This document shows positions 1 to 64,000 of a DNA stretch of 64,000 nucleotides, in pieces (position 1 is the stretch's first letter; each line of letters opens with the position of its first letter). The notes under the pieces are model-generated. The model was not told the origin of the DNA and did no database searches. It was given only the letters and a program-made list of their open reading frames with translations. Origin of the DNA: Zychaea mexicana (taxonomy: Eukaryota > Mucoromycota > Mucoromycetes > Mucorales > Lichtheimiaceae); the NCBI RefSeq assembly GCF_025766255.1, contig NW_026516686.1, positions 124,001 through 188,000 of the forward strand. Reading direction: 5' to 3'. The translations under genes were made by a program, and so were the position numbers.

Positions 1-1477
1 TTTGTTACAGAATAAAGCTCTTAATACATGATATTCTATTTGTTCTATGGACTGCAAGTAGCACACATGAATAATACCTCAGCTGTGTGGTGAACCACAT
101 TAATACACTGCTTAAGATATCAACAATAAGATATTCGGTTGAACATTATAGCACACACGTATGAACACTACGGCATTTCGGCTAAACACTATTGAATAAA
201 ATCTCTCACTCAGATGATCCACCTTACGTGAACAGGACAATGAACCTATCAACAGGTACCTCGGCCATTACATCAGCTAACGCCGGTTTCAAAGATGTGC
301 CCGATTAACATAGCGAATTCAATAGAAGTTCTGATACGTCCTTGATCCATCCTCTATCACATAGTTTATCCATTAGTCGGATGATTTGATATCGCCGTCT
401 TAATAGCTAGAATATAAAAGAGCTTTATCTTTTGTTGGAATAAAACATCATCTCAAAGATACTTAATCTTGTCCCTTATTATCTTTATTAAAGCTCTATC
501 ATCACAAGCTGGATTATAGGTGCATGTACTACGTTGATTATACCCGGACGGAACTAAGAATTGAGGGTGATTAGAAAAATATAAAATTTAGAGTGTATTT
601 TTAATGATTGCTCGTTGTACATGCAACACAACAAATGATGTCATATCTTAATATATAAGCATTGCTCTTTAGTTGTTGTTGGTGTCTTGTTGTCGTGTAG
701 CAAAATGGGCACCAACCAGACTACAGAGATGAAAAAAACACTGTTATCGTAGCAGTTTCACACTTACACATCGCATCTTCCTCCATAGCAATAGACTATA
801 TATAGCGGCACGACATCCAGCTCATGTGCACAAGCAACATGCGCAAACAAGCTCGTTGGACTGAAAAATGAAGCTATAAGAGCCGAGCATATATATATAT
901 ATATATTGTACGGCACTTTCCCCGCACACGACGACCCGATAAGGTAAGTGTGCCAAACGGCAGAACGATGTAGCGCATTTTAGGCTAGAATCCAGACAAC
1001 TTTTTGCTGGCTTGTGCGACATGGTTTTGTTCAACAATCATCTCTGCTGAGATTATTATTTTTAAACATGACACAAGCACACACGCAAATTCGCCAGGAC
1101 CCGCCTGTTGTTCACCCAAGAGTGTCCTTTTGTTTGCCCTAACTCCTTTCTTTCAGGCACACGACCACTCACAACAGCACATTAAACATAAACGCACATA
1201 AACACACATAATTAAACTATCCTTCCCCCCTCCTCTCTCTCTCTCTTTCTCTCTCTCTCGCTTCCTCCCACCCGCTGCTGCCCCTTCCATTCTTTACTTT
1301 AACAACAAAACGCAGTAAGGAAAACCACACTAGAAAACACACGCGAAGCGCGACTTAATCTCTCCTTCTCCTTCTCTTTCTCTCTCTCAATCTCACACTC
1401 TTACACACACACACACTCTCTCTCTTCGTTTTCAAGCATACATTCAGCAAACAATCAACTCTTGGAAAAGCAACAGA
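1..1477. other. Intergenic region and leader of the RhoGAP gene
   Basis: No coding region could be supported here. An AT microsatellite sits near 893-907. The last 260 bases before the start codon at 1478 are dominated by C/T-rich tracts (about 1222-1262 and 1361-1432), a composition seen before several genes of this window and typical of fungal core promoters and 5' leaders. No TATA box or terminator could be assigned with confidence. Confidence 0.5.
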
Positions 1478-4400
1478 ATGTCTCAAGACGCCAGCAACAT
1501 CAACAACAACAACAACAATACCTACCCTGCAGGGAACGAACTCGCCCACCTACGTTCACAAAACGAACAACTGTGGAAGATTATCGAGAAACAACGTGTC
1601 ATGATTCAAAACCTGCAAAAGGACAATGCTCGACTTGCCATTGAACGTGATGGTGTTATGGATAAGCTTCAACAACTAGAACGACAAGCTGGCCTGAAAA
1701 AACAAAAGCAACGAGCGGCATCGATTCTCATCTCGCCTGAAATGTTGCGCGAAATTGCAGAAGCAGATGATGCTACTGCACCCACGTCATCCGACACGAC
1801 AACATCTCCTATAGACTTACCTGTGCCCACGATCATCACTACCAACTTGTCACCGGCGACAAGCAATACTAACAGCGGCAGCAACAGCAGCAGCAGCAGT
1901 CCAGTGCCACCACCACGGTCGCCGTTCAGATCGGTCAAGCCCGTGGATGGTTCACCACCTGCATCGCCAGTGCCCATGGATAAGGCTGCGCGCCGTGCAC
2001 GGGCCCGAGAAAGCATGATGCCGCCACCGCGCAATGGGTTGCCAGAATACGACCCTACGATGCGTGCAGCATCGCCTCCATTGCCTCGTATGCCGCCACG
2101 ACACTCCATGTATTATCGACCACCCACTGCAGAGCCTGAAGAGGTACCCACTATCCAGGAACCATCCGATCCCCTTAATCGATCGGCGGTCAATGGTGCT
2201 GGTATACAGCAGCAGCAACAACAACAACAACAACATCAGATGCCATTAGCATTAGGGGATGTATCTGTCAAAGTGGTTGGATCTAATATCAAGACAAACG
2301 ATCGTGGCAAAGAAGTCATTGCGTTTATCATTGCTGTCAACCGCAAGTCATCGATGGACAGCGAGCAGCATGAACTGTGGCGCGTAGAGAAATTGTACTC
2401 GGACTTTTTGGATCTCGATACCCAGGTACAGTGCTACAGTGTTATATAAGCTGCTGATTACATGAGGATAATATATACGGAGTTTTCTGCAAAGAAAGGA
2501 GTCCCAAAATGTACTCATTTGTATATATCTTACGGATAATAGCTTAAAACACAACCGAATCCAGCAGTAACAAGCAAGATCAGTAAGCTACCTGACAAGG
2601 CGTTGTTCACGACACATGCACCCAACAAAGTGGATATGCGCAAGGTTCGTGATTATAGTTTTTAATGAAAGTACTTGTGTGTTCTGAGGAGGGGTTGTAT
2701 GTAGGTTAGTTGGGAGCTAATACTCATGTTGTTATTAAAAGGTTGCACTGGAGCATTATTTGCAACATGCCGTGTCGCTCCCTTGGGACGACATGTCCGA
2801 TCTGTGCGAGTTTTTGAGTACGAACGTGATTGAGCATGACGTCTCATCTCAGGTATATAAAGCAAAGGGAGAGAATTAAAGGAGAGATAATGAGAGGATA
2901 AAACAAGGTTTAGTGGTGATACATTAACACCTGCGATATTAGGCAATCGGGAAGAAGGAGGGTTATTTGACTAAGCGGGGCAAGAATTTTGGCGGGTGGA
3001 AATCGCGCTATTTTGTCCTGAATGGAGATGTGATCAACTATTACGAATCCGTAAGTAAATACTCCTCTAGTACTACTGATATGCTAGCGTGAGCAAATGA
3101 ATCATGTCTGTGTTTTGAGAGATGATATGTCATTCCTGTTTGTATCTCTGCTAATCCACACTCAACCGATTGGACTGTTTTGACAATTCCTCTTTAACAG
3201 AAAGATGGCAGTCAGCTTGGCACAATTCGTCTCACCAATGCACAAATTGGACGACAGACAAACGGTGTAACCCCAACGGCGGATGAAAGCAACAGCATAT
3301 ACAGACACGCTTTTCTGCTAGTGGAGCAAAAGCGCGCGGGATCTTCTCATCTCGTACGTCATATTCTGTGCGCGGATTCGGACCAGGATCGCGATGAATG
3401 GGTCGAAGCTATCATTCAAAACATCCGTTTTGATGAAGAACCCCCTGCCGAGCTCGCCAAAGGTCAAAACAAGCGCAATAAGAAGGAAAAGCCACGCAAG
3501 CCGTCCAAGGGCGAAGTGCCTGCTCTGCGAGAGCCTGCCGGCGCCACTGCTGCTCCTGGAGCCGTCATTGATAACAACAGCAGTGTGGGTGTTGCCATCA
3601 GCAGCGGTGTAGGTCCCACTCCATCCGTATCGAGCGACAGTACGGATTCATCGCTACTGTCGACATCTTTGCCTTCTACCACGGGCGTCTGGCCACCCAC
3701 TGAAGTGGGCAGAGCCAGTTTGGATCAATTACCACAGCACGGTCGCAACTTACATACACCGCCACCTATTCTTGTACGCCGTAGCTCAATGACCAATCTC
3801 ACTGACGAAAATCAACACCAGCCTCTCATGCCTCCACAACGCGCGCCTTCGCCTTCCGGTCGTTCGAGCGAGGACTTGTTGAACAGTAGCGACGATGTGA
3901 ATGAAAAAAAGAGCAAGAACAAGGCGAACCGCATGACCTTTTGGCCGAAAAAGATGTTTGGCAGCAGCGACGCGACACCCGCGCCTAAACCATCGACGTC
4001 TCTGACGACCGACGCATCGTCCACGTCTACATCCGCCAGCAGCAGCAATGCACCACGTGTCAGTACTGCACCCACGGGCTTCCGGAGCTTCTTGTCGCGC
4101 ACTTCCAATGAAGCGTCGGATGCAAAGCGAGGCGGAGCTCCTGGAGCAATTGCCAAGCAATCAGAGGTGTTTGGACCGAACCAAGTGTTTGGCGTGCCAC
4201 TTGAAGATGCTGTCAGAGTGTCCCAGATTGTTGAGGGCTACGAGCTACCCTCTGTGGTCTATCGCTGTATCGAGTATTTGGATGCCAAGAATGCAGTGAT
4301 GGAAGAAGGCCTGTACCGATTGAGCGGCAGTACCACGGTTATGAAAGCATTGCGACAAAAGTTCAACAAGGACGGCGATGTGAACCTGTTGGCATCCAAA

Positions 4401-5436
4401 GAATACTACGATGTGCATGCGGTTGCTGGCCTATTGAAAATGTGGCTTCGAGAGCTACCGACGAGCGTGTTGTCGCGCGAACTGCGAACGGATTTCCTGC
4501 ATGTCATTGATCTCTTGGACCGAAAGGACCGCGTGAACGAACTGGGCCGATTGGTATCTCAACTGCCGCTCGCCAACTATACCTTGCTGCGTGCACTCAC
4601 TGCGCATCTGATCCGTGTCGTGCAGCACTCGGATATCAACAAGATGACGGTACGCAACGTCAGTATCGTGTTTTCTCCTACCCTTGGTATACCTGCCATG
4701 ATCTTCAACTTGTTCATGAGTGAGTTCGAGTATGTGTTTTGGACGACTGAAGATGGCGATGCTGCTCCTCGTCGTATTGAAGACGAGCCTGCGTCGTCTT
4801 GTTCTTCTCCAGCTCCTCCCCGTCCTCCACCCGCTGTCGCAGTCGCTACCTCAGTGGATGATGAAACGGCATCGTGTCCGTTAGCAACACAGCAGCAAGA
4901 CGACAGGGCAACAGCACCTCAACCTTCTTTAGCAACGCAACAAGCAGAAAGATCATCCGAACAGCAGCCACCAGCACCAGCAGCAGCACCTGCACCTGCA
5001 CCAGCACAACCAGCTCTGGGAAGAAAGCCAACGCTTAAATTGCGAGAAGAATTTGGTCGCAGCAACCGCAATAGTGTCAACTATCTCGACGGTGCACCCA
5101 ATGCTATTGTGGAGTTAGAGCGACACATGGATGGTGAGTTCTAGCTATTTTAATGCATATAAGCACTGCCATATTTGCTATGGGTGAGGCATGTTACTAA
5201 ATGAAGAAGGTATAGGACCACCGGTTCTTGACGAGGACGATGAGGACTTTAACGAACTATCGCTGACATCTGCACCACGGGTCTCTGAAGACGACACCTG
5301 CTCGATAAAGAGTTCAGATATCAGCACTACACCTCACGATCAACAGCAGCAGCCATCACCATCTCATCCAACTAATACTACCAATACTACTTCTACTACT
5401 ACCACTACTACTACTACCTTTACAACTACTAGTTAA
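1478..5436 (+). CDS. BEM3: Bem3-type RhoGAP with coiled coil, PX, PH and RhoGAP domains
   Basis: GTPase-activating protein expected to switch off Cdc42/Rho GTPases at polarised membranes. Exons by splice signals and frame: 1478-2425, 2543-2644, 2742-2852, 2943-3050, 3201-5133, 5216-5436, giving 1140 residues. In order: an N/Q-rich start and predicted coiled coil (about 20-75), a Ser/Pro-rich linker, a PX domain (about 260-386, split by two introns), a PH domain from KEGYLTKRGKNFGGWKSRYF (about 392-498), a long low-complexity linker, and the RhoGAP domain (about 753-935). The arginine finger is the Arg in GLYRLSGS (about residue 796), and the domain also has NVSIVFSPTL. The C-terminus is an acidic DEDDEDF stretch followed by Gln/Pro/Thr runs. 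This domain order is that of yeast Bem3. The PX and PH domains should bind phosphoinositides (family knowledge). Exon 1 alone would end at an intronic stop, so splicing is required. Confidence 0.9.
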
Positions 5437-5474
5437 TCTGTTTCTATATTGTCCACTCACTCTACCCCTCAGTC

Positions 5475-5505
<31 letters not shown>

Positions 5506-5928
5506 ATACTCTCTATCTATCGCTGTGTCTCTCTCTCTCTCTGAAAGAATAATCTCACTTTCCTCCCCTTCCCCATGACTCTATTTAAAGAAGAAGGGGG
5601 CTAACAAAAATAATGCCATATTACTCTCACTCTGTCTATTCCTGATCGCTTCTTGAAGCGATAGTTACTCTGAACAGGGAAAAGGACTGCACGATCATGA
5701 TAAAATACTGCGTACATTCATCCACACTGTACATGACGCTTACACTTATTTAATTATCCATCACATTATCCCTTACACCCCCTTTATTTTTCTCTCTCTC
5801 TCTCTTTTTTTTTTTTCTTCCTTTCACTTGTTTGTTTGGAAACAACAAGCAAAAGACTACTTTTCTCTCTTCCTCTTGTTTTCATTTTCCCTCTTTTCGC
5901 CTTTTTTTTCTTAACTTTTTTTCTTTTA
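5437..5928. other. Intergenic spacer with CT repeats
   Basis: The spacer between the RhoGAP and NIPA-type genes holds two long CT microsatellites (about 5479-5512 and 5528-5542) and a T-rich/CT-rich leader (5790-5927) directly before the ATG at 5929. No gene was seen. Confidence 0.5.
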
Positions 5929-8516
5929 ATGGCCGGTGACGAACCCGTCATTAACTTTGTCATTGGCGTTTTTGTCTCATTAGGTAAATCCCTCAAGTGC
6001 TCTTTCATGACTTTAAAAAGAAACATAAAAACACCTTCTTCCTAAAAGAGAAACTAAAAAATGTACGATGATACTTTTCCAACCCAAAATGAAACAGGCG
6101 CATCATTTTTGGACGCACTCGGCTTGAACTTGCTTAAACTAGACCACGTCAAGGAATCACAAAAATCGCCCAGCGAACAACGATCCGACTGTGGCCGACC
6201 TTTGTGGCATATCGGCCTATACACTTACATTGCAAGCCAACTGATCGGCAGCACGATCGCCTTGAGTAAGCCATTCATCACCATCCTCCATTTCATCCCC
6301 TCCCATGGATACTTTGTACTTATCATTGGGAAGCTTTAATAACCATCATCATCATCACTCAACTTAGATTATCTCAAAACACAAGTAAGACAAAATTCAT
6401 GCTTCGCACCTCCCCCCCGCTCCTCATTTGTGTTACTAAAGAAAAAAAGCGCCGATTTGAAAATGATTTCCCAACTGTATCATTGTATGGAAAATTAGTG
6501 GGTCGCACCCTTAGGCAGCGTGGCCCTCATTTACAACTTTCTCTTTGCAAAGATCCTCGTTGGCACCAAAATCACTCGCAAAGATGTTCTGGGCACTTGT
6601 GTAGTTGTAGCCTCAGTCATTTGGATCGTTGTGTTTGGTGGCATGTACAATGGCGATGATCGTAAGTGTTATCTTTCCTTTCTCTTGTGTGCCTACACCA
6701 CACAGAGGCACACCCCGCGTGCGTAGAATAGCGAGTGAAAAACTACTTTCGCTTGGTAGTATTCAGTAACAAAGGCAGTGCCAGTAGTCATCGTAACGAC
6801 AGCTTAGCAAAGCACGCGCAGCTTTTGTCAAGATGAGATGAAAATAATATTAATTATAACCGAACATATCAATGATATATTTTATATGTAGCGGAAGATA
6901 CGATTTCTTTAGAGAATCTCAAAATGCTATTTACACGACCCATCTTTATCATCTATTTCAGCGCTTTGAACATTATAACATTCTCGGGCCTGATCTTTGC
7001 CATCTGGTCTCGCTGGGTACTGGCTGACGACTCTCGGAAACGCAATAGCCAGTTGTTTTTGAATATGAAGCCTAAGCAAATGCTCAGAATCGTCGGTTTA
7101 ATGTTCAGTTTGGAAGGCGGTATGCTTGCTAGTGAGACGCTTTTGCTTGCAAAGAGTGGGTATGTAGTTCTTTTTCATAGCGTTGTCAATTAGACAGATA
7201 CCGAATGACTGACTGACTGACTGATCGTCTATCGCTAGCGTCAAGTTGTTTACACTTTCTGTGAATTCGCAAGTCAATCAGTTTACAGACAACACGAGTC
7301 GGTTCATTCTACTAGCATTGTTGATTACGGCAATATTACAGGCAGGTTAATGTTTAAGAAACCATTGATTGTGTGCGCGCGTGGTGTGTGTGTGTGTGCA
7401 TGCGGGAGGAGGGGTATTTTATATAAAAAATATATATAGATAGAATTCTTTTCATCCGGGGGGGGGAATGATGCTCAATGTCCCTGATAATAATATTATT
7501 AACACAACCATTACTTTCTTCTCTCACCCCCTCCCCCCCGCTCCCTCCCCTACTTATTCAAATATTAACAATAACAATGCCAATAGGTCTACTGCTTAAA
7601 CACGGCATTGAAACTATACAGTTCGGTGGTTGTAGTTCCAGTATTCTACGGCACATACACGGCGCTCGGATTGGTCAATACAATCATCTATTTGGATGAA
7701 ATCGGCAATTATCCAGGCTGGGCGATTGCATTGGTCTTTATCGGCATTGGTGTCCTAATCTACGGCGTGTTCCTCCTAAGTTCGAAACCCGATCCATCTT
7801 CTCGACATCCAGATGACGAAGACGACGACGAGGAAAGAAGGGAGCAACCAGATCCGAGACAAAGCGGGTCTTATTGTCCAGGAGGAGGAGGAGGAACTCT
7901 AGGAGGTAGTGGTACTAGTGGTAGTGGTGGTGTAGGATTAGGAGGAGCAAGAGGAGGTGCTGGGGCCTCGTCCATGCAAGAGCGAGCGACTGCGAATGAT
8001 ACTATGCAAAACGAAGAAATGCAGACGATCCACCACAACAAATCGTGGCCAAGTGCGCATGACGAAAAGAATCAGCATGAACGACTACAAGGTTTCTTTG
8101 CGGCTTCCTCTCCCTCTTTAGCGATACCTCCTCCACCACCCCCACCTCCAGTAACAGCCACAGCAATATCAGTCACTGTAGCAGCGGAAGAATTGCCACC
8201 AGCAATAGTACAGCCAGTAATTACGGAACCTCAACCTTCGTTTTCTCGAGCTGACCATCAGCAGCAACAACAGCAACAACAACATCATCAGCGATGGTGG
8301 AATCGATTTACGTTCCAAAAAGGACAGCAACGACGACAGCACCAGCAGCAAAAACAACAAGCAGAAGCGTCGGCAGGATCTCCCGAAATGGCTATGCATA
8401 GCTTACGACGTCGCACAGCCATGGAAAACAATGACACTAGTAGCAGCAGCGCACCACAACGAGCATCGAGTAGTAATATCGAGATACCACACACAATAAT
8501 CAAGGTCAAGCCATGA
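5929..8516 (+). CDS. NIPA-family (DUF803) magnesium transporter
   Basis: Multi-pass membrane protein of the NIPA/DUF803 family, whose members transport Mg2+ in endosomes and the plasma membrane. Exons: 5929-5983, 6098-6265, 6368-6384 (only 17 nt), 6499-6661, 6892-7159, 7239-7341, 7587-8516, giving 567 residues. Family landmarks are PLWHIGLYTYIASQLIGSTI, then across the micro-exon NYLKTQWVAPLGSVALIYNF, then LGTCVVVASVIWIVVFGGMY, and finally LNTALKLYSSVVVVPVFYG in the last exon. The membrane core ends near residue 320. The remaining tail is a low-complexity, Gly/Gln/Pro-rich cytosolic extension of about 240 residues, longer than in most family members. The intron 7342-7586 only keeps the frame if its donor is GC (CAG|GCAGGT). 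The start is the first ATG that reads into the domain. Confidence 0.88.
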
Positions 8517-8953
8517 AGCACACACATTCCATTTTGTATAGAAAAACAACAGCAACAAAACCAAGTCCAGCATCACAATTTGTTTTTTACCTTCTTTACA
8601 TACAAACATTTACGCCAAAACTATTGTAAAATCAAAAAACAACTACTTTTCTTGCATTTCTTCAAAGTACGCACACATCCATTCTTCTATACACATATAG
8701 CACACAACGCAGCACTTTTTTAAATTTTTAATAGCAGATAATTCAAGGGCGAAAATATACATATGTCGCATAATAATAATAGTAATAATAATAATAATAG
8801 TGATTTTCATTGCCGAAATTTTCTTTGATATTATGCCTTGTAAAAAGCCGTACTGCCCAGGTAGTCATCGATTGTTTTGTGTTCTATTGGACAGTGTGTC
8901 AGACAAGAGAAGGAGAAACGTCAGTACAAATATGACTTGAGAGAAAAAGTGAT
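8517..8953. other. Convergent 3' intergenic region
   Basis: The NIPA-type gene ends at 8516 and the Cables-like gene on the other strand ends at 8954, so this spacer must hold both 3' ends. It is AT-rich, with an ATA/AAT trinucleotide tract near 8768-8803. No gene was seen. Confidence 0.5.
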
Positions 8954-11016
8954 TCACAACATACCCAGGACTTGAAATATGCGTTCAAAGTGTGGCATGA
9001 ATTCGCTGTTGCGTATGTACAAGTTGAATTCAAGATCAGCAAATACAGCAAATTCGTGCTCGCGGATCTCTTTAGAATCCACATCCAATTCATCGTCAAT
9101 CGCCTATATATTTGGGGTCACATATGTTAGAGTAATGTCATTTCATGTCAGGTATCCCTGTTGACACGTACATCGAAAAGTGGCTCAAACCAGGATCCTT
9201 TAGCTTCATTGACTTTGGTAGCCAAGAACAAACAGCATGCTAAACGGTTGTGATCGCATGAATGAGTCAGTTGTTGTTGAGATAATGCTCTTCTCTTTTT
9301 CCCGGCCTCCTTCGGTTCCAAGACATACCTGCTATTAACTTTCTGTTCTTTTTCGTAACGACGTTCTAGGCCCCAGCAACACCCCCAATACTCATGTCAG
9401 TGGAAAACGCCCATAATCCGGCCAAGGAAAGAAAAAAAAAAGGAGTACAACACAAATAGAAAAGCCTCTTCTACCTTGATCACCAATTTTTCGAAATATA
9501 CAAATGCATGGGCCACGCTGGATATTTCCAAATCCACTACCTTACCGATCTCTACCAAATGCGTCTTGATAGCTCGGATCTTACTCAACGTAATTTCCGG
9601 AGGAATTTCAGGGTGTATGTGCCGGAACTGTTCGTTCAGCTCGCGCTTCATTTCTGAAGGTCGCATACCCGCATGATTGGATCCCTGATTATCATCATTT
9701 GTGTAAACAAAATTTGCATTAGTACTCTCTCTTTTTTTCTTGCTTTCTTTTTATATACTATGTGATGATAAACCTGAGAGCTAGATAAGATGCCAAATCG
9801 ATTATAGGACTCGTCATCAAGATAGCTTGGATCATAGTCAGATGTTTCTTCAGCAGTTGGCCGATCTCTGTCAAATGAAGATCAAAGTGTGCAGTCAGAT
9901 TCTCTCTTTCCTTATTTTGTCAGTCTATACACACACAACGCCTCCTCCTTGAATTGCTTACTCTAATGAATTGGATGGTACTAAAAAGTGTGCATAGGAT
10001 AACGCGGGTCGACGCTTATTGTTGTCATGGCTTGCTAATTGTTGTTGCCTATTTGCATTGGCACGTCAGTGATTGTCCCCCTTTTAATTCTTTAGATGCC
10101 AATCGATAACTTACAGGTAACCGCGGTTGAAGGACTGATCAGCTTTTCGTTTGCCTGATGAGAATCGAATTTTCTCCGTGTAATACCGAACAACCGACAT
10201 GATGCTGCCACCATTGTAGTTCTACCAACAATTTAAAAAACAACTAAAGTGTCAATAACAGAAGCATAGGATCGAACTGATGAAATAATTTTTTCCAAAA
10301 ACCTCTTTATCCGTATTGTGCGATTTCTTTTTGATTTTTTCAGAAGCAATCGGACGTTCGCTGTCCTCTCTAGTTAACTTGTGATGCTGTACGTTGTCGT
10401 CGCTTTCAAGTGACCAACGACGTCTTTGTTGCTGTTGTTGCTGTAGTTGGCTTTGGCTTTGGCTTTGTTGTTGTTGTTGCTGCAAGTGAATCTGTTCACT
10501 CAACAGCGATGTCATAACGGATGTCGAGGAAGCCAATGGTGGAACATTAGCACGGGCTTCAGCGCTGGGTACGGGGGCGGAACCTGCCAACTCGGCTGAT
10601 ATGTTGCTGTCACTAGAATTGAGCGATCCTCCTGCTATGCATACCATTTGATAAATATTTTTAATGTTAAATTGTCTCAAGAAAGGACAAAATGAAATTC
10701 AAAAAATAAAGAGGACACCTCCTCTCTCTCTCTCTCTCTCTTTTCAAAGCACACCTTCGGTTGAACGTAATGGTTGTTGTGGTTGTTGTTGTTGTTGAAC
10801 GTATGAAAGCTCAGTGTGTAATTCTGGACGGGAGCTTTCATTATTGTAGTGTGATTCAAGCGATGCTGGACTAGCAAGTGGTACGTTGTTGTTGTTAAAG
10901 TCTGTGTTAGCGTTGTTATTGTTCTGTTCGTTGCCCAAGGAAATGTTGGATAGAAATGAAAAGGCAGCTGGTCTCGAGTTATTACGCCTGGATTTACGAC
11001 TTTTCGTCGTGCCCAT
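8954..11016 (-). CDS. Cables-like cyclin-box protein
   Basis: Homologue of the animal CABLES family (Cdk5 and Abl enzyme substrate), cyclin-box proteins thought to link cyclin-dependent kinases to other kinases. Exons in transcript order: 11016-10755, 10634-10303, 10221-10115, 10048-9962, 9867-9774, 9684-9475, 9365-9329, 9239-9172, 9103-8954, giving 448 residues with phases agreeing at all eight junctions. Residues 1-200 are Asn/Gln/Ser-rich and unlikely to be folded. The conserved core starts near residue 299 (MKRELNEQFRHIHPEIPPEI) and includes LSKIRAIKTHLVEIGKVVDL, AHAFVYFEKLVIK, NRKLIAACCLFLATKV and HEFAVFADLEFNL. The match to CABLES is from remembered family patterns (QNRKLCAG.C.LLAAK, EF.VL..LEF.L). 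It lies convergent to the NIPA gene. A generic cyclin is the main alternative, but the VYFEKL...NRKL spacing favours Cables. Confidence 0.78.
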
Positions 11017-14000
11017 TGGCGTGTAAGAGAAAAATATAAAGGGCTATAAAAAAGTTAAAAAAAAAAGACGAAGAGAGCGCGAAAAAAAAAGGCCTTCTTT
11101 GCCGTTACGTCAAGAACCCTTTCAATGACGTTGCGGGGTTTTTTTTAGTATAAACACTTTAATCTAATACGCCGTTTATGGAAAATCAAGAAACGCGGAT
11201 TTCTTTTCCCGTACGTATAGCAAGAAAAGCTTATCCAAATGAAAGGATAGATGGGATGCATCCAGTGAGGCAATAGCATTCTCAAGTTGGTAAAATAACA
11301 GCTATCGACTCGATGAATAAGTTTAGCATGTCTCTGAATACGCAAATTGAGGCAAGATGTGCTGTATGGGAAACGCGGCCTGTTGGAGGAATGAGAGCAA
11401 AGGGCGTAACGTAGTACACACAAAGTCCATGTGGACAATGATCAAGTCGGAGGAGCAAGTAACTGGATTCACGTCGCAAAAAGAAAGTTATGTAATGAGA
11501 CTTGCAGAGAATTTATCATTTTGCCTCCAGAACGCCTTCACTGGGTTAATGTTGACAGTGGGTTGGATTGACTGTTATCAAAGCGACACTTGATCGTAGT
11601 GTAGCTCATTCATGCAAAGAAACAAAAATAGTAAAGTGGCAGGTTATGGTGACACAATGCCCAATACCATGTTTGCGGGTACGTCCTTGATTGCTGTCGC
11701 CAAAGCATTATGATTCTTTTTTAGAGAGATGGCGGTTTAAACGATACGCAGTCAGTAAAGGGACACTCTTGCTACTATTGCTGTTGTAATGTAGCATCTA
11801 TGTACTGTTTTTGGGAGTTTGACGACCGGACTCTTCATCATTTGCCCTTTTTGTGCTTGCTTTGAGTAAGGTACGCTTCCTGTACCAACAAAGAAGAATG
11901 AGAAGGTAAGAAATATTGACCTGGAAATTATATGACAATTATATCGACTCACTCAATGCACAGCGGCGAGAACGTAAGCTTTTCAAGGCATCATCAAAAA
12001 GTATCTTGGCTACATATCACACATAACAGCTGGCGCTGCTATGAGGTACAAGTAAGAAATTGAACACCACGTTCTTTGCATTCGAACGTGACGTGCTGTT
12101 TTCGATAGTTTGTAGCACGTAATACATTTAACTTATATATTACTTATGTTGATGCTATACAGTAGTAGTACGTTTAAAGGCAAGATGATGATAGCAACGA
12201 CATAAGGATATTAGAGGAACATGTGCTGTTGACATTTCATTGCGTCAGTACGTATGTAGTATGATTTTCCATAAGTGAAAGTTTTCATTTTTACCCGTTT
12301 TTTACTGATGCTTGGATTAATTTAGGTATACCGTTATTTTTAAGATTGGGTTTACTAACAGTTTGATTGCTACCAATTCGGATTTCTTTGTGTCCTAGTT
12401 TTTTGAATAACTTTAGGATCGCTAGGTCACCAGCAGTGATCTCCAACCGGTCCACATTGCGTTTGCCCTTGTTGGCGGTGAAGGAGAACCAGTATGAGAA
12501 TAAACACTTTGGATGTTCTTGTGTGTGAAGTAGTGGAAGAGTATTGTAAAGAGATATCCATAAACGAAAGGAGCTTGGTATTTATAGTGTCTGAACAAAC
12601 CCTTGCTACTCGATCCATTCATAACAGCTCTCAATAACATTTTATTCATCCTCTCGCTCCCACTTATTCTCAATTCTTCATTACACTACTTACTACTTCA
12701 TCCATCCTTTTTACTTATACGACCTTGTTCTTGCTCAATTTATCCTTTATCATTACATGGTTTTTTTGTGACAAGATGTCTAAAACACACATATTTAGAG
12801 ATGATATAGATAGACACCAAATAACTACTCCAGCATGTTGTGTTTGACAAGCAATACTATTGTGTGAATACATTGTAACCAGCCATCTTTGCATCTGTCA
12901 AAACAATTTGATACATCCGGGTTTCTTAGTGTCAAAACCCATGATGGTCTGCTTTGACAACCAAAAAAATCCAGCCGATCTAGGTAAGGAGAATCCCAAC
13001 AGCGCATGCGACCAGCTTTTCTTATACGAAAAAAAACTACTGTATTGTGCGTTTAAAACTTTGAAAACCCAAAAGTCCCAAAGTGGGCAATGATTAGAGA
13101 GGAACTGTAGTATCATATACCATCAGTTCATTTTTTTTTCTACACTGACGTGAACACACTACAAACCTGATGGTGCACAAAACGTTGGAAAGTGAAACAT
13201 ACGTAACGACAAGTGGATAATCAGTAACAAAAATAAAAGAAACTGGATATAATTGTTATCACATAGAGTATACTTCAATTGTATATGGGTAGGTGAAGGC
13301 GATCAGCAGTGTCATCGACGTTTTGATGTTGATTATTCAGTATTTGAGAGGAAAATTAACAATCCCATTATTAAGGGCAAAAAAACCGTGCAACGAAAGG
13401 TAGTAATGATGATATGTAAAAAATGTTGGCACAATATTCAACGTATTGTACTTACTAATACTAATAGCTTTTCTACTAAACGAATACGTGTACCAAACCG
13501 TATATACAAGGTAAAAAGAGCCGTCTGGCGTGATTTCTCTGGAAAGTTACATGCAATTGATGATAAACTTAGAGAACACATATTAAAGACTAGTTTATAT
13601 GATGGCCCCTGTTTACTGAATATATACAACATGACGTTTTGTACGGTGCTTCATAGATCATAATAAATCAGAAATTCCGTTGAATGCATAGTGGTCAAGC
13701 GAATAGGAATGCTGATAGTTGTCGTTGCGCTTGTATCATTGAGCACAGTTTAAAGGCGGCTTCATTCTACATGGCGCTTTTTATTAAGAATTGTCTGTGG
13801 TTTATTCCAACTATTTACGTGAAAATCGAGTTAAATGATGACCTTTGCCTTTAGCGTCCTAACAGGAGTTCATGTTCCGTTTGCCCAGAGTGTTGAGATG
13901 TGCATCGTATATCCAAAAATGACAACCACTCACACTATTCATAATTGGTAAAATGTGCGCATCAGTCCCACTTCTTCAGCAACCAAACTTTTCGCTCTGA

Positions 14001-15564
14001 ATTATTCGCGGGTTATTACTTTGTAGCGTTGAAGATTTTCCTCTTCCGTGTGGAGAGCTATGTTTAGGATTCTCTGATTACGGTACTGTTGTAAACCAAA
14101 ACTAAGGGGGAAAAGCTTGACACACTGCTCAAAATGTGTTTTAAAAAGTAGTCCTTTGGTTCATTATACATAGAAGGCTTAATTGCTTACACACATACAA
14201 TGATACTGTCCTCCTACTACTGTAGTGTTGATGAATGAACAACAACAGATGGAAGATAGAGATGTGTTATCATGTATTGTTATTGCCATCTCGGTCTGTT
14301 TCTACTTTGATAGTTTATAAGGTGTCCTTTATAGATAAATAGGAAACATGTGCTTCGTTATGCCATGCAAAGCAAACAACGTGACAAAGGATGTTGGTGA
14401 TACAAATGGTAACAAAAAATAATGACGATCAGCATCACATAAGGAAAGGTTGGTGACCTCAAGACTACTCGGTTACGTTACTAGGCAGTGTTTTTTCTTG
14501 CGAAGCAACTGTCTATGCAAAATAAGGGCGAGCGTGATAAAGATGCGTGTATGTGTGTAAAAGTGAGAGAAAATATACAACTTAATGGCCTCTCTGGGAT
14601 ACACCAACAAGCGACCCCGCGGCACTTTCGGGTGTCACAAAAACGAAACAGGGCAGCAGCAAGATTCGTCAATAAAACACCAGAGTGCGGAGCGGTGACC
14701 CCTCTTCCTACTGCGCTTTCGTTGATAACAATCAGTACGATGATTCTACTGCTCTTTACTGACACAATGGTCAAATTATCATTGAGATAGAGAACAGCCA
14801 CCCCTCAGGAGGTGTACCTGCTTGCTTCTCTTCGGGTGTCATTGAGAAGAATGGTGGTTAATTGTGAGAAGCGAGATCTATGAATAATACAGCAATATCA
14901 AAACCTTCCTCATTGTCTCGCTTTGCGATTGGCTGCTTCATCGGGTATATCTTCCCTTCCACCGCATCACACCAACGGGAAGCTTCCATCGGGGTTACCC
15001 CGCTCTCGATATCATCACCACATCTGCTCTGTTCCGTGCGATCATCCGATGATAATAGCATCAAGTTGCAGGTTAACTTGCTCATTGTCAATGAGCTACC
15101 TGTCTGGCTCGGTGTGAAGCAAGCTCGCACACATACTCACTTCTCAAGCAAGCGTACATTGTTTAAAAATATAACCCAATAAGCCCTATCCCAACAACAA
15201 CAAAAATAACTATTGTGTGTGTGTGGGAGAGCCTTTTCGTTGCATCTCAAATATTTTAAACGGCGAAAAAAAAGCAAAGGTGAAGAGAACCACACACACA
15301 CAACTGCAAAAGCTCTTCTTGCCCCACCCAACCCCTCTCTCTCTCTTTGACTCTCTTTGACTCTCGCACTTGCTGTACTCCTTCTCTTTCTCCAAGTCTC
15401 TTTCAGTGCTCATTCAACCGCACTGGTTAGAAAATAACATTATTCACCCATAGCAACCTTTTTTCTTCGGTTTTCATTCTTCTTTCTCTCTGTCTCTCGT
15501 TCTGTCTGTCTGTCTCCTCTCATCGCTCTCTTTCTCCTCCCCCCCGACCCCGCATTCCGCGCCA
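11017..15564. other. Gene-poor gap of 4.5 kb with C/T-rich leader at its right end
   Basis: No gene with a credible start, splice pattern or recognisable domain was found on either strand. The left 100 bases are the promoter side of the Cables-like gene (A- and GA-rich). The right end (about 15326-15545) is strongly C/T-rich and forms the leader of the serine-rich nuclear protein. The interior contains only short open frames without homology that I can see. A tRNA or other structured RNA was looked for and not recognised. Confidence 0.45.
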
Positions 15565-18500
15565 ATGCCATCGAATGCAGAAAAGTTACAGGCACTTTGC
15601 GACGAAACGCTGACGGGGTTTGACAGTACCATACCCTATGCGTACAACGGACGACCACAGTTCGGGACGTTCCAGCAGCCCCTCGAGGTCGTGAGACATG
15701 CGCCCGAGTTACATTTCGATGACCCACACCTGCGATCGAGTTGGATGGCTGTACCGGCGGTTGCCAAACTCAACCGAAAACGACTCAAAGTGCGCCATCA
15801 TGTTGTTGACGACCCTCACTTTATCGCACCAAAGAAGAATCGGCCGACTGTTCCACCCAGCAGAGGTGTAAAGTTACGGGACGTTAATACTATTTTGAAA
15901 GAACAGTAAGTATAATACATGACTTGAATATGACGTGCAGCAAACACGCACCATCGGCATTATCCGACCCTCCCCTCCTCTTCTTCCCCAAAGTTATACA
16001 TTATATAGAAAGATTTGAATGAAATTAATGTAATCATAATGATGGGGCGATGACAACGAATTTAGAGAGGAGACAAAAGGCATGTCTGAGGATCAGCTTC
16101 GACGGTATCGCGAGTCAAAACGACAACTGTCGCCCCAACGACGGCCACAGCAGCATCATCAACAGGCGACATCCAAGCAGCAGAGGGCCGTGGATCCTGT
16201 CCAGGATATTTTGAACGAGATCACCGCTGCTAGTGTGCCACGATCCACGCCACCTGGCAGCAATCACATCAACAACAATAATAACAATAATAATAATAAC
16301 CCAAAGAACAACAGTAGCAGTCAGCAACGGAAACGAGGGGCGCTGGGCCACAAAACCACAAGCTCGGATTCGTCTTCGTCATCCAATTCAACACCTTCTC
16401 GCAGCAGTAGTAACAACAACAGTCATCCTCATCCTCATCCTCATCATAATAACAACACCAATGTCAACTCACGTGCAGTGTCATCCAATACCACCACAAC
16501 TACTACTGCTACAGCGAAAAAACCGTCGAGCAAGGCAGTTCAGCCACCATCAACGACGTCAGCCGCAAACACCAATAACAAGAAACGCAAGCTACACATG
16601 GTCCCTGTATGTCTTGATTCATCTTTTCTTTTGATTTGTTTATTTTAAACCTTCTCTCGGAATACCGTTTCTTATGCTACGTAGGATTTACTGGTGGCGA
16701 AAGCACACTTGCTGGATCCCGATGATGTCGTGGAAACACGTAAAATTGCTGGATTGAAACGGTAAGAATTGTGCTTTGCTGAGGGGGCGGAAAGGCAGTG
16801 ACTGTTCGTATCCATACACACGATCCTCACAGAGATATATCTTCTTGCTATAAGGATGGCTTCCCGTGATATACATGAACGACAAGACAATGTTGTCACG
16901 AAACGCCCTAGGTTACTCCTACATCTCAAGTTGCAACAAATCGTAGATGAAGGAAAGAAAAAGGTAAGGCAGGATGCAGGGTTAGAGTGGGTAGTGGTAC
17001 TGTTGATGATGTGGATAGCTTGTTCCTTTACTGATGATCATCAATGTTACAGAAGAAAATCCGGGAGAAAACTAAAACATCCAAGGCATCCTCCAAGACT
17101 GCAGATGCCAATTTTGTACCGAGCATCAAGCAGTCTTCTTCTTCTTCTACCACTACTACCGCAGCAACAGCAGCTACCGCCGAAGCAGCTACCACCACCA
17201 CCATCCCCCGCAAGTCAAAACTCGAGGCAAAAGTCTCTCCCAAGCCAGCAGCAAATGGCACGTCAGCAAAGCACACTGAGCCAAAGAAAAGTGCAACAAC
17301 AAACAAAGCAGATATGGTCAAAGATATCTCCGAAAAACGCTCATCGTCAAAGCTGGATTCTGCAACTCCAGCACCCGCATCCACCGCTGAAATCACCAAC
17401 AACCACAGCAATAACAGCAAGCAAATGCAAAGGCATCAAGAAGATTCTCCAAAAACCAAGGATCCCACTCTCGCCACCACCACCACCACCACCACCACCA
17501 CCGCTACCCCGACCAATACCACCACGACTACTACTGACAATCCATCAGCCACGCGCTCTACCTCTTCCACTGCTGACTTTTTGAAATCCACTCGCATTCC
17601 CAAGAGAAAGCAGCTGCCACAGGATAAAGTAGCTCATATGGATCGAGAGTTGGAGGAGGGCGAAACCATCAGTCCGTCACCATCGCCTTCACGAGAAATA
17701 CCAGCGCCTGTGCTGAAAGCGCCAGAAACAACAACACCATCTGCAGCAGCAGCAGCGGTGACAAAGCCTTCACCGTTGTCGGAGGATAACAACAGAGACC
17801 GGTATGATCGGTCATCACCGAGCCTCAAAGACCGTAGCAGTCATGGTCGTGCTGCAAGCAAGGATGAGGATCGCGTATCCTCTAGTAAGCGGACCTCAAG
17901 ACGAAGTGACGATGACACCGAGTGGCGACGAACGGAGCGGCGGGACAGCAACAATCGGTTGCGCACAGACGATGACGACAAGAAGCGCCGCTCGGACGAT
18001 CGTGCCCGCGACGACCGTTCAGTGGATGACCGTAAGCTTCATCGACGCGATAGCCGACAGTCTTCTATAACCTCCTCGGATCGCCATCGTCGACGATCAC
18101 GATCACCACCATCTACTATCAAAACGACATCATCATCAACATCAACGACAGCCAGGGCACATAAACATCCTCGCTCTCGTTCACCGCGACCAGCTGCATC
18201 TCGATCACGATCTCCTCGAGCACGTTCACGTTCATCCACGCGACGATCTTCTCCTGAGCGCGAGCGCGAGCGCCGCACATCATCCTCGTCATCAACATCC
18301 ACCCTCATCAGAGAACCCGAGGCAAAAGCGCCAGCACCAGTGTACAAAAATGCAACGTCTCCTGACTCCGAAACCGAGCAACAATGCAAGATGTATGCTC
18401 TCATGTAAGTATCCCCCATGTGGCGTGTTGATAGACTTTTTATATACTCATTGGGTCACGATGCTATATCAGGTTCCGGAAACTTGCCACAGCTTATAAA

Positions 18501-19163
18501 CATCGTGGCGATCCACGACAAAAGGACATTACTGGTCTGATTGACCACATGCAAGCAGTACTAAACTACGTTCTCAGCTTCTATTACCAAGACAAAAAAA
18601 CGGATGAGTACCAGGGCCTGCGGCACTGGGAATCACTATACCCCTTTGCATCTATTGTGATGCGTCATCTTCAATCCAAGCGCGAGATGCAGCTCTACTC
18701 TGTGTGTGCGCATGTCATGGGGATGGTGCGGTACTACACCTTCCGGCGTCGTGAAATGGTTGCCAACAAAAAGTTGGACCCGTTGATCTGCGAAAAGAAT
18801 CCGCAAGAGGCGCCGCCTGTCAAGGCGGCCGTGGCGCACGATGCGGCCAAGGCCACGCGACAAGCACTGACGGATTTTGAAGACGCGTACAAGTTCTTCA
18901 AGGATGCGGAGAAGCACATGGACCAGGAGCAGTTCAGGGAACAGTTCCCGCAAACACACCAGATGGCTTGTGAGAAAGGTGAATATGGCCCAGGCATTGT
19001 GATTGGCGGCGAGGCAGGTATCTCGATTGAGCCGAGGTACCCGTTTGTGCCGTTTGCCAAGTTGCACCATGCGGCCATTGTGGCTAAAGTCGTGTTGCAT
19101 GAATACTTGCAAAAGCACAATTTGGTATATACCCCCATTTCTGATACGGATGAGTTCATGTAA
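15565..19163 (+). CDS. Large Ser/RS-rich nuclear protein with AF4/FMR2-like C-terminal domain
   Basis: Exons 15565-15905, 16066-16606, 16685-16761, 16855-16963, 17053-18404 and 18473-19163 join in frame to 1036 residues. The N-terminus (about 1-115) is ordered-looking (TIPYAYNGRPQFGTFQQP). It is followed by Gln/Asn/His/Ser runs, a basic helix region (RKIAGLKRMASRDIHERQDN), then about 450 residues of Ser/Thr/Pro, RD and RS repeats (SRSPRPAASRSRSPRARSRS). The last 250 residues are helical and well conserved in character, with MYALMFRKLATAYKHRGDPR, HMQAVLNYVLSFYYQD and MQLYSVCAHVMGMVRYYTFR. This layout (long disordered Ser-rich body, all-helical C-terminal domain handling an 'MY' helix and a paired helix) resembles the AF4/FMR2 C-terminal homology domain of super elongation complex scaffolds. 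That assignment is an inference from layout and a few positions. The CDS itself is well supported. Confidence 0.75.
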
Positions 19164-19431
19164 CACTCCTACCTTACCCTACTTCTCCTCCTACCTACCT
19201 GCTTTTTTAGCTCCTATATTCCCCAAAACTACATCCATCCATCGGCTTTATCTTTTATCATGAAAGAAACTAAAAAAAGAGGTTGCAATATCATGGGTTT
19301 TTGTCATGTGCAAATGTTTCAGTCTGCAGGGCTTTATTTTTGTATTGCGTACCGTCTCTTAATTATGTCAAGTGATTGTCCCATTTCCCTTCTTCATTAC
19401 CGCCTTTTTTCCAATAATTAGCTAATTCGTC

Positions 19432-19899
19432 ATGGCTGACAAGATCAAGAACGACAATAACAATGGCGAGCAACAATCTCCTCCTCCGCCACCCTATAGC
19501 CCTATACCACCAAACGCTCCTGGTGAGTTCTGAACATGAAAAAAGTTGAAAAAAGGGCGTGCTTGTCGTCATTTCTGACATGAACTTCTTCTTCAAAAAG
19601 AGCCCTCACGATCCACACAGCAGCCACAGTATCGAGCCATTGTCATAGAGCAACGTGAGACGCCTGTTGTGATCCCAAACCGAGAGACTCAGCGCCAGTT
19701 CCCCGTCGCGGCTCTCTTTTTCATATTTGGATTTCTTTGCCCGTTCTTTTGGATCGTAGGCGCATGTTGCTGTGCCGGCAGCTGGCAGCCGTATGAAGCA
19801 TGGTGGGGTAATGCAAATATGCTGATGTCTATCGTCTTTATCATGGCTTCGTTGATATATACAGCCGTCATGTTTGCCACTGGGCACGTACATGTGTAA
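19432..19899 (+). CDS. Small proline-rich protein with two membrane segments
   Basis: Two exons (19432-19522 and 19601-19899) give 129 residues. The N-terminal half is hydrophilic and proline-rich (SPPPPPYSPIPPNAP), resembling a cytosolic tail. The C-terminal half has two hydrophobic segments, FPVAALFFIFGFLCPFFWIV and a second one around MLMSIVFIMASLIYTAVMF, separated by a Cys/Trp-rich turn (ACCCAGSWQPYEAWWG). I recognise the general type (short fungal tail-plus-hairpin membrane proteins) but no named family, so no function is proposed. It lies in tandem 268 bases after the serine-rich nuclear protein. The splice restores the frame (G|AG = Glu). Confidence 0.7.
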
Positions 19900-21078
19900 A
19901 TAACCTTGTAGCAGCCCAATTTGCCAGACCTTCCTCTACCGCTATTCCTCCTCCATACATTGTCCCTATTCCTTCTACCATTTTGAAACGCTTTTAGAAG
20001 AACCTTTCATTATATCGTACTTCTTTACCTTCATTTTGATGTTGTTGCAATGTAATACGGTGTTAAAATTCATGTTTGCTCTAGCGATCCCATGAAGTTA
20101 CATTTGATGGCTTTTATTCAAATTTGGTAGCATCTACTTCTACTGTGTACAGCAAGGTCAACCCATGCCTATTGTGGTAACCTGTAATTCAGCATCACAA
20201 AAGATTGACAGTAATTATGTGTTTGCTTGGTTACCAAGTTGATCGTGTAAACAAAACAACAACAATTAACCTGTTTCGATGGTCATTAATCACATAGCAG
20301 TAATATTTGTATTTGTTCGTGATACGTATGACGTCTCAAAGCATAGTATAAGCGCATAGGCTATCTCCCTTCCCTTAAAAAACAGCATATATAGATAACA
20401 CAAGCCAAAGTTTATGGCAGCCACTGAATGCTATGGTTTCTGTTTTTCCAAAACAGATATTGTCATGCTGTCACTACTGCATTCATGAAGAGAAACTATG
20501 TGATATCAGAGCTTAATATGATGAACAGCAGTATAATGCTTTTGCTGTGGTAGTATCCGTTATGTGGTTAATCTATATACTATTGGCCAAGAATACATTC
20601 GCGGAGAATCTTTTGCAGTGCGTCCGAGGCCCAACCATCCCATAATGCATAAACCCGCCAAATTACTAATTTTAAACCTTGACGGTGAATATCCTTCTGA
20701 AGGCACGCAGGTCGATCCTAATGATTTATGCACTCCAATGACTAGGCTACTTCATTTCTCGATCAGAATTCATATTGCTCCAGTTGAAAGAAAAAATAGA
20801 AAAAGAGAAAGAAAGAAAGGAAAAAAATGGTTCAATAACGTCGAAAAACCTTTCGACAAAATTGACAAAAAAAAGGTTAACAAATGTTGCACGATGAACA
20901 TGCTCCCATGGGAACGTTACCTAAACCCGATCCGACATTCGTTTCTCTTCAGCTACTGCTCTACAACATACCATTTTCTCACCTCTCTTTCGTCTCTTTC
21001 TCTGCCTGTTGTTCAGTACACTTTTTTTTTGTTACCCTCCCCTCTCTTCTCGGTCACTGTAAATATTATATATCAAAG
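19900..21078. other. Intergenic region before the COX subunit gene
   Basis: No supportable gene. The last 130 bases before the ATG at 21079 are C/T-rich (about 20975-21055), matching the leader composition of other genes here. Confidence 0.45.
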
Positions 21079-21738
21079 ATGCTTCCCGTTATGGCTGCCC
21101 GTCAACGCGCTTTCACACATGCGCTTCGTGCTCTCAACAGCTCTTCTCGCTATTACAGCCAACAGAAGCAGACTGTGTCCCTTCAGAACCTCGAGACCCG
21201 TTGGAAGACTCTAGCGCCAGCCGAGAAAAGTATCATCACCAAGCACTTGGAGGAACTTCAAACAAAAGACTGGAAGACTTTGTCTCTTAAAGAGAAAAAG
21301 GCTGTCTGTAAGTATAGAGATATGACCACATTGTTATAGCAATAGTGAATGCTCATCAACAGCAACGACAACACAGACTATGTCGCTTTTGGTGCTCATG
21401 GTCCGAGAGAACCGCTCACACAGCCAGGTCATGCGTCCAAGGTTGTTGCCGGTGTCATCGGTGTATTGACTGTTTCTTCAGGCTTAATGTACCTTACCCG
21501 AGCATATGGTAAGATTATAGACAACAAGCAACTGTTTCTCATTTCTGGGATGGGAGAAGGATGGGGTGTTAAAATGTGATTTTATCAATAACGCGTACCT
21601 TTGTTATTACTAGGTGCTGAGACTCCCCACACCACGTCTCCAGAATGGAGAGAAAAGACCAACGAGTATCTTCGTAGCCAAAACTCGAATCCCATTCACG
21701 GCATCTCGTCTGAAGGTTACAAGGGAAAGGGCTATTAA
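21079..21738 (+). CDS. COX5A: Cytochrome c oxidase subunit IV (yeast Cox5 type), mitochondrial
   Basis: Nuclear-encoded subunit of respiratory complex IV in the mitochondrial inner membrane. Exons 21079-21307, 21377-21508 and 21614-21738 give 161 residues, close to the family's usual size. The N-terminus is Arg/Ala/Ser-rich without acidic residues (MAARQRAFTHALRALNSSSR), a typical matrix-targeting sequence. The matrix domain follows (LETRWKTLAPAEKSIITKHL, then WKTLSLKEKKAVYYVAFGAH, the last part spanning the first intron). A single membrane helix follows (VVAGVIGVLTVSSGLMYLTR), and the C-terminal intermembrane part starts TPHTTSPEWREKTNEYLRSQ, close to the Cox4/Cox5 family ending. A second ATG five codons downstream (MAARQ) could also start translation. 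Both would retain the targeting sequence. Confidence 0.9.
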
Positions 21739-22869
21739 TTGCTGTCACAACAAACTTCTGTTACTACAAAAAAATAAAAAGTCTATATATTACATACACG
21801 TTCGTAGTATTCCCATGCCAGAGGAATTGCATCCACCAAGGTTCTATATATACAAACATACCTAGCATATCGATAGTGTTCTTGCTGCTGCAGTTCTGTT
21901 AGTTATAATATGTAGAGGAATGCTGTTTCGTACGTACTGTAATTAGGGGTTATTTTGGGGATTACATGACGGCAAAAAGGGAGTCAACAGTGCTGTAAAC
22001 GCTATTGGTACTACTATATATCGCACATCTACATGTACTTGTTTTACCCGGTAATCAGTCAAACATCAAAAAAGTCTACACTCTGCTTGTTGTCAGCGTA
22101 GATATAGATGAGCTTGTTGTATCATACATCTTCCCCATGCTCATGATCACTATGAGAGTATTCCTTGCGAAAAAAAAAATACCTGAGATATCGAAAAGAA
22201 GAAGCTCAAAAAATAGCATACTCTATTAGAGGTAAGCGTAAGATCGGCTGGAGTTTCGGACGTCAAAGCAGATATCACGGTTTTGAATAACAATAAGGGA
22301 ACCGAGTTGCTAATCATTGGAAAAAAGCGGAGGGGGGTAATTGATGCAGCGCTCGCACATGGTTTGCTTGACGAACAAACAAAGTGTCACAAAACGCTGA
22401 ATGGTCGGCCAGATACTTAATTCCAACGTTGCCGCAACGGTTTGTTAATTCATCAGAAGAAATACGCACATCGAATTGATGCTAAAGTATTACTGTATAT
22501 TCAGTACTAGTATGATAGCCCTAGTCATTTCAAAAGACATGGCTGTGATCGTGTGTAAAGCTCATGTAGAGGGAAGCATGGAACAAGTGATTTTATAATT
22601 ACTGTAGTGTCTATTATATGTTAGTAACATACATCCATGGATTTGTAAATGTTTTCGCTTTTCTTTTGCAGTGACAGTGTTCTTGCTGTTTTGGAAGATT
22701 GCAAAAGTTTGCCAGCCGTTAATTAGCACATCAGTAAACAGGAACTACTGTATGCGTAGAAATAGAAGGGCAAATGTTGAGAAAGAGCTCAATTCCGGTG
22801 AACCGAAACGCTTTCTACAATTATCCTCCAGTTGCATATGTTACGACACAATCGCTTCTAATAACTAAA
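21739..22869. other. Intergenic region after COX5
   Basis: Nothing recognisable was found. There is no gene, tRNA or repeat with visible boundaries. It forms the transition from the gene block to the repeat island. Confidence 0.4.
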
Positions 22870-24034
22870 GTATCTGCAAGATCTACAGGATAGCGACATT
22901 TACAAAACTTTGTATCGTCATGAACGAGTCCGAGCAAGTGCGCCTTCAATTTCTTGTACCAACGAAAACTTTAGAGCATCTTTGACACGCCTTCATAACC
23001 ATGCATAGTGCATTCATATTGTACGGTTATGGACAGGCAGCCATTTTTTTTGCCAACAACGTTAGAAGAGATTGACCACTCCTGCCTAGAAGACACTTTG
23101 CCATCACTCAAAGAAAACGTTGTCCCTGTCAAAGCATACGAACCACAGACTTTGGAAACAAGCATTTGAAGCGTTGTCCTAAGATCGTGCTCCAGTCTAC
23201 ATTACCCGTACGGTGCACTTAACCAAAAAGAGGAAATCGAAGTTGCTGCTCACGAAATTTTGTCCCGGATAATAGCTGGTATTTGCCAACGACATCACAT
23301 ATGCGCCGGTCCAGATTATTGCGAGTGGCCTTTTAGACCTGGTGAACGCCGAAAACTGCGACGATTTAAATTGCTTGTACCGACATCGTCAACGCGCTTT
23401 GTGTCAGCCAACTGGATATGTTACCATCATTTCTCGAGGATGTACTCGCAAATTAGTTTCCAATCAAAAGCGGAAAAAAAGGTGAATGATGATCGCAGAC
23501 ATATTACTAAGAACTTTGACGTGCCCTGCAACGGAGGATTGTGACGTGGCGAGATATTGTAACCGACAAGGTTTTATCAATGATGCCCCAGAATGGATTT
23601 TGCGGATATATGTGCTGCACTTCTTGATCAGTCTCTTCTTAAAACTCTGGGTAGATTCAGTGCTGAATCCCGTTTTGTGTGAAAAAACCACCGCCACACA
23701 CACCATCACTCACCCAACCAGCCACCCAACGTTCCCAGCTCATCCGCCACAGATTGATTTTCTTTACAACAGAGATATAAGAGGAATTTGCTCCTGATAT
23801 GTAAAGGTAGGTGAAGATCCTGAAGAAGACAAACAGAGAAAACGACATGAAGAACAAGAGCAACAACACTCTTTGTTTTCTATAAGAGAGCATAAGCGCC
23901 ATCTGGTCGAATTCCTGAAAGATATGGTAATTGCTGATCATGAAAGTGACGCTGGAATTATCTTTCATCTAAGAAAAAAAGTTGAGAATGCTGGCTGCTG
24001 AAGAGCTTAAACTGCCAAACAAACAGATATTCTA
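22870..24034 (+). pseudogene. Possible decayed coding region of unknown identity
   Basis: Several stretches read as protein-like sequence but in shifting frames and with stops between them: IYKTLYRHERVRASAPSISC (about 22892), YGALNQKEEIEVAAHEILSR (about 23209), LLVPTSSTRFVSANW (about 23372), and a charged helical part ending HESDAGIIFHLRKKVENAGC (about 23937-23999). Together they suggest an old gene or transposon ORF broken by frameshifts and nonsense mutations, running into the TIR element at 24035. I do not recognise a family. It could also be chance. Confidence 0.25.
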
Positions 24035-25030
24035 TGGTGCGTTCGCCTTATAACCGTCAAAACTTTATTTCGTTTCAATTTGATTCTTAAGCACTAAACC
24101 TATAAAATGTATTTCAAAGAACAAAGATATGTATATATGGTGAAACATAAAAATGTATAGGAACAGCAATAGAAAACGGCGTATAACCTGAAACTGGGCA
24201 GTGATTCTTCCGTCAGGCCCACGCGTCCTTCTTTGGGTGGCCTTCTGGTGCTTTCGTCTTAATGGCGGCATCTTTTAAATGAAAGCTTAAAAAAAAAAGA
24301 CGTGTATGTAGGACGTAGGCGATAGGCGAGTATATATACGTATAGGATTTGTTTACTCATACTTGTTTCAGGCTGTTGTATCCAACATGATCAATAACAC
24401 ATATTCTTTAATCGGTCATTAACGATTGCTGTTATTTCCCTCATAACCTCACTTGTGCGGACATTTCTTTATTCATACACATCTTGGTGAAACACCGATC
24501 AGTTATGCTCAGGAAGAAGTTGTCATTATTGGGATCACGTAATTCACATTAGCTACTATCTGAGGCACTTACCCGGATGTACCTTTTACTCACGCATCAT
24601 ACATTACTTAATCCTATATGATTGATTTATAACATCAATTCATTCGTTCAATGCACACGCTGTGGTAGTTGCCAAGGATAAGCCATTTCTTATAGATAGT
24701 GAGAACTTTTGTTATCATAATAAACCAGTTTCAATTCCTTTCGGGTCTCGTTGACTTATTCTGTCTCTTTTGGTTTATTGGATATTACACAGGTACGTGA
24801 TTTGTTTCAAACTTCTGCCGGCCCAGCTAAATTGGGAAAAACCGGTAACTTTTGGCTTCCCATAATTTTTTTTTTTACAAACATAATTATTTTTTTATTC
24901 TTCAATAACGAAAGCAAACGAGTTAAAAAACGTATTTTGAAGCACGTTAGACTGTATAATTGCTTTTTGGGGACGTTATAACAGAGTAAAGCTGAGGTAA
25001 AAAATTGACGGGTATAAGGCGAACGCACCA
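24035..25030. mobile_element. 996-bp TIR element with TA target duplication
   Basis: Both ends carry the inverted repeat TGGTGCGTTCGCCTTATA, continuing with one mismatch to about 26 bases (…ACCGTCAA on the left, …CCCGTCAA in the right-hand complement). TA dinucleotides flank both sides (24033-24034 and 25031-25032), as for Tc1/mariner-type insertions. No transposase was found inside, so the element is non-autonomous. Near its left end, on the minus strand, a short open frame beginning at 24271 (MPPLRRKHQKATQRRTRGPD) is followed by a possible splice donor. It may be a captured gene fragment or chance. Confidence 0.75.
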
Positions 25031-25032
25031 TA

Positions 25033-26430
25033 TTTTAAATAGAAAATTAAGTGCATTATTTACTGCTCGATAAACCGATATTCTGGAAAATTGTATCGTT
25101 CATCGTTATCTAAAATTACCGATATTTTACCAAGTAATCGGCCTTGCACCTGAGAATCCTATCATTATATCGAACTATTGTTGTATCGAATATCTCTATA
25201 GCGAGCGGACACTGTAATTAGCGTTGACACGGTAAAATGATACAAATATTCTTACTGTGTATGAAGTATTAAGTTGGACATTTTTTAAAGCAGTGACAGC
25301 ATCCTTTTCTTAACCAAACAATAAAAACAATTTCCACTACTGTTTTCGACATCACTGTTAAGCAGAATATTTTGAGAGCATTGTTTGAAGAACTCTTGGG
25401 GGCGGTAGGGGGCTTTGCCCACAACCCGCGGTCTGGGAGGAGAGCCCTTGTAAACTCGCTCCTGAAGGACAGATGTGACACGCAGCGAAGCGAAGGGGCT
25501 CACATCGTCCGGAAGCGGAGCGGAGGGACAAGTTTATAATGATAATGGAATACTAGGTGACATGCGCCACTGAGCTTATACAGTGGTTCCCCGTTTAATT
25601 TCAATATCAAAGGGAGTCTATAAGGTGTTGAAACTACTAAGGTTTGACACAAAACGAAGCAGTGTTATATGCTTAAAGGGGTATAGAAGAAAGTTGAAGT
25701 TACTCAAAGGTAACCTTGTTGGGAATAGAATTAAACGGGGAACCATTGTAGTCCCTTCCTCGCAGTACGATATTATGTTAAAGAGGGTAAGAACAGATAA
25801 TGTGATGTTGCCAGAACAAAAAATACCCCTGTTGGAAATATAACGTTTTATGATATAGGGACGTTTTGTAGGAAGGGTATACAGATGTGGGTTATAGTAT
25901 TATCAGTCTAAAATATCCTCTATATAGCGCTGGCTCGTTGCTGGCATTATATCCTCAGTTGAAGGGCAAAATCAGTCTATTTTATGGAGGGTCTTGATCA
26001 GTGTTACACAGCCAGGTCTTGATTCACTTATCTCAGTATAGACTCTCGCTCAATCTCAGAGGTACTATAAAACATAATTGACGACTTGGATCTGACTAGG
26101 AAGTTCCGGGAGTGTATCAAAGGCATAGGTATACTCCTGCTGTTGTGTATTTAGGAGGGGACATTGAGCGTAATGTTCCTGTTGGCTGCTGTTAACACTG
26201 CAGCGACACTCTTAAGTAGGTAAGTTATAAAGGGGGCCAGTGGATGTGCCATTTAAGTACATAGTCGATGTGAATTTCATAGTGATGTGGGAAGATACAA
26301 AATAGGATCAATAATTCGAATGGCTTTACAGCAGCGAATCGTTTTGCATTTGACTCTAAAGATGTGTGTTCCTCGTTAAATTTTCTTGCAACAGCGTCTT
26401 TGACTAGAGATACTCGTGGACTATAACTGT
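25033..26430. other. Intergenic repeat-island DNA
   Basis: No gene was supported. The stretch contains a GC-rich block (about 25394-25525) unlike its AT-rich surroundings, and a small MITE at 25581-25748 (listed separately). Confidence 0.4.
25581..25748. mobile_element. 168-bp MITE, CAGTGGTTCCCC family
   Basis: The left end reads CAGTGGTTCCCCGTTTAATT and the right end is its complement with one mismatch. TA dinucleotides flank both ends (25579-25580 and 25749-25750). The CAGTGG(T/C)CCC terminus is typical of pogo/Tigger-type Tc1/mariner relatives. It has no coding capacity. Confidence 0.75.
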
Positions 26431-27419
26431 ACCATAGCATCACACGCTAGCATGGTGCTGCTAGGCTAGCATCGTCGGCTAGCATCATGCTGTTAGGCTA
26501 GCATCGCAGGCTAGCATCATGCTGTTAGGCTAGCATCGCAGGCTAGCATCATGCTGTTAGGCTAGCATCGCAGGCTAGCATGATGCTGTTAGGCTAGCAT
26601 CGCAGGCTAGCATGATGCTGTTAGGCTAGCATCGCAGGCTAGCATGATGCTGTTAGGCTAGCATCGTCGGCTAGTATACTGCTGCTAGGCTAGCATCGCA
26701 CGCTGGCATGATGCTGCTAGGCTAGCATCGCACGCTGGCATGATGCTGCTAGGCTAGCATCGTCAGTTATCATGGTGCTGCTAGGCTAGCATCGCCGTCT
26801 AGCATGATGCTGCTAGGCTAGCATCGTCAGTTATCATGGTGCTGCTAGGCTAGCATCGCAGGCTAGCATGGTGCTGCTAGGCTAGCATCGCACGCTGGCA
26901 TGATGCTGCTAGGCTAGCATCGTCAGTTATCATGGTGCTGCTAGGCTAGCATCGCCGTCTAGCATGATGCTGCTAGGCTAGCATCGTCAGTTATCATGGT
27001 GCTGCTAGGCTAGCATCGCCGTCTAGCATGATGCTGCTAGGCTAGCATCGCACGCTGGCATGATGCTGCTAGGCTAGCATCGCAGGCTAGCATGATGCCG
27101 TTAGGCTAGCATCGCAGGCTAGCATGATGCCGTTAGGCTAGCATCGTCAGTTATCATGGTGCTGCTAGGCTAGCATCGCAGGCTAGCATGGTGCTGCTAG
27201 GCTAGCATAGTCGGCTAGCATACTACTGGGCTAGCATCGTCGGTTAGCATACTGCTGCTAGGCTAGCATCGTCGGCTAGTATACTGCTGCTAGGCTAGCA
27301 TCGCAGGCTAGCATGATGCCGTTAGGCTAGCATCGCAGGCTAGCATGGTGCTGCTAGGCTAGCATCGTCGGCTAGCATACTGCTGCTAGGCTAGCATCGT
27401 CGGCTAGCATACTGCTGCT
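26431..27419. repeat. 32-bp tandem satellite rich in GCTAGC
   Basis: About 30 tandem units of roughly 32 bases, each with two GGCTAGCATC-like half units separated by GCAGG/GTCGG and ending in a GATGCTGTTA/GATGCTGCTA spacer. The palindrome GCTAGC recurs about every 16 bases. Variant half units (GTCAGTTATC, GCACGCTGGC) appear in blocks, which shows higher-order duplication. No open frame of note crosses it. Confidence 0.92.
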
Positions 27420-28286
27420 TAGAAGTCGCAATTGGACGGGTCGGGTCGGGTCAAGGGTCTGACCCGTTGACCCACGGGTCAAGAAAACACTGACCCGACC
27501 CGACCCGTTCAACCCGACGGGTCAAAACTCGGGTTGACGGGTCACTACTGATTTTGATTTAGTGACAAAGAAGGTGTCAATCAACCTGAGCTGGAGCACT
27601 GGAAGTGCAAAACTACATGTATACACAGCTCTCTAAGATGATGGCACGCAAATTCCTAGCAGTGCTAGCAATATCTACGTTTTGTGTGATTATTCTTAAA
27701 GGTAAAGGGGTTTGTGCCATAACAAAAGAAATCGTTTGCGCTCACATGCATTAAAGAAAGCATAATGGTTAAAGTGTGGTTAAATATCGACTTCCTTTAA
27801 ATGCCCCTAATCCTTTTCCCTTTTCCCTTTTCTTTTCATTTCTTCCTTCTTCTTTCATTTCTCTTTCCTTAATTCCTTCTACGTCTTTTGTCAAATCTCG
27901 TCTCTCACTGCCACTCTCTATTGTCTATTCTCATTGTACTATTGCTACTTCTTTACTTTGCTACTTCTTTACTACTATTACATATATTGCTTATAGCTTA
28001 CTTATCTTACACTCTTGAATATAAAATATGATCCCACAATGAAAAAGAATATAAGTACGTTTTATGTTACAGTTCTATAGCAGACATATTGACAACTACA
28101 TCTTTAATATAATGATGCTTCCCAACAAGAAGATTGACTACTTGAATACAAGTACCTCATAGATATCATATGTATACACGGGTCACAACGGGTCAACGGG
28201 TCGGGTCAAGGGTTAGACGGGTTGACCCGTGGGTCAGAAAAGCATCAACCCGACCCGTTGACCCGTGGGTCAGATTGCGACCCCTA
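27420..28286. mobile_element. Non-autonomous element with TGACCCG subterminal repeats
   Basis: The left end TAGAAGTCGCAAT and the complement of the right end TAGGGGTCGCAAT match over 13 bases with two differences. Inside each end lies a cluster of TGACCCG/CGGGTCA words forming local hairpins (27433-27545 and 28177-28273). This terminal form resembles hAT-type elements, but an 8-bp target duplication is not evident. The interior (27546-28176) has no supported gene. The left boundary abuts the satellite array. Confidence 0.55.
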
Positions 28287-29475
28287 GGCTCAAATAACAA
28301 TTCTATGAAAAGTATTTATTTACATACAGGCAAAAAAAATGCGAAATGAAGTGTCGAAGTTGGGGTCAATTTGAAAATTTAGCAGAAGATTTTGTCAGAA
28401 TGTCCACCCTACTATACACTATAGTATATGACATTCAATCGGCGATTTCCATGTTAAGAAGGTAGTGTAACATTAGTGATAAGCACTGGTGCAATATATA
28501 CCTCAGCCTTCCAATCAATATTGATTGTAATGGTGCTATGTAAATTATAAGTAGGATGACAGTTTTATTTTTCTTTCTTTTTCCAAAACATTCTATACAA
28601 TGGGGGAGACTCAACAAGTACCAGAAGCACGTTAAAATTATGCAAGAGTCAAAGAACACAATTAAGTAAATTTCTTGTGCATTCAAAAAGAACTGTCAGT
28701 TTCTAAGAATTATGTAAGAAGAATCATGCGAGAGTAGTTTGTTTATTTAAGTCATACTCTGAGAAAGGACTCACTGGATGAAAAGTAGAAAAAGCTGTGA
28801 AAAAATATAAATCCCACCAGCAAATTTTTTATGATTAACTAAAAATGGAAATTTATAACGGCGGAATTTAAAATTTTTGAAATACCCACTTGTTGTTTCT
28901 AGGTGGCGGGCACCATATCAATAAAATCAAATGTCAATGAATTATGATCTTTTCATTATATTCTTTGATTCTTACTTTCCATTATTCTTTTTTGTTCCTT
29001 TTAATTTTAGATTCATATTGAAATTCTGTTTTCTCATCTTTTAATATTTTAAAAATAAACGTTTTAAGAATATTATCAAATATAATATTAAATTATATTA
29101 TATTATAAATCTCAATTTACCTAATTATAAACATTCTCTTCAAATTTTTAAAAACACATCATTATTTAATATATTTTCAAAATCCATCTCACTCATTTTA
29201 ATTTTATATCTATAAATTCAATTTTAAAAATAAATTTAAACTTAAAACTATATTTTATGTCTTTCTAAAACCTTAGAGTCCCTTTATTATATTTCCAAAA
29301 ATTATAGTAATTAAAAAATCTAAGAATTAAAATTTTTGATTCTCTTATAATATTTATTTTTTTTTAAAAATTCTTCACTCCCTTCAGAGTTTTCAATAGA
29401 CAGTTGTATAAGGATAATTAAAGATTATCTTTAATATTTAATTGTTATTGATCAACTCCCTTCATCAATAGTATA
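28287..29475. other. AT-rich intergenic DNA
   Basis: No gene was seen. From about 28860 the DNA becomes extremely AT-rich with almost no CpG, like the block at 30176-32560. Confidence 0.5.
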
Positions 29476-29507
29476 TAAGCAGAAGCAATTTTTAGAGGAC
29501 AATTTGA

Positions 29508-30175
29508 TTCTTACCCTTGCATCAATGTCAGTGTTACTCTTGGACCCTCACAGATATTCAAACGAGATAAAGCCATTTTTCGGCCAGGATGATTGGTAGG
29601 CAATCAATGACCACATCCAGCAACTATACAACATCAAATGCCTGCCACTACCTCTCACAACAACGACCAACTTCCTCCTTACCGAATCTGAGATCCAGTT
29701 GAAGACAATGGCGTTGCAAGCCAAGGAAAAGAGGATGGCGAAGGCATTGGCAAATCTGGTATCGAAGCTTCCTTCCATTGCATTAGATAAAGATGTCAAT
29801 GAAACTGAGCTCTGCTCTCGTTTCGTGGAACCCTTCTTAGCTGGTCTCTTCAATGATCTAGCTAAAGGCATCTACCTACATTGGACCAACGAACGTACTT
29901 TGGAGGCCAAGGCAAATAAAAATGCACAAAGCCGCCCTGATCTCTGTGTAACCAAGTGCTGTGGTGTCAATTGGACCACTAGCCTTGCGTATGGTGAAGC
30001 AAAACCTGCTGCATACAGTAGTGACAATTATCTTGTGTGCAGGGATATTATCAAGGTCACCATCTTTTGCAAGGAGGCACTAGACAAACAACTCTTTGAA
30101 GGCATTTTGGGCATCCAAGTCATTGGTAGAATGATTGTCTTTTATCTACTCACCTTGCTATCTCAACGTATTTAA
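29508..30175 (+). pseudogene. Copy A remnant of the zinc-finger/PD-(D/E)XK-like family gene
   Basis: The sequence parallels codons of the copy B gene from VLLLDPHRYSNEIKPFFGQD onwards. It carries a TGG to TAG nonsense codon at 29597-29599 and a deletion near 29677, and is cut off after VIGRMIVFYLLTLLSQ by the AT-rich insertion. Its nuclease-like core is in better frame than copy B: SRPDLCVTKCCGVNW then YGEAKP (29931-30008). The N-terminal zinc-finger half is missing. Confidence 0.75.
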
Positions 30176-32560
30176 AGATAAATATACAACAACAATAAAA
30201 TAAATAATATATTATATTTAAGGAAAGTTGTTGTTGTTTTAATTACCCCATGAAAGGCTTGCCTCCCCCTGCAACCTTCCATCTCTAAATCTCATTGTCA
30301 AGTTAGGCTGCGTCCAGGTGTTCCTTGCCTAAAGGAGGGGGTGCTCATTACTATTCCGCTACTTTCAATTATTAAAATCATTTATGTTTTATTTTACAAA
30401 TTTTTGTTCATAATGAATAATATGTTTTTGAAATTTATTTTTTAAAATGATAAAAATATTTAATAATTTTTTAAAAACTAAATAAATATAACTTATATAT
30501 TATATAATAATATATATTTGAACATTTTTTTAAAGTATCTAAAACATAAATAAGAATTATAAAACTTTCATATTAAATTTCTAATTATATTTTTTTTTCT
30601 ATATATAATTTAATATAATATTTTATTGTAATTGTTTATTCATCAAACCCTCATCAGAGGCCTACCATTAGTTGTTTAGCTGTTTGTAAACTACTTGCAG
30701 CATTATAGCTAATAGATTTACTATAGCTGACATAGCTATCAATGGCTAGATTAAAATACTTATTCTGAGTCAGATGATCAATTTATCTTCATTCATTTCA
30801 TTTTGTTCCTTAATATATATGTTATAATATTCCTGATTTAATGCTTGCATTTTCTGTTGTGATATCATATTAATAATATCCTGATTATTTTCTTCTTCTG
30901 CATTTACTAGAATGATTTAATAGTTAAAGTATGAATCAAAATACTTTTTATATGTATATTTTCTTTTTCTAATTTCATATCCATACAGTTTGAACATGCT
31001 GCCATATATGTAAAGTCAATATCACCTATATCACTCTCACCCTATAAGGTAGCTGCACTGGAAGTGTTATTCCCTAAGAAGAATAATCAATAATGATAAT
31101 ATAAAGTTTTAAATGGTTGATGATAGAAAATCTATTATCCTGTTATAAATCTGCTAAGACGAAAAATTGAAATTTTTCTATGGAGATTTCTAACTAGTTG
31201 CTTTTTCTTTAAACCAACATCAAAAAGCGTGTGTGTAAGTCAAGACTTGTATACTTATTTTTAATCCTTATCTTTATTTTCTATTTATCTTTTAAATCAT
31301 ATATCTGCTAAATGATTTTCAATTATCAAAATCCTTTTCTATATGGTTTCTTTTTTTTTAATCATTATTAAAATTATAAATATTAATTAAATTTATTACT
31401 TTTAGAAAATATAAGAATTAATTTTATTAATTTTTATTATTTTCATTATATATTTACTTTTAGGAATATTTAAAAATAAAATTTCATTTTAATTTTAATA
31501 TTCCATCACTTTTATTAAATATAATATAATCGATTTATTAATACTTATTGATTATCCCTCTAACCTTTCATCGGAAATATGAGGAATTGAGGATTCATGA
31601 GAATTATTATATTTAGGAGAAATATCCTAAGAATCTTCATTCTTAATAGATATATCCTCAGAATATGAACTTTGCTGAAAAGTTTTATCTTTAAGGAATA
31701 GAAAAGCATTTATTTTTATCATAATTTTAAATTTATTATATAATCCTTAAAATAAGATTTTATATTAATTCTATATTAGAACTTTATCTTATAAAATTAT
31801 GATAATTTATTTTATGATTTAAACATTTTTCTTATTTTAATCTATATTTGTCTACTTAAATATATAAATGTATTATTATTCCGTATTTTAAAAATTTTTA
31901 ATTTCAACATTTTCTTCTTTTAGATTTAAATCTATGCTTTTTTAATAATAACTAATAATATTAAATATCTATTAATTATTAAATAGCTCTTATAGATAAT
32001 TTATCCTGAGAAAAATCATTTTACTATATTTATATTATTTTCTTCCTGAAAAGTTATATTTTTTAAATCTTCCACACTTACTTTTTGACAATATTTATCA
32101 TAAATAGTTATAGCATTTTTTTTTTAATTCATATTTTTTAGTTTTCAATTTTTCAACTGTTTCATTTATTTCCTTATTAATTTTCTGTTTATTATTTGTA
32201 GCTTTTAAATTTGATTTAGATGCTTCTTTCTATTTTTCAGAAGCTTTTCAATTTTTTTTTCTTTTCTGTATATTCAACATCATATTATCATATATTATAT
32301 CTATAATAAAATTTTTCAAATTTTTTTTTTAATTTTTTTGTATTAATAACAATTTTTACATTATTAAATGTGATTTGATTTATTGATGTTGATACCATTA
32401 TAATGTATTTTTTTTAAATAAAAATAAAATTCAAAATTTATTTTTTTGAAATTTTATATATATGTATATTATGACCTTGTACATAAATTAATTTGGCTAT
32501 CTAACCAACTAGTGCTAGTAGTCCAGAACATGATTACTACATATAACCTTGGCTGGTCCC
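30176..32560. other. Very AT-rich insertion in copy A
   Basis: No supportable coding region. Long A/T runs dominate, apart from a short GC-normal patch at about 30240-30345. The block separates parts of the repeat that are contiguous in copy B, so it arrived after the repeat. No terminal repeats were found by eye. Confidence 0.55.
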
Positions 32561-32929
32561 CATCCCCCTTGCAGGTATCAAGATACTTAACAGCATAATA
32601 CAGAGCTTACCTGCTTTGGTCACTGAAGCACCTGCAATCCTTAAAGTTCAGGATATAATTGATCAGCTTTGTGTCCATACTATGTGCCCAAGTATCATCA
32701 GTAACTGATACACACCAACTTTACCAATTGACAGTATCCAACAACTCTTCTCCATTTCCAAAGAGTCGCAAGAGACAATGTGTGCTCTAAGCAGCGGCAC
32801 AGTTGACATGTGATCATTATAGTTACTTTTTCTCACCTCCTTGTATGTTTATCAATTCACTATGCACATTGTTACGATATGAGCAGCAGTATCCTTATAC
32901 TTTTTATTTTCATCTTCAAACATTCACTA

Positions 32930-33453
32930 CAGTGGTCCCCTGCTTTTTGCAGCCCCACTTTTTGCAGATCCTCAGTTTTTGCAGATTTTTTTGGAGCATA
33001 CCCACTTATCACTTAGTAAAATTGAAGCTTCCTCACTTTTTGCATTTTGCAGGCCAAAAATGGGGACCTGCAATTTTCCGCTATTAACTCGAGAGCCTGG
33101 GACACAGAGTCTTGAACCAGTGACATCTACATGTAATGTTGATAGATAGCATCCTTTTGCTCGTCAGTAAGCTTTGGGTATTTTGCTTTTACCATAGTGG
33201 TGTGGAGGTGTCGATAGTGCAGTATATAAACATCAAGAATGAGACGACAGCCTTTTATATAAGAGTTGATTTATAATAAGTAGCCTCAGTACAACACCGA
33301 TATCTTTTAATTGGTTTACTATCATTGACACTTGATTAACATAATAGACTCAGTCTGTGTAACATCTCATACTCATCCTCACTTTTTGCAGTTCCCCACT
33401 TTTTGCAGTTTTTTCCACCAAAAACCGCTGCTGCAAAAAGTGGGGGACCACTG
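32930..33453. mobile_element. 524-bp MITE, CAGTGGTCCCC family
   Basis: The left end CAGTGGTCCCCTGCTTTTTG and the complement of the right end CAGTGGTCCCCCACTTTTTG match over 23 bases (both continue with CAG) with two differences. TA flanks both sides (32928-32929 and 33454-33455). Extra copies of ACTTTTTGCAG lie just inside both ends. The corresponding site in copy B (about 44178-44190) lacks the insert. No coding region. Confidence 0.85.
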
Positions 33454-33859
33454 TACTTTATCAACCTGTATTTCTCTCGTGGTCCATCATACTCTATCAC
33501 TTTGTTGATCTTTTCTGCATTCCCTCACTCGGTACAATAACAAATAACAAAAAGAATTTTTTTGGCATCTTATAACTTTTCCTAGTTGAGACACTGAATA
33601 AAAAAGCATCTTGTAGAATGGGAAACAAAGCCTTCAAAGCCACTGAAATATAAACTATTACATGCCTCACCAATTCTAGTCCATTTCATCAAAAGTGGCT
33701 CAGATAATGACCTGTTACTGTTTTAATGCTATAAGCATTGGTCTCACACCCAAGCTTTCAAATTGCGACGCCGCTTGTGTCTCTGACTTGCTCTTTGCAC
33801 ACTTCTTGCCGTCGCCGAATTAGTGTAACTATAAAAGCCCGAGTGATATATCCACACTA

Positions 33860-34087
33860 TACAGGATTTTTCCTAATGATTGGCGGGGCTTTTTTTCCGA
33901 TCATGGCGGGGCTTTTTTTTCACTTTGTCGTTGGGTGTGTTTGTGATTGGCGGTGTGATTTTCGTGAATGGCAGGAGGAAAAAAATACAATGGCGGCCGA
34001 GTTACAGGTTGATGGCAGAATAATAAATTCATAATGGCGGCCATAATTTCAGGTTGATGGCAGAATAGTAAATCCATAATGGCGGTT
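33860..34087. repeat. Left terminal inverted repeat of the 6.2 kb element
   Basis: It begins TACAGGATTTTTCC and contains paired internal units: GGCGGGGC twice near the tip, and two units built on GGTTGATGGCAGAATA further in. The repeated words are candidate transposase-binding sites (inference). Confidence 0.9.
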
Positions 34088-34253
34088 GGGTAATTATGGT
34101 AATCGTTTTGCCTTCTTTTTCTCAGCATGACAGTTAATGATTTTCAACAACTCTATATTTTATTAAAAAAAACATATATATATATATGAAAAAAAAAGTA
34201 AAAGGAAAAAATATAGAAGGGCAGTAAAAAAACATATAAAATATGAAAAAAAA

Positions 34254-35576
34254 CTACAGCATCTTCTCTCCTTCTATACACCTAGGCACAAACGTAAGGG
34301 AGTGGCGAATCCATCCTTGGCAATCTTGGGCGGTGACTTCATAGGCGGAGTTGATGATGCGCGGCAGCAAGGTGTCGTCTGTGGTCAGTAAATGGCGTTT
34401 GACACCTGCCTTGAGCTTTGACCAAAATTCCTCAATTGGATTGAGGAATGGGCTGTAGGGCGGGAGAAAGAGGATCTCGAATCCTTGCTTGGCAATGGCA
34501 TCCCGAACTTCATCAGTCTTGTGGATAGCGGCATTACCCAATACCAAGGTCCTTCCACCCATACCATTTTCGGTGAGCACCTTCATCATTACTTCCAAAA
34601 ATTCGATAAAATGCTCCGCCCGAGTGCCGATTTTGCCCATCACCTTTTCTTCACCGTCACGCGTCTTGCGTTTCTTGGAAGCGACAACCGCTTGAGGTCT
34701 CCGGAGACTCAAGTTGATTACACCTTCACCAGTGATGGCACCCAAGATCGTAATATTGACCCCACGCGACTTAGAAACCAAGGCCTTGGCGGGCTCACCT
34801 CGTCTCGATCAACCAAAGTTACGCTTAATGTGCATGTTGAAGCCAGCCTCATCAATAAAGACGCATTTGTGGTAATTAATGCCACTGGCTTCAAATGCGT
34901 GTGCCCAGTTGATCCGGGAAGCGATCGTTTCATCGGAGTTGCGGTACTCAGAGATCCGTTCCAACTTCTTCATAGTAAGCCCGCATTTGCTAACAAGGTG
35001 CTTCTGGAGGCCACTTTGAGTGATGCTGATGCCGAATCGATCAACAAGCGATTGCTGTGCTTCTTTGAGGGTCGCATCTGACTTGGTATCGTAATACGCC
35101 TGGAGAAATGCTGTGTGTTCGGGTGTCAAGGTTGGTGGAGGACCAGGAGATTTACCCATTGTACTTGGGAGATATGGCTCACCGTCGACAAATCGTTTCC
35201 AGTATCGCTGTGCGGTTCGTTCAGGGATCAACAAGTCGCGCCCAGCCTCTGCAGCGTTTAAAGTGACATTTTGGATTCTATCGATCAATTGGATAATTTC
35301 TGGATCTCGATACACTCGATGAGCTCCTATAGGAATTAAGAGTTTTGGATTAGATATCAGAAGCAACTAGAGGTTTAATGTTATTAAGTAAGGTTTAGTA
35401 ATAGTAAGTAGCATACTTTTTGGGATGACAGGCTCTTTTGGAGGGTTTTTGCGAGGTCTTCCCCTTCCCTTTTTCACTGATTCCGTTTGGTTTTCTGCGG
35501 CTTCAGTACCAGGCGAAGTGGACGTTGGAGGATCGATTACCTTGGATGTAGAAATTTCCTGTGAATTACCAACCAT
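34254..35576 (-). pseudogene. DDE_3 (Tc1/IS630-type) transposase, inactivated
   Basis: Exons 35576-35417 and 35326-34254 (intron with GT-AG ends) read 410 codons. The first exon holds a Lys/Arg AT-hook-like stretch (KKGRGRPRKNPPKEP). An HTH follows (TLNAAEAGRDLLIPERTAQR), then a linker and the catalytic domain with the first Asp in CVFIDEAGFNMH and the Glu in FLNPIEEFWSKLK. Two defects are visible. A TGA stop at 34809-34811 replaces a residue that is usually Trp in the family pattern. The second catalytic position reads LVLGNAAIHK where the family has DNAAIHK (codon 34536-34538). The remainder is in frame and well conserved, so the losses are recent. Other copies in the genome could supply active enzyme. 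Confidence 0.85.
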
Positions 35577-35645
35577 TAATTAATAAAATATATAGAATAC
35601 ATATCATGTTCTACAGAATTATTGACCAATATATTTTGTAAGTAC

Positions 35646-35813
35646 CTACGATGTAGTTTTTATCTTGGTCATCGATACAAGGGAGTGTACACCACCAGTA
35701 TGGCCACTAAATTCATCGGATACGATTTGGTACACGTCGTCTACTTCCATCTCCTCTTCATGCATATCAACGTCAGTATTGTATGGTAGCGTTAAATTTT
35801 TGATGGATAACAT
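35646..35813 (-). CDS. Short acidic ORF inside the 6.2 kb element
   Basis: A 55-codon frame (MLSIKNLTLPYNTDVDMHEE, then EEMEVDDVYQIVSDEF) lies just upstream of the transposase on the same strand. It could be an upstream exon of the transposase, but no donor joins it in the needed phase (the clear GTAGGT donor at its end gives phase 2, while the next acceptor needs phase 0). It could also be a separate small protein. The acidic composition is like the N-termini of the other small proteins of the element. Confidence 0.35.
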   Translation of the reverse strand: MLSIKNLTLPYNTDVDMHEEEMEVDDVYQIVSDEFSGHTGGVHSLVSMTKIKTTS

Positions 35814-36126
35814 GGTGATAGTTGATGTAAAAAATCGAGTGATAATAATACTGTATGGACAAGTACAATAAATAAAATGATTCATACTTTTCAATTCTGT
35901 GAATTTGTTATTGAACAGAACTTGTAAGGTAACACCAAATGGGACAAAAAACAGTAGTTTTTTTAAATCCATTAGATCAACTCGCAATAATGTCACCCAT
36001 GTTAAACCCACTAAGCAAGATACAGTTTGTAGCTAATTATAAAAAGTATCCCACCATTGTTACATAAAGCAAGTATTTGTTTAGAGACAACCAGCAGAGA
36101 AAAAAATATTTATTAATAAAAAAAAA

Positions 36127-36624
36127 CTACGGATGTTGTAAAGCTGCCTCCAGAATACCATCATTAACCTTCGTCAAGAAGTGGTTACTCTTAGGAGCAC
36201 AGGGCCGTTTGGGTGGTGGTGGCATGTGGGGGCGGTAGATGCGGATGAGTCTTGATGCCGTTCCCTTCGGCATCTTCACCTTGGCGCCGGCTTGCTCGAT
36301 TGTAAGCCCATCCCAAAAATAGGCGCGCAGCACCACTACGACCTCGTCTTGGTTGTACCCGCGGCGGGGTGCTCGTTGCCGTCTTCGTGGTGGTGATGGC
36401 GATGATGGGGCAGAGGAGGCAGAGGAGGCGGAGGATGGAGACCGCGATGCTGATGATGATGATGATGATGGTGATGTTGTAGTGTCTTCTTCAAAGTCAC
36501 CAAAAGGAAGAGCCTTGCTCAATTCCTGAGTATTGTATACATCGAGACTGCCTTGCATGTCCACGTCTAATTCAAACTGCATGAGGTCGAGGGAGGAGTC
36601 GTTTGTAGAAATGATATCGGACAT
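36127..36624 (-). CDS. Small HTH protein of the 6.2 kb element, minus-strand side
   Basis: A single exon of 165 residues with a real ATG. It has an acidic N-terminus (LDLMQFELDVDMQGSLDVYN), a Ser/Ala/Pro run, a basic patch (PPRRRQRAPRRGYNQDE), then AYFWDGLTIEQAGAKVKMPK continuing with GTASRLIRIYRPHMPPPP. The last part has the pattern A-(4 to 6 residues)-I/M-P-x-x-T-A-x-R, shared with the transposase DNA-binding region. A DNA-binding regulator of the element is the likely role (inference). It is transcribed away from the central repeats. Confidence 0.7.
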   Translation of the reverse strand: MSDIISTNDSSLDLMQFELDVDMQGSLDVYNTQELSKALPFGDFEEDTTTSPSSSSSSASRSPSSASSASSAPSSPSPPRRRQRAPRRGYNQDEVVVVLRAYFWDGLTIEQAGAKVKMPKGTASRLIRIYRPHMPPPPKRPCAPKSNHFLTKVNDGILEAALQHP

Positions 36625-36779
36625 GATTAATAGTAAATTTAGAATGAGTTATTACAAGCAATGGATTTGAATCATCGGTTTATATACTTTTTTGTTCCGT
36701 ACCTACAGATATATATAATTAAGCAATCCACAATGGTATCTACAACAGATGACAACATTCCATTATAACGCATAGACTT

Positions 36780-37450
36780 GAAGTTTCAACATAGAGTATA
36801 TATGAATGCTACACCAGATGGGACAAAAAAATCACAGCAAAGCATAATTACGTGTATGTGTGAAGATCTAGTAAGAAGTATAATGCAGTGTTGCACGAAC
36901 TGGGACGGCATAAAGTAATAGCGGAGGGTGATTCCATTCCATCTTATGTGGTTCCATTCCATTGTTTGAATAAGAAAATAAAATATAACAGCAAAGCATA
37001 GTAGCGTGTATGCGTGAGGATCTACCAAGAAGTATAATGAAGCGTTGCACGAAGTGGGACAAAAAACCGACAGCAAAGTATAATTACGTGTATGTGTGAG
37101 GATCTAGTAAGAAGTATAATGGAGTGTTGCACGAACTGGGACGGCATAAAGTAATAGCGGAGGGTGATTGCATTCCATTTCGTGCAACGCTTTATACTTC
37201 TTACTAGATCCTCGCTGTGGTTTTTTTTTGTCCCATTTCGTGCAACGCTTCATTATACTTCTTGCTAGATCTTCATATGGATACAAGCTATTAAACTTTG
37301 CTGTGATTTTTTTTGTCCCATTTCGTGCAACACTTCGTTATATTTTATTTTCATATACAGATAATGGAATGAAATCACCTTCCGTACTTTATGCCGCCCC
37401 ATTTCGTGCAACATTTCATTATGCTTCTTGCTAGATCTTCATGTGGATAC
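36780..37450. promoter_or_regulatory. Mirrored repeat cluster between divergent genes of the element
   Basis: Units built on GATCTAGTAAGAAGTATAAT followed by GTTGCACGAA(C/G)TGGGAC occur in one orientation at about 36860-36905, 37018-37062 and 37098-37142. They occur in the opposite orientation at about 37186-37215, 37231-37272, 37313-37345 and 37396-37440. The mirror axis is near 37180. The block lies between the divergently transcribed halves, so it is a candidate bidirectional control region or internal binding array (inference). Confidence 0.7.
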
Positions 37451-37594
37451 TCTACCCTATTCTTCTACAGTACTGTAGGTTTGCAAGGATCATATCTTAC
37501 TTATAGTTTATTTATTTCCTACCTGAAAATTTCTGATTATAAACTTTCTTTTTACTCTATCTGTCTGAATTCTCACTACGTAGTCCTTTCCAGC

Positions 37595-38065
37595 ATGGCA
37601 AGCATTGTCCTTTCTCATAAAGAAATACGTGAAGCTGTCAATGTCAGTGAGGGAGAAGACCCTTACATTGGTATGTTTATATAATCGAAGATTATATCCT
37701 TTGGCCACTATTCTAATGCTTTAATAGAGGAATTTATAAGAACCTTAGATGCAATGCGGCTGGAAGAAGATTACGAACCAGTCGACGAGCTCCCCTGTGT
37801 TAAGGCAGTTCAAGATCTAGTGCAACTGGTGGAACAGCTCCAAGAAGAAATCACAACACTGACAACTGTCAAAAAACGAACATATACTAAATGGAACAAG
37901 GATGATGAAGAAATCAAGAAAGCAATTAAAGATTGTGCCCTTGAAAGACGCGACTACGGTAGAACCAAAGTTCCAGCAGCTACAATGCATCGCTGGGTTA
38001 TGCAATTTATCGATACTGAGGAAGGTCAAGCAGTTTTGCGAGAGCATCATTTGAAAACCAAATAA
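37595..38065 (+). CDS. Small coiled-coil/HTH-like protein of the 6.2 kb element
   Basis: Exons 37595-37670 and 37728-38065 give 137 residues. An acidic N-terminal part (EEDYEPVDELPCVKAVQDLV) leads to a short coiled coil (QLVEQLQEEITTL), then a basic domain KKRTYTKWNKDDEEIKKAIK and RTKVPAATMHRWVMQFIDTE. The VPAATMHRW segment is positioned like the recognition helix of the other HTH proteins of the element. The splice (G|AG) restores the frame exactly. No named family is recognised. Confidence 0.65.
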
Positions 38066-38364
38066 ATGCATTTCTTTTGTCAAAAAATAATTTTTTTTCT
38101 TCATACAGTAGTCTGTCTCTTTATTTTTGTGAATCATCACAAATACTGGATAAGATAACCTTACAAACATCTATTACTGGATCTTTTTGGTGGTGTCACA
38201 AACCAGCAATATAGTTTAACGGCATATGCGTAAGAAAACTAAGCCGTTTGTAACTATTTTGTATCCCGAAAGCATGTGGTTACATAAGAGAAAACCATAA
38301 ACTATTTAAACCAAAGACAAGTCTATTTTCCGAATGTATAAATCACTCTATCTTTTTCGTAACA

Positions 38365-38905
38365 ATGAACAACAACAACAACAACATCTCCTTTACAAAA
38401 TTTCTGGAATTTGAATTGTGGGATGAATCCATGTTGGAACCATTCGATCCGAGTAAGTTCAACTAAACATTACTATCAAAAAACAGCGCGTTACTCATCT
38501 ATTTCCATTATATATAGCTACACCTACGGATATTCTTCCGGAAGAAGACCTGGGCAACCTGGTTTACCTTGTAGTTGACAAAATGGAAACCAGTACGTCC
38601 CAAACACATTTTACCATTATTCAAAAGATGCGTGCAACTTGTTAATTTTTAGTTTACTGATGTAACAAAAACATATCTTCTGTCTAGGTCAACTGGTCCA
38701 TAATCAAGGTAGCCAGGAAGACCAGGTCAGCAACAACAATTATGGGGTTAACAGAACCTTTCATACTGACTCCAAACAAGCATACTTGATCCACCTCTAC
38801 TTTAATATGGGGTGGTCAATACGAAAGGCAGCGGAGGAAGCAAAGATCCCGAAATCAACAGCACAAAGATACATAAAAAATAAAAAAAATAAAAAAAATA
38901 AATAA
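38365..38905 (+). CDS. Small HTH protein of the 6.2 kb element, plus-strand side
   Basis: Exons 38365-38452, 38518-38592 and 38688-38905 give 126 residues. The N-terminus is acidic and aromatic (FLEFELWDESMLEPFDP). The C-terminus is an HTH (YFNMGWSIRKAAEEAKIPKS continuing TAQRYIKN) closely resembling the transposase segment AAEAGRDLLIPERTAQRY, followed by a Lys/Asn tail up to the stop. Acidic head plus DNA-binding tail is the same layout as the minus-strand HTH protein. A role as activator or competitor at the element's repeats is an inference. Confidence 0.7.
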
Positions 38906-39182
38906 ATAAGCTTTCTTGGAAAAAATTACTTTGACTGGTTTGAGTCATAGATAAATGGTGGTGGTATGAGTGAGTAGGACTATAGGAATATTCAGGGACA
39001 AAATGGTTGTAGATAGCAATAATGATCAATTAAAAATATGATATAACATCTAGTCTTACTATTTTTATATATTCCTGTAACCATAGATTTATATTGTGGT
39101 ATGAGTGTGGGTGTGGGTGTGAGTGACATGTGAGATTGAGCTTGGGTTACATTTTAAAAACATATAAAGCAGCATACCTGCA

Positions 39183-39613
39183 ATGGCAAGAATTGTTTCA
39201 CTCATTCTCAAGATGTCGCTTAATCTCTGGCGTTACTTCATTACGTCGTATCACATCGTCACAGCTCTGCAAATAAAAGGTATTACATCTATTCTTATTA
39301 ATCTTATTTATTCTTCTTTTGTTTATACTTCTATTATAGAGCGCCATCAAACAGATCTCGAATATCGCGTATACTTCGACAAAGAACTATATTTCCTACT
39401 AGATGAAATAGATGGAGAGGAGCTGCTGGATGTAATCTGGCGACGACCAGTCAAGCTGCCAGTGAAGACCAAAGAACCGTTCACCGAGTTTTGGCCGAAT
39501 GGAATGAAGTCCGCTGGACATTGCTTCTAATGCAGGATCGGCTTTTGTGGATTGAAGAAATTTTCGCAAGATTGAAGTTTCTCTTGTTATGTGAAGTACC
39601 TCTTGTATTGTAA
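39183..39613 (+). pseudogene. Third small plus-strand gene of the 6.2 kb element, probably frameshifted
   Basis: Exons 39183-39279 and 39340-39530 read 95 residues (ALQIKERHQTDLEYRVYFDK, then ELYFLLDEIDGEELLDV). From about 39430 a different frame continues to a stop at 39611-39613 and looks more protein-like: TTSQAASEDQRTVHRVLAEW then LLLMQDRLLWIEEIFARLKF. The DQRTVHRVLAEW part resembles the HTH pattern of the sister proteins. A single-base indel between about 39405 and 39440 would join the two parts. I do not restore it here. Confidence 0.45.
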
Positions 39614-39860
39614 ATAAAACCTTTTACATACACATGATCATTATTTTTCGTTTGCGATATCTTTTTTTGCGATTCTTTTATGGTTCTCAGAGCATCTATG
39701 TTGCTATATAAGGGTGATGTGCTAATCATCTAGTAGAAACTTGCCACTCCTATTATCATGTCTCATACATCTTCCCATGTTTGTGATGTATTTAATGAGA
39801 TGAACTGCTTTAGTATCTAATGTCATTTTTTAAAAATGATGCCGCTAATGATATAATTCA

Positions 39861-40088
39861 AACCGCCATTATGAATTTACTATTCTGCCATCAACCTGAA
39901 ATTACGGCCGCCATTATGAATTTATTATTCTGCCATCAACCTGTAATTCGGCCGCCATTGTATTTTTTTCCTCCTGCCATTCACGAAAATCACACCGCCA
40001 ATCACAAACACCCCCAACGACAAAGTGAAAAAAAAGCCCCGCCATGATGGGAAAAAAAGCCCCGCCAATCATTAGGAAAAATCCTGTA
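39861..40088. repeat. Right terminal inverted repeat of the 6.2 kb element
   Basis: Inverse copy of 33860-34087, ending GGAAAAATCCTGTA next to the TA duplication at 40089-40090. Confidence 0.9.
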
Positions 40089-40215
40089 TACTGCTCTTTT
40101 GCAGTTGCTCCTTGATTTAAGTTGCTAGCACTGTTGGTTACACATTGTGTTCCACTCAGCTTAACATATGGTATCTTTTAATATTATTACGACCCATTAA
40201 CTTTTACTTTGTTAC

Positions 40216-40688
40216 TAGCGGTCCTTCCTCGCTTCGCTCCGTGTCATTCAACGAAAACGCGTCGCAGGGGGTTTTCCCCCTGACCCCCTAGGTTAGGGGG
40301 CAGGCCCCCCAAACCCCCCTGTGGAGCGAAGGTTAGATCAATGTCTTAGTATTAGATGCTTCTAGTCTGTTTTCAAATAACAAAAGCAGGATGATTGTGC
40401 AGTGAGAAGTAGTCTATCATAGGAAATTGTCAAAGTTGGATACTTAACTATCGCCAATTTAAAACCCTAAACAGCTTCGCTTCACGGATTACTGAATGCT
40501 AAGTCCTGACCACCCGAACCGCTATACTATTATCTAATCTATCAAAGAGGAGGTCTATATTTGAGAGTATGTTGATGTTGTGCAGTAAAAGATAATAATA
40601 AGGTGAAAACAACAGGAAATAAAAGGAGAATTATAAGTGAATTGACAAAAAGTGCAAAGGCCAAAGCATAAAAGCTATCTATAGTTAA
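40216..40688. other. Junction DNA with a GC-rich block
   Basis: Homology of copy A to copy B stops at about 40215. A GC-rich patch follows (about 40216-40330) with G- and C-runs forming local inverted repeats (AGGGGGTTTTCCCCCTGAC). No gene was seen up to the helicase remnant. Confidence 0.45.
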
Positions 40689-41951
40689 TTAAAGTACCTC
40701 AGTATATACAACATTTCTGGTGTACATGCCTTCTTGACCGTCAACCTTGGAATCATCACGATCCAAGGTGATCAGTACAGAGCGTGGCGTTCTGACCCGC
40801 GACAATGCTACATATAGTAGACCATGAGTAAAAACAGGTTTCGGTAGATATAGGCCAATTGTGTCAAATGTTTGTCCTTGAGCCTTGTTGATCGTCATTG
40901 AAAATGCAAGCCGTATAGGGAACTGTGTCCTTTGGAATTTGATGGGACCTTCGCTCTTTTTCGAAGTAAGTGTGATGCGAGGCAATAGGACTGTTTCGCC
41001 AACATGTGTACCTGTGGCGATTTCAGCTTCAATGACATTGCGGCGAAAAGATGTGATGATTAAACGCGTTCCGTTGCAAAGGCCTTGAGCAGTATTCAGG
41101 TTTCGTAAGAGCATGACAGGACAACCTGGCTTGCGAGTGAGTTTGTGTGGTGGAAGACCGGAAGGAGAAAGTGAGTTTAAAAGCTCCGTTGGATATGCCA
41201 AGGACTCTTCAGGATCGACCATGCTGTCTGCACTGAGAAACTCCTCAGACGTTCCAGGGAATTTTGATTCCAATATTGTTTCGTTGATTGTTGCAACGTC
41301 GATATTTTTGGGTGTCAGAATAGCTCGTGACATGAGGAACTCGTGAGAGGGAGAGGTTTTAAGCATATTGCCATATAAAGTGTCAATCAAAGTGAGTAGG
41401 TTGTATCCAGGCATTAGCATAGAGTCACGGACTTTGATTCTATCTTCAGTTCCAGGAGCAATTGGCTCTCTGTTTTCACCTATTCGCAATAGATATTCGG
41501 CAAACTCTCGTAATTGTTCAAAGTTGTGGGCGTCGGTGGCTTGCTGTACACGCATATTGGTCTGAAGATGGAAGACTTGGGTGTGGCGCCATACATTGGA
41601 TCGCTTTAAGCATTGTGCCACAATCTGTGCTCGAGAAGCTCTAGGAATGACTGGAAGAACCTGTACAACAATATACAATCAAAGTCAAGTTGTTTACCTC
41701 AATACCCTGCAGATTAATAGAAATGTATGATTACCTGGCGAAAATCACTGCCAAAAACAACTAATTTTCCACCAAAAGGAACATGCTTTAATGCCGGGTC
41801 TTCTGACTTCATCAGATCTTACAAACTTCGATTGACGCATTCAATGAGATCTTTGCTGATCATTGATGCTACGTCCCATATGATCAAAGTTGCAAGTCTT
41901 AGAAGTTGTGCTGTGGCAGATCGTGGTGTAAATGAGCAGTATGTGGTTTGA
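40689..41951 (-). pseudogene. Helitron-type Pif1-like helicase, truncated and interrupted
   Basis: C-terminal part of the replication-type DNA helicase of a Helitron. In transcript order, an exon ending at 41735 (LIIWDVASMISKDLIECVNR, then FGGKLVVFGSDFRQ) joins across a GT-AG intron to 41660-40689 (VLPVIPRASRAQIVAQCLKR, then HLQTNMRV). The DNA-binding end is conserved: NKAQGQTFDTIGLYLPKPVF and LLYVALSRVRTPRSVLITLD. The Walker A part and the Rep nuclease are absent. A TAA stop at 41819-41821 interrupts the upstream exon. The 5' side breaks at the inverted duplication boundary (41951/41952). Confidence 0.85.
40747..41204. repeat. Left arm of a 458-bp inverted duplication
   Basis: This arm is the reverse complement of 41952-42409. 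By eye I find one difference (a TTG/TCG codon in the LLYVALSRVR segment). The spacer is 747 bases. Confidence 0.9.
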
Positions 41952-42446
41952 TCCTTGGCATATCCAACGGAGCTTTTAAACTCACTTTCTCCTTCCGGTC
42001 TTCCACCACACAAACTCACTCGCAAGCCAGGTTGTCCTGTCATGCTCTTACGAAACCTGAATACTGCTCAAGGCCTTTGCAACGGAACGCGTTTAATCAT
42101 CACATCTTTTCGCCGCAATGTCATTGAAGCTGAAATCGCCACAGGTACACATGTTGGCGAAACAGTCCTATTGCCTCGCATCACACTTACTTCGAAAAAG
42201 AGCGAAGGTCCCATCAAATTCCAAAGGACACAGTTCCCTATACGGCTTGCATTTTCAATGACGATCAACAAGGCTCAAGGACAAACATTTGACACAATTG
42301 GCCTATATCTACCGAAACCTGTTTTTACTCATGGTCTACTATATGTAGCATCGTCGCGGGTCAGAACGCCACGCTCTGTACTGATCACCTTGGATCGTGA
42401 TGATTCCAAATTGGAGTGTCGAGTCACTTTTTTGGAGTGTCCCTAG
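41952..42446 (+). pseudogene. Inverted duplicate of the helicase C-terminus
   Basis: Right arm of the inverted duplication (41952-42409). It reads AYPTELLNSLSPSGLPPHKL through VRTPRSVLITLDRDDSK on the plus strand, in opposite orientation to the parent fragment. It has no start of its own and runs for a few codons into unrelated DNA after 42409. It directly precedes the zinc-finger gene relic. Confidence 0.88.
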
Positions 42447-42517
42447 CAATACCCAAAAGAAATACTTATTGCAAAAAAAAACCGCACCTCACTTTTCCTC
42501 ACCTTTTCCTCTTCAGC

Positions 42518-44054
42518 ATGTCAGGACCTACTGCGGTATTCCTTACTCATCATTGTTTTGGAAGCAATGAATGCAAATATAAGCCTTCTTCTGCGCAAAG
42601 CTTGCGACGCCATTTAACGGCTCAACATCATTATATGTTCCCTTTGCATATCGACAAAGTTCGCCAGCACAACAACGCTACTTATCTCTACGTCAATGAA
42701 CCCTCCAGCTCTTCAAAGGAAGTCATTATTGACCAACACTATGCTTGTCCTTGTTGCATCGATCATTTTGCTAGCCTCGCCGATCTGAAGGGCCATTTCA
42801 AGGTTGCGCATCACACTTACCTTCCTGAACAAATACAAGAGCAGGAAAGTCAACGTCCCCAAGAATCTGCGACTCCGAGCTACTCGCGCTCAAGCACACG
42901 TCCTCCTTCCATTACCAGCAACGCTAGCTCTTCGTCGAATAGCATTAGTTCAAAACGACAACATAACGAAGTTCTTTGTCATGACGACTTGAATCTGGAT
43001 CGTTCATTCGGAGAGCACTTAGTGGTTGACGGTTTCGACGTGTCGGATGCTTTCCGTGCGATGAGGGCTTCGTTGACGGCACACAAGTGGAAGCAATCTT
43101 TGGAGGACAATTTGGTTCTGGCCCTTGCATCGACGTCAGTGTTACTCTTGGACCCTCACAGGTATTCGAACGAGATAAAGCCATTTTTCGGCCAGGATGA
43201 TTGGTGGGCAATCAATGACCACATCCAGCGACTATACGACATCAAACGCCTGCCACTACCTCTCACAACAACAACCAACTTCCTCAGTATCATCGAGCAG
43301 CTTCTGAACGATGATATCGACCGTGACGCATCCGAGATCCAGTTGAAGACGATGGCGTTGCAAGCCAAGGAAAAGAGGATGGCGAAGGCATTGGCAAATC
43401 TGGTTTCGAAGCTTCCTTTCGTTGCATTAGATGAAGATATCAATGAAACTGAGCTTTGCTCTCGTTTCGTGGAACCCTTCTTGGCTGGTCTCTTCGATGA
43501 TCCAGCTAAAGGCATCTTCCTGCGTTGGACGAACGAACGTACTTTGGAGGCCAAGGGCACAAAGCCGGCCTGATCTGTGTGTAACAAAGTGCTGCGGCGT
43601 CAATTGGACCACCAGCCTTGCTTATGGTGAAGCAAAACCCGCTGCACACAGTAATGACAATTATCTTGTGTGCAAGGATCTGATCAAGGTCGCCATCTTT
43701 TGCAAGGAGGCGCTGGACAAACAATCCTTTGAAGGCATCTTGGGCATTCAGGTCATTGGCAGAATGGTTGTATTCTATCTGCTCACTTTACCATCTCAAG
43801 GCCTGTATACCCTCATCCCCCTTGCAAGCATAAAGATACCGGACAGCATACAAAGCTTACCTGCTTTGGTCACCGATACGCCCGCCATCCTCAAAGTTCT
43901 GGATGTATTTGATCGGCTTTGTGTTCGTGCTGCGTGCCCAAGCGTCATCAGCGACCGATGTGCACCAACGTTACCAATCAATAATATCCAACAACTCTTT
44001 TCCATGTCCAAGAGTCGCAAGAGACAATGTGTGCTCCAGCAGCGGCACAATTGA
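42518..44054 (+). pseudogene. C2H2 zinc-finger protein with PD-(D/E)XK-like domain, frameshifted (copy B)
   Basis: From the ATG at 42518 the frame encodes two C2H2-type fingers (CFGSNECKYKP…SLRRHLTAQHH and CPCCIDHFASLADLKGHFKV). A Ser-rich linker follows, then a helical domain (ASTSVLLLDPHRYSNEIKPF) and NETELCSRFVEPFLAGLFDD. Near 43556 a small deletion relative to copy A shifts the frame, giving an early TGA at 43571. In the neighbouring frame the protein continues SRPDLCVTKCCGVNWTTSLA, YGEAKPAAHSNDN and on to a stop at 44052. The RPD…GEAK spacing fits the catalytic core of PD-(D/E)XK nucleases (inference). At least two copies exist in this window, so it is a dispersed, probably transposon-borne family. 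Confidence 0.75.
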
Positions 44055-44715
44055 CATGTGATCAATAAAAGTTACTTTTTCTCACCTCCTTGTATGCTTA
44101 TCAATTACGTAACTATGCGCGTTGTCACGATATGAGCAGCAGCATCCTTATACTTTTATTTTCATCTTCAAACATTCACTATCATACTTCATCAACCTGT
44201 ATTTCTCTCGTGGTTCATCATACTCTATCACTTTGTTGATCTTTTCCGCATTCCCTCCCTCGGTACAATAACATACAACAAAAAAAAATTTTTTTTGGCA
44301 TCTTAAAGCTTTTCCTTGTTGAGACACTGAAAAAAGCATCTCGCAGAATGGGAAACAAAGCCTTCAAAGCCACTGAAATATAAACTATTACATGCCTCAC
44401 CAATTCTAGTCCATTTCATCAAAAGTGGCTCAGATAATGACCTGTCACTGCTCCGATGCTATAAGCAATAGTCTCACATCCAAGCTTTCACATTGCGACG
44501 TCGCTTGTGTCTCTGACATGCTCTTTGTACACTTCTTGTCGTTGCCGAATTAGTGTTATAGTAAAGCTCGAGTGAAATATCCACACTATATCCTGTTCTT
44601 TTGCAGTTGCTCTTGAATTTAAGTTGCTAGCACCATTGGCTGCATATTTTGTTCCATTCAGCTTACCATATGGTCCCTTTCAGTATTATTACGACCCAGT
44701 TAACTTTTACTATGT
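43085..44715. repeat. Dispersed repeat, copy B
   Basis: Aligns with the four segments of copy A, including about 650 bases of shared non-coding 3' DNA (44055-44715). The similarity outside the coding part shows that the gene moved or was duplicated as a longer unit. Confidence 0.85.
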
Positions 44716-44739
44716 TATGCTTGGCTACTTGGCTTTTAT

Positions 44740-45063
44740 TCATGTTCAAAACTGTCCAGACGTCCGGTATGAGGTAGAAAAATCCTCTATACTGGCCACT
44801 AAGAAGCCAGTGGAGCATCCCTTATGTTACTTATTGCGGTTACCGAGCTTGCAGTGACAGGATCACTTCCTGCACAGCACATGCATCCAATGCAACCAAT
44901 ACATTTCGCTCAACGTGTCCTTGTACCGGAAGTGGCAGCGCGCATTGTTCGGCAAGACCTTAGTGTATATTATGTTAGAGCATTACTAATACTGGATGAC
45001 AGTAGAGTATATGGAATGATACCCTTTCCTACAGATGAAAGTGATAGTGACAGCGGTGAATAA
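44740..45063 (+). pseudogene. C-terminal fragment of an unidentified protein
   Basis: Two overlapping frames carry one apparent protein end: VRYEVEKSSILATKKPVEHP, then after a frame change near 44825 ITELAVTGSLP-like sequence, HFAQRVLVPEVAARIVRQDL and an acidic tail FPTDESDSDSGE before the stop at 45061. It looks like the 3' end of a repeat-family gene joined to copy B, or an intron lies at the frame change. I do not recognise a named domain. Confidence 0.35.
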
Positions 45064-46105
45064 AATTCTCTTGAAATATTCTACAGTATCTCATATTTTC
45101 TTCATATACCTACCTTGTTCGATAACATATATTTCTCTCAGTACAAAACTTAATCATCTTTATAGAACAATGTTGTTTGAAGCTCGAATATTACCCACTT
45201 TGTTACAGAAGAGATGTATATTGTCCTATCAGAACAAACTTTTGGCAAAAGACTACATACGCTGCGCGAGGACCGAGAGGCAAAATGGGTCGCAGCGCGT
45301 GTGGTAATCCTCATAATATTTCGCCGGAGAAGGAGTACGCAATGCTATTCGGATCACCTAATTACTGTACAGGTCAAGGCAGCAGCACTGCATCAGATAC
45401 AGAGATCTGATTACTGACATATATTCTATCTAGCCGGCCAAGTAGTGCATTGTGAGCATAACGCGGCTTGAGTCTGATATATAAGGAGCGATGGATCTGA
45501 TGTCTGGCACGCAACATCATCTGTTTTGTAGATACATCAGGGTATGAGACTTTTACAGGTTGTTTACGCATACACTTTTTATATACATCATGTTTGGCAG
45601 ATCATATTTTGTATGTAGTATCTAGATAACTTTTCTACCATGTCAACACACTATGTATCAACGAGAAAAAGGCATGGATACGCGTTTCCAGATATTGAAA
45701 AAGAAAGTCGTATCAGCTACTAGTAATAAGAATTATGATGCCCCACTATGCCAAATGATATCCAAACCATTGTACGCTGCCTTGAGGAAATCGACGGCGG
45801 CCGTTTTTCGATAATCAACTATGGATGAATACGCGTTTCCATCAAGGAGATAACTGATTCAGACAAGGCACAAAGAAGCCATATAGCACGGGAATTTCTT
45901 CTATGGTGTTATTACATATTTACATATAGAATGAAAGAAAGCAAGATCTGGTAACAGTAATTTTCTGGCAAATCCGACACAGTCCCGATTTATTTTTTCT
46001 CCAGTGAGTCGGTGGTGTACGAGCATAAAATTGGTTTTGAGTGACGCGAGACTTTTCTTTTTTCTGTTCGTTGTCTTTCCCCTTTCCTTTTTTTTTCCGC
46101 CGATC
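45064..46105. other. Right edge of the repeat island
   Basis: No gene was supported. Short open frames at 45177-45417 overlap in three frames without recognisable homology. The last 70 bases (46035-46100) are T/C-rich and lead into the TMEM209-like gene. Confidence 0.4.
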
Positions 46106-48094
46106 ATGATCACTGTGGTGGAGCAGCTACTGGCGTGCTCAACATATAATGAGCTCGTCATCAAAAAGCATGCTGCGATAATTGGCGCCTTTCTCCTCGT
46201 CAACATTGTGATTAAACTGCTCAATATATCTATCCTACGTGCTATTTGGTTTTCGCCTGTTATGCATTTCCTTGGTACTTTATAACTTTTTTTTAACTCT
46301 TTCATACACGATATGGTTAGCCTTTTGTTAGCTTCCTGTCTGTTTTCTTTTGAGACGGTCGCATTTTTCGCTTGATTAATTGATCACGTTCTTTTTGTTT
46401 GGTATACAGAAACGTGCGGCGTCGTCTATTGTATTTGTCAGATTTGGCAACATTCGAAGCACATGTTTCCCCAGATCATTGATTGGAAGTCTCCATTCTT
46501 TGAAGGAGCTTTTGAAGTTGGACCACTCACCCGTAACATTGGCAGCATACCTTGCGTCATTTACAACTTTTTTAAGAAACTTAATTCACCAAACAAACCG
46601 GTTACTTCTCCAAACCAACAACAACAACAACAGCAACAACCAACAGGCGCGCCAACACTTAGCACGACTACTTACCAACCAACAATGCCAGCGTTCCGTC
46701 TTCAATACCAGCCATGGAGTGGTCCGATTGCTGATTCGCCAGCAGGTAAATTACAAATGGAGAAAAGTGTGCATAGGATGCATATTTCACCTTTTTTCTG
46801 ATTCGGAACGGTTTTTTTTTGTAAAAACGCGTTATAATAGAAGCAGCTCAAGGCCTTTTCCGAAGAGCTGATACCGGCAGCGGGGGACGCAGTACTCAAG
46901 ATTGGAGAGACCTCGCATATACTCCTGTTCCTGAACGCATGGGCGATCCAGCACTCGGCATTAGTTTGCCAAAACTAGAATATCGACCCGCTTATACTCA
47001 TCGACGAAAGACGACAGAGCGCTTAAATAAATCTCTCTGGCAACTCAACCCTTCCCCCATCATCGTGGACCGTTTCAGACATGAACAGGTATGGATGAAG
47101 GACGATTTGGAACCGAAAAGGGCATCCTTTCTTTTCCTTTAGTTGCTAATCGTTTAAAAATTATAATTGGTATAGGAGGAAGATATGAGAAAGAAATGGG
47201 ATCTCTTTGAAGATAGATCGTCGAAGGTCTACTATGATAGACTTCGTCAGGTATTTGAAGAAGGATGAGTTTTAAAAAAGCTTCATGGTAGACATATAAA
47301 GCTGCTCTTGCTAATCAGGATTTACTCATGCTATTTTTCTAGTGGCTTACCACCAATATAATGGATCCTACCCTGAAAACGGTTTCACTTGTTGAAAATC
47401 AACTTCCACAGCAAGGCACAAACTTTGTGAATTGTCCACCTAATATTCTGGCATTGTTGATAGTTGAACCTAACACTATGGTAAGAGCATAAACGGAGAT
47501 GAATTGGTAGGAGAAATATGTGATAATCGCTTTGCTAACCAATTGTCTTTCCCAGGCCGACAACGCGTTTCCTATCATGCTAGTCCAAAAGCTGATTTCA
47601 GTGAAGGGATATGAAAACGATCGTGCTCGACAACATGTACTGGAACGTTTGAAGGGTAAGAAAGTTAAAAAGCTTGGAATTTAAAAGGAAATAGTGAGAC
47701 GGCTAATACTCGAATTATAAAATTAGAATTGGTCAACAGACCTCGGTACCACAGTCTTCTCAGTGAGGCAGATCTACCCAGTGATTCTGAAATCATTATC
47801 CATATTTTCAACACTTATTTGGAACACATGATGCCGCACATTGTTCCATTGCTTGTCCCTGTAAGTAATGCTGATATTGGCAATGATGATTAAAGGTCTC
47901 GGGTTGTGTTGATACTTACCTTTTCTTGCATAGCTCCAAGGTGGCGATGTGTACAAGTTGCTGTTGGTATTCTTCTTCATCAACGAAGAGTAAGTAATAT
48001 GTCATGAACGTTGAGGCTATTTTGTCAACATATCACTAATATCTGCTCTTTTTACGTTTTCTTTACTAGACTCAAAAAAGAAATCTTTGATTAA
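46106..48094 (+). CDS. TMEM209 / cytochrome b561 N-terminal family membrane protein
   Basis: Nine exons (46106-46274, 46410-46745, 46841-47088, 47176-47250, 47343-47480, 47556-47655, 47727-47860, 47934-47989, 48070-48094) join in frame to 426 residues. The N-terminus has hydrophobic segments (KKHAAIIGAFLLVNIVIKLL and ETCGVVYCICQIW), followed by a Gln-rich linker. The C-terminal half matches the TMEM209/CYTB561-N layout: WLTTNIMDPTLKTVSLVENQ, then ERLKELVNRPRYHSL, LPSDSEIIIHIFNTYLEHMM and the final YKLLLVFFFINEELKKEIFD. Animal TMEM209 is reported at the nuclear envelope with nucleoporins. The same role here is only an inference. The last coding exon is 25 nt. Confidence 0.75.
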
Positions 48095-48560
48095 ACCTAC
48101 ACTGCACTTGCACATTTTCCCTTTCACATTTCATTATGGCATAAATAAGCATCTAATAAAACTTAACTTTTTACCCCGTGGTGTTGTACATATAAATCAT
48201 TAAAGTCGAGTCAATATGAGTAGCTTTAGCAATCAGGAACGATATCTGTTATTCCAGTGGTAAACCAATTGTTTATTAGCCGATGTACTATGCTCACTGT
48301 GTGTATAGCCTCAGATACTTTGACCATCTCGCTATTTTTCCTCCGTGGCCGGGCTTCTGACCATCATACGAGCGAGGTAGTCAAGTCATGAGTGTGGCAT
48401 ATCAACGACAGCTCTTGCATGTATACGTAGAAGAAATGTGACGCACAGATGGAAAGTACGTGTATGTCGTGATAACAATTCACCTTGAGCAACAGAAAAA
48501 AAAGTTCCCCTCTCTCCGACAGCAGCGCACACACGCACTCAGCACTCTTTCTCTTTCTTT
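48095..48560. other. Intergenic region
   Basis: Spacer between tandem plus-strand genes with no feature beyond a short C/T stretch before the next start. Confidence 0.45.
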
Positions 48561-49580
48561 ATGCCACGACTATACGACGAAGAACCACGGTCCATATTTA
48601 TTATCCCCAACCCATTCCGTGCACTTTCTCATAAAGCACGACAAATTGGTGTCTACTCATCAGGCATTTTGGTAATAATTCTTTGAGACAGACTAAGCTA
48701 TTCCTTTGTTTTTTATGGAACAATTATCTTATTCATTATCTTTCCGGGATTCTTATGTTTGCAAATAGTTTGCGCTAGGTTGGTGGGTATTCATCGATGC
48801 ACTCATCATTTCAGCACAATCGGACACAGATGCAAAAGCCCACATGGGCTTTGAAGATTGGGTATCTGGTATATTGTCGACATTGGGTATGGTTGTGTAA
48901 GTACAGAATTTTTAAAATGTGTGGGGCGACATATGCAACGAAAAGGGGGGGGGAGGTTGGCCGTATGTTGAGAGAAAGAGCTCAAAAGACAAAAATACTG
49001 ACTGTGTGTATGGATACATTGTGCAGAATCAACTTGATTGACAAGTCACGGTTACATGGAGATGCATATGAATATGCAGGCAGCAGCCTGGTGTGGAAAG
49101 CTCGTTTGTTTCTATTTCTTGGATTTGCATTGATAGCGGGCGGATTTGCGGGATCTTTTGTAAGTTACGATGACGATAAACGCGGAGGAGTGAAAAGTGT
49201 CTGCAAATCCCGCGGATTGGAGCTAAGAGAAATTCGGGATATTATATAGTGCGTCCTGATTATCAAGTACATTGTCTATTTCGAGTCTGCTCAACCATAC
49301 ACATACTATGGCGCAGCGATTGTCGTCCAGTGTGGACTAATAATGATCAGGTGAGGAACTATCATTGCGAGCGAGAATAGGAAGAAGGGACGAAGCTTAA
49401 CAAACGTGTACTGTGTGGTTGATATCTATCTAGCACGGTGGTTCTTTGGATTGCACAAAACACGCAAGAGGTAAGGCGTCATTTTTTATTGTATGTAAAT
49501 TTCTTTTAAGGTTGCACTCACACGTTTTGTGCGCACACACACACATACAACAGGAGTTCGAGTACAATATGCGACTCTAA
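48561..49580 (+). CDS. VPS68: Vps68/TMEM50 (UPF0220) family membrane protein
   Basis: Exons 48561-48671, 48769-48896, 49027-49159, 49250-49350, 49434-49470 and 49554-49580 give 178 residues, the usual family size. Four hydrophobic segments are visible: SSGILFALGWWVFIDALIIS, the WVSGILSTLGMVVINLI region, ARLFLFLGFALIAGGFAGSF and YGAAIVVQCGLIMISTVVLW. The motif DWVSGILSTLGMVVIN and the end FEYNMRL fit the UPF0220/TMEM50 pattern. In yeast Vps68 works with Vps55 in endosome-to-vacuole sorting. The last exon is 27 nt. Confidence 0.88.
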
Positions 49581-50202
49581 GAAACGCAATGGATGCGTGT
49601 GTGTGTGTGTGTGTTCGTTTTGCTGCGTCTGGAGATGATCATGGTTATCAATAAGAATAAAAAAATAAAGGGGGGGGGGGCCACAACAAGTTATATTACC
49701 CTAAGGATCGACGTAACAAGATCACGCAAGACACATCACACACATCACACACCGAGCGCACAGAGTATCCAATAATACACACACACACACACACACACAC
49801 ACTCGCACTAAAGGTGGAAAGGGAGGAGTAGAAGAATAGGAAAGGAAGCAAAAGCACATCACGTACTAGTAATAATAAAAGGCCCACTGTGTCATCAAAA
49901 CCCTTTTTTTTATATCGCCTTGTGTTACATGAATTCTCTCTCTCTCTCTCTCACTTCTTTTTCGCGCCTCTGGACCTCAAGGTTCTCCTTTTCCCGTTTC
50001 TCACATCACTTTTTGTCTTCTCATCCCACCTTCTTTTCGTCTTTTTTCTTCCTTCTCGCCCTAGTAATTGGACGGCCTGTGATCTACATTGAACAAGCCA
50101 TTCCCACTTTAAGCCCTTTCTCCCCCTTATTTTTAACTGGTGTAGAAGCGAACACATAGTGCACACACGACACTACAACCTTTTATAACTCTTGCAAGTT
50201 AC
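49581..50202. other. Microsatellite-rich intergenic region
   Basis: It contains a GT repeat (about 49594-49613), a G run at 49671-49680, an AC repeat (about 49774-49803) and a CT tract (about 49937-49951), then a T/C-rich leader before the RasGAP start codon. No gene was seen. Confidence 0.6.
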
Positions 50203-53200
50203 ATGACCGCTCATACTAGCGTAATGACGGATCGACGCAGTGGGATGATCCCGTCGTTGGGCTATCCACAGACCAGCACGATCGTCAGTCGAGCAGTGGC
50301 TGCTGCTGCTGCAAACAACCACCACCACTCCACTCGACGCGGCGGCAGAAGCTCGAAACGCTATTCCGTATCAGCGTTCTATTCCATGGCAGCTGAACAG
50401 GACGTCGAAGTCGAAGACGAACTGGCACAGGGTTAGACTCGTAAAAAATAAAGAAAACGTTTGGACACAAGAGGCAACAGCTGTTAAAAACAAACTCTTT
50501 TGAAAAAAAAAATCCATATAGCTCAACGTACATTGCGTGATATGAAATCCAAGATATCAGCACAGTCGAAAAAGAACTTTATGCTCGAACGCGATGTCCG
50601 GTTCCTCGATTCGCGAATCGCCTTACTAATTCAAAACCGAATGGCATTGGATGAGGTACGTCCAGATCTTGATTGATAGAAGAAAGAGGAGCTTATTGCC
50701 ATGATTCTTATGATTATAATAAAAAATGGCGTTACTAATTGTTGCAAGTACTGAAATAGCAAAACGAAGTTGCTTCGCATTTGGAAGAACACGACGACGA
50801 CAACGATGACCATTATCCAGATGATCGAAGAATGCAGCAATATGGGAACCTATTCTTCTTGCTACAAAGCGAGCCTCGCCATATCGCAACGCTGTGTCGT
50901 TTGGTGAGCCTATCTGAAATCGACACGTTGTTACAAACAGTGATGTTTACGCTGTATGGTAATCAGTACGAAAGTCGTGAAGAGCATCTCTTATTGACCA
51001 TGTTCCAGGTACAATCACACAAAACCTAAAAAAAAAAATAATCAAAGAGAGAACAATAGAAACCCGATTTAAGAAGGGTGGGAAAAGAGAATGAATACAG
51101 ATTAACTCAGACTAAAAAAAAAACCTTCTTTCAGAATGTGCTTGCAGCCCAGTTCGAGACGACAGCAGAATTCACGTCGTTGTTGCGAGCAAACACACCC
51201 GTATCACGCATGATGACCACATACACACGACGCGGACCTGGCCAGTCGTATCTAAAGTCTGTTCTGTCGGACAAAATCAATGATCTGATTGAACGAGAAA
51301 ATTTAAACTTGCAGATCAATCCACTCAAGGTAAATAAAACAAAGTTCCGTGGAGATGCCAACCGCAGCTTACAAAGAGGATACTGACCCTGTGCGGTGTT
51401 GCTGAAACTACAAAGGTTCAAGAGGAAATCATTGAACGTGCGGAAATGGAGAGCGGGGGCGAATCAGGCATGACCAAGAGTGCATCGGCTGAAGAGGCTG
51501 CAGCTGATCCAAACGTCAAGGCATTGATCGAACCTCGTCTACAACGACTCATTGACCTTGCCAACTCATTTTTGAGCACCATCATCAACTCACTCGACCA
51601 AGTGCCCTATGGTATCCGGTGGATCTGTAAACAGATCCGGTCACTGACGAAACGCAAGTACCCTGATGCCAGCGAATATGCTATATCGTCCTTGATCGGT
51701 GGATTTTTCTTTCTACGTTTTGTGAACCCTGCTATTGTGACGCCCCAAGCTTACATGCTGGTTGATGGCAATCCGAGCAATCACGCGCGCACAACCTTGA
51801 CCCTGGTAACATATCCATAAATCACGCGCTTTTTTAGATGAAGAGTCAAACTTACACGTGATATGTTGCTGCTCCACCAGATTGCCAAAATGTTACAAAA
51901 CCTTGCAAATAAGCCAACGTACGCCAAGGAAGCATACATGATCCCCACGAACCCATTCGTCGAAAACAACAAGGCACGCATCAACAAGTTTTTGAACGAC
52001 CTATGCGAAGTAGGCGATTTCTACGAGTCGTTGGAAATGGACCAATACATGGCACTTTCAAAGAAGGACATTATGATCAGCATCACGCCCAACGAAATTT
52101 ACAACACACAAGCGTTGCTTCAACAGCACATTGACATCTTGGCAGCAAAAGAGACGGATCACTTGCGCATTCTTGTGACAGAGGTAGGCCCGGCGCCGCC
52201 TCAAGTCCCTAGAAAAGACAACAAGCCTATCGAGCTGCCGTTATTTAGTCGATGGGAGATGCCTATCCAAGGTAATGCAAATGAAAAAAAGAGGTCTTTT
52301 TAGTAACGTCACACAAACTTTTATGCGGATTTTTAATAATCATTTGCTTCTACACTAAAAAGATCTCACAACGACGCTCATGTCGGAAAACAATATTACA
52401 CAAAACGATATCTTGTACATGGAGGCCAAGGCTATTTTTGTACAGTTGATCCGTTCGCTGCCACACCTAGCACGCAAACCATTGAACTTGCAGCGCATCG
52501 CTGAGACGGCTGGTACCGCCAATGACGCCCAACTTGTGCGCAAGGGAATCAAGGTCAAGGAAATGTTACGGGAACTCGAAGAAGCGGGTGTCACGGATCG
52601 ACGCGACGGGTATCGGTTGCTTGTTGAGGAAATTACACAAGAGTTACAGCACCTTGGCGATCTGAAAGTCAAAGTGATGGAGGAAATGCATTCGCTCGAG
52701 AGCGTCTATCAAACGATCCAAGATCACAACAATTATCTAAAGAGTCAGCTCGAAAGCTACAAGGCCTATTTGCAGAATGTCCGCATTCAGAGTGGTGGAG
52801 GCGACAAGTCCAACAAGAAGCAGGTCGGCATTGGTGTCCAGGTCACCGAGGGCAAAGTCAAGCAAAAGGTTGGCAAAACACATATGCAGGGTCCTGTCAA
52901 GTACACGCACCAGCAGCTTGAACGTGAAGGAATCATTGCCGAGACTGAGGTGCCAGAGTATAGGTATGATCTGCGCTAGAAGTGGTAAACAAAAAGGGAG
53001 TTGGGTCTCTCTTTTGGATGAATCGCGCTAAGCCCTTTTTTGCTTTCTACTAGACGGAGCAACATTTTCTTGACAATCTCGTCCCCTATTCCAGGGACTT
53101 TTATTATATCGTTACACTATAAAGGTAGAGTCCAACCAACATAAAAGGAGCACATGTATCTGTTGCCATGGGGTTGCCATGAGACTAAACTAACTTTATG

Positions 53201-53454
53201 AATTAAAAAAGGTCGAGACAAGCCCATTCTGGAAATCGATCTGAAATTGGATGATCTATTGGAGAAGCAACAGGATAATGTGCACTTATTAGACCTTGAA
53301 TACATCAAACTGAATGTTTCCAAGACGCTGCAGCTGCTCACCAAGACATTCATGGCCAAGAACAAGTAAGTGTTATTGCTGGCCCAAAGCAGATGATGCA
53401 ACTGTGATCTGACATGATACGTTGGCTTAATCTAGAACCGGCTTCTTTTCCTAA
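50203..53454 (+). CDS. gap1: Ras GTPase-activating protein, Gap1/IQGAP-related
   Basis: Turns off Ras by stimulating GTP hydrolysis. Exons 50203-50431, 50522-50655, 50760-51008, 51135-51329, 51416-51805, 51881-52271, 52363-52963, 53054-53124, 53212-53365 and 53436-53454 give 810 residues. The RasGAP domain (about 140-460) has the arginine finger region [13 protein letters not shown] (Arg about 222) and the FLR motif [16 protein letters not shown] (Arg about 370). The RasGAP C-terminal domain follows: [20 protein letters not shown], then [20 protein letters not shown] and [39 protein letters not shown]. This layout, without calponin-homology or IQ motifs, is that of fission yeast Gap1 rather than full IQGAP. 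The start ATG could also be the one seven codons downstream. The final exon codes only KTGFFS. Confidence 0.9.
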
Positions 53455-54027
53455 AGTTATCTTCCTCTAATCTTCTCTACCCATACACACATTCTTCTTT
53501 ATCGCTCCAACTTGCCCGCCCCCCCCTTTTGAATACCTACAAAAATTCCGTCATACTCCATTATTTTGTCGCCATCATGCAAAAACCCAGCAGTTAGTAT
53601 GCTTCCTGCAGACAGCATAGTAGTAGGAAGACTTAATCACCATCATCACCACTCGCCCCCCCCCACCTCCATTACTACTCCAGCACCGTACCCCACCCCT
53701 CCGTATATATACATTACAAAGTACATTTTTGTTTCTATGACTATTTTAAGATCTTATTTCATATTCAACGTAAAACAAAACAAGAGACTTACGAGCCCAC
53801 AAAAAAGAATGCTTATAATTACTATTATTGTTAATTTATATATATATTTTATTCATCAAAAGTATTACATTTGGAAACTTTCTCCTCTCTTTTGAACTAA
53901 CTGTACAGAAAAAACAAAATGAATGACAATGCAAAAAGAAGTTGAGCGGAGAAAAAGTGGCAGTCCTTTTCTCTTTTTTTCTTTGGGTTGGGTTGGATGT
54001 GAGGGGGGATATATCATAGCAATAAAT
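53455..54027. other. Convergent 3' intergenic region
   Basis: Shared 3' space of the RasGAP gene and Kre33. It contains C-rich runs (about 53517-53527 and 53655-53665) and AT-rich DNA with possible polyadenylation signals for both strands. No gene was seen. Confidence 0.5.
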
Positions 54028-57000
54028 TTATGATCTTCTGGTCTTCTTTGACATCTTGATTTTTTTAGGTTGGAACTGTTTGTTTTCTTTAGCAATGATC
54101 TCGTTTGCAGATACATTCTTGCGCTTCTTTGACGAGTTTGCGTTCTTGATGCTGACGACTGGTGATTTGCTTTTGCCCTTGTTCAAGGCTTCCACCTGCG
54201 CTTGAGCAGCCGACCAGTCCTTGTCTTCGCCACCAATTGCGTACTGTGACAAATCCAGCTTGTCAATCATCTCGCGCTGCTTGGCCTTGAGTCCATCGAC
54301 AACTTCGTCACCAGCTTCCTTCAGTTCATCGTCCATGGACTGCTTGAGCGGTCGCCATGCTTCGTCATCCTCAATATCCCGCTTATCCTTGGTACCCATC
54401 ATTTCCTCGTCTTCTTCGGCAGCTGCAGCTGCTTCAATCTCCTTTTTCTTTTTCTTCAGCTCCGGCGATTCTTCTTCGATAGCGTCGCTCTGGACCTGGG
54501 TAAAGTGTTGGCTGACCTTGCGCACAATCTTGACGAACATGGCAAGCACCTGGTTGCTAGCCAGTGACAGTTCCTTTTCCAAGTCTTCAACAGACTTGCG
54601 CTGAAGACCAATACCCATCAAGATGGAGCTTTGGACACCAGACAGCTTGACACCAGGGGACAATTCGCCGCGGAAGTACAAAAAGGCAACAGTAGGAATC
54701 AAATCGAGAATAACGTGGTAATCAAGCATGTTGTTCGAGTACGAGTCCAGACGCTTCAGATCGTAAGGCGAGAAGTGCATGTCCAGGCGGGTTTTGGTGA
54801 TACTGTTCGATTCTTGGCGACCGTGATGTGCTGCCTCAAGCACGCTGAGTGCATTGATGACTGGGAATTCACGGAATTGGTACGACAACAAGCTCAGGAA
54901 ACGTCTGGAGAAATCACCAGCAAACGCATCCAACCAAGCTGCACTTGAAAGACCTCCTTCCAAGGTGTTGACCATCACACATGTATGCTCGCCAGTCAAG
55001 TCGTTGGCCGTTTGACGGACATACAAGGGCACAAAGCCGGAGCGTTTCCAGAACTTGTGCAAAGCGGGCGTCATACCGTACGAGACACCGAGGTAGTCAA
55101 GACGGGGTGGTCGTCTTTCGCTCAAGTTGGTCAAAAGAGGAGGCATCTTGAGCGGATCACGGACCTTAATTTGATCTGTCTTCAGGTCAGCGTTTTCCAG
55201 TTCATCGTCTTCCACACGCGTGATGGTCTCTTCCTCATCGTCACCCGTCGACTCGCTCAAACTAGACATATCGCCCTGGTAGTACGATTTCAGGAGCTCA
55301 AGAGCGCGCGAACCGTAACCCATGTTGGCATAATCGGGGTGAGTGGCGATACGAACGACACGTGCACCGGACAAGCTTGCAAAGTCATCATCTTGGAACT
55401 GTTGCGAGACGAGCCAAGGAATCATGTCACCGGCAGGACGCTGACCGCGCGAAAGCGAGTTGATGACGGTCTGGCGCGAGATTTCACCTTCCAAACAGAC
55501 TTGCACGACGACAAGTGGGTCCGGAAGGCTCGTGCTGGCATGAGCCATGGGAGGAAGAAGCACAAACAAATGGTGAGCTGGAGCATCACTCATGAGCTGC
55601 AAATCGTTGGGCGAATTCTTGTAATGGCTTGCAACATAGAGTGCCATCATGCGCTGCAGGAATGTTTCGCTGACAGGATGGTAAGAGAAAAGTGTGTCGC
55701 GGTTGACATAGTACAGCTCGCATTCGGAAGGATGCGGGCAACCTTGGATGTTCTTGGATATGATTGAAGCATCCAAGCACAACAGCTCGTTCAGCCACTT
55801 TTCGACAGGATCGTTGGGTCCGTAACGAATAGGTTCCTCAAGCTTGATTTCCTTGAGTGTGCGACCTCCCAAACCTTCGGTGTCGTCGATTTGCTTCTTG
55901 GCAACCATGTCACGACCCACCATCACGTTCTCGCCCGAGGCATCCTTGGCAACGCCACCCGTTTTGCCAACGAAACCGCGCGACTGCTCACGAAGCTGCT
56001 GGATCAACTTGAGAGAGAGAGATCGGCCAGTACCTTCGTAACCGTTGATGGTGGATGCCATGAAAACGAGGTAGGGGCCCAAAAGCTTGCGAACGATGGG
56101 CAAGGGAATTGCAGCGGCTTCATCGATCACGAGCAATTCGGCTTGACCGAGGACATGAGCGTCTTGAGGCTGAATGTACTGGATCGTCTGACGATGCTGT
56201 CTGAAAATGTTGACGCGGACAATAGCCTTGTTAAACTCAGGGTTGGTGGATTGAACGATATCGTAATCGAGATGTTCTTCATAACCGAGTGCGTCGAATG
56301 TCTTGAAGACAAACTCAAAGAGCGTCTTTAGATTCTCGGGGCTCGGCGAGGTGACAAAAATGTTGGAATAGCCATAAGCAACGGCGGATGCCATGGCAAT
56401 ACCGAGAGCGGCGGATTTACCACGACCACGCGCTGCTGTCAAGGCAACCGTACTGCGGAGCGACTTTTCAGAAATGGCTTCGATGAATGTGAGGACAGCC
56501 TTGGCCTGATCCACCGTACGTGCACATTTGACCAGCGATCCCACTGGCTCGGTGTCCGCAAGCGACTCCTTCAACTCGTCCAATTCCATTTCCTCTTCTG
56601 TCTTTTGTTCCTCGGCGCTCTTAACTGGCAGAGGCTTGACGTGTTTGCCCATGCTGATGGGAAGTACGTTCAATTCGTCGTCGACAACAAGGCAGTTCTC
56701 GCTGGAACCCAATGACAAGATGAATCGTTCGTTAAAACGAGCAACGATATCGTTATGAGCTTCCGTTCTGTATCGGTAATGGACATCCTAACATTGAATT
56801 TTTTTCGCATAGATCAATGGTAAATTCACTGTTTTTTCTTCCTATATCCATATGGATGCACTACCCATTTTCCATTGGTTTTTAACGTACCATAGCCATT
56901 GTGTACAGCTGCTTGAGCGAGCTCATGTTCTTGAGCAAGAGAACAACCATACCGCCGCCTTCAACAGTCTCAATGGTTCGGGCGAGGGTATTGGGCGTGA

Positions 57001-57555
57001 TAGCTTCAAAGTCCTGGAGAATACACATGCCATAGGTGTTACCGAGAATCTTTTGTGTCTCCTTATAGTAGGCATATCGAATATTGGTAACCGTAACAAA
57101 CAGTTCAAAAGGATCCTCAGTGTTGGCTTCCCGAGTTCCTCGCTTGATCTCCCTTTTGATCTTTGCCTCACGTTTCTTGCGATGACTACACCATGTATGC
57201 GAATTAGCTTTTACATATTTTTTTTTTCTAATTACAAGTAGCTGAGTCAATCTTTACCTAGTGAAACCAAGGTCTTTCTTGTAGCACCAGAGTACAGATG
57301 GTCGTGAGGTAACTTGAGCTTGAGCCAGCAAATAATGCAGATTGACAACCTAAGAAGAGAATAAAAAACAAAAATTCAAATGGTGTTAGATCAGGGCAAC
57401 ATTAGAGTTTCGATCTGTTCATTGTCGTTTCCGCTTTGCAAGTTTACCTGTTCTTTTCCCTTATCGCCTACAACTACAAAGAATGAGCGATGCTTGGTTT
57501 GCACACAGTTCTTAATGAGTGTAGCCACTCGAGAATCGACCACCTTTCTGACCAT
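54028..57555 (-). CDS. KRE33: RNA cytidine acetyltransferase Kre33/NAT10
   Basis: Nucleolar enzyme that makes N4-acetylcytidine in 18S rRNA and certain tRNAs, using acetyl-CoA and ATP. Exons 57555-57448, 57349-57258, 57185-56891 and 56787-54028 give 1084 residues, near the family's usual length. The N-terminal domain starts MVRKVVDSRVATLIKNCVQT and continues KHRSFFVVVGDKGKEQVVNL. The helicase-like module has a P-loop TAARGRGKSAALG (about residue 283-295) and a Walker B LVIDEAAAIPLP. The GNAT acetyltransferase has VVRIATHPDYANMGYGSRAL, and the tRNA-binding C-terminal part includes LDYLGVSYGMTPALHKFWKR. The tail is Lys-rich with nucleolar-type signals (KKIKMSKKTRRS). The short 5' exons were needed to reach the conserved start. 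A Harbinger relic begins about 220 bases upstream. Confidence 0.95.
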
Positions 57556-57774
57556 TGGTTGATTAAGCAAAAGCTGGGGAAAAGGTCAGGACGAAAGTTC
57601 AAAAAAAAAATATGCTTGACAGGCTCCCCTCTCCGAAAAAAAAAATGTGGCAAAGCCGGTTTCCTTTTTTGGATGTAGAGCAATGCGAATTAAGAAGTTT
57701 GCTCCACTTAAAAAAAATTTGCTTTGGAAAAAAAAAAAACGTCTGCTTTATTTTTCACTTTTGTTCCACTCAAA

Positions 57775-58376
57775 ATGAATACCACTGCTACTACTTCAAA
57801 CTTTGCTCCCCCTGCCGATGGTTCCGCCGCCCTCTCCCAACGCAAGAAAAAAGGCAAAGTTTAGGCCGATCCTGCAAGTGGCGAAAACGACGAACAGAAG
57901 GTACCACAGCTTTACACATCTTATATCTACGCTCAAAGCAATTTCAAAGATAAAGTAGTAACCAAAGTTTAGTTTATAGTTCGAACGAGCCTAAGTATGT
58001 CGATTTCCGCCCTGCTAATAGTGGCAAAAAGCAAGTCAAGGACAACAAGAGAAAACGCGCTTCGGACGACATTGGTGAAGACGAAACGATCGAAAATCAA
58101 GCGTTGGAAACGATGCGAATCCAGCTAGAGATCGATCGTGAGCGTGTTCTTGTTGCAAAAATGAACGCATACAGCGACAAGTTGATGGCTGAGCATGCGA
58201 TCATGAGTGTGGATGCCTCGGATTTTCCCCCGTTGCGCAAATACTTTTATGAGACCATGCAAGACAAGATCGTTGCGGATCTGAAGGAGGAGCTGGAGAA
58301 GCAGTAGCAAATGGCGGAAGACGATGTGGAAGAAGGCGAAGAAGATGGGTGCGAGGAAGAGGAGCAACAGCAATAA
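57775..58376 (+). pseudogene. Accessory gene of a PIF/Harbinger element, with internal stops
   Basis: The frame from the ATG at 57775 (NTTATTSNFAPPADGSAALS) meets TAG at 57862-57864. After a likely intron from 57901, a frame continues KYVDFRPANSGKKQVKDNKR, ALETMRIQLEIDRERVLVAK and KYFYETMQDKIVADLKEELE. It reaches a second TAG at 58305-58307 with an acidic tail beyond it (EDDVEEGEEDGCEEEEQQQ). Both stops could come from CAG (Gln) by a single C to T change. It lies tail to tail with the Harbinger transposase, the arrangement of the second (Myb-like or accessory) gene of that superfamily. Its identity is inferred from position. Confidence 0.5.
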
Positions 58377-58431
58377 ACATTGTTTCTATATCATCATAGC
58401 GGAATCACAGGTACGTTCTTAATGCATGATT

Positions 58432-59623
58432 TTATTCGTCACCATGACGCTCCCAGATATGCTCGACAAGATCGAGTAGTAGTCTCGTATGGGCGGCCTT
58501 GTCATGGACTTCCCGTTGACGTTGGTGATGGGGAAGTTCTTCCGGTTGTCCACCACGTTGAATGGATGGCGCAACAAAGAAAGAACAGCTGTCGTAATCC
58601 AACTCACACTGCCTTTCGTACCCATCCCGCTCGTGCTCAACGATCATGTTATGCATGATAATGCACGCCTTCGTGATGTTTGCGAGGTGTGATACGTGCC
58701 ACGAATGTCCAGGCTCCCGGACTATTGCAAAACGCTGTTGCAACACTCCAAAAGCGCGCTCAATGTCCTTGCGGACAGATTCTTGTCGCCGGGCGAACAA
58801 CTAGATCAACAAGGTAATGAGTTAAATTAGGTAGAAATATTTATATAATAAACAAGCATGTACCTTTTTTTTGTTGCCCACGGGATGCCGGATGGTTTTG
58901 ACCAATGTGGCCCACGGTGGGTAAATCCCATCTGTCAAGTAATACCCCTTGTTATAATACTTGTGGTTGACAGCTGGGGAGCGACCGCTGATGACATCGT
59001 CGACAGGGGGGGACTTGTGCAAGACGTTGAGGTCGTTGCAGGACCCGGGAACACCAAAGAACGAGTGCCAGATCCACGTATCTTGCGAAGCGACGGCTTC
59101 CAGGATGACCGTCGGGCTACCTTCCCTTGCCAGACGTGTACATGCCGGCCCAACCCGTGGGGCAGTTCTTCCACTTCCAATGCATGCAGTCGAGGGAGCC
59201 AAGCATGCCCGGGAGCCCTCGCGCCTCTCCAAGGGCCAACAAACGTTTGAGGTTTTCTTCGTTTGGGGCACGAAGATATTTCCTCCCCAAAGCACTCGAT
59301 GATACCCTCACAGAATCTCCATCAAGCACTCTCTTGCTGTGGATTCAGCCATCTTAGTGTATTCGTCAACAGCGTCAGCGGATCTGCCATACGCTAGCAT
59401 GCGCATGGCTGCGGTTCCTTTGAGGTAAGGGTGGAAGCCGACTTTCCCGGTTGCATCCCGTTTTTGTTGGAAGTACGTGTACTTTAGCTTTTGCACGATA
59501 CGCAAAAGCAGCTCCCGCTGCATGCGGAAGCGACGTTGAAAAAAATGTCGCATCGTATCTTGGGACTTGGTTAAAATAATCCTGCATAACTATCATCTGA
59601 AATACAGAGCGTTGGCGATCCAT
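58432..59623 (-). pseudogene. PIF/Harbinger (DDE_4) transposase, frameshifted
   Basis: Pieces of one transposase lie in order in changing frames from the ATG at 59623: MQDYFNQVPRYDATFF, then FRMQRELLLRIVQKLKYTYF, GTAAMRMLAYGRSADAVDEY, PGMLGSLDCMHWKWKNCPTG, PTVILEAVASQDTWIWHSFF, and after an intron RQESVRKDIERAFGVLQQRF. The D of SLDCMHW and the later DIERAFGVLQ helix are family landmarks. At least three small indels break the frame (in the T run near 59540, near 59290-59310 and near 59150). The right end beyond 59623 has GCGACCGCTGTGGGTGCTC near 59835, which resembles a Harbinger terminus. A matching left terminus was not found. Confidence 0.8.
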
Positions 59624-59879
59624 GACCTTGCGTTTTGGTTTTCTGACGCGCAGGGACAGCACAACGTCTTCTATTTCGGGCTTGTTGGAAGATTCGAGAA
59701 TGGGAGAAATAATATTTTTTATACAGTCCCTGTCTATCCTTTATTTAAACCAACGACGCGTGAAGTTTAACATTGATTTAACAGCAACCGCTGCACGATA
59801 TGCCCTGTTATGTTAAATTTGACGTTTTCATAACAGCGACCGCTGTGGGTGCTCTTAGTCTACTGGCTCAGCAGCCAAC

Positions 59880-62794
59880 GGACTTTCCAATAAGCTATAC
59901 CTTCTAAATGACTGCCTCTAAAGTAGACCTTGTTATATCCATGCTTTTCAAAAATACCTGAACTGTCGATAAATGTATGCCGGGCGTGCAGTACAACAGC
60001 AAAGTAACCGATCATACGGTACACCGAACAGTCGATTTTTGAACAACAAGCAATTGATGACAAAATAAGAGTGATGATGACCAATACTAAAGAAGAATGG
60101 CGACGCTCAGAAGAATCATGCACACTCAACCCTCTCTTACTCCGATGATCGTCACAACAAACAAAAACACGGTATTTGCAAAATGAATCATCAAACTAAA
60201 TGGAGTTGTAAAAAAAGATACAGCAGTTGTAAATAGTACATCCGTTCAAGGACAGCACATCGATGGTGTCGACATATTGGTTTTAAAAGTAAGTCGAACA
60301 ACATATCTATGATACGTCGGGCCACACGGTCCCTCAAAGTGGGTGCTTCTCTGAAGTATGACGCAAGGCTTTCCTATACATTGACTAACAATTTAGGACT
60401 GGTGTGTCAATACCGTCCATTCGGGTAGTACATTATTGCTTGTTTTGTAAAAAGAAGAAAAAGATAAAACTTAAACTGAAAAGAACTACTTTTTCCGGAT
60501 TATCACAAGATGTACAAGAAAGCATGTGTGGCCATGTGCACAAAATAACACAGTAAAAGGATAATTCTACTGCTTTATTATTTTACAAAGATCAGCGAGC
60601 TCAGTAAACGCAAAGGGCGAGGTTGAGTGCTATATTATTGGCAAAATTAGAAGGTTTTTTTTGTTGCTGCTGTTCTGGTCAATAAACGAGGAAAGAATAT
60701 GTAAGAGCCTTTTGTATGACGAATGGTGGTCGTGGAATCCTCTTTTCATACTGTTTTATATGTATTTGGTACGGGTGTACAGCGTTGTGGAAGCTTTTCG
60801 AAGCACGCCACCACTAAAAATGTATGTAAAAGACCAATAATGTTACGATTTACAACTGTTGTATGTTTAAGTAGTAACTGCTCTTTACAGTTTCTGTTCT
60901 GGTGCTCTTCTTGATCTTCTTTTCTTCAAAGCATCAAACAAAGAAGAAACAGTATTCCAGAGCACTGAGCTTCGCATGGTTTGACCCCCTCTGTCCCACA
61001 TATGATTAGTGATAGGATTAAGAAAACTTGGCATGGTGCCCATATGCATAACAATGCCGAACGTGTCGGTTATTGCTACCACCGGCTCGACGGTATGGAA
61101 CAACACTCACATCATCAGTACATTACAAGTCTTACTTATCATAGCTATGAGGTGCACACGGACAAAATCAGATATCATACCTGAGCTGGATCACTTCGCT
61201 ACTTTCCAGTAGTGGTACGAGGACACAACTACACGTCTGATCTTTTGGAGTGGTTGACCGTTCTAGAGGACAAGTCGGCAGATTGGAGAAATACAACAGC
61301 CAAAACAGCGTGGGAGAACTTTGCTACTTCGTCTAAGGATGCACAATCTGCCAAAATAAAACGAAGGCGACCGCTGGCTGTCCCAATTCATCATATTCTC
61401 AGACCAAGTTTTTATATTCCACAAAGATATATCAGTTCCTTTCATCGACAGGTCCGCGGTACAGTATTCTATCCTATCATACCTATAAAAATATACATTT
61501 TAAACAACAATGTATGTACTCAACTGCTGTTCGCTGCTACTAACTACTGTACTCTATACAGAGCTATTCCAAAACACTAATGTATTGCAAATGCTGAAGC
61601 AGATCACACCACGCCATGGCTTTTGCCTTGCCTTGCATCTATACCTCAGCGAATCATCAGGGCTTCCGCATTGTTTATATAATTTATTTTTAGTACAAGT
61701 CTGCATAATAGCATGGGGACGTGTTACCTGATATGTTTGATATAAGTGAGAAAGGTACTTTGATGCGCATCATAATACACACGGAAATCGACCAATACTT
61801 CTCTCTGTATGTTGTACGACAGCGGACCGCCGCTTATAGCAAGTGTGTGGTTCCCCATTCAGTAGTACCACAGCCCCGATAATGTGCGCGTGATTGCTGG
61901 AATAAGGTCAAATTTCCCAAATACGCCATTCGCTCGTATTCTCCTTTATTGGCTTATAGATGGTAGATCACAAAGTGTATACAAGATAACACCCGCGATA
62001 AAAAAACATGCTGCTACTACAGTTTTATAACTTAACTTTTTTTCCCTGTTGCGTAAAACTACATGACTTTTATTGCGACTAATGATAGCGACAACAACAG
62101 CCGATCAAAAAAGAGGACGACATGAAGAAAATTCGGTGCAGGCTGCATATTGGTAGTGCTTAAAATAGTGGGGGTGGTGAGAAGCATGTGGCTATTGAGC
62201 TAGGCTCGTTCACACACTTGCTTAGCAAAGCAGGTTCCTCATTAGAGGGCGACAGTAAACTACCGAATTCATGAAAATCGAGTCCTGGCTTCTGCTAACC
62301 ACTGCTACTGCTACGTGCTTTATCAACCTAATGCTGCTCCCTTGGAACTTTCACCAGGAAGACAGCAGTTTTTTGTTGCTTATCATTAACTGATAGCAAG
62401 ATTGTGAACGGGTACACAAACGCACTGGAATAAGACAATTTAGCGCGGACTGGATCTTTTTCTTGTGGTGGTCATCTTGTGGCAAGGATTGTACTACACA
62501 TGGAGTGCCCTATGGCCGTCCTGTTGTATTTAGACCACTTTAGTAATAGGGCATGCGATCCAACTTTTACAAGTGACAGGAACAGATTGCCTCACACAGG
62601 CACACCCACACTGTTTCGTATATACATGATAAGCAATCAGAAACACCTGCTTTTTACTAGATCAAAAGGGAAAATAATCTCACGGCTCTCTTTTCTTCTC
62701 TTCTTCCTCTCTCTTCTTTACACTTTTCTTTGACAAACACTGCCCTTCACACTTTTTTTTTGCCTCTATTTTCTAGCCCTTTTGTATCTACGTC
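59880..62794. other. Gene-poor region before the permease gene
   Basis: No gene with a credible structure. Short open frames at 61009-61580 (for example DLLEWLTVLEDKSADWRNTT) have no recognisable family and could be a relic. The last 100 bases before 62795 are C/T-rich, as in other leaders here. Confidence 0.4.
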
Positions 62795-63987
62795 ATGGCA
62801 GAAAACAAGTCGTTCGACGCTAACTACGTCGAAGAAGCTGGTGGCAAGCGTAGTGGCGGCATGGGCTTCTTAGAACAATTCCAATTGCGTTATGCTAAAG
62901 TTGATCCAGCAAGCTACTTGCGTCGTCCTGATGAAACCGGAGTTCAGTACTGGGGTCGCCGCCTTGGCACTTTGAAACCTGTCGAGCTTTTGCATGCTGA
63001 ATACGGTAATACTGAGCTGCGACAATACTTGAATTGGTGGCAACTCGTTTTCATTGGTATTGGTGCCATTATCGGAACAGGTAAAGCTCTTGTTATACTT
63101 GGAGAGGGGGCTTAGGTTATGGAACAGTTATATACACCACATATTACACCCACAAGACGGTGTGATCCCCAAAAAACAAAGATTACAAACAAACAGAAAC
63201 AAGCAAAAATGCATGTGTGCGTGAATAAGAAGGCAGTCCTTTTCTTCTTAATTAATCAAAGATGGCCTTTACTCTATGACAATGTTTGTAAGGTATCTTT
63301 GTCCTTTCTGGCCAAGCTGCTGCTCAAAATGCGGGTCCGGCTGTTACTGTTTCTTTCATCGTCGCCGCTTTTGCATCATGTAAAGTTTCGTTATGGCATC
63401 ACATACATACTTTCCATACGGAACCCAACCAGCACATTACTAACAAAGTCAACGCCGACGATGACGAACGGCGACAATTCAATGATAATATACACAGGTT
63501 TCGCCGCAATGAGTTACTCTGAGCTGGCCTCTATGATTCCAGTGTCTGGTTCGGCTTATACTTACGCATACGCAACCATGGGCGAGGTATATTTTATGTT
63601 CTAAACTAAGCTTCTATCAGGTTGCTCCTACACTAATCGACTAAACGTAACTTTTTTCTACCTTATCAGTTTGTAGCCTGGATTCTTGGCTGGGACTTGA
63701 TCTTGGAATACATGGTCGGAGCTGCCACTGGTAACTTTTTTTTTTCACTCGAACCTAATAATAATCTTTTCGCATTAATGCAGATTGTTTAAAACAGTTG
63801 GTGTTGGCTGGTCCGGTTATTTTAAGAAATTCTTTGGATTGTTCGGCATTGTCTTTGCTGACAGCTGGACTGAACCAACCGTCATTTGGGATGAAAACCC
63901 TGCTCGAATTTATTATGAAGAGGGCCACGCTTTCAATGTTCCTGGCTTTGTTGTTATCATGCTCATCACAATTGTCCTTTGCGTTGG
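62795..63987 (+). CDS. Cationic amino-acid transporter (APC/CAT family), 5' part
   Basis: Plasma- or vacuolar-membrane amino-acid permease of the APC superfamily, CAT (SLC7) type. Exons 62795-63080, 63293-63379, 63498-63586, 63670-63730 and 63798-63987 give the first 237 residues. The gene then enters an intron at 63988 and leaves the window. Landmarks are the first membrane helix WWQLVFIGIGAIIGTGIFVL (residues about 85-105, spanning an intron), with the substrate-binding GxG turn. They continue AVTVSFIVAAFASCFAAMSY, SELASMIPVSGSAYTYAYAT and FVAWILGWDLILEYMVGAAT. The extracellular-type loop (DSWTEPTVIWDENPARIYYE) precedes VPGFVVIMLITIVLCVG. The N-terminal tail of about 80 residues is hydrophilic. 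Confidence 0.9.
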
Positions 63988-64000
63988 GTAATGTGTTTCG

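What the first reader, a model, noticed from the sequence alone, without database searches (positions are those of the whole stretch)
33860..40088. A 6.2 kb Tc1/IS630-like transposon carrying several extra small DNA-binding genes
The sequence directly shows 228-bp inverted termini, flanking TA, a DDE_3-type transposase and at least four additional small genes arranged divergently around a mirrored centre. Members of the Tc1/mariner/IS630 superfamily normally have one gene and short termini (established knowledge). A self-contained set of regulators inside such an element may be an undescribed transposon type (inference).
Basis: partly seen in the sequence, partly recalled or inferred. Interest (0 to 1): 0.9.

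Follow-up and report, generated by a model that had tools for sequence, protein, structure and literature searches.

The report
Jumping gene carrying its own regulators
In a genome that is likely a mould's, a 6.2-kb jumping gene of the Tc1/mariner type, seen in ten copies with both ends, carries three extra small genes, two of them related to the predicted DNA-binding part of its own transposase, and these likely control when it moves; that is unusual because elements of this type normally carry one gene.

Summary
Window 33860-40088 is a real, probably recently active DNA transposon. It has 228-bp inverted termini, a TA target duplication (supported by an empty site elsewhere in the window) and a three-exon DDE_3, DD34E transposase; ten copies with both ends were fetched. 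The window copy's transposase is broken; 5 of 9 aligned copies are open. Three small genes (C, D, E) are supported. Their order is constant in 13 of 13 fetched complete copies with a full-length transposase region, over three subfamilies whose C and D proteins are only 32-54% identical, with dN/dS mostly below 0.46. D homologues apparently neighbour the transposase in Circinella minor too. C and E share the transposase's helix-turn-helix; D shows no such relation. Two DNA arrays accompany the genes: nine WTGGCRG sites per terminus at 22-bp period, and a TGGGAC array in the divergent centre. Best reading: a multi-component Tc1/mariner element whose accessory proteins likely control it, working like Spm TNPA or Harbinger ORF1. 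Ciliate TBE elements are the nearest precedent. New variant of a known kind; binding and regulation are untested.

The parts
33860..40088 (.). complete transposon, 6229 nt including one TA of the target duplication at each end
   Evidence: nine further copies with both ends fetched, eight of them 98.6-99.4% identical to it, the ninth (C123) in pieces at 98.5-99.8% with an insert
33860..33861 (.). TA target-site duplication, left
   Evidence: empty site at window 44231-44717
40087..40088 (.). TA target-site duplication, right
33860..34087 (+). left terminal inverted repeat
   Evidence: 97.8% identical to the right one over 228 nt
39861..40088 (-). right terminal inverted repeat
33880..34085 (+). 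array of nine WTGGCRG motifs at about 22-bp period (one slot empty)
   Evidence: 9 observed; 2000 dinucleotide shuffles mean 0.27, max 3
39863..40068 (-). mirror array of nine WTGGCRG motifs in the right terminus
34254..35326 (-). transposase exon 3 (HTH and DDE_3 domain; premature stop in this copy)
35417..35558 (-). transposase exon 2 (AT-hook-like GRGRPRK; Pfam AT_hook only below its cut-off)
   Evidence: similar N-terminus in Circinella minor P0004/P0005
36127..36624 (-). gene C: acidic and Ser-rich N-terminus plus predicted three-helix HTH, 165 aa in this copy
36744..37450 (.). mirrored repeat centre between the divergent genes C and D, with the TGGGAC array
37595..37670 (+). gene D exon 1
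37728..38065 (+). gene D exon 2 (predicted long helix plus shorter helices; 137 aa in all)
38365..38452 (+). gene E exon 1 (acidic)
38518..38592 (+). gene E exon 2
38688..38905 (+). gene E exon 3 (HTH-like, Lys-rich tail; 126 aa in all)
39213..39530 (+). ORF F (two exons 39213-39279, 39340-39530; 85 aa), not supported as a gene
   Evidence: open in 9 of 9 aligned A copies but frame not conserved in B and not found in subfamily C
44231..44717 (+). paralogous copy of the insertion site without the transposon (empty site)

Best explanation
This is a 6.2-kb transposon of the Tc1/mariner (DDE_3) superfamily, fetched in ten copies with both ends from a likely Mucorales genome, that encodes besides its transposase three small proteins, two of which (C and E) share the transposase's own predicted helix-turn-helix, and these proteins likely control the element's transcription and movement by binding repeated motifs at its ends and centre. 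Shown: termini, TA duplication, gene order, conservation across subfamilies, the HTH relationship, and two motif arrays. Inferred: C and E arose as duplicates of the transposase's DNA-binding domain; with the transposase they would read the 22-bp-phased WTGGCRG arrays in the termini, helping or limiting assembly of the paired-end complex; the central TGGGAC array would be the control region of the divergent C and D promoters, possibly read by D, which has a long, perhaps coiled-coil, helix. The acidic N-termini of C, E and the transposase look like activation segments (inference, untested). The scheme works like TNPA/TNPD of Spm or ORF1/TPase of Harbinger, built on a Tc1 chassis.
For: Ten subfamily-A copies with both ends. 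tnp-C-centre-D-E order in A, B (L043) and C (L047, L052); the partial copies L053, L054, L057 keep it in the part that they hold. dN/dS between subfamilies: C 0.23-0.45, D 0.18-0.60, transposase exon 3 0.04-0.10. D homologues P0001/P0002 (59%, 50%) in C. minor stand on contigs of the same lengths as transposase homologues P0005/P0004, locus tags 4 and 7 apart. HHalign: C vs transposase 94.8% (E 4.8e-8), E vs transposase 95.0% (3.6e-8), C vs E 96.0% (4.5e-9). AlphaFold gives C a three-helix HTH at pLDDT about 91. WTGGCRG: 18 of 19 hits in the window element lie in the termini; 0 of 20000 random placements reached the observed phasing at 22 bp, a period picked after seeing it. TGGGAC: 3-11 central sites in each of six elements; first-order random sequences mean 0.2-1.1. 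A single-gene comparator, 46% identical (L058), is 1.9 kb, has no C or D hit and no WTGGCRG in its termini.
Confidence: 0.6

Rival explanations
1. The small proteins only repress: C and E are solo DNA-binding domains that compete with the transposase for the termini and keep copy number low, with no positive role.
For: C and E carry the transposase HTH without a catalytic domain, the architecture expected of a competitive inhibitor; D and E are open, and C in 3 of 4, in the aligned A copies whose transposase is broken (window, L031, L039, L042).
Against: All 13 fetched complete copies with a full-length transposase region carry them, and the family still spread to ten copies; the acidic N-termini would be superfluous (inference); Spm TNPA is both required and suppressive (PMC2613891, passages), so repression need not exclude a positive role.
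Confidence: 0.22
2. The small genes are passenger cargo captured from the host and have no role in the element.
For: Other elements with related termini hold different interiors (L044, L045/46, L048/49, L055, L056), so these ends can carry foreign DNA.
Against: 17 of 17 D places found lie beside at least one terminus; constant order over three subfamilies and apparent linkage in C. minor; dN/dS below 1 between subfamilies; C and E are related to the transposase itself. Three weak C-like hits elsewhere (C21, C39, C262; 34-40%) were not examined.
Confidence: 0.1
3. Two mobile elements are nested: a second element carrying C, D and E sits inside a plain Tc1 element, to the right of its transposase.
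For: C, the centre, D and E form one contiguous block (36127-38905) that one insertion could have brought in; nested or palindromic insertions are common in this genome.
Against: No second TIR pair around that block was listed (the 25 longest of 39 pairs shown); the same order recurs in subfamilies whose centres differ in sequence; C and E are related to the transposase of the outer element; no D was found outside such elements.
Confidence: 0.04

Closest known systems
TBE (telomere-bearing elements) of the ciliate Oxytricha
   Same: Tc1/mariner transposase plus two further ORFs under purifying selection, mixed orientation, a repeat stretch between ORFs, subfamilies that share transposase genes but differ in an accessory gene (PMC4724952 and PMC12242761, passages)
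   Different: TBE accessory proteins are a zinc-finger/kinase protein and a 22-kDa protein; here they are small proteins, two related to the transposase HTH; likely a mould rather than a ciliate; no 22-bp end array was described in the passages read
Tc1-MP1 of Mucor piriformis
   Same: Mucorales Tc1 element, DD34E, long TIRs (141 bp) (PMC9977792, passages)
   Different: 1,688 bp, a single ORF of 434 aa; no accessory genes
Tc1-OP1 of Ogataea
   Same: large Tc1 element (5,659 bp, 169-bp TIRs), called the largest of its superfamily (PMC9977792, passages)
   Different: one long ORF with a fused serine-rich domain; not several genes
CACTA (Spm/En)
   Same: element-encoded DNA-binding protein and reiterated motifs near the ends (PMC2613891, passages)
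   Different: CACTA ends and 3-bp duplication; two proteins (TNPA, TNPD), by alternative splicing in CACTA elements (PMC2836001, passage); transposase of another superfamily (recalled)
PIF/Harbinger
   Same: two independent genes, transposase plus a Myb-like HTH protein that binds the ends (PMC2836001, passages)
   Different: transposase lacks an obvious DNA-binding domain; 3-bp duplication (same passages)
Sleeping Beauty
   Same: Tc1 type, TIRs about 220 bp with repeated binding sites (PMC7827188, passages)
   Different: two sites per TIR against nine motifs here; one gene

Membership tests
IS630/Tc1/mariner superfamily | TA target-site duplication | tested here: met
   empty site in the window; TA at both ends of the listed copies
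IS630/Tc1/mariner superfamily | DDE/D transposase of the DDE_3 / Tc1 type | tested here: met
   DDE_3 E=9.3e-27; D158, D263, E298 in exon 3 of copy L036 nearly invariant in 20 sequences, i.e. DD34E spacing (assignment of the triad by recalled motifs); Sleeping Beauty the only PDB sequence at E<=0.001, 4.9e-6
IS630/Tc1/mariner superfamily | terminal inverted repeats | tested here: met
IS630/Tc1/mariner superfamily | bipartite N-terminal HTH of the transposase | tested here: inconclusive
   HTH_32 at 19.5 bits, below its cut-off of 33.7; HTH_33 weaker
IS630/Tc1/mariner superfamily | cut-and-paste activity | not testable with these tools
   copies 98.6-99.4% identical to the window's suggest recent activity only
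TBE (Oxytricha) | 57-kDa zinc-finger/kinase ORF | tested here: not met
   no such domain listed for C, D, E or F with Pfam up to E=5
TBE (Oxytricha) | telomere-like repeat ends (recalled) | tested here: not met
   ends are TA|CAGGATTTTTCC
CACTA (Spm/En) | CACTA termini and 3-bp duplication | tested here: not met
   CAGGATTTTTCC ends, TA duplication
CACTA (Spm/En) | reiterated subterminal motif | tested here: met
   9 WTGGCRG per terminus; shows likeness in layout, not membership
PIF/Harbinger | 3-bp duplication and its own transposase family | tested here: not met
   TA duplication, DDE_3

The most novel reading that the evidence does not exclude
A multi-component Tc1/mariner transposon in which the transposase's DNA-binding domain was duplicated into at least two stand-alone transcription-factor-like genes that co-evolve with a 22-bp-phased site array at each end and a symmetric central control region: an independent fungal invention of the Spm/Harbinger strategy, able to swap its transposase end between accessory modules.
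Probability: 0.45. Interest if true: 0.78.

Novelty: new variant of a known kind. Interest (0 to 1): 0.62.

Why it matters
Tc1/mariner elements are treated as the model of a one-gene transposon; a recent paper calls accessory proteins in the ciliate TBEs 'surprising' for the superfamily (PMC12242761, passage). A likely fungal lineage that adds stand-alone relatives of the transposase HTH, together with arrays of candidate binding sites, gives a testable case of how a simple transposon acquires self-regulation. A relative in the same genome, L058, is still a single-gene element, so the two states can be compared. The small genes and the 228-bp ends would suit a yeast excision assay.

Tried and rejected
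F as a conserved gene: rejected. D as a transposase-HTH duplicate: not supported. Gene C in the protein database: no hit at E<=0.001, but only the 7983 candidates sharing most words were scored and the query is Ser-rich, so this is uninformative. Structural matches for C and D: weak, not used for family naming. Multi-gene fungal Tc1/mariner in print: none seen in the listings of searches of the open PMC library (listings were partial: 15 of 33 papers, 10 of 36, 8 of 9; subscription papers are not covered). Further comparators (C35, C102, C67) could not be fetched; the single-gene comparison rests on L058 alone, and C35 is slightly closer (47%) but unseen. Ten of the 51 ends (C73, C241, C236, C263, C291:17497, C281, C46, C135, C179, C224) were not fetched. 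Host 18S lookup did not complete; the host is inferred from protein hits.
Full report
WHAT IS THERE. The window lies in a 50.3-Mb, 305-contig genome without a name. Its genes have GT-AG introns, and the hits that bear an organism name among the 120 listed of 466 transposase homologues are Mucorales moulds (order recalled), best Circinella minor at 75-77%, so the host is probably a Circinella-like mould (inference). At 33860-40088 sits an element with 228-bp inverted termini, 97.8% alike. Its left and right flanks both match another stretch of the window, 44231-44717, that has no element; joined over a single TA they align to it with one mismatch and no gap near the junction. So the insertion duplicated TA, and the element proper starts CAGGATTTTTCC.

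COPIES. A terminus search gives 40 places; a 30-nt end pattern with up to 3 mismatches gives 51, with 0 for the reversed control. Ten copies of the window's subfamily A were fetched with both ends: the window, L031, L032, L033/34, L036, L037, L038, L039, L040, L042. They are 6.2-6.45 kb, except L033/34 (11.5 kb with an insert). Against the window, the eight without the insert are 98.6-99.4% identical in one or two pieces. Left and right termini agree at 96.1-99.1% in nine of the ten and at 87.2% in L036. Subfamily B: L043 (7.75 kb, complete) and partial L022/L050, L026, L023/L061 and probably L028. Subfamily C: L047 (5.06 kb) and L052 (4.73 kb), complete, and partial L053, L054, L057. Five complete elements share the termini but not the gene set: L044, L045/46, L048/49, L055, L056. 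L035 (rearranged) and L041 (contig end) were left out of the counts, and ten ends were not fetched.

GENES. Gene models came from splice sites that line up across subfamilies and copies. In the window copy it has two premature stops and a changed catalytic residue; it is open in 5 of 9 aligned copies (L033/34 was not in that alignment). C (166 aa in the other open copies, 165 in the window) is open in 6 of 9, D (137 aa) in 9 of 9; E (126 aa) has no internal stop in 9 of 9, but one lacks the start codon and one ends differently. F (85 aa) is open in 9 of 9, but its frame is not conserved in subfamily B and it was not found in the subfamily-C loci, so I do not count it.

CONSTANT SET. All 13 fetched complete copies with a full-length transposase region (10 A, L043, L047, L052) hold C, D and E in the same order: transposase and C to the left, D and E to the right of a repeat centre. 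Some of these genes are broken, for example D in L047 and C and D in L052. In the genome, D was found at 17 places and each has at least one terminus of the family beside it. C has 19 distinct good places plus three weak ones (C21, C39, C262) that I did not examine. Fragments of close transposases (69-82% identical, 67-219 aa) on C68, C105, C270, C92, C124 and C1 were not examined. In Circinella minor the two D homologues carry locus tags 4 and 7 away from transposase homologues on contigs of the same length; the DNA was not seen. Between subfamilies dN/dS is 0.23-0.45 for C, 0.18-0.60 for D and 0.04-0.10 for transposase exon 3; within subfamily C it is 0.65-2.7 for C on very few changes and 0.39 for D. 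So between subfamilies the accessory genes have been selected as proteins, though less strictly than the transposase; several dS values exceed 1, so these ratios are rough.

WHAT THE PROTEINS ARE. Pfam passes its cut-off only for the transposase's DDE_3. Profile comparison ties C and E to the HTH just before the transposase's catalytic domain (94.8% and 95.0%) and to each other (96.0%), while D against the transposase or C gives 1.3% and 1.2%, which also shows that the method does not pair everything. AlphaFold gives C a compact three-helix HTH (pLDDT about 91) behind a low-confidence acidic, Ser-rich arm. D exon 2 is modelled as a long helix followed by shorter helices at moderate confidence. 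Structure look-ups are weak for both.

TWO DNA ARRAYS. Each terminus holds nine WTGGCRG motifs, all in one orientation, at 21-23 bp steps with one slot empty; shuffles of the terminus give a mean of 0.27 and a maximum of 3, and the interior of the element has one motif. With the looser NTGGCRG, the scored ends of the other families have 4-8 sites, mostly at 21-23 bp or multiples, except one end of L055 with a single site; the right ends of L044 and L048/49 were not scored. The C-D intergenic centre carries TGGGAC at 6, 6, 7, 3, 11 and 8 places in the window element, L043, L047, L052, L053 and L054; 500 first-order random sequences each give means of 0.2-1.1 and maxima of 3, 4, 4, 3, 6 and 4, so L052 alone does not exceed its control. 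In five of these six the sites point in opposite directions on the two sides; in L043 all point one way. The sites lie in longer local repeats, so they are not independent. The core is shared by the three subfamilies while the flanking repeat is not.

MECHANISM. I read this as a transposon with its own control proteins: the transposase and its stand-alone HTH relatives C and E would use the end arrays, and the centre would be a shared promoter region. The direction of effect is not known; a purely repressive role is the main rival. The layout is like Spm (TNPA on subterminal repeats; PMC2613891, passages) and Harbinger (ORF1 plus TPase; PMC2836001, passages), but the transposase, ends and TA duplication are Tc1. 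Against this reading, the ciliate TBE accessory proteins are reported not to alter DNA-binding profiles (PMC12242761, section heading).

ORIGIN. A comparator at C277 (L058; 46% identical transposase) is a 1.9-kb single-gene element without a C or D hit and without WTGGCRG in its termini. So the accessory set was probably gained within this lineage (inference; one comparator only). Subfamilies A and B are mosaics: in 100-column steps from the left end identity is 91-99% over about 1.3 kb, then 88, 80, 77, 78, 54, 76, 74 and 49%, and transposase exon 3 has dS 0.16 while C has dS 1.19. The ciliate TBE2 subfamilies show a similar split (PMC4724952, passages).

KNOWN OR NEW. The superfamily membership is firm. 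Multi-gene Tc1/mariner elements are known in ciliates (TBE), so this is not categorically new. In the Mucorales the described reference Tc1-MP1 is 1.7 kb with one ORF, and Tc1-OP1 at 5.66 kb was called the largest of its superfamily (PMC9977792, passages). No fungal multi-gene example was seen in the listings of my searches.

Noticed in passing
L051 1-6701 (G000:C240:742300-749000) and many contigs: Many DDE_3 transposases about 29-46% identical to the query occur as inverted pairs 3-15 kb apart; in L051 both 1.9-kb inverted arms (99.6% identical) contain a transposase. Transposons that duplicate their transposase inside long inverted arms, or assembly effects.
   Followed up: partly
L045/L046, L048/L049, L044: TIR-sharing elements that are giant palindromes or long-TIR forms: 198-9744 at 99.1% in the element of L045; inner arms of 4.04 kb at 99.98% in L048 with a separate DDE-like protein ending in a chromodomain-like stretch (named by eye, not scanned); 2.14-kb TIRs in L044.
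   Followed up: partly
L043 versus window element, first 2 kb: Mosaic between subfamilies: near-identical terminus and transposase end joined to strongly diverged accessory genes.
   Followed up: partly
window 40689-41678: PIF1-like helicase ORF (Pif1_2B_dom, PIF1) next to the element, possibly part of a Helitron.
   Followed up: no
window 44776-44791: Isolated TIR-like end (2 mismatches to TATACAGGATTTTTCC) close to the empty site; chance expectation 0.84 matches with up to 3 mismatches per window.
   Followed up: no
L058 2578-4154: ORFs that look like a non-LTR retrotransposon (gag-like, then endonuclease-like start) beside the single-gene Tc1 element; named by eye only.
   Followed up: no
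L038 and L039: Two A copies share an identical 360-bp right flank but no match was seen between their left flanks: recombination between copies or an assembly join.
   Followed up: no
G000:C21:9934, C39:27547, C262:83233: Weak C-like HTH hits (34-40% identical) outside the known elements.
   Followed up: no
L033/L034 (G000:C123:24746-36221): A copy of the element with about 5 kb of other DNA inserted in what would be the first intron of gene E.
   Followed up: no
window 3321-5141 and 54031-56718: Ordinary host genes: a RhoGAP protein and a NAT10-type RNA cytidine acetyltransferase.
   Followed up: no
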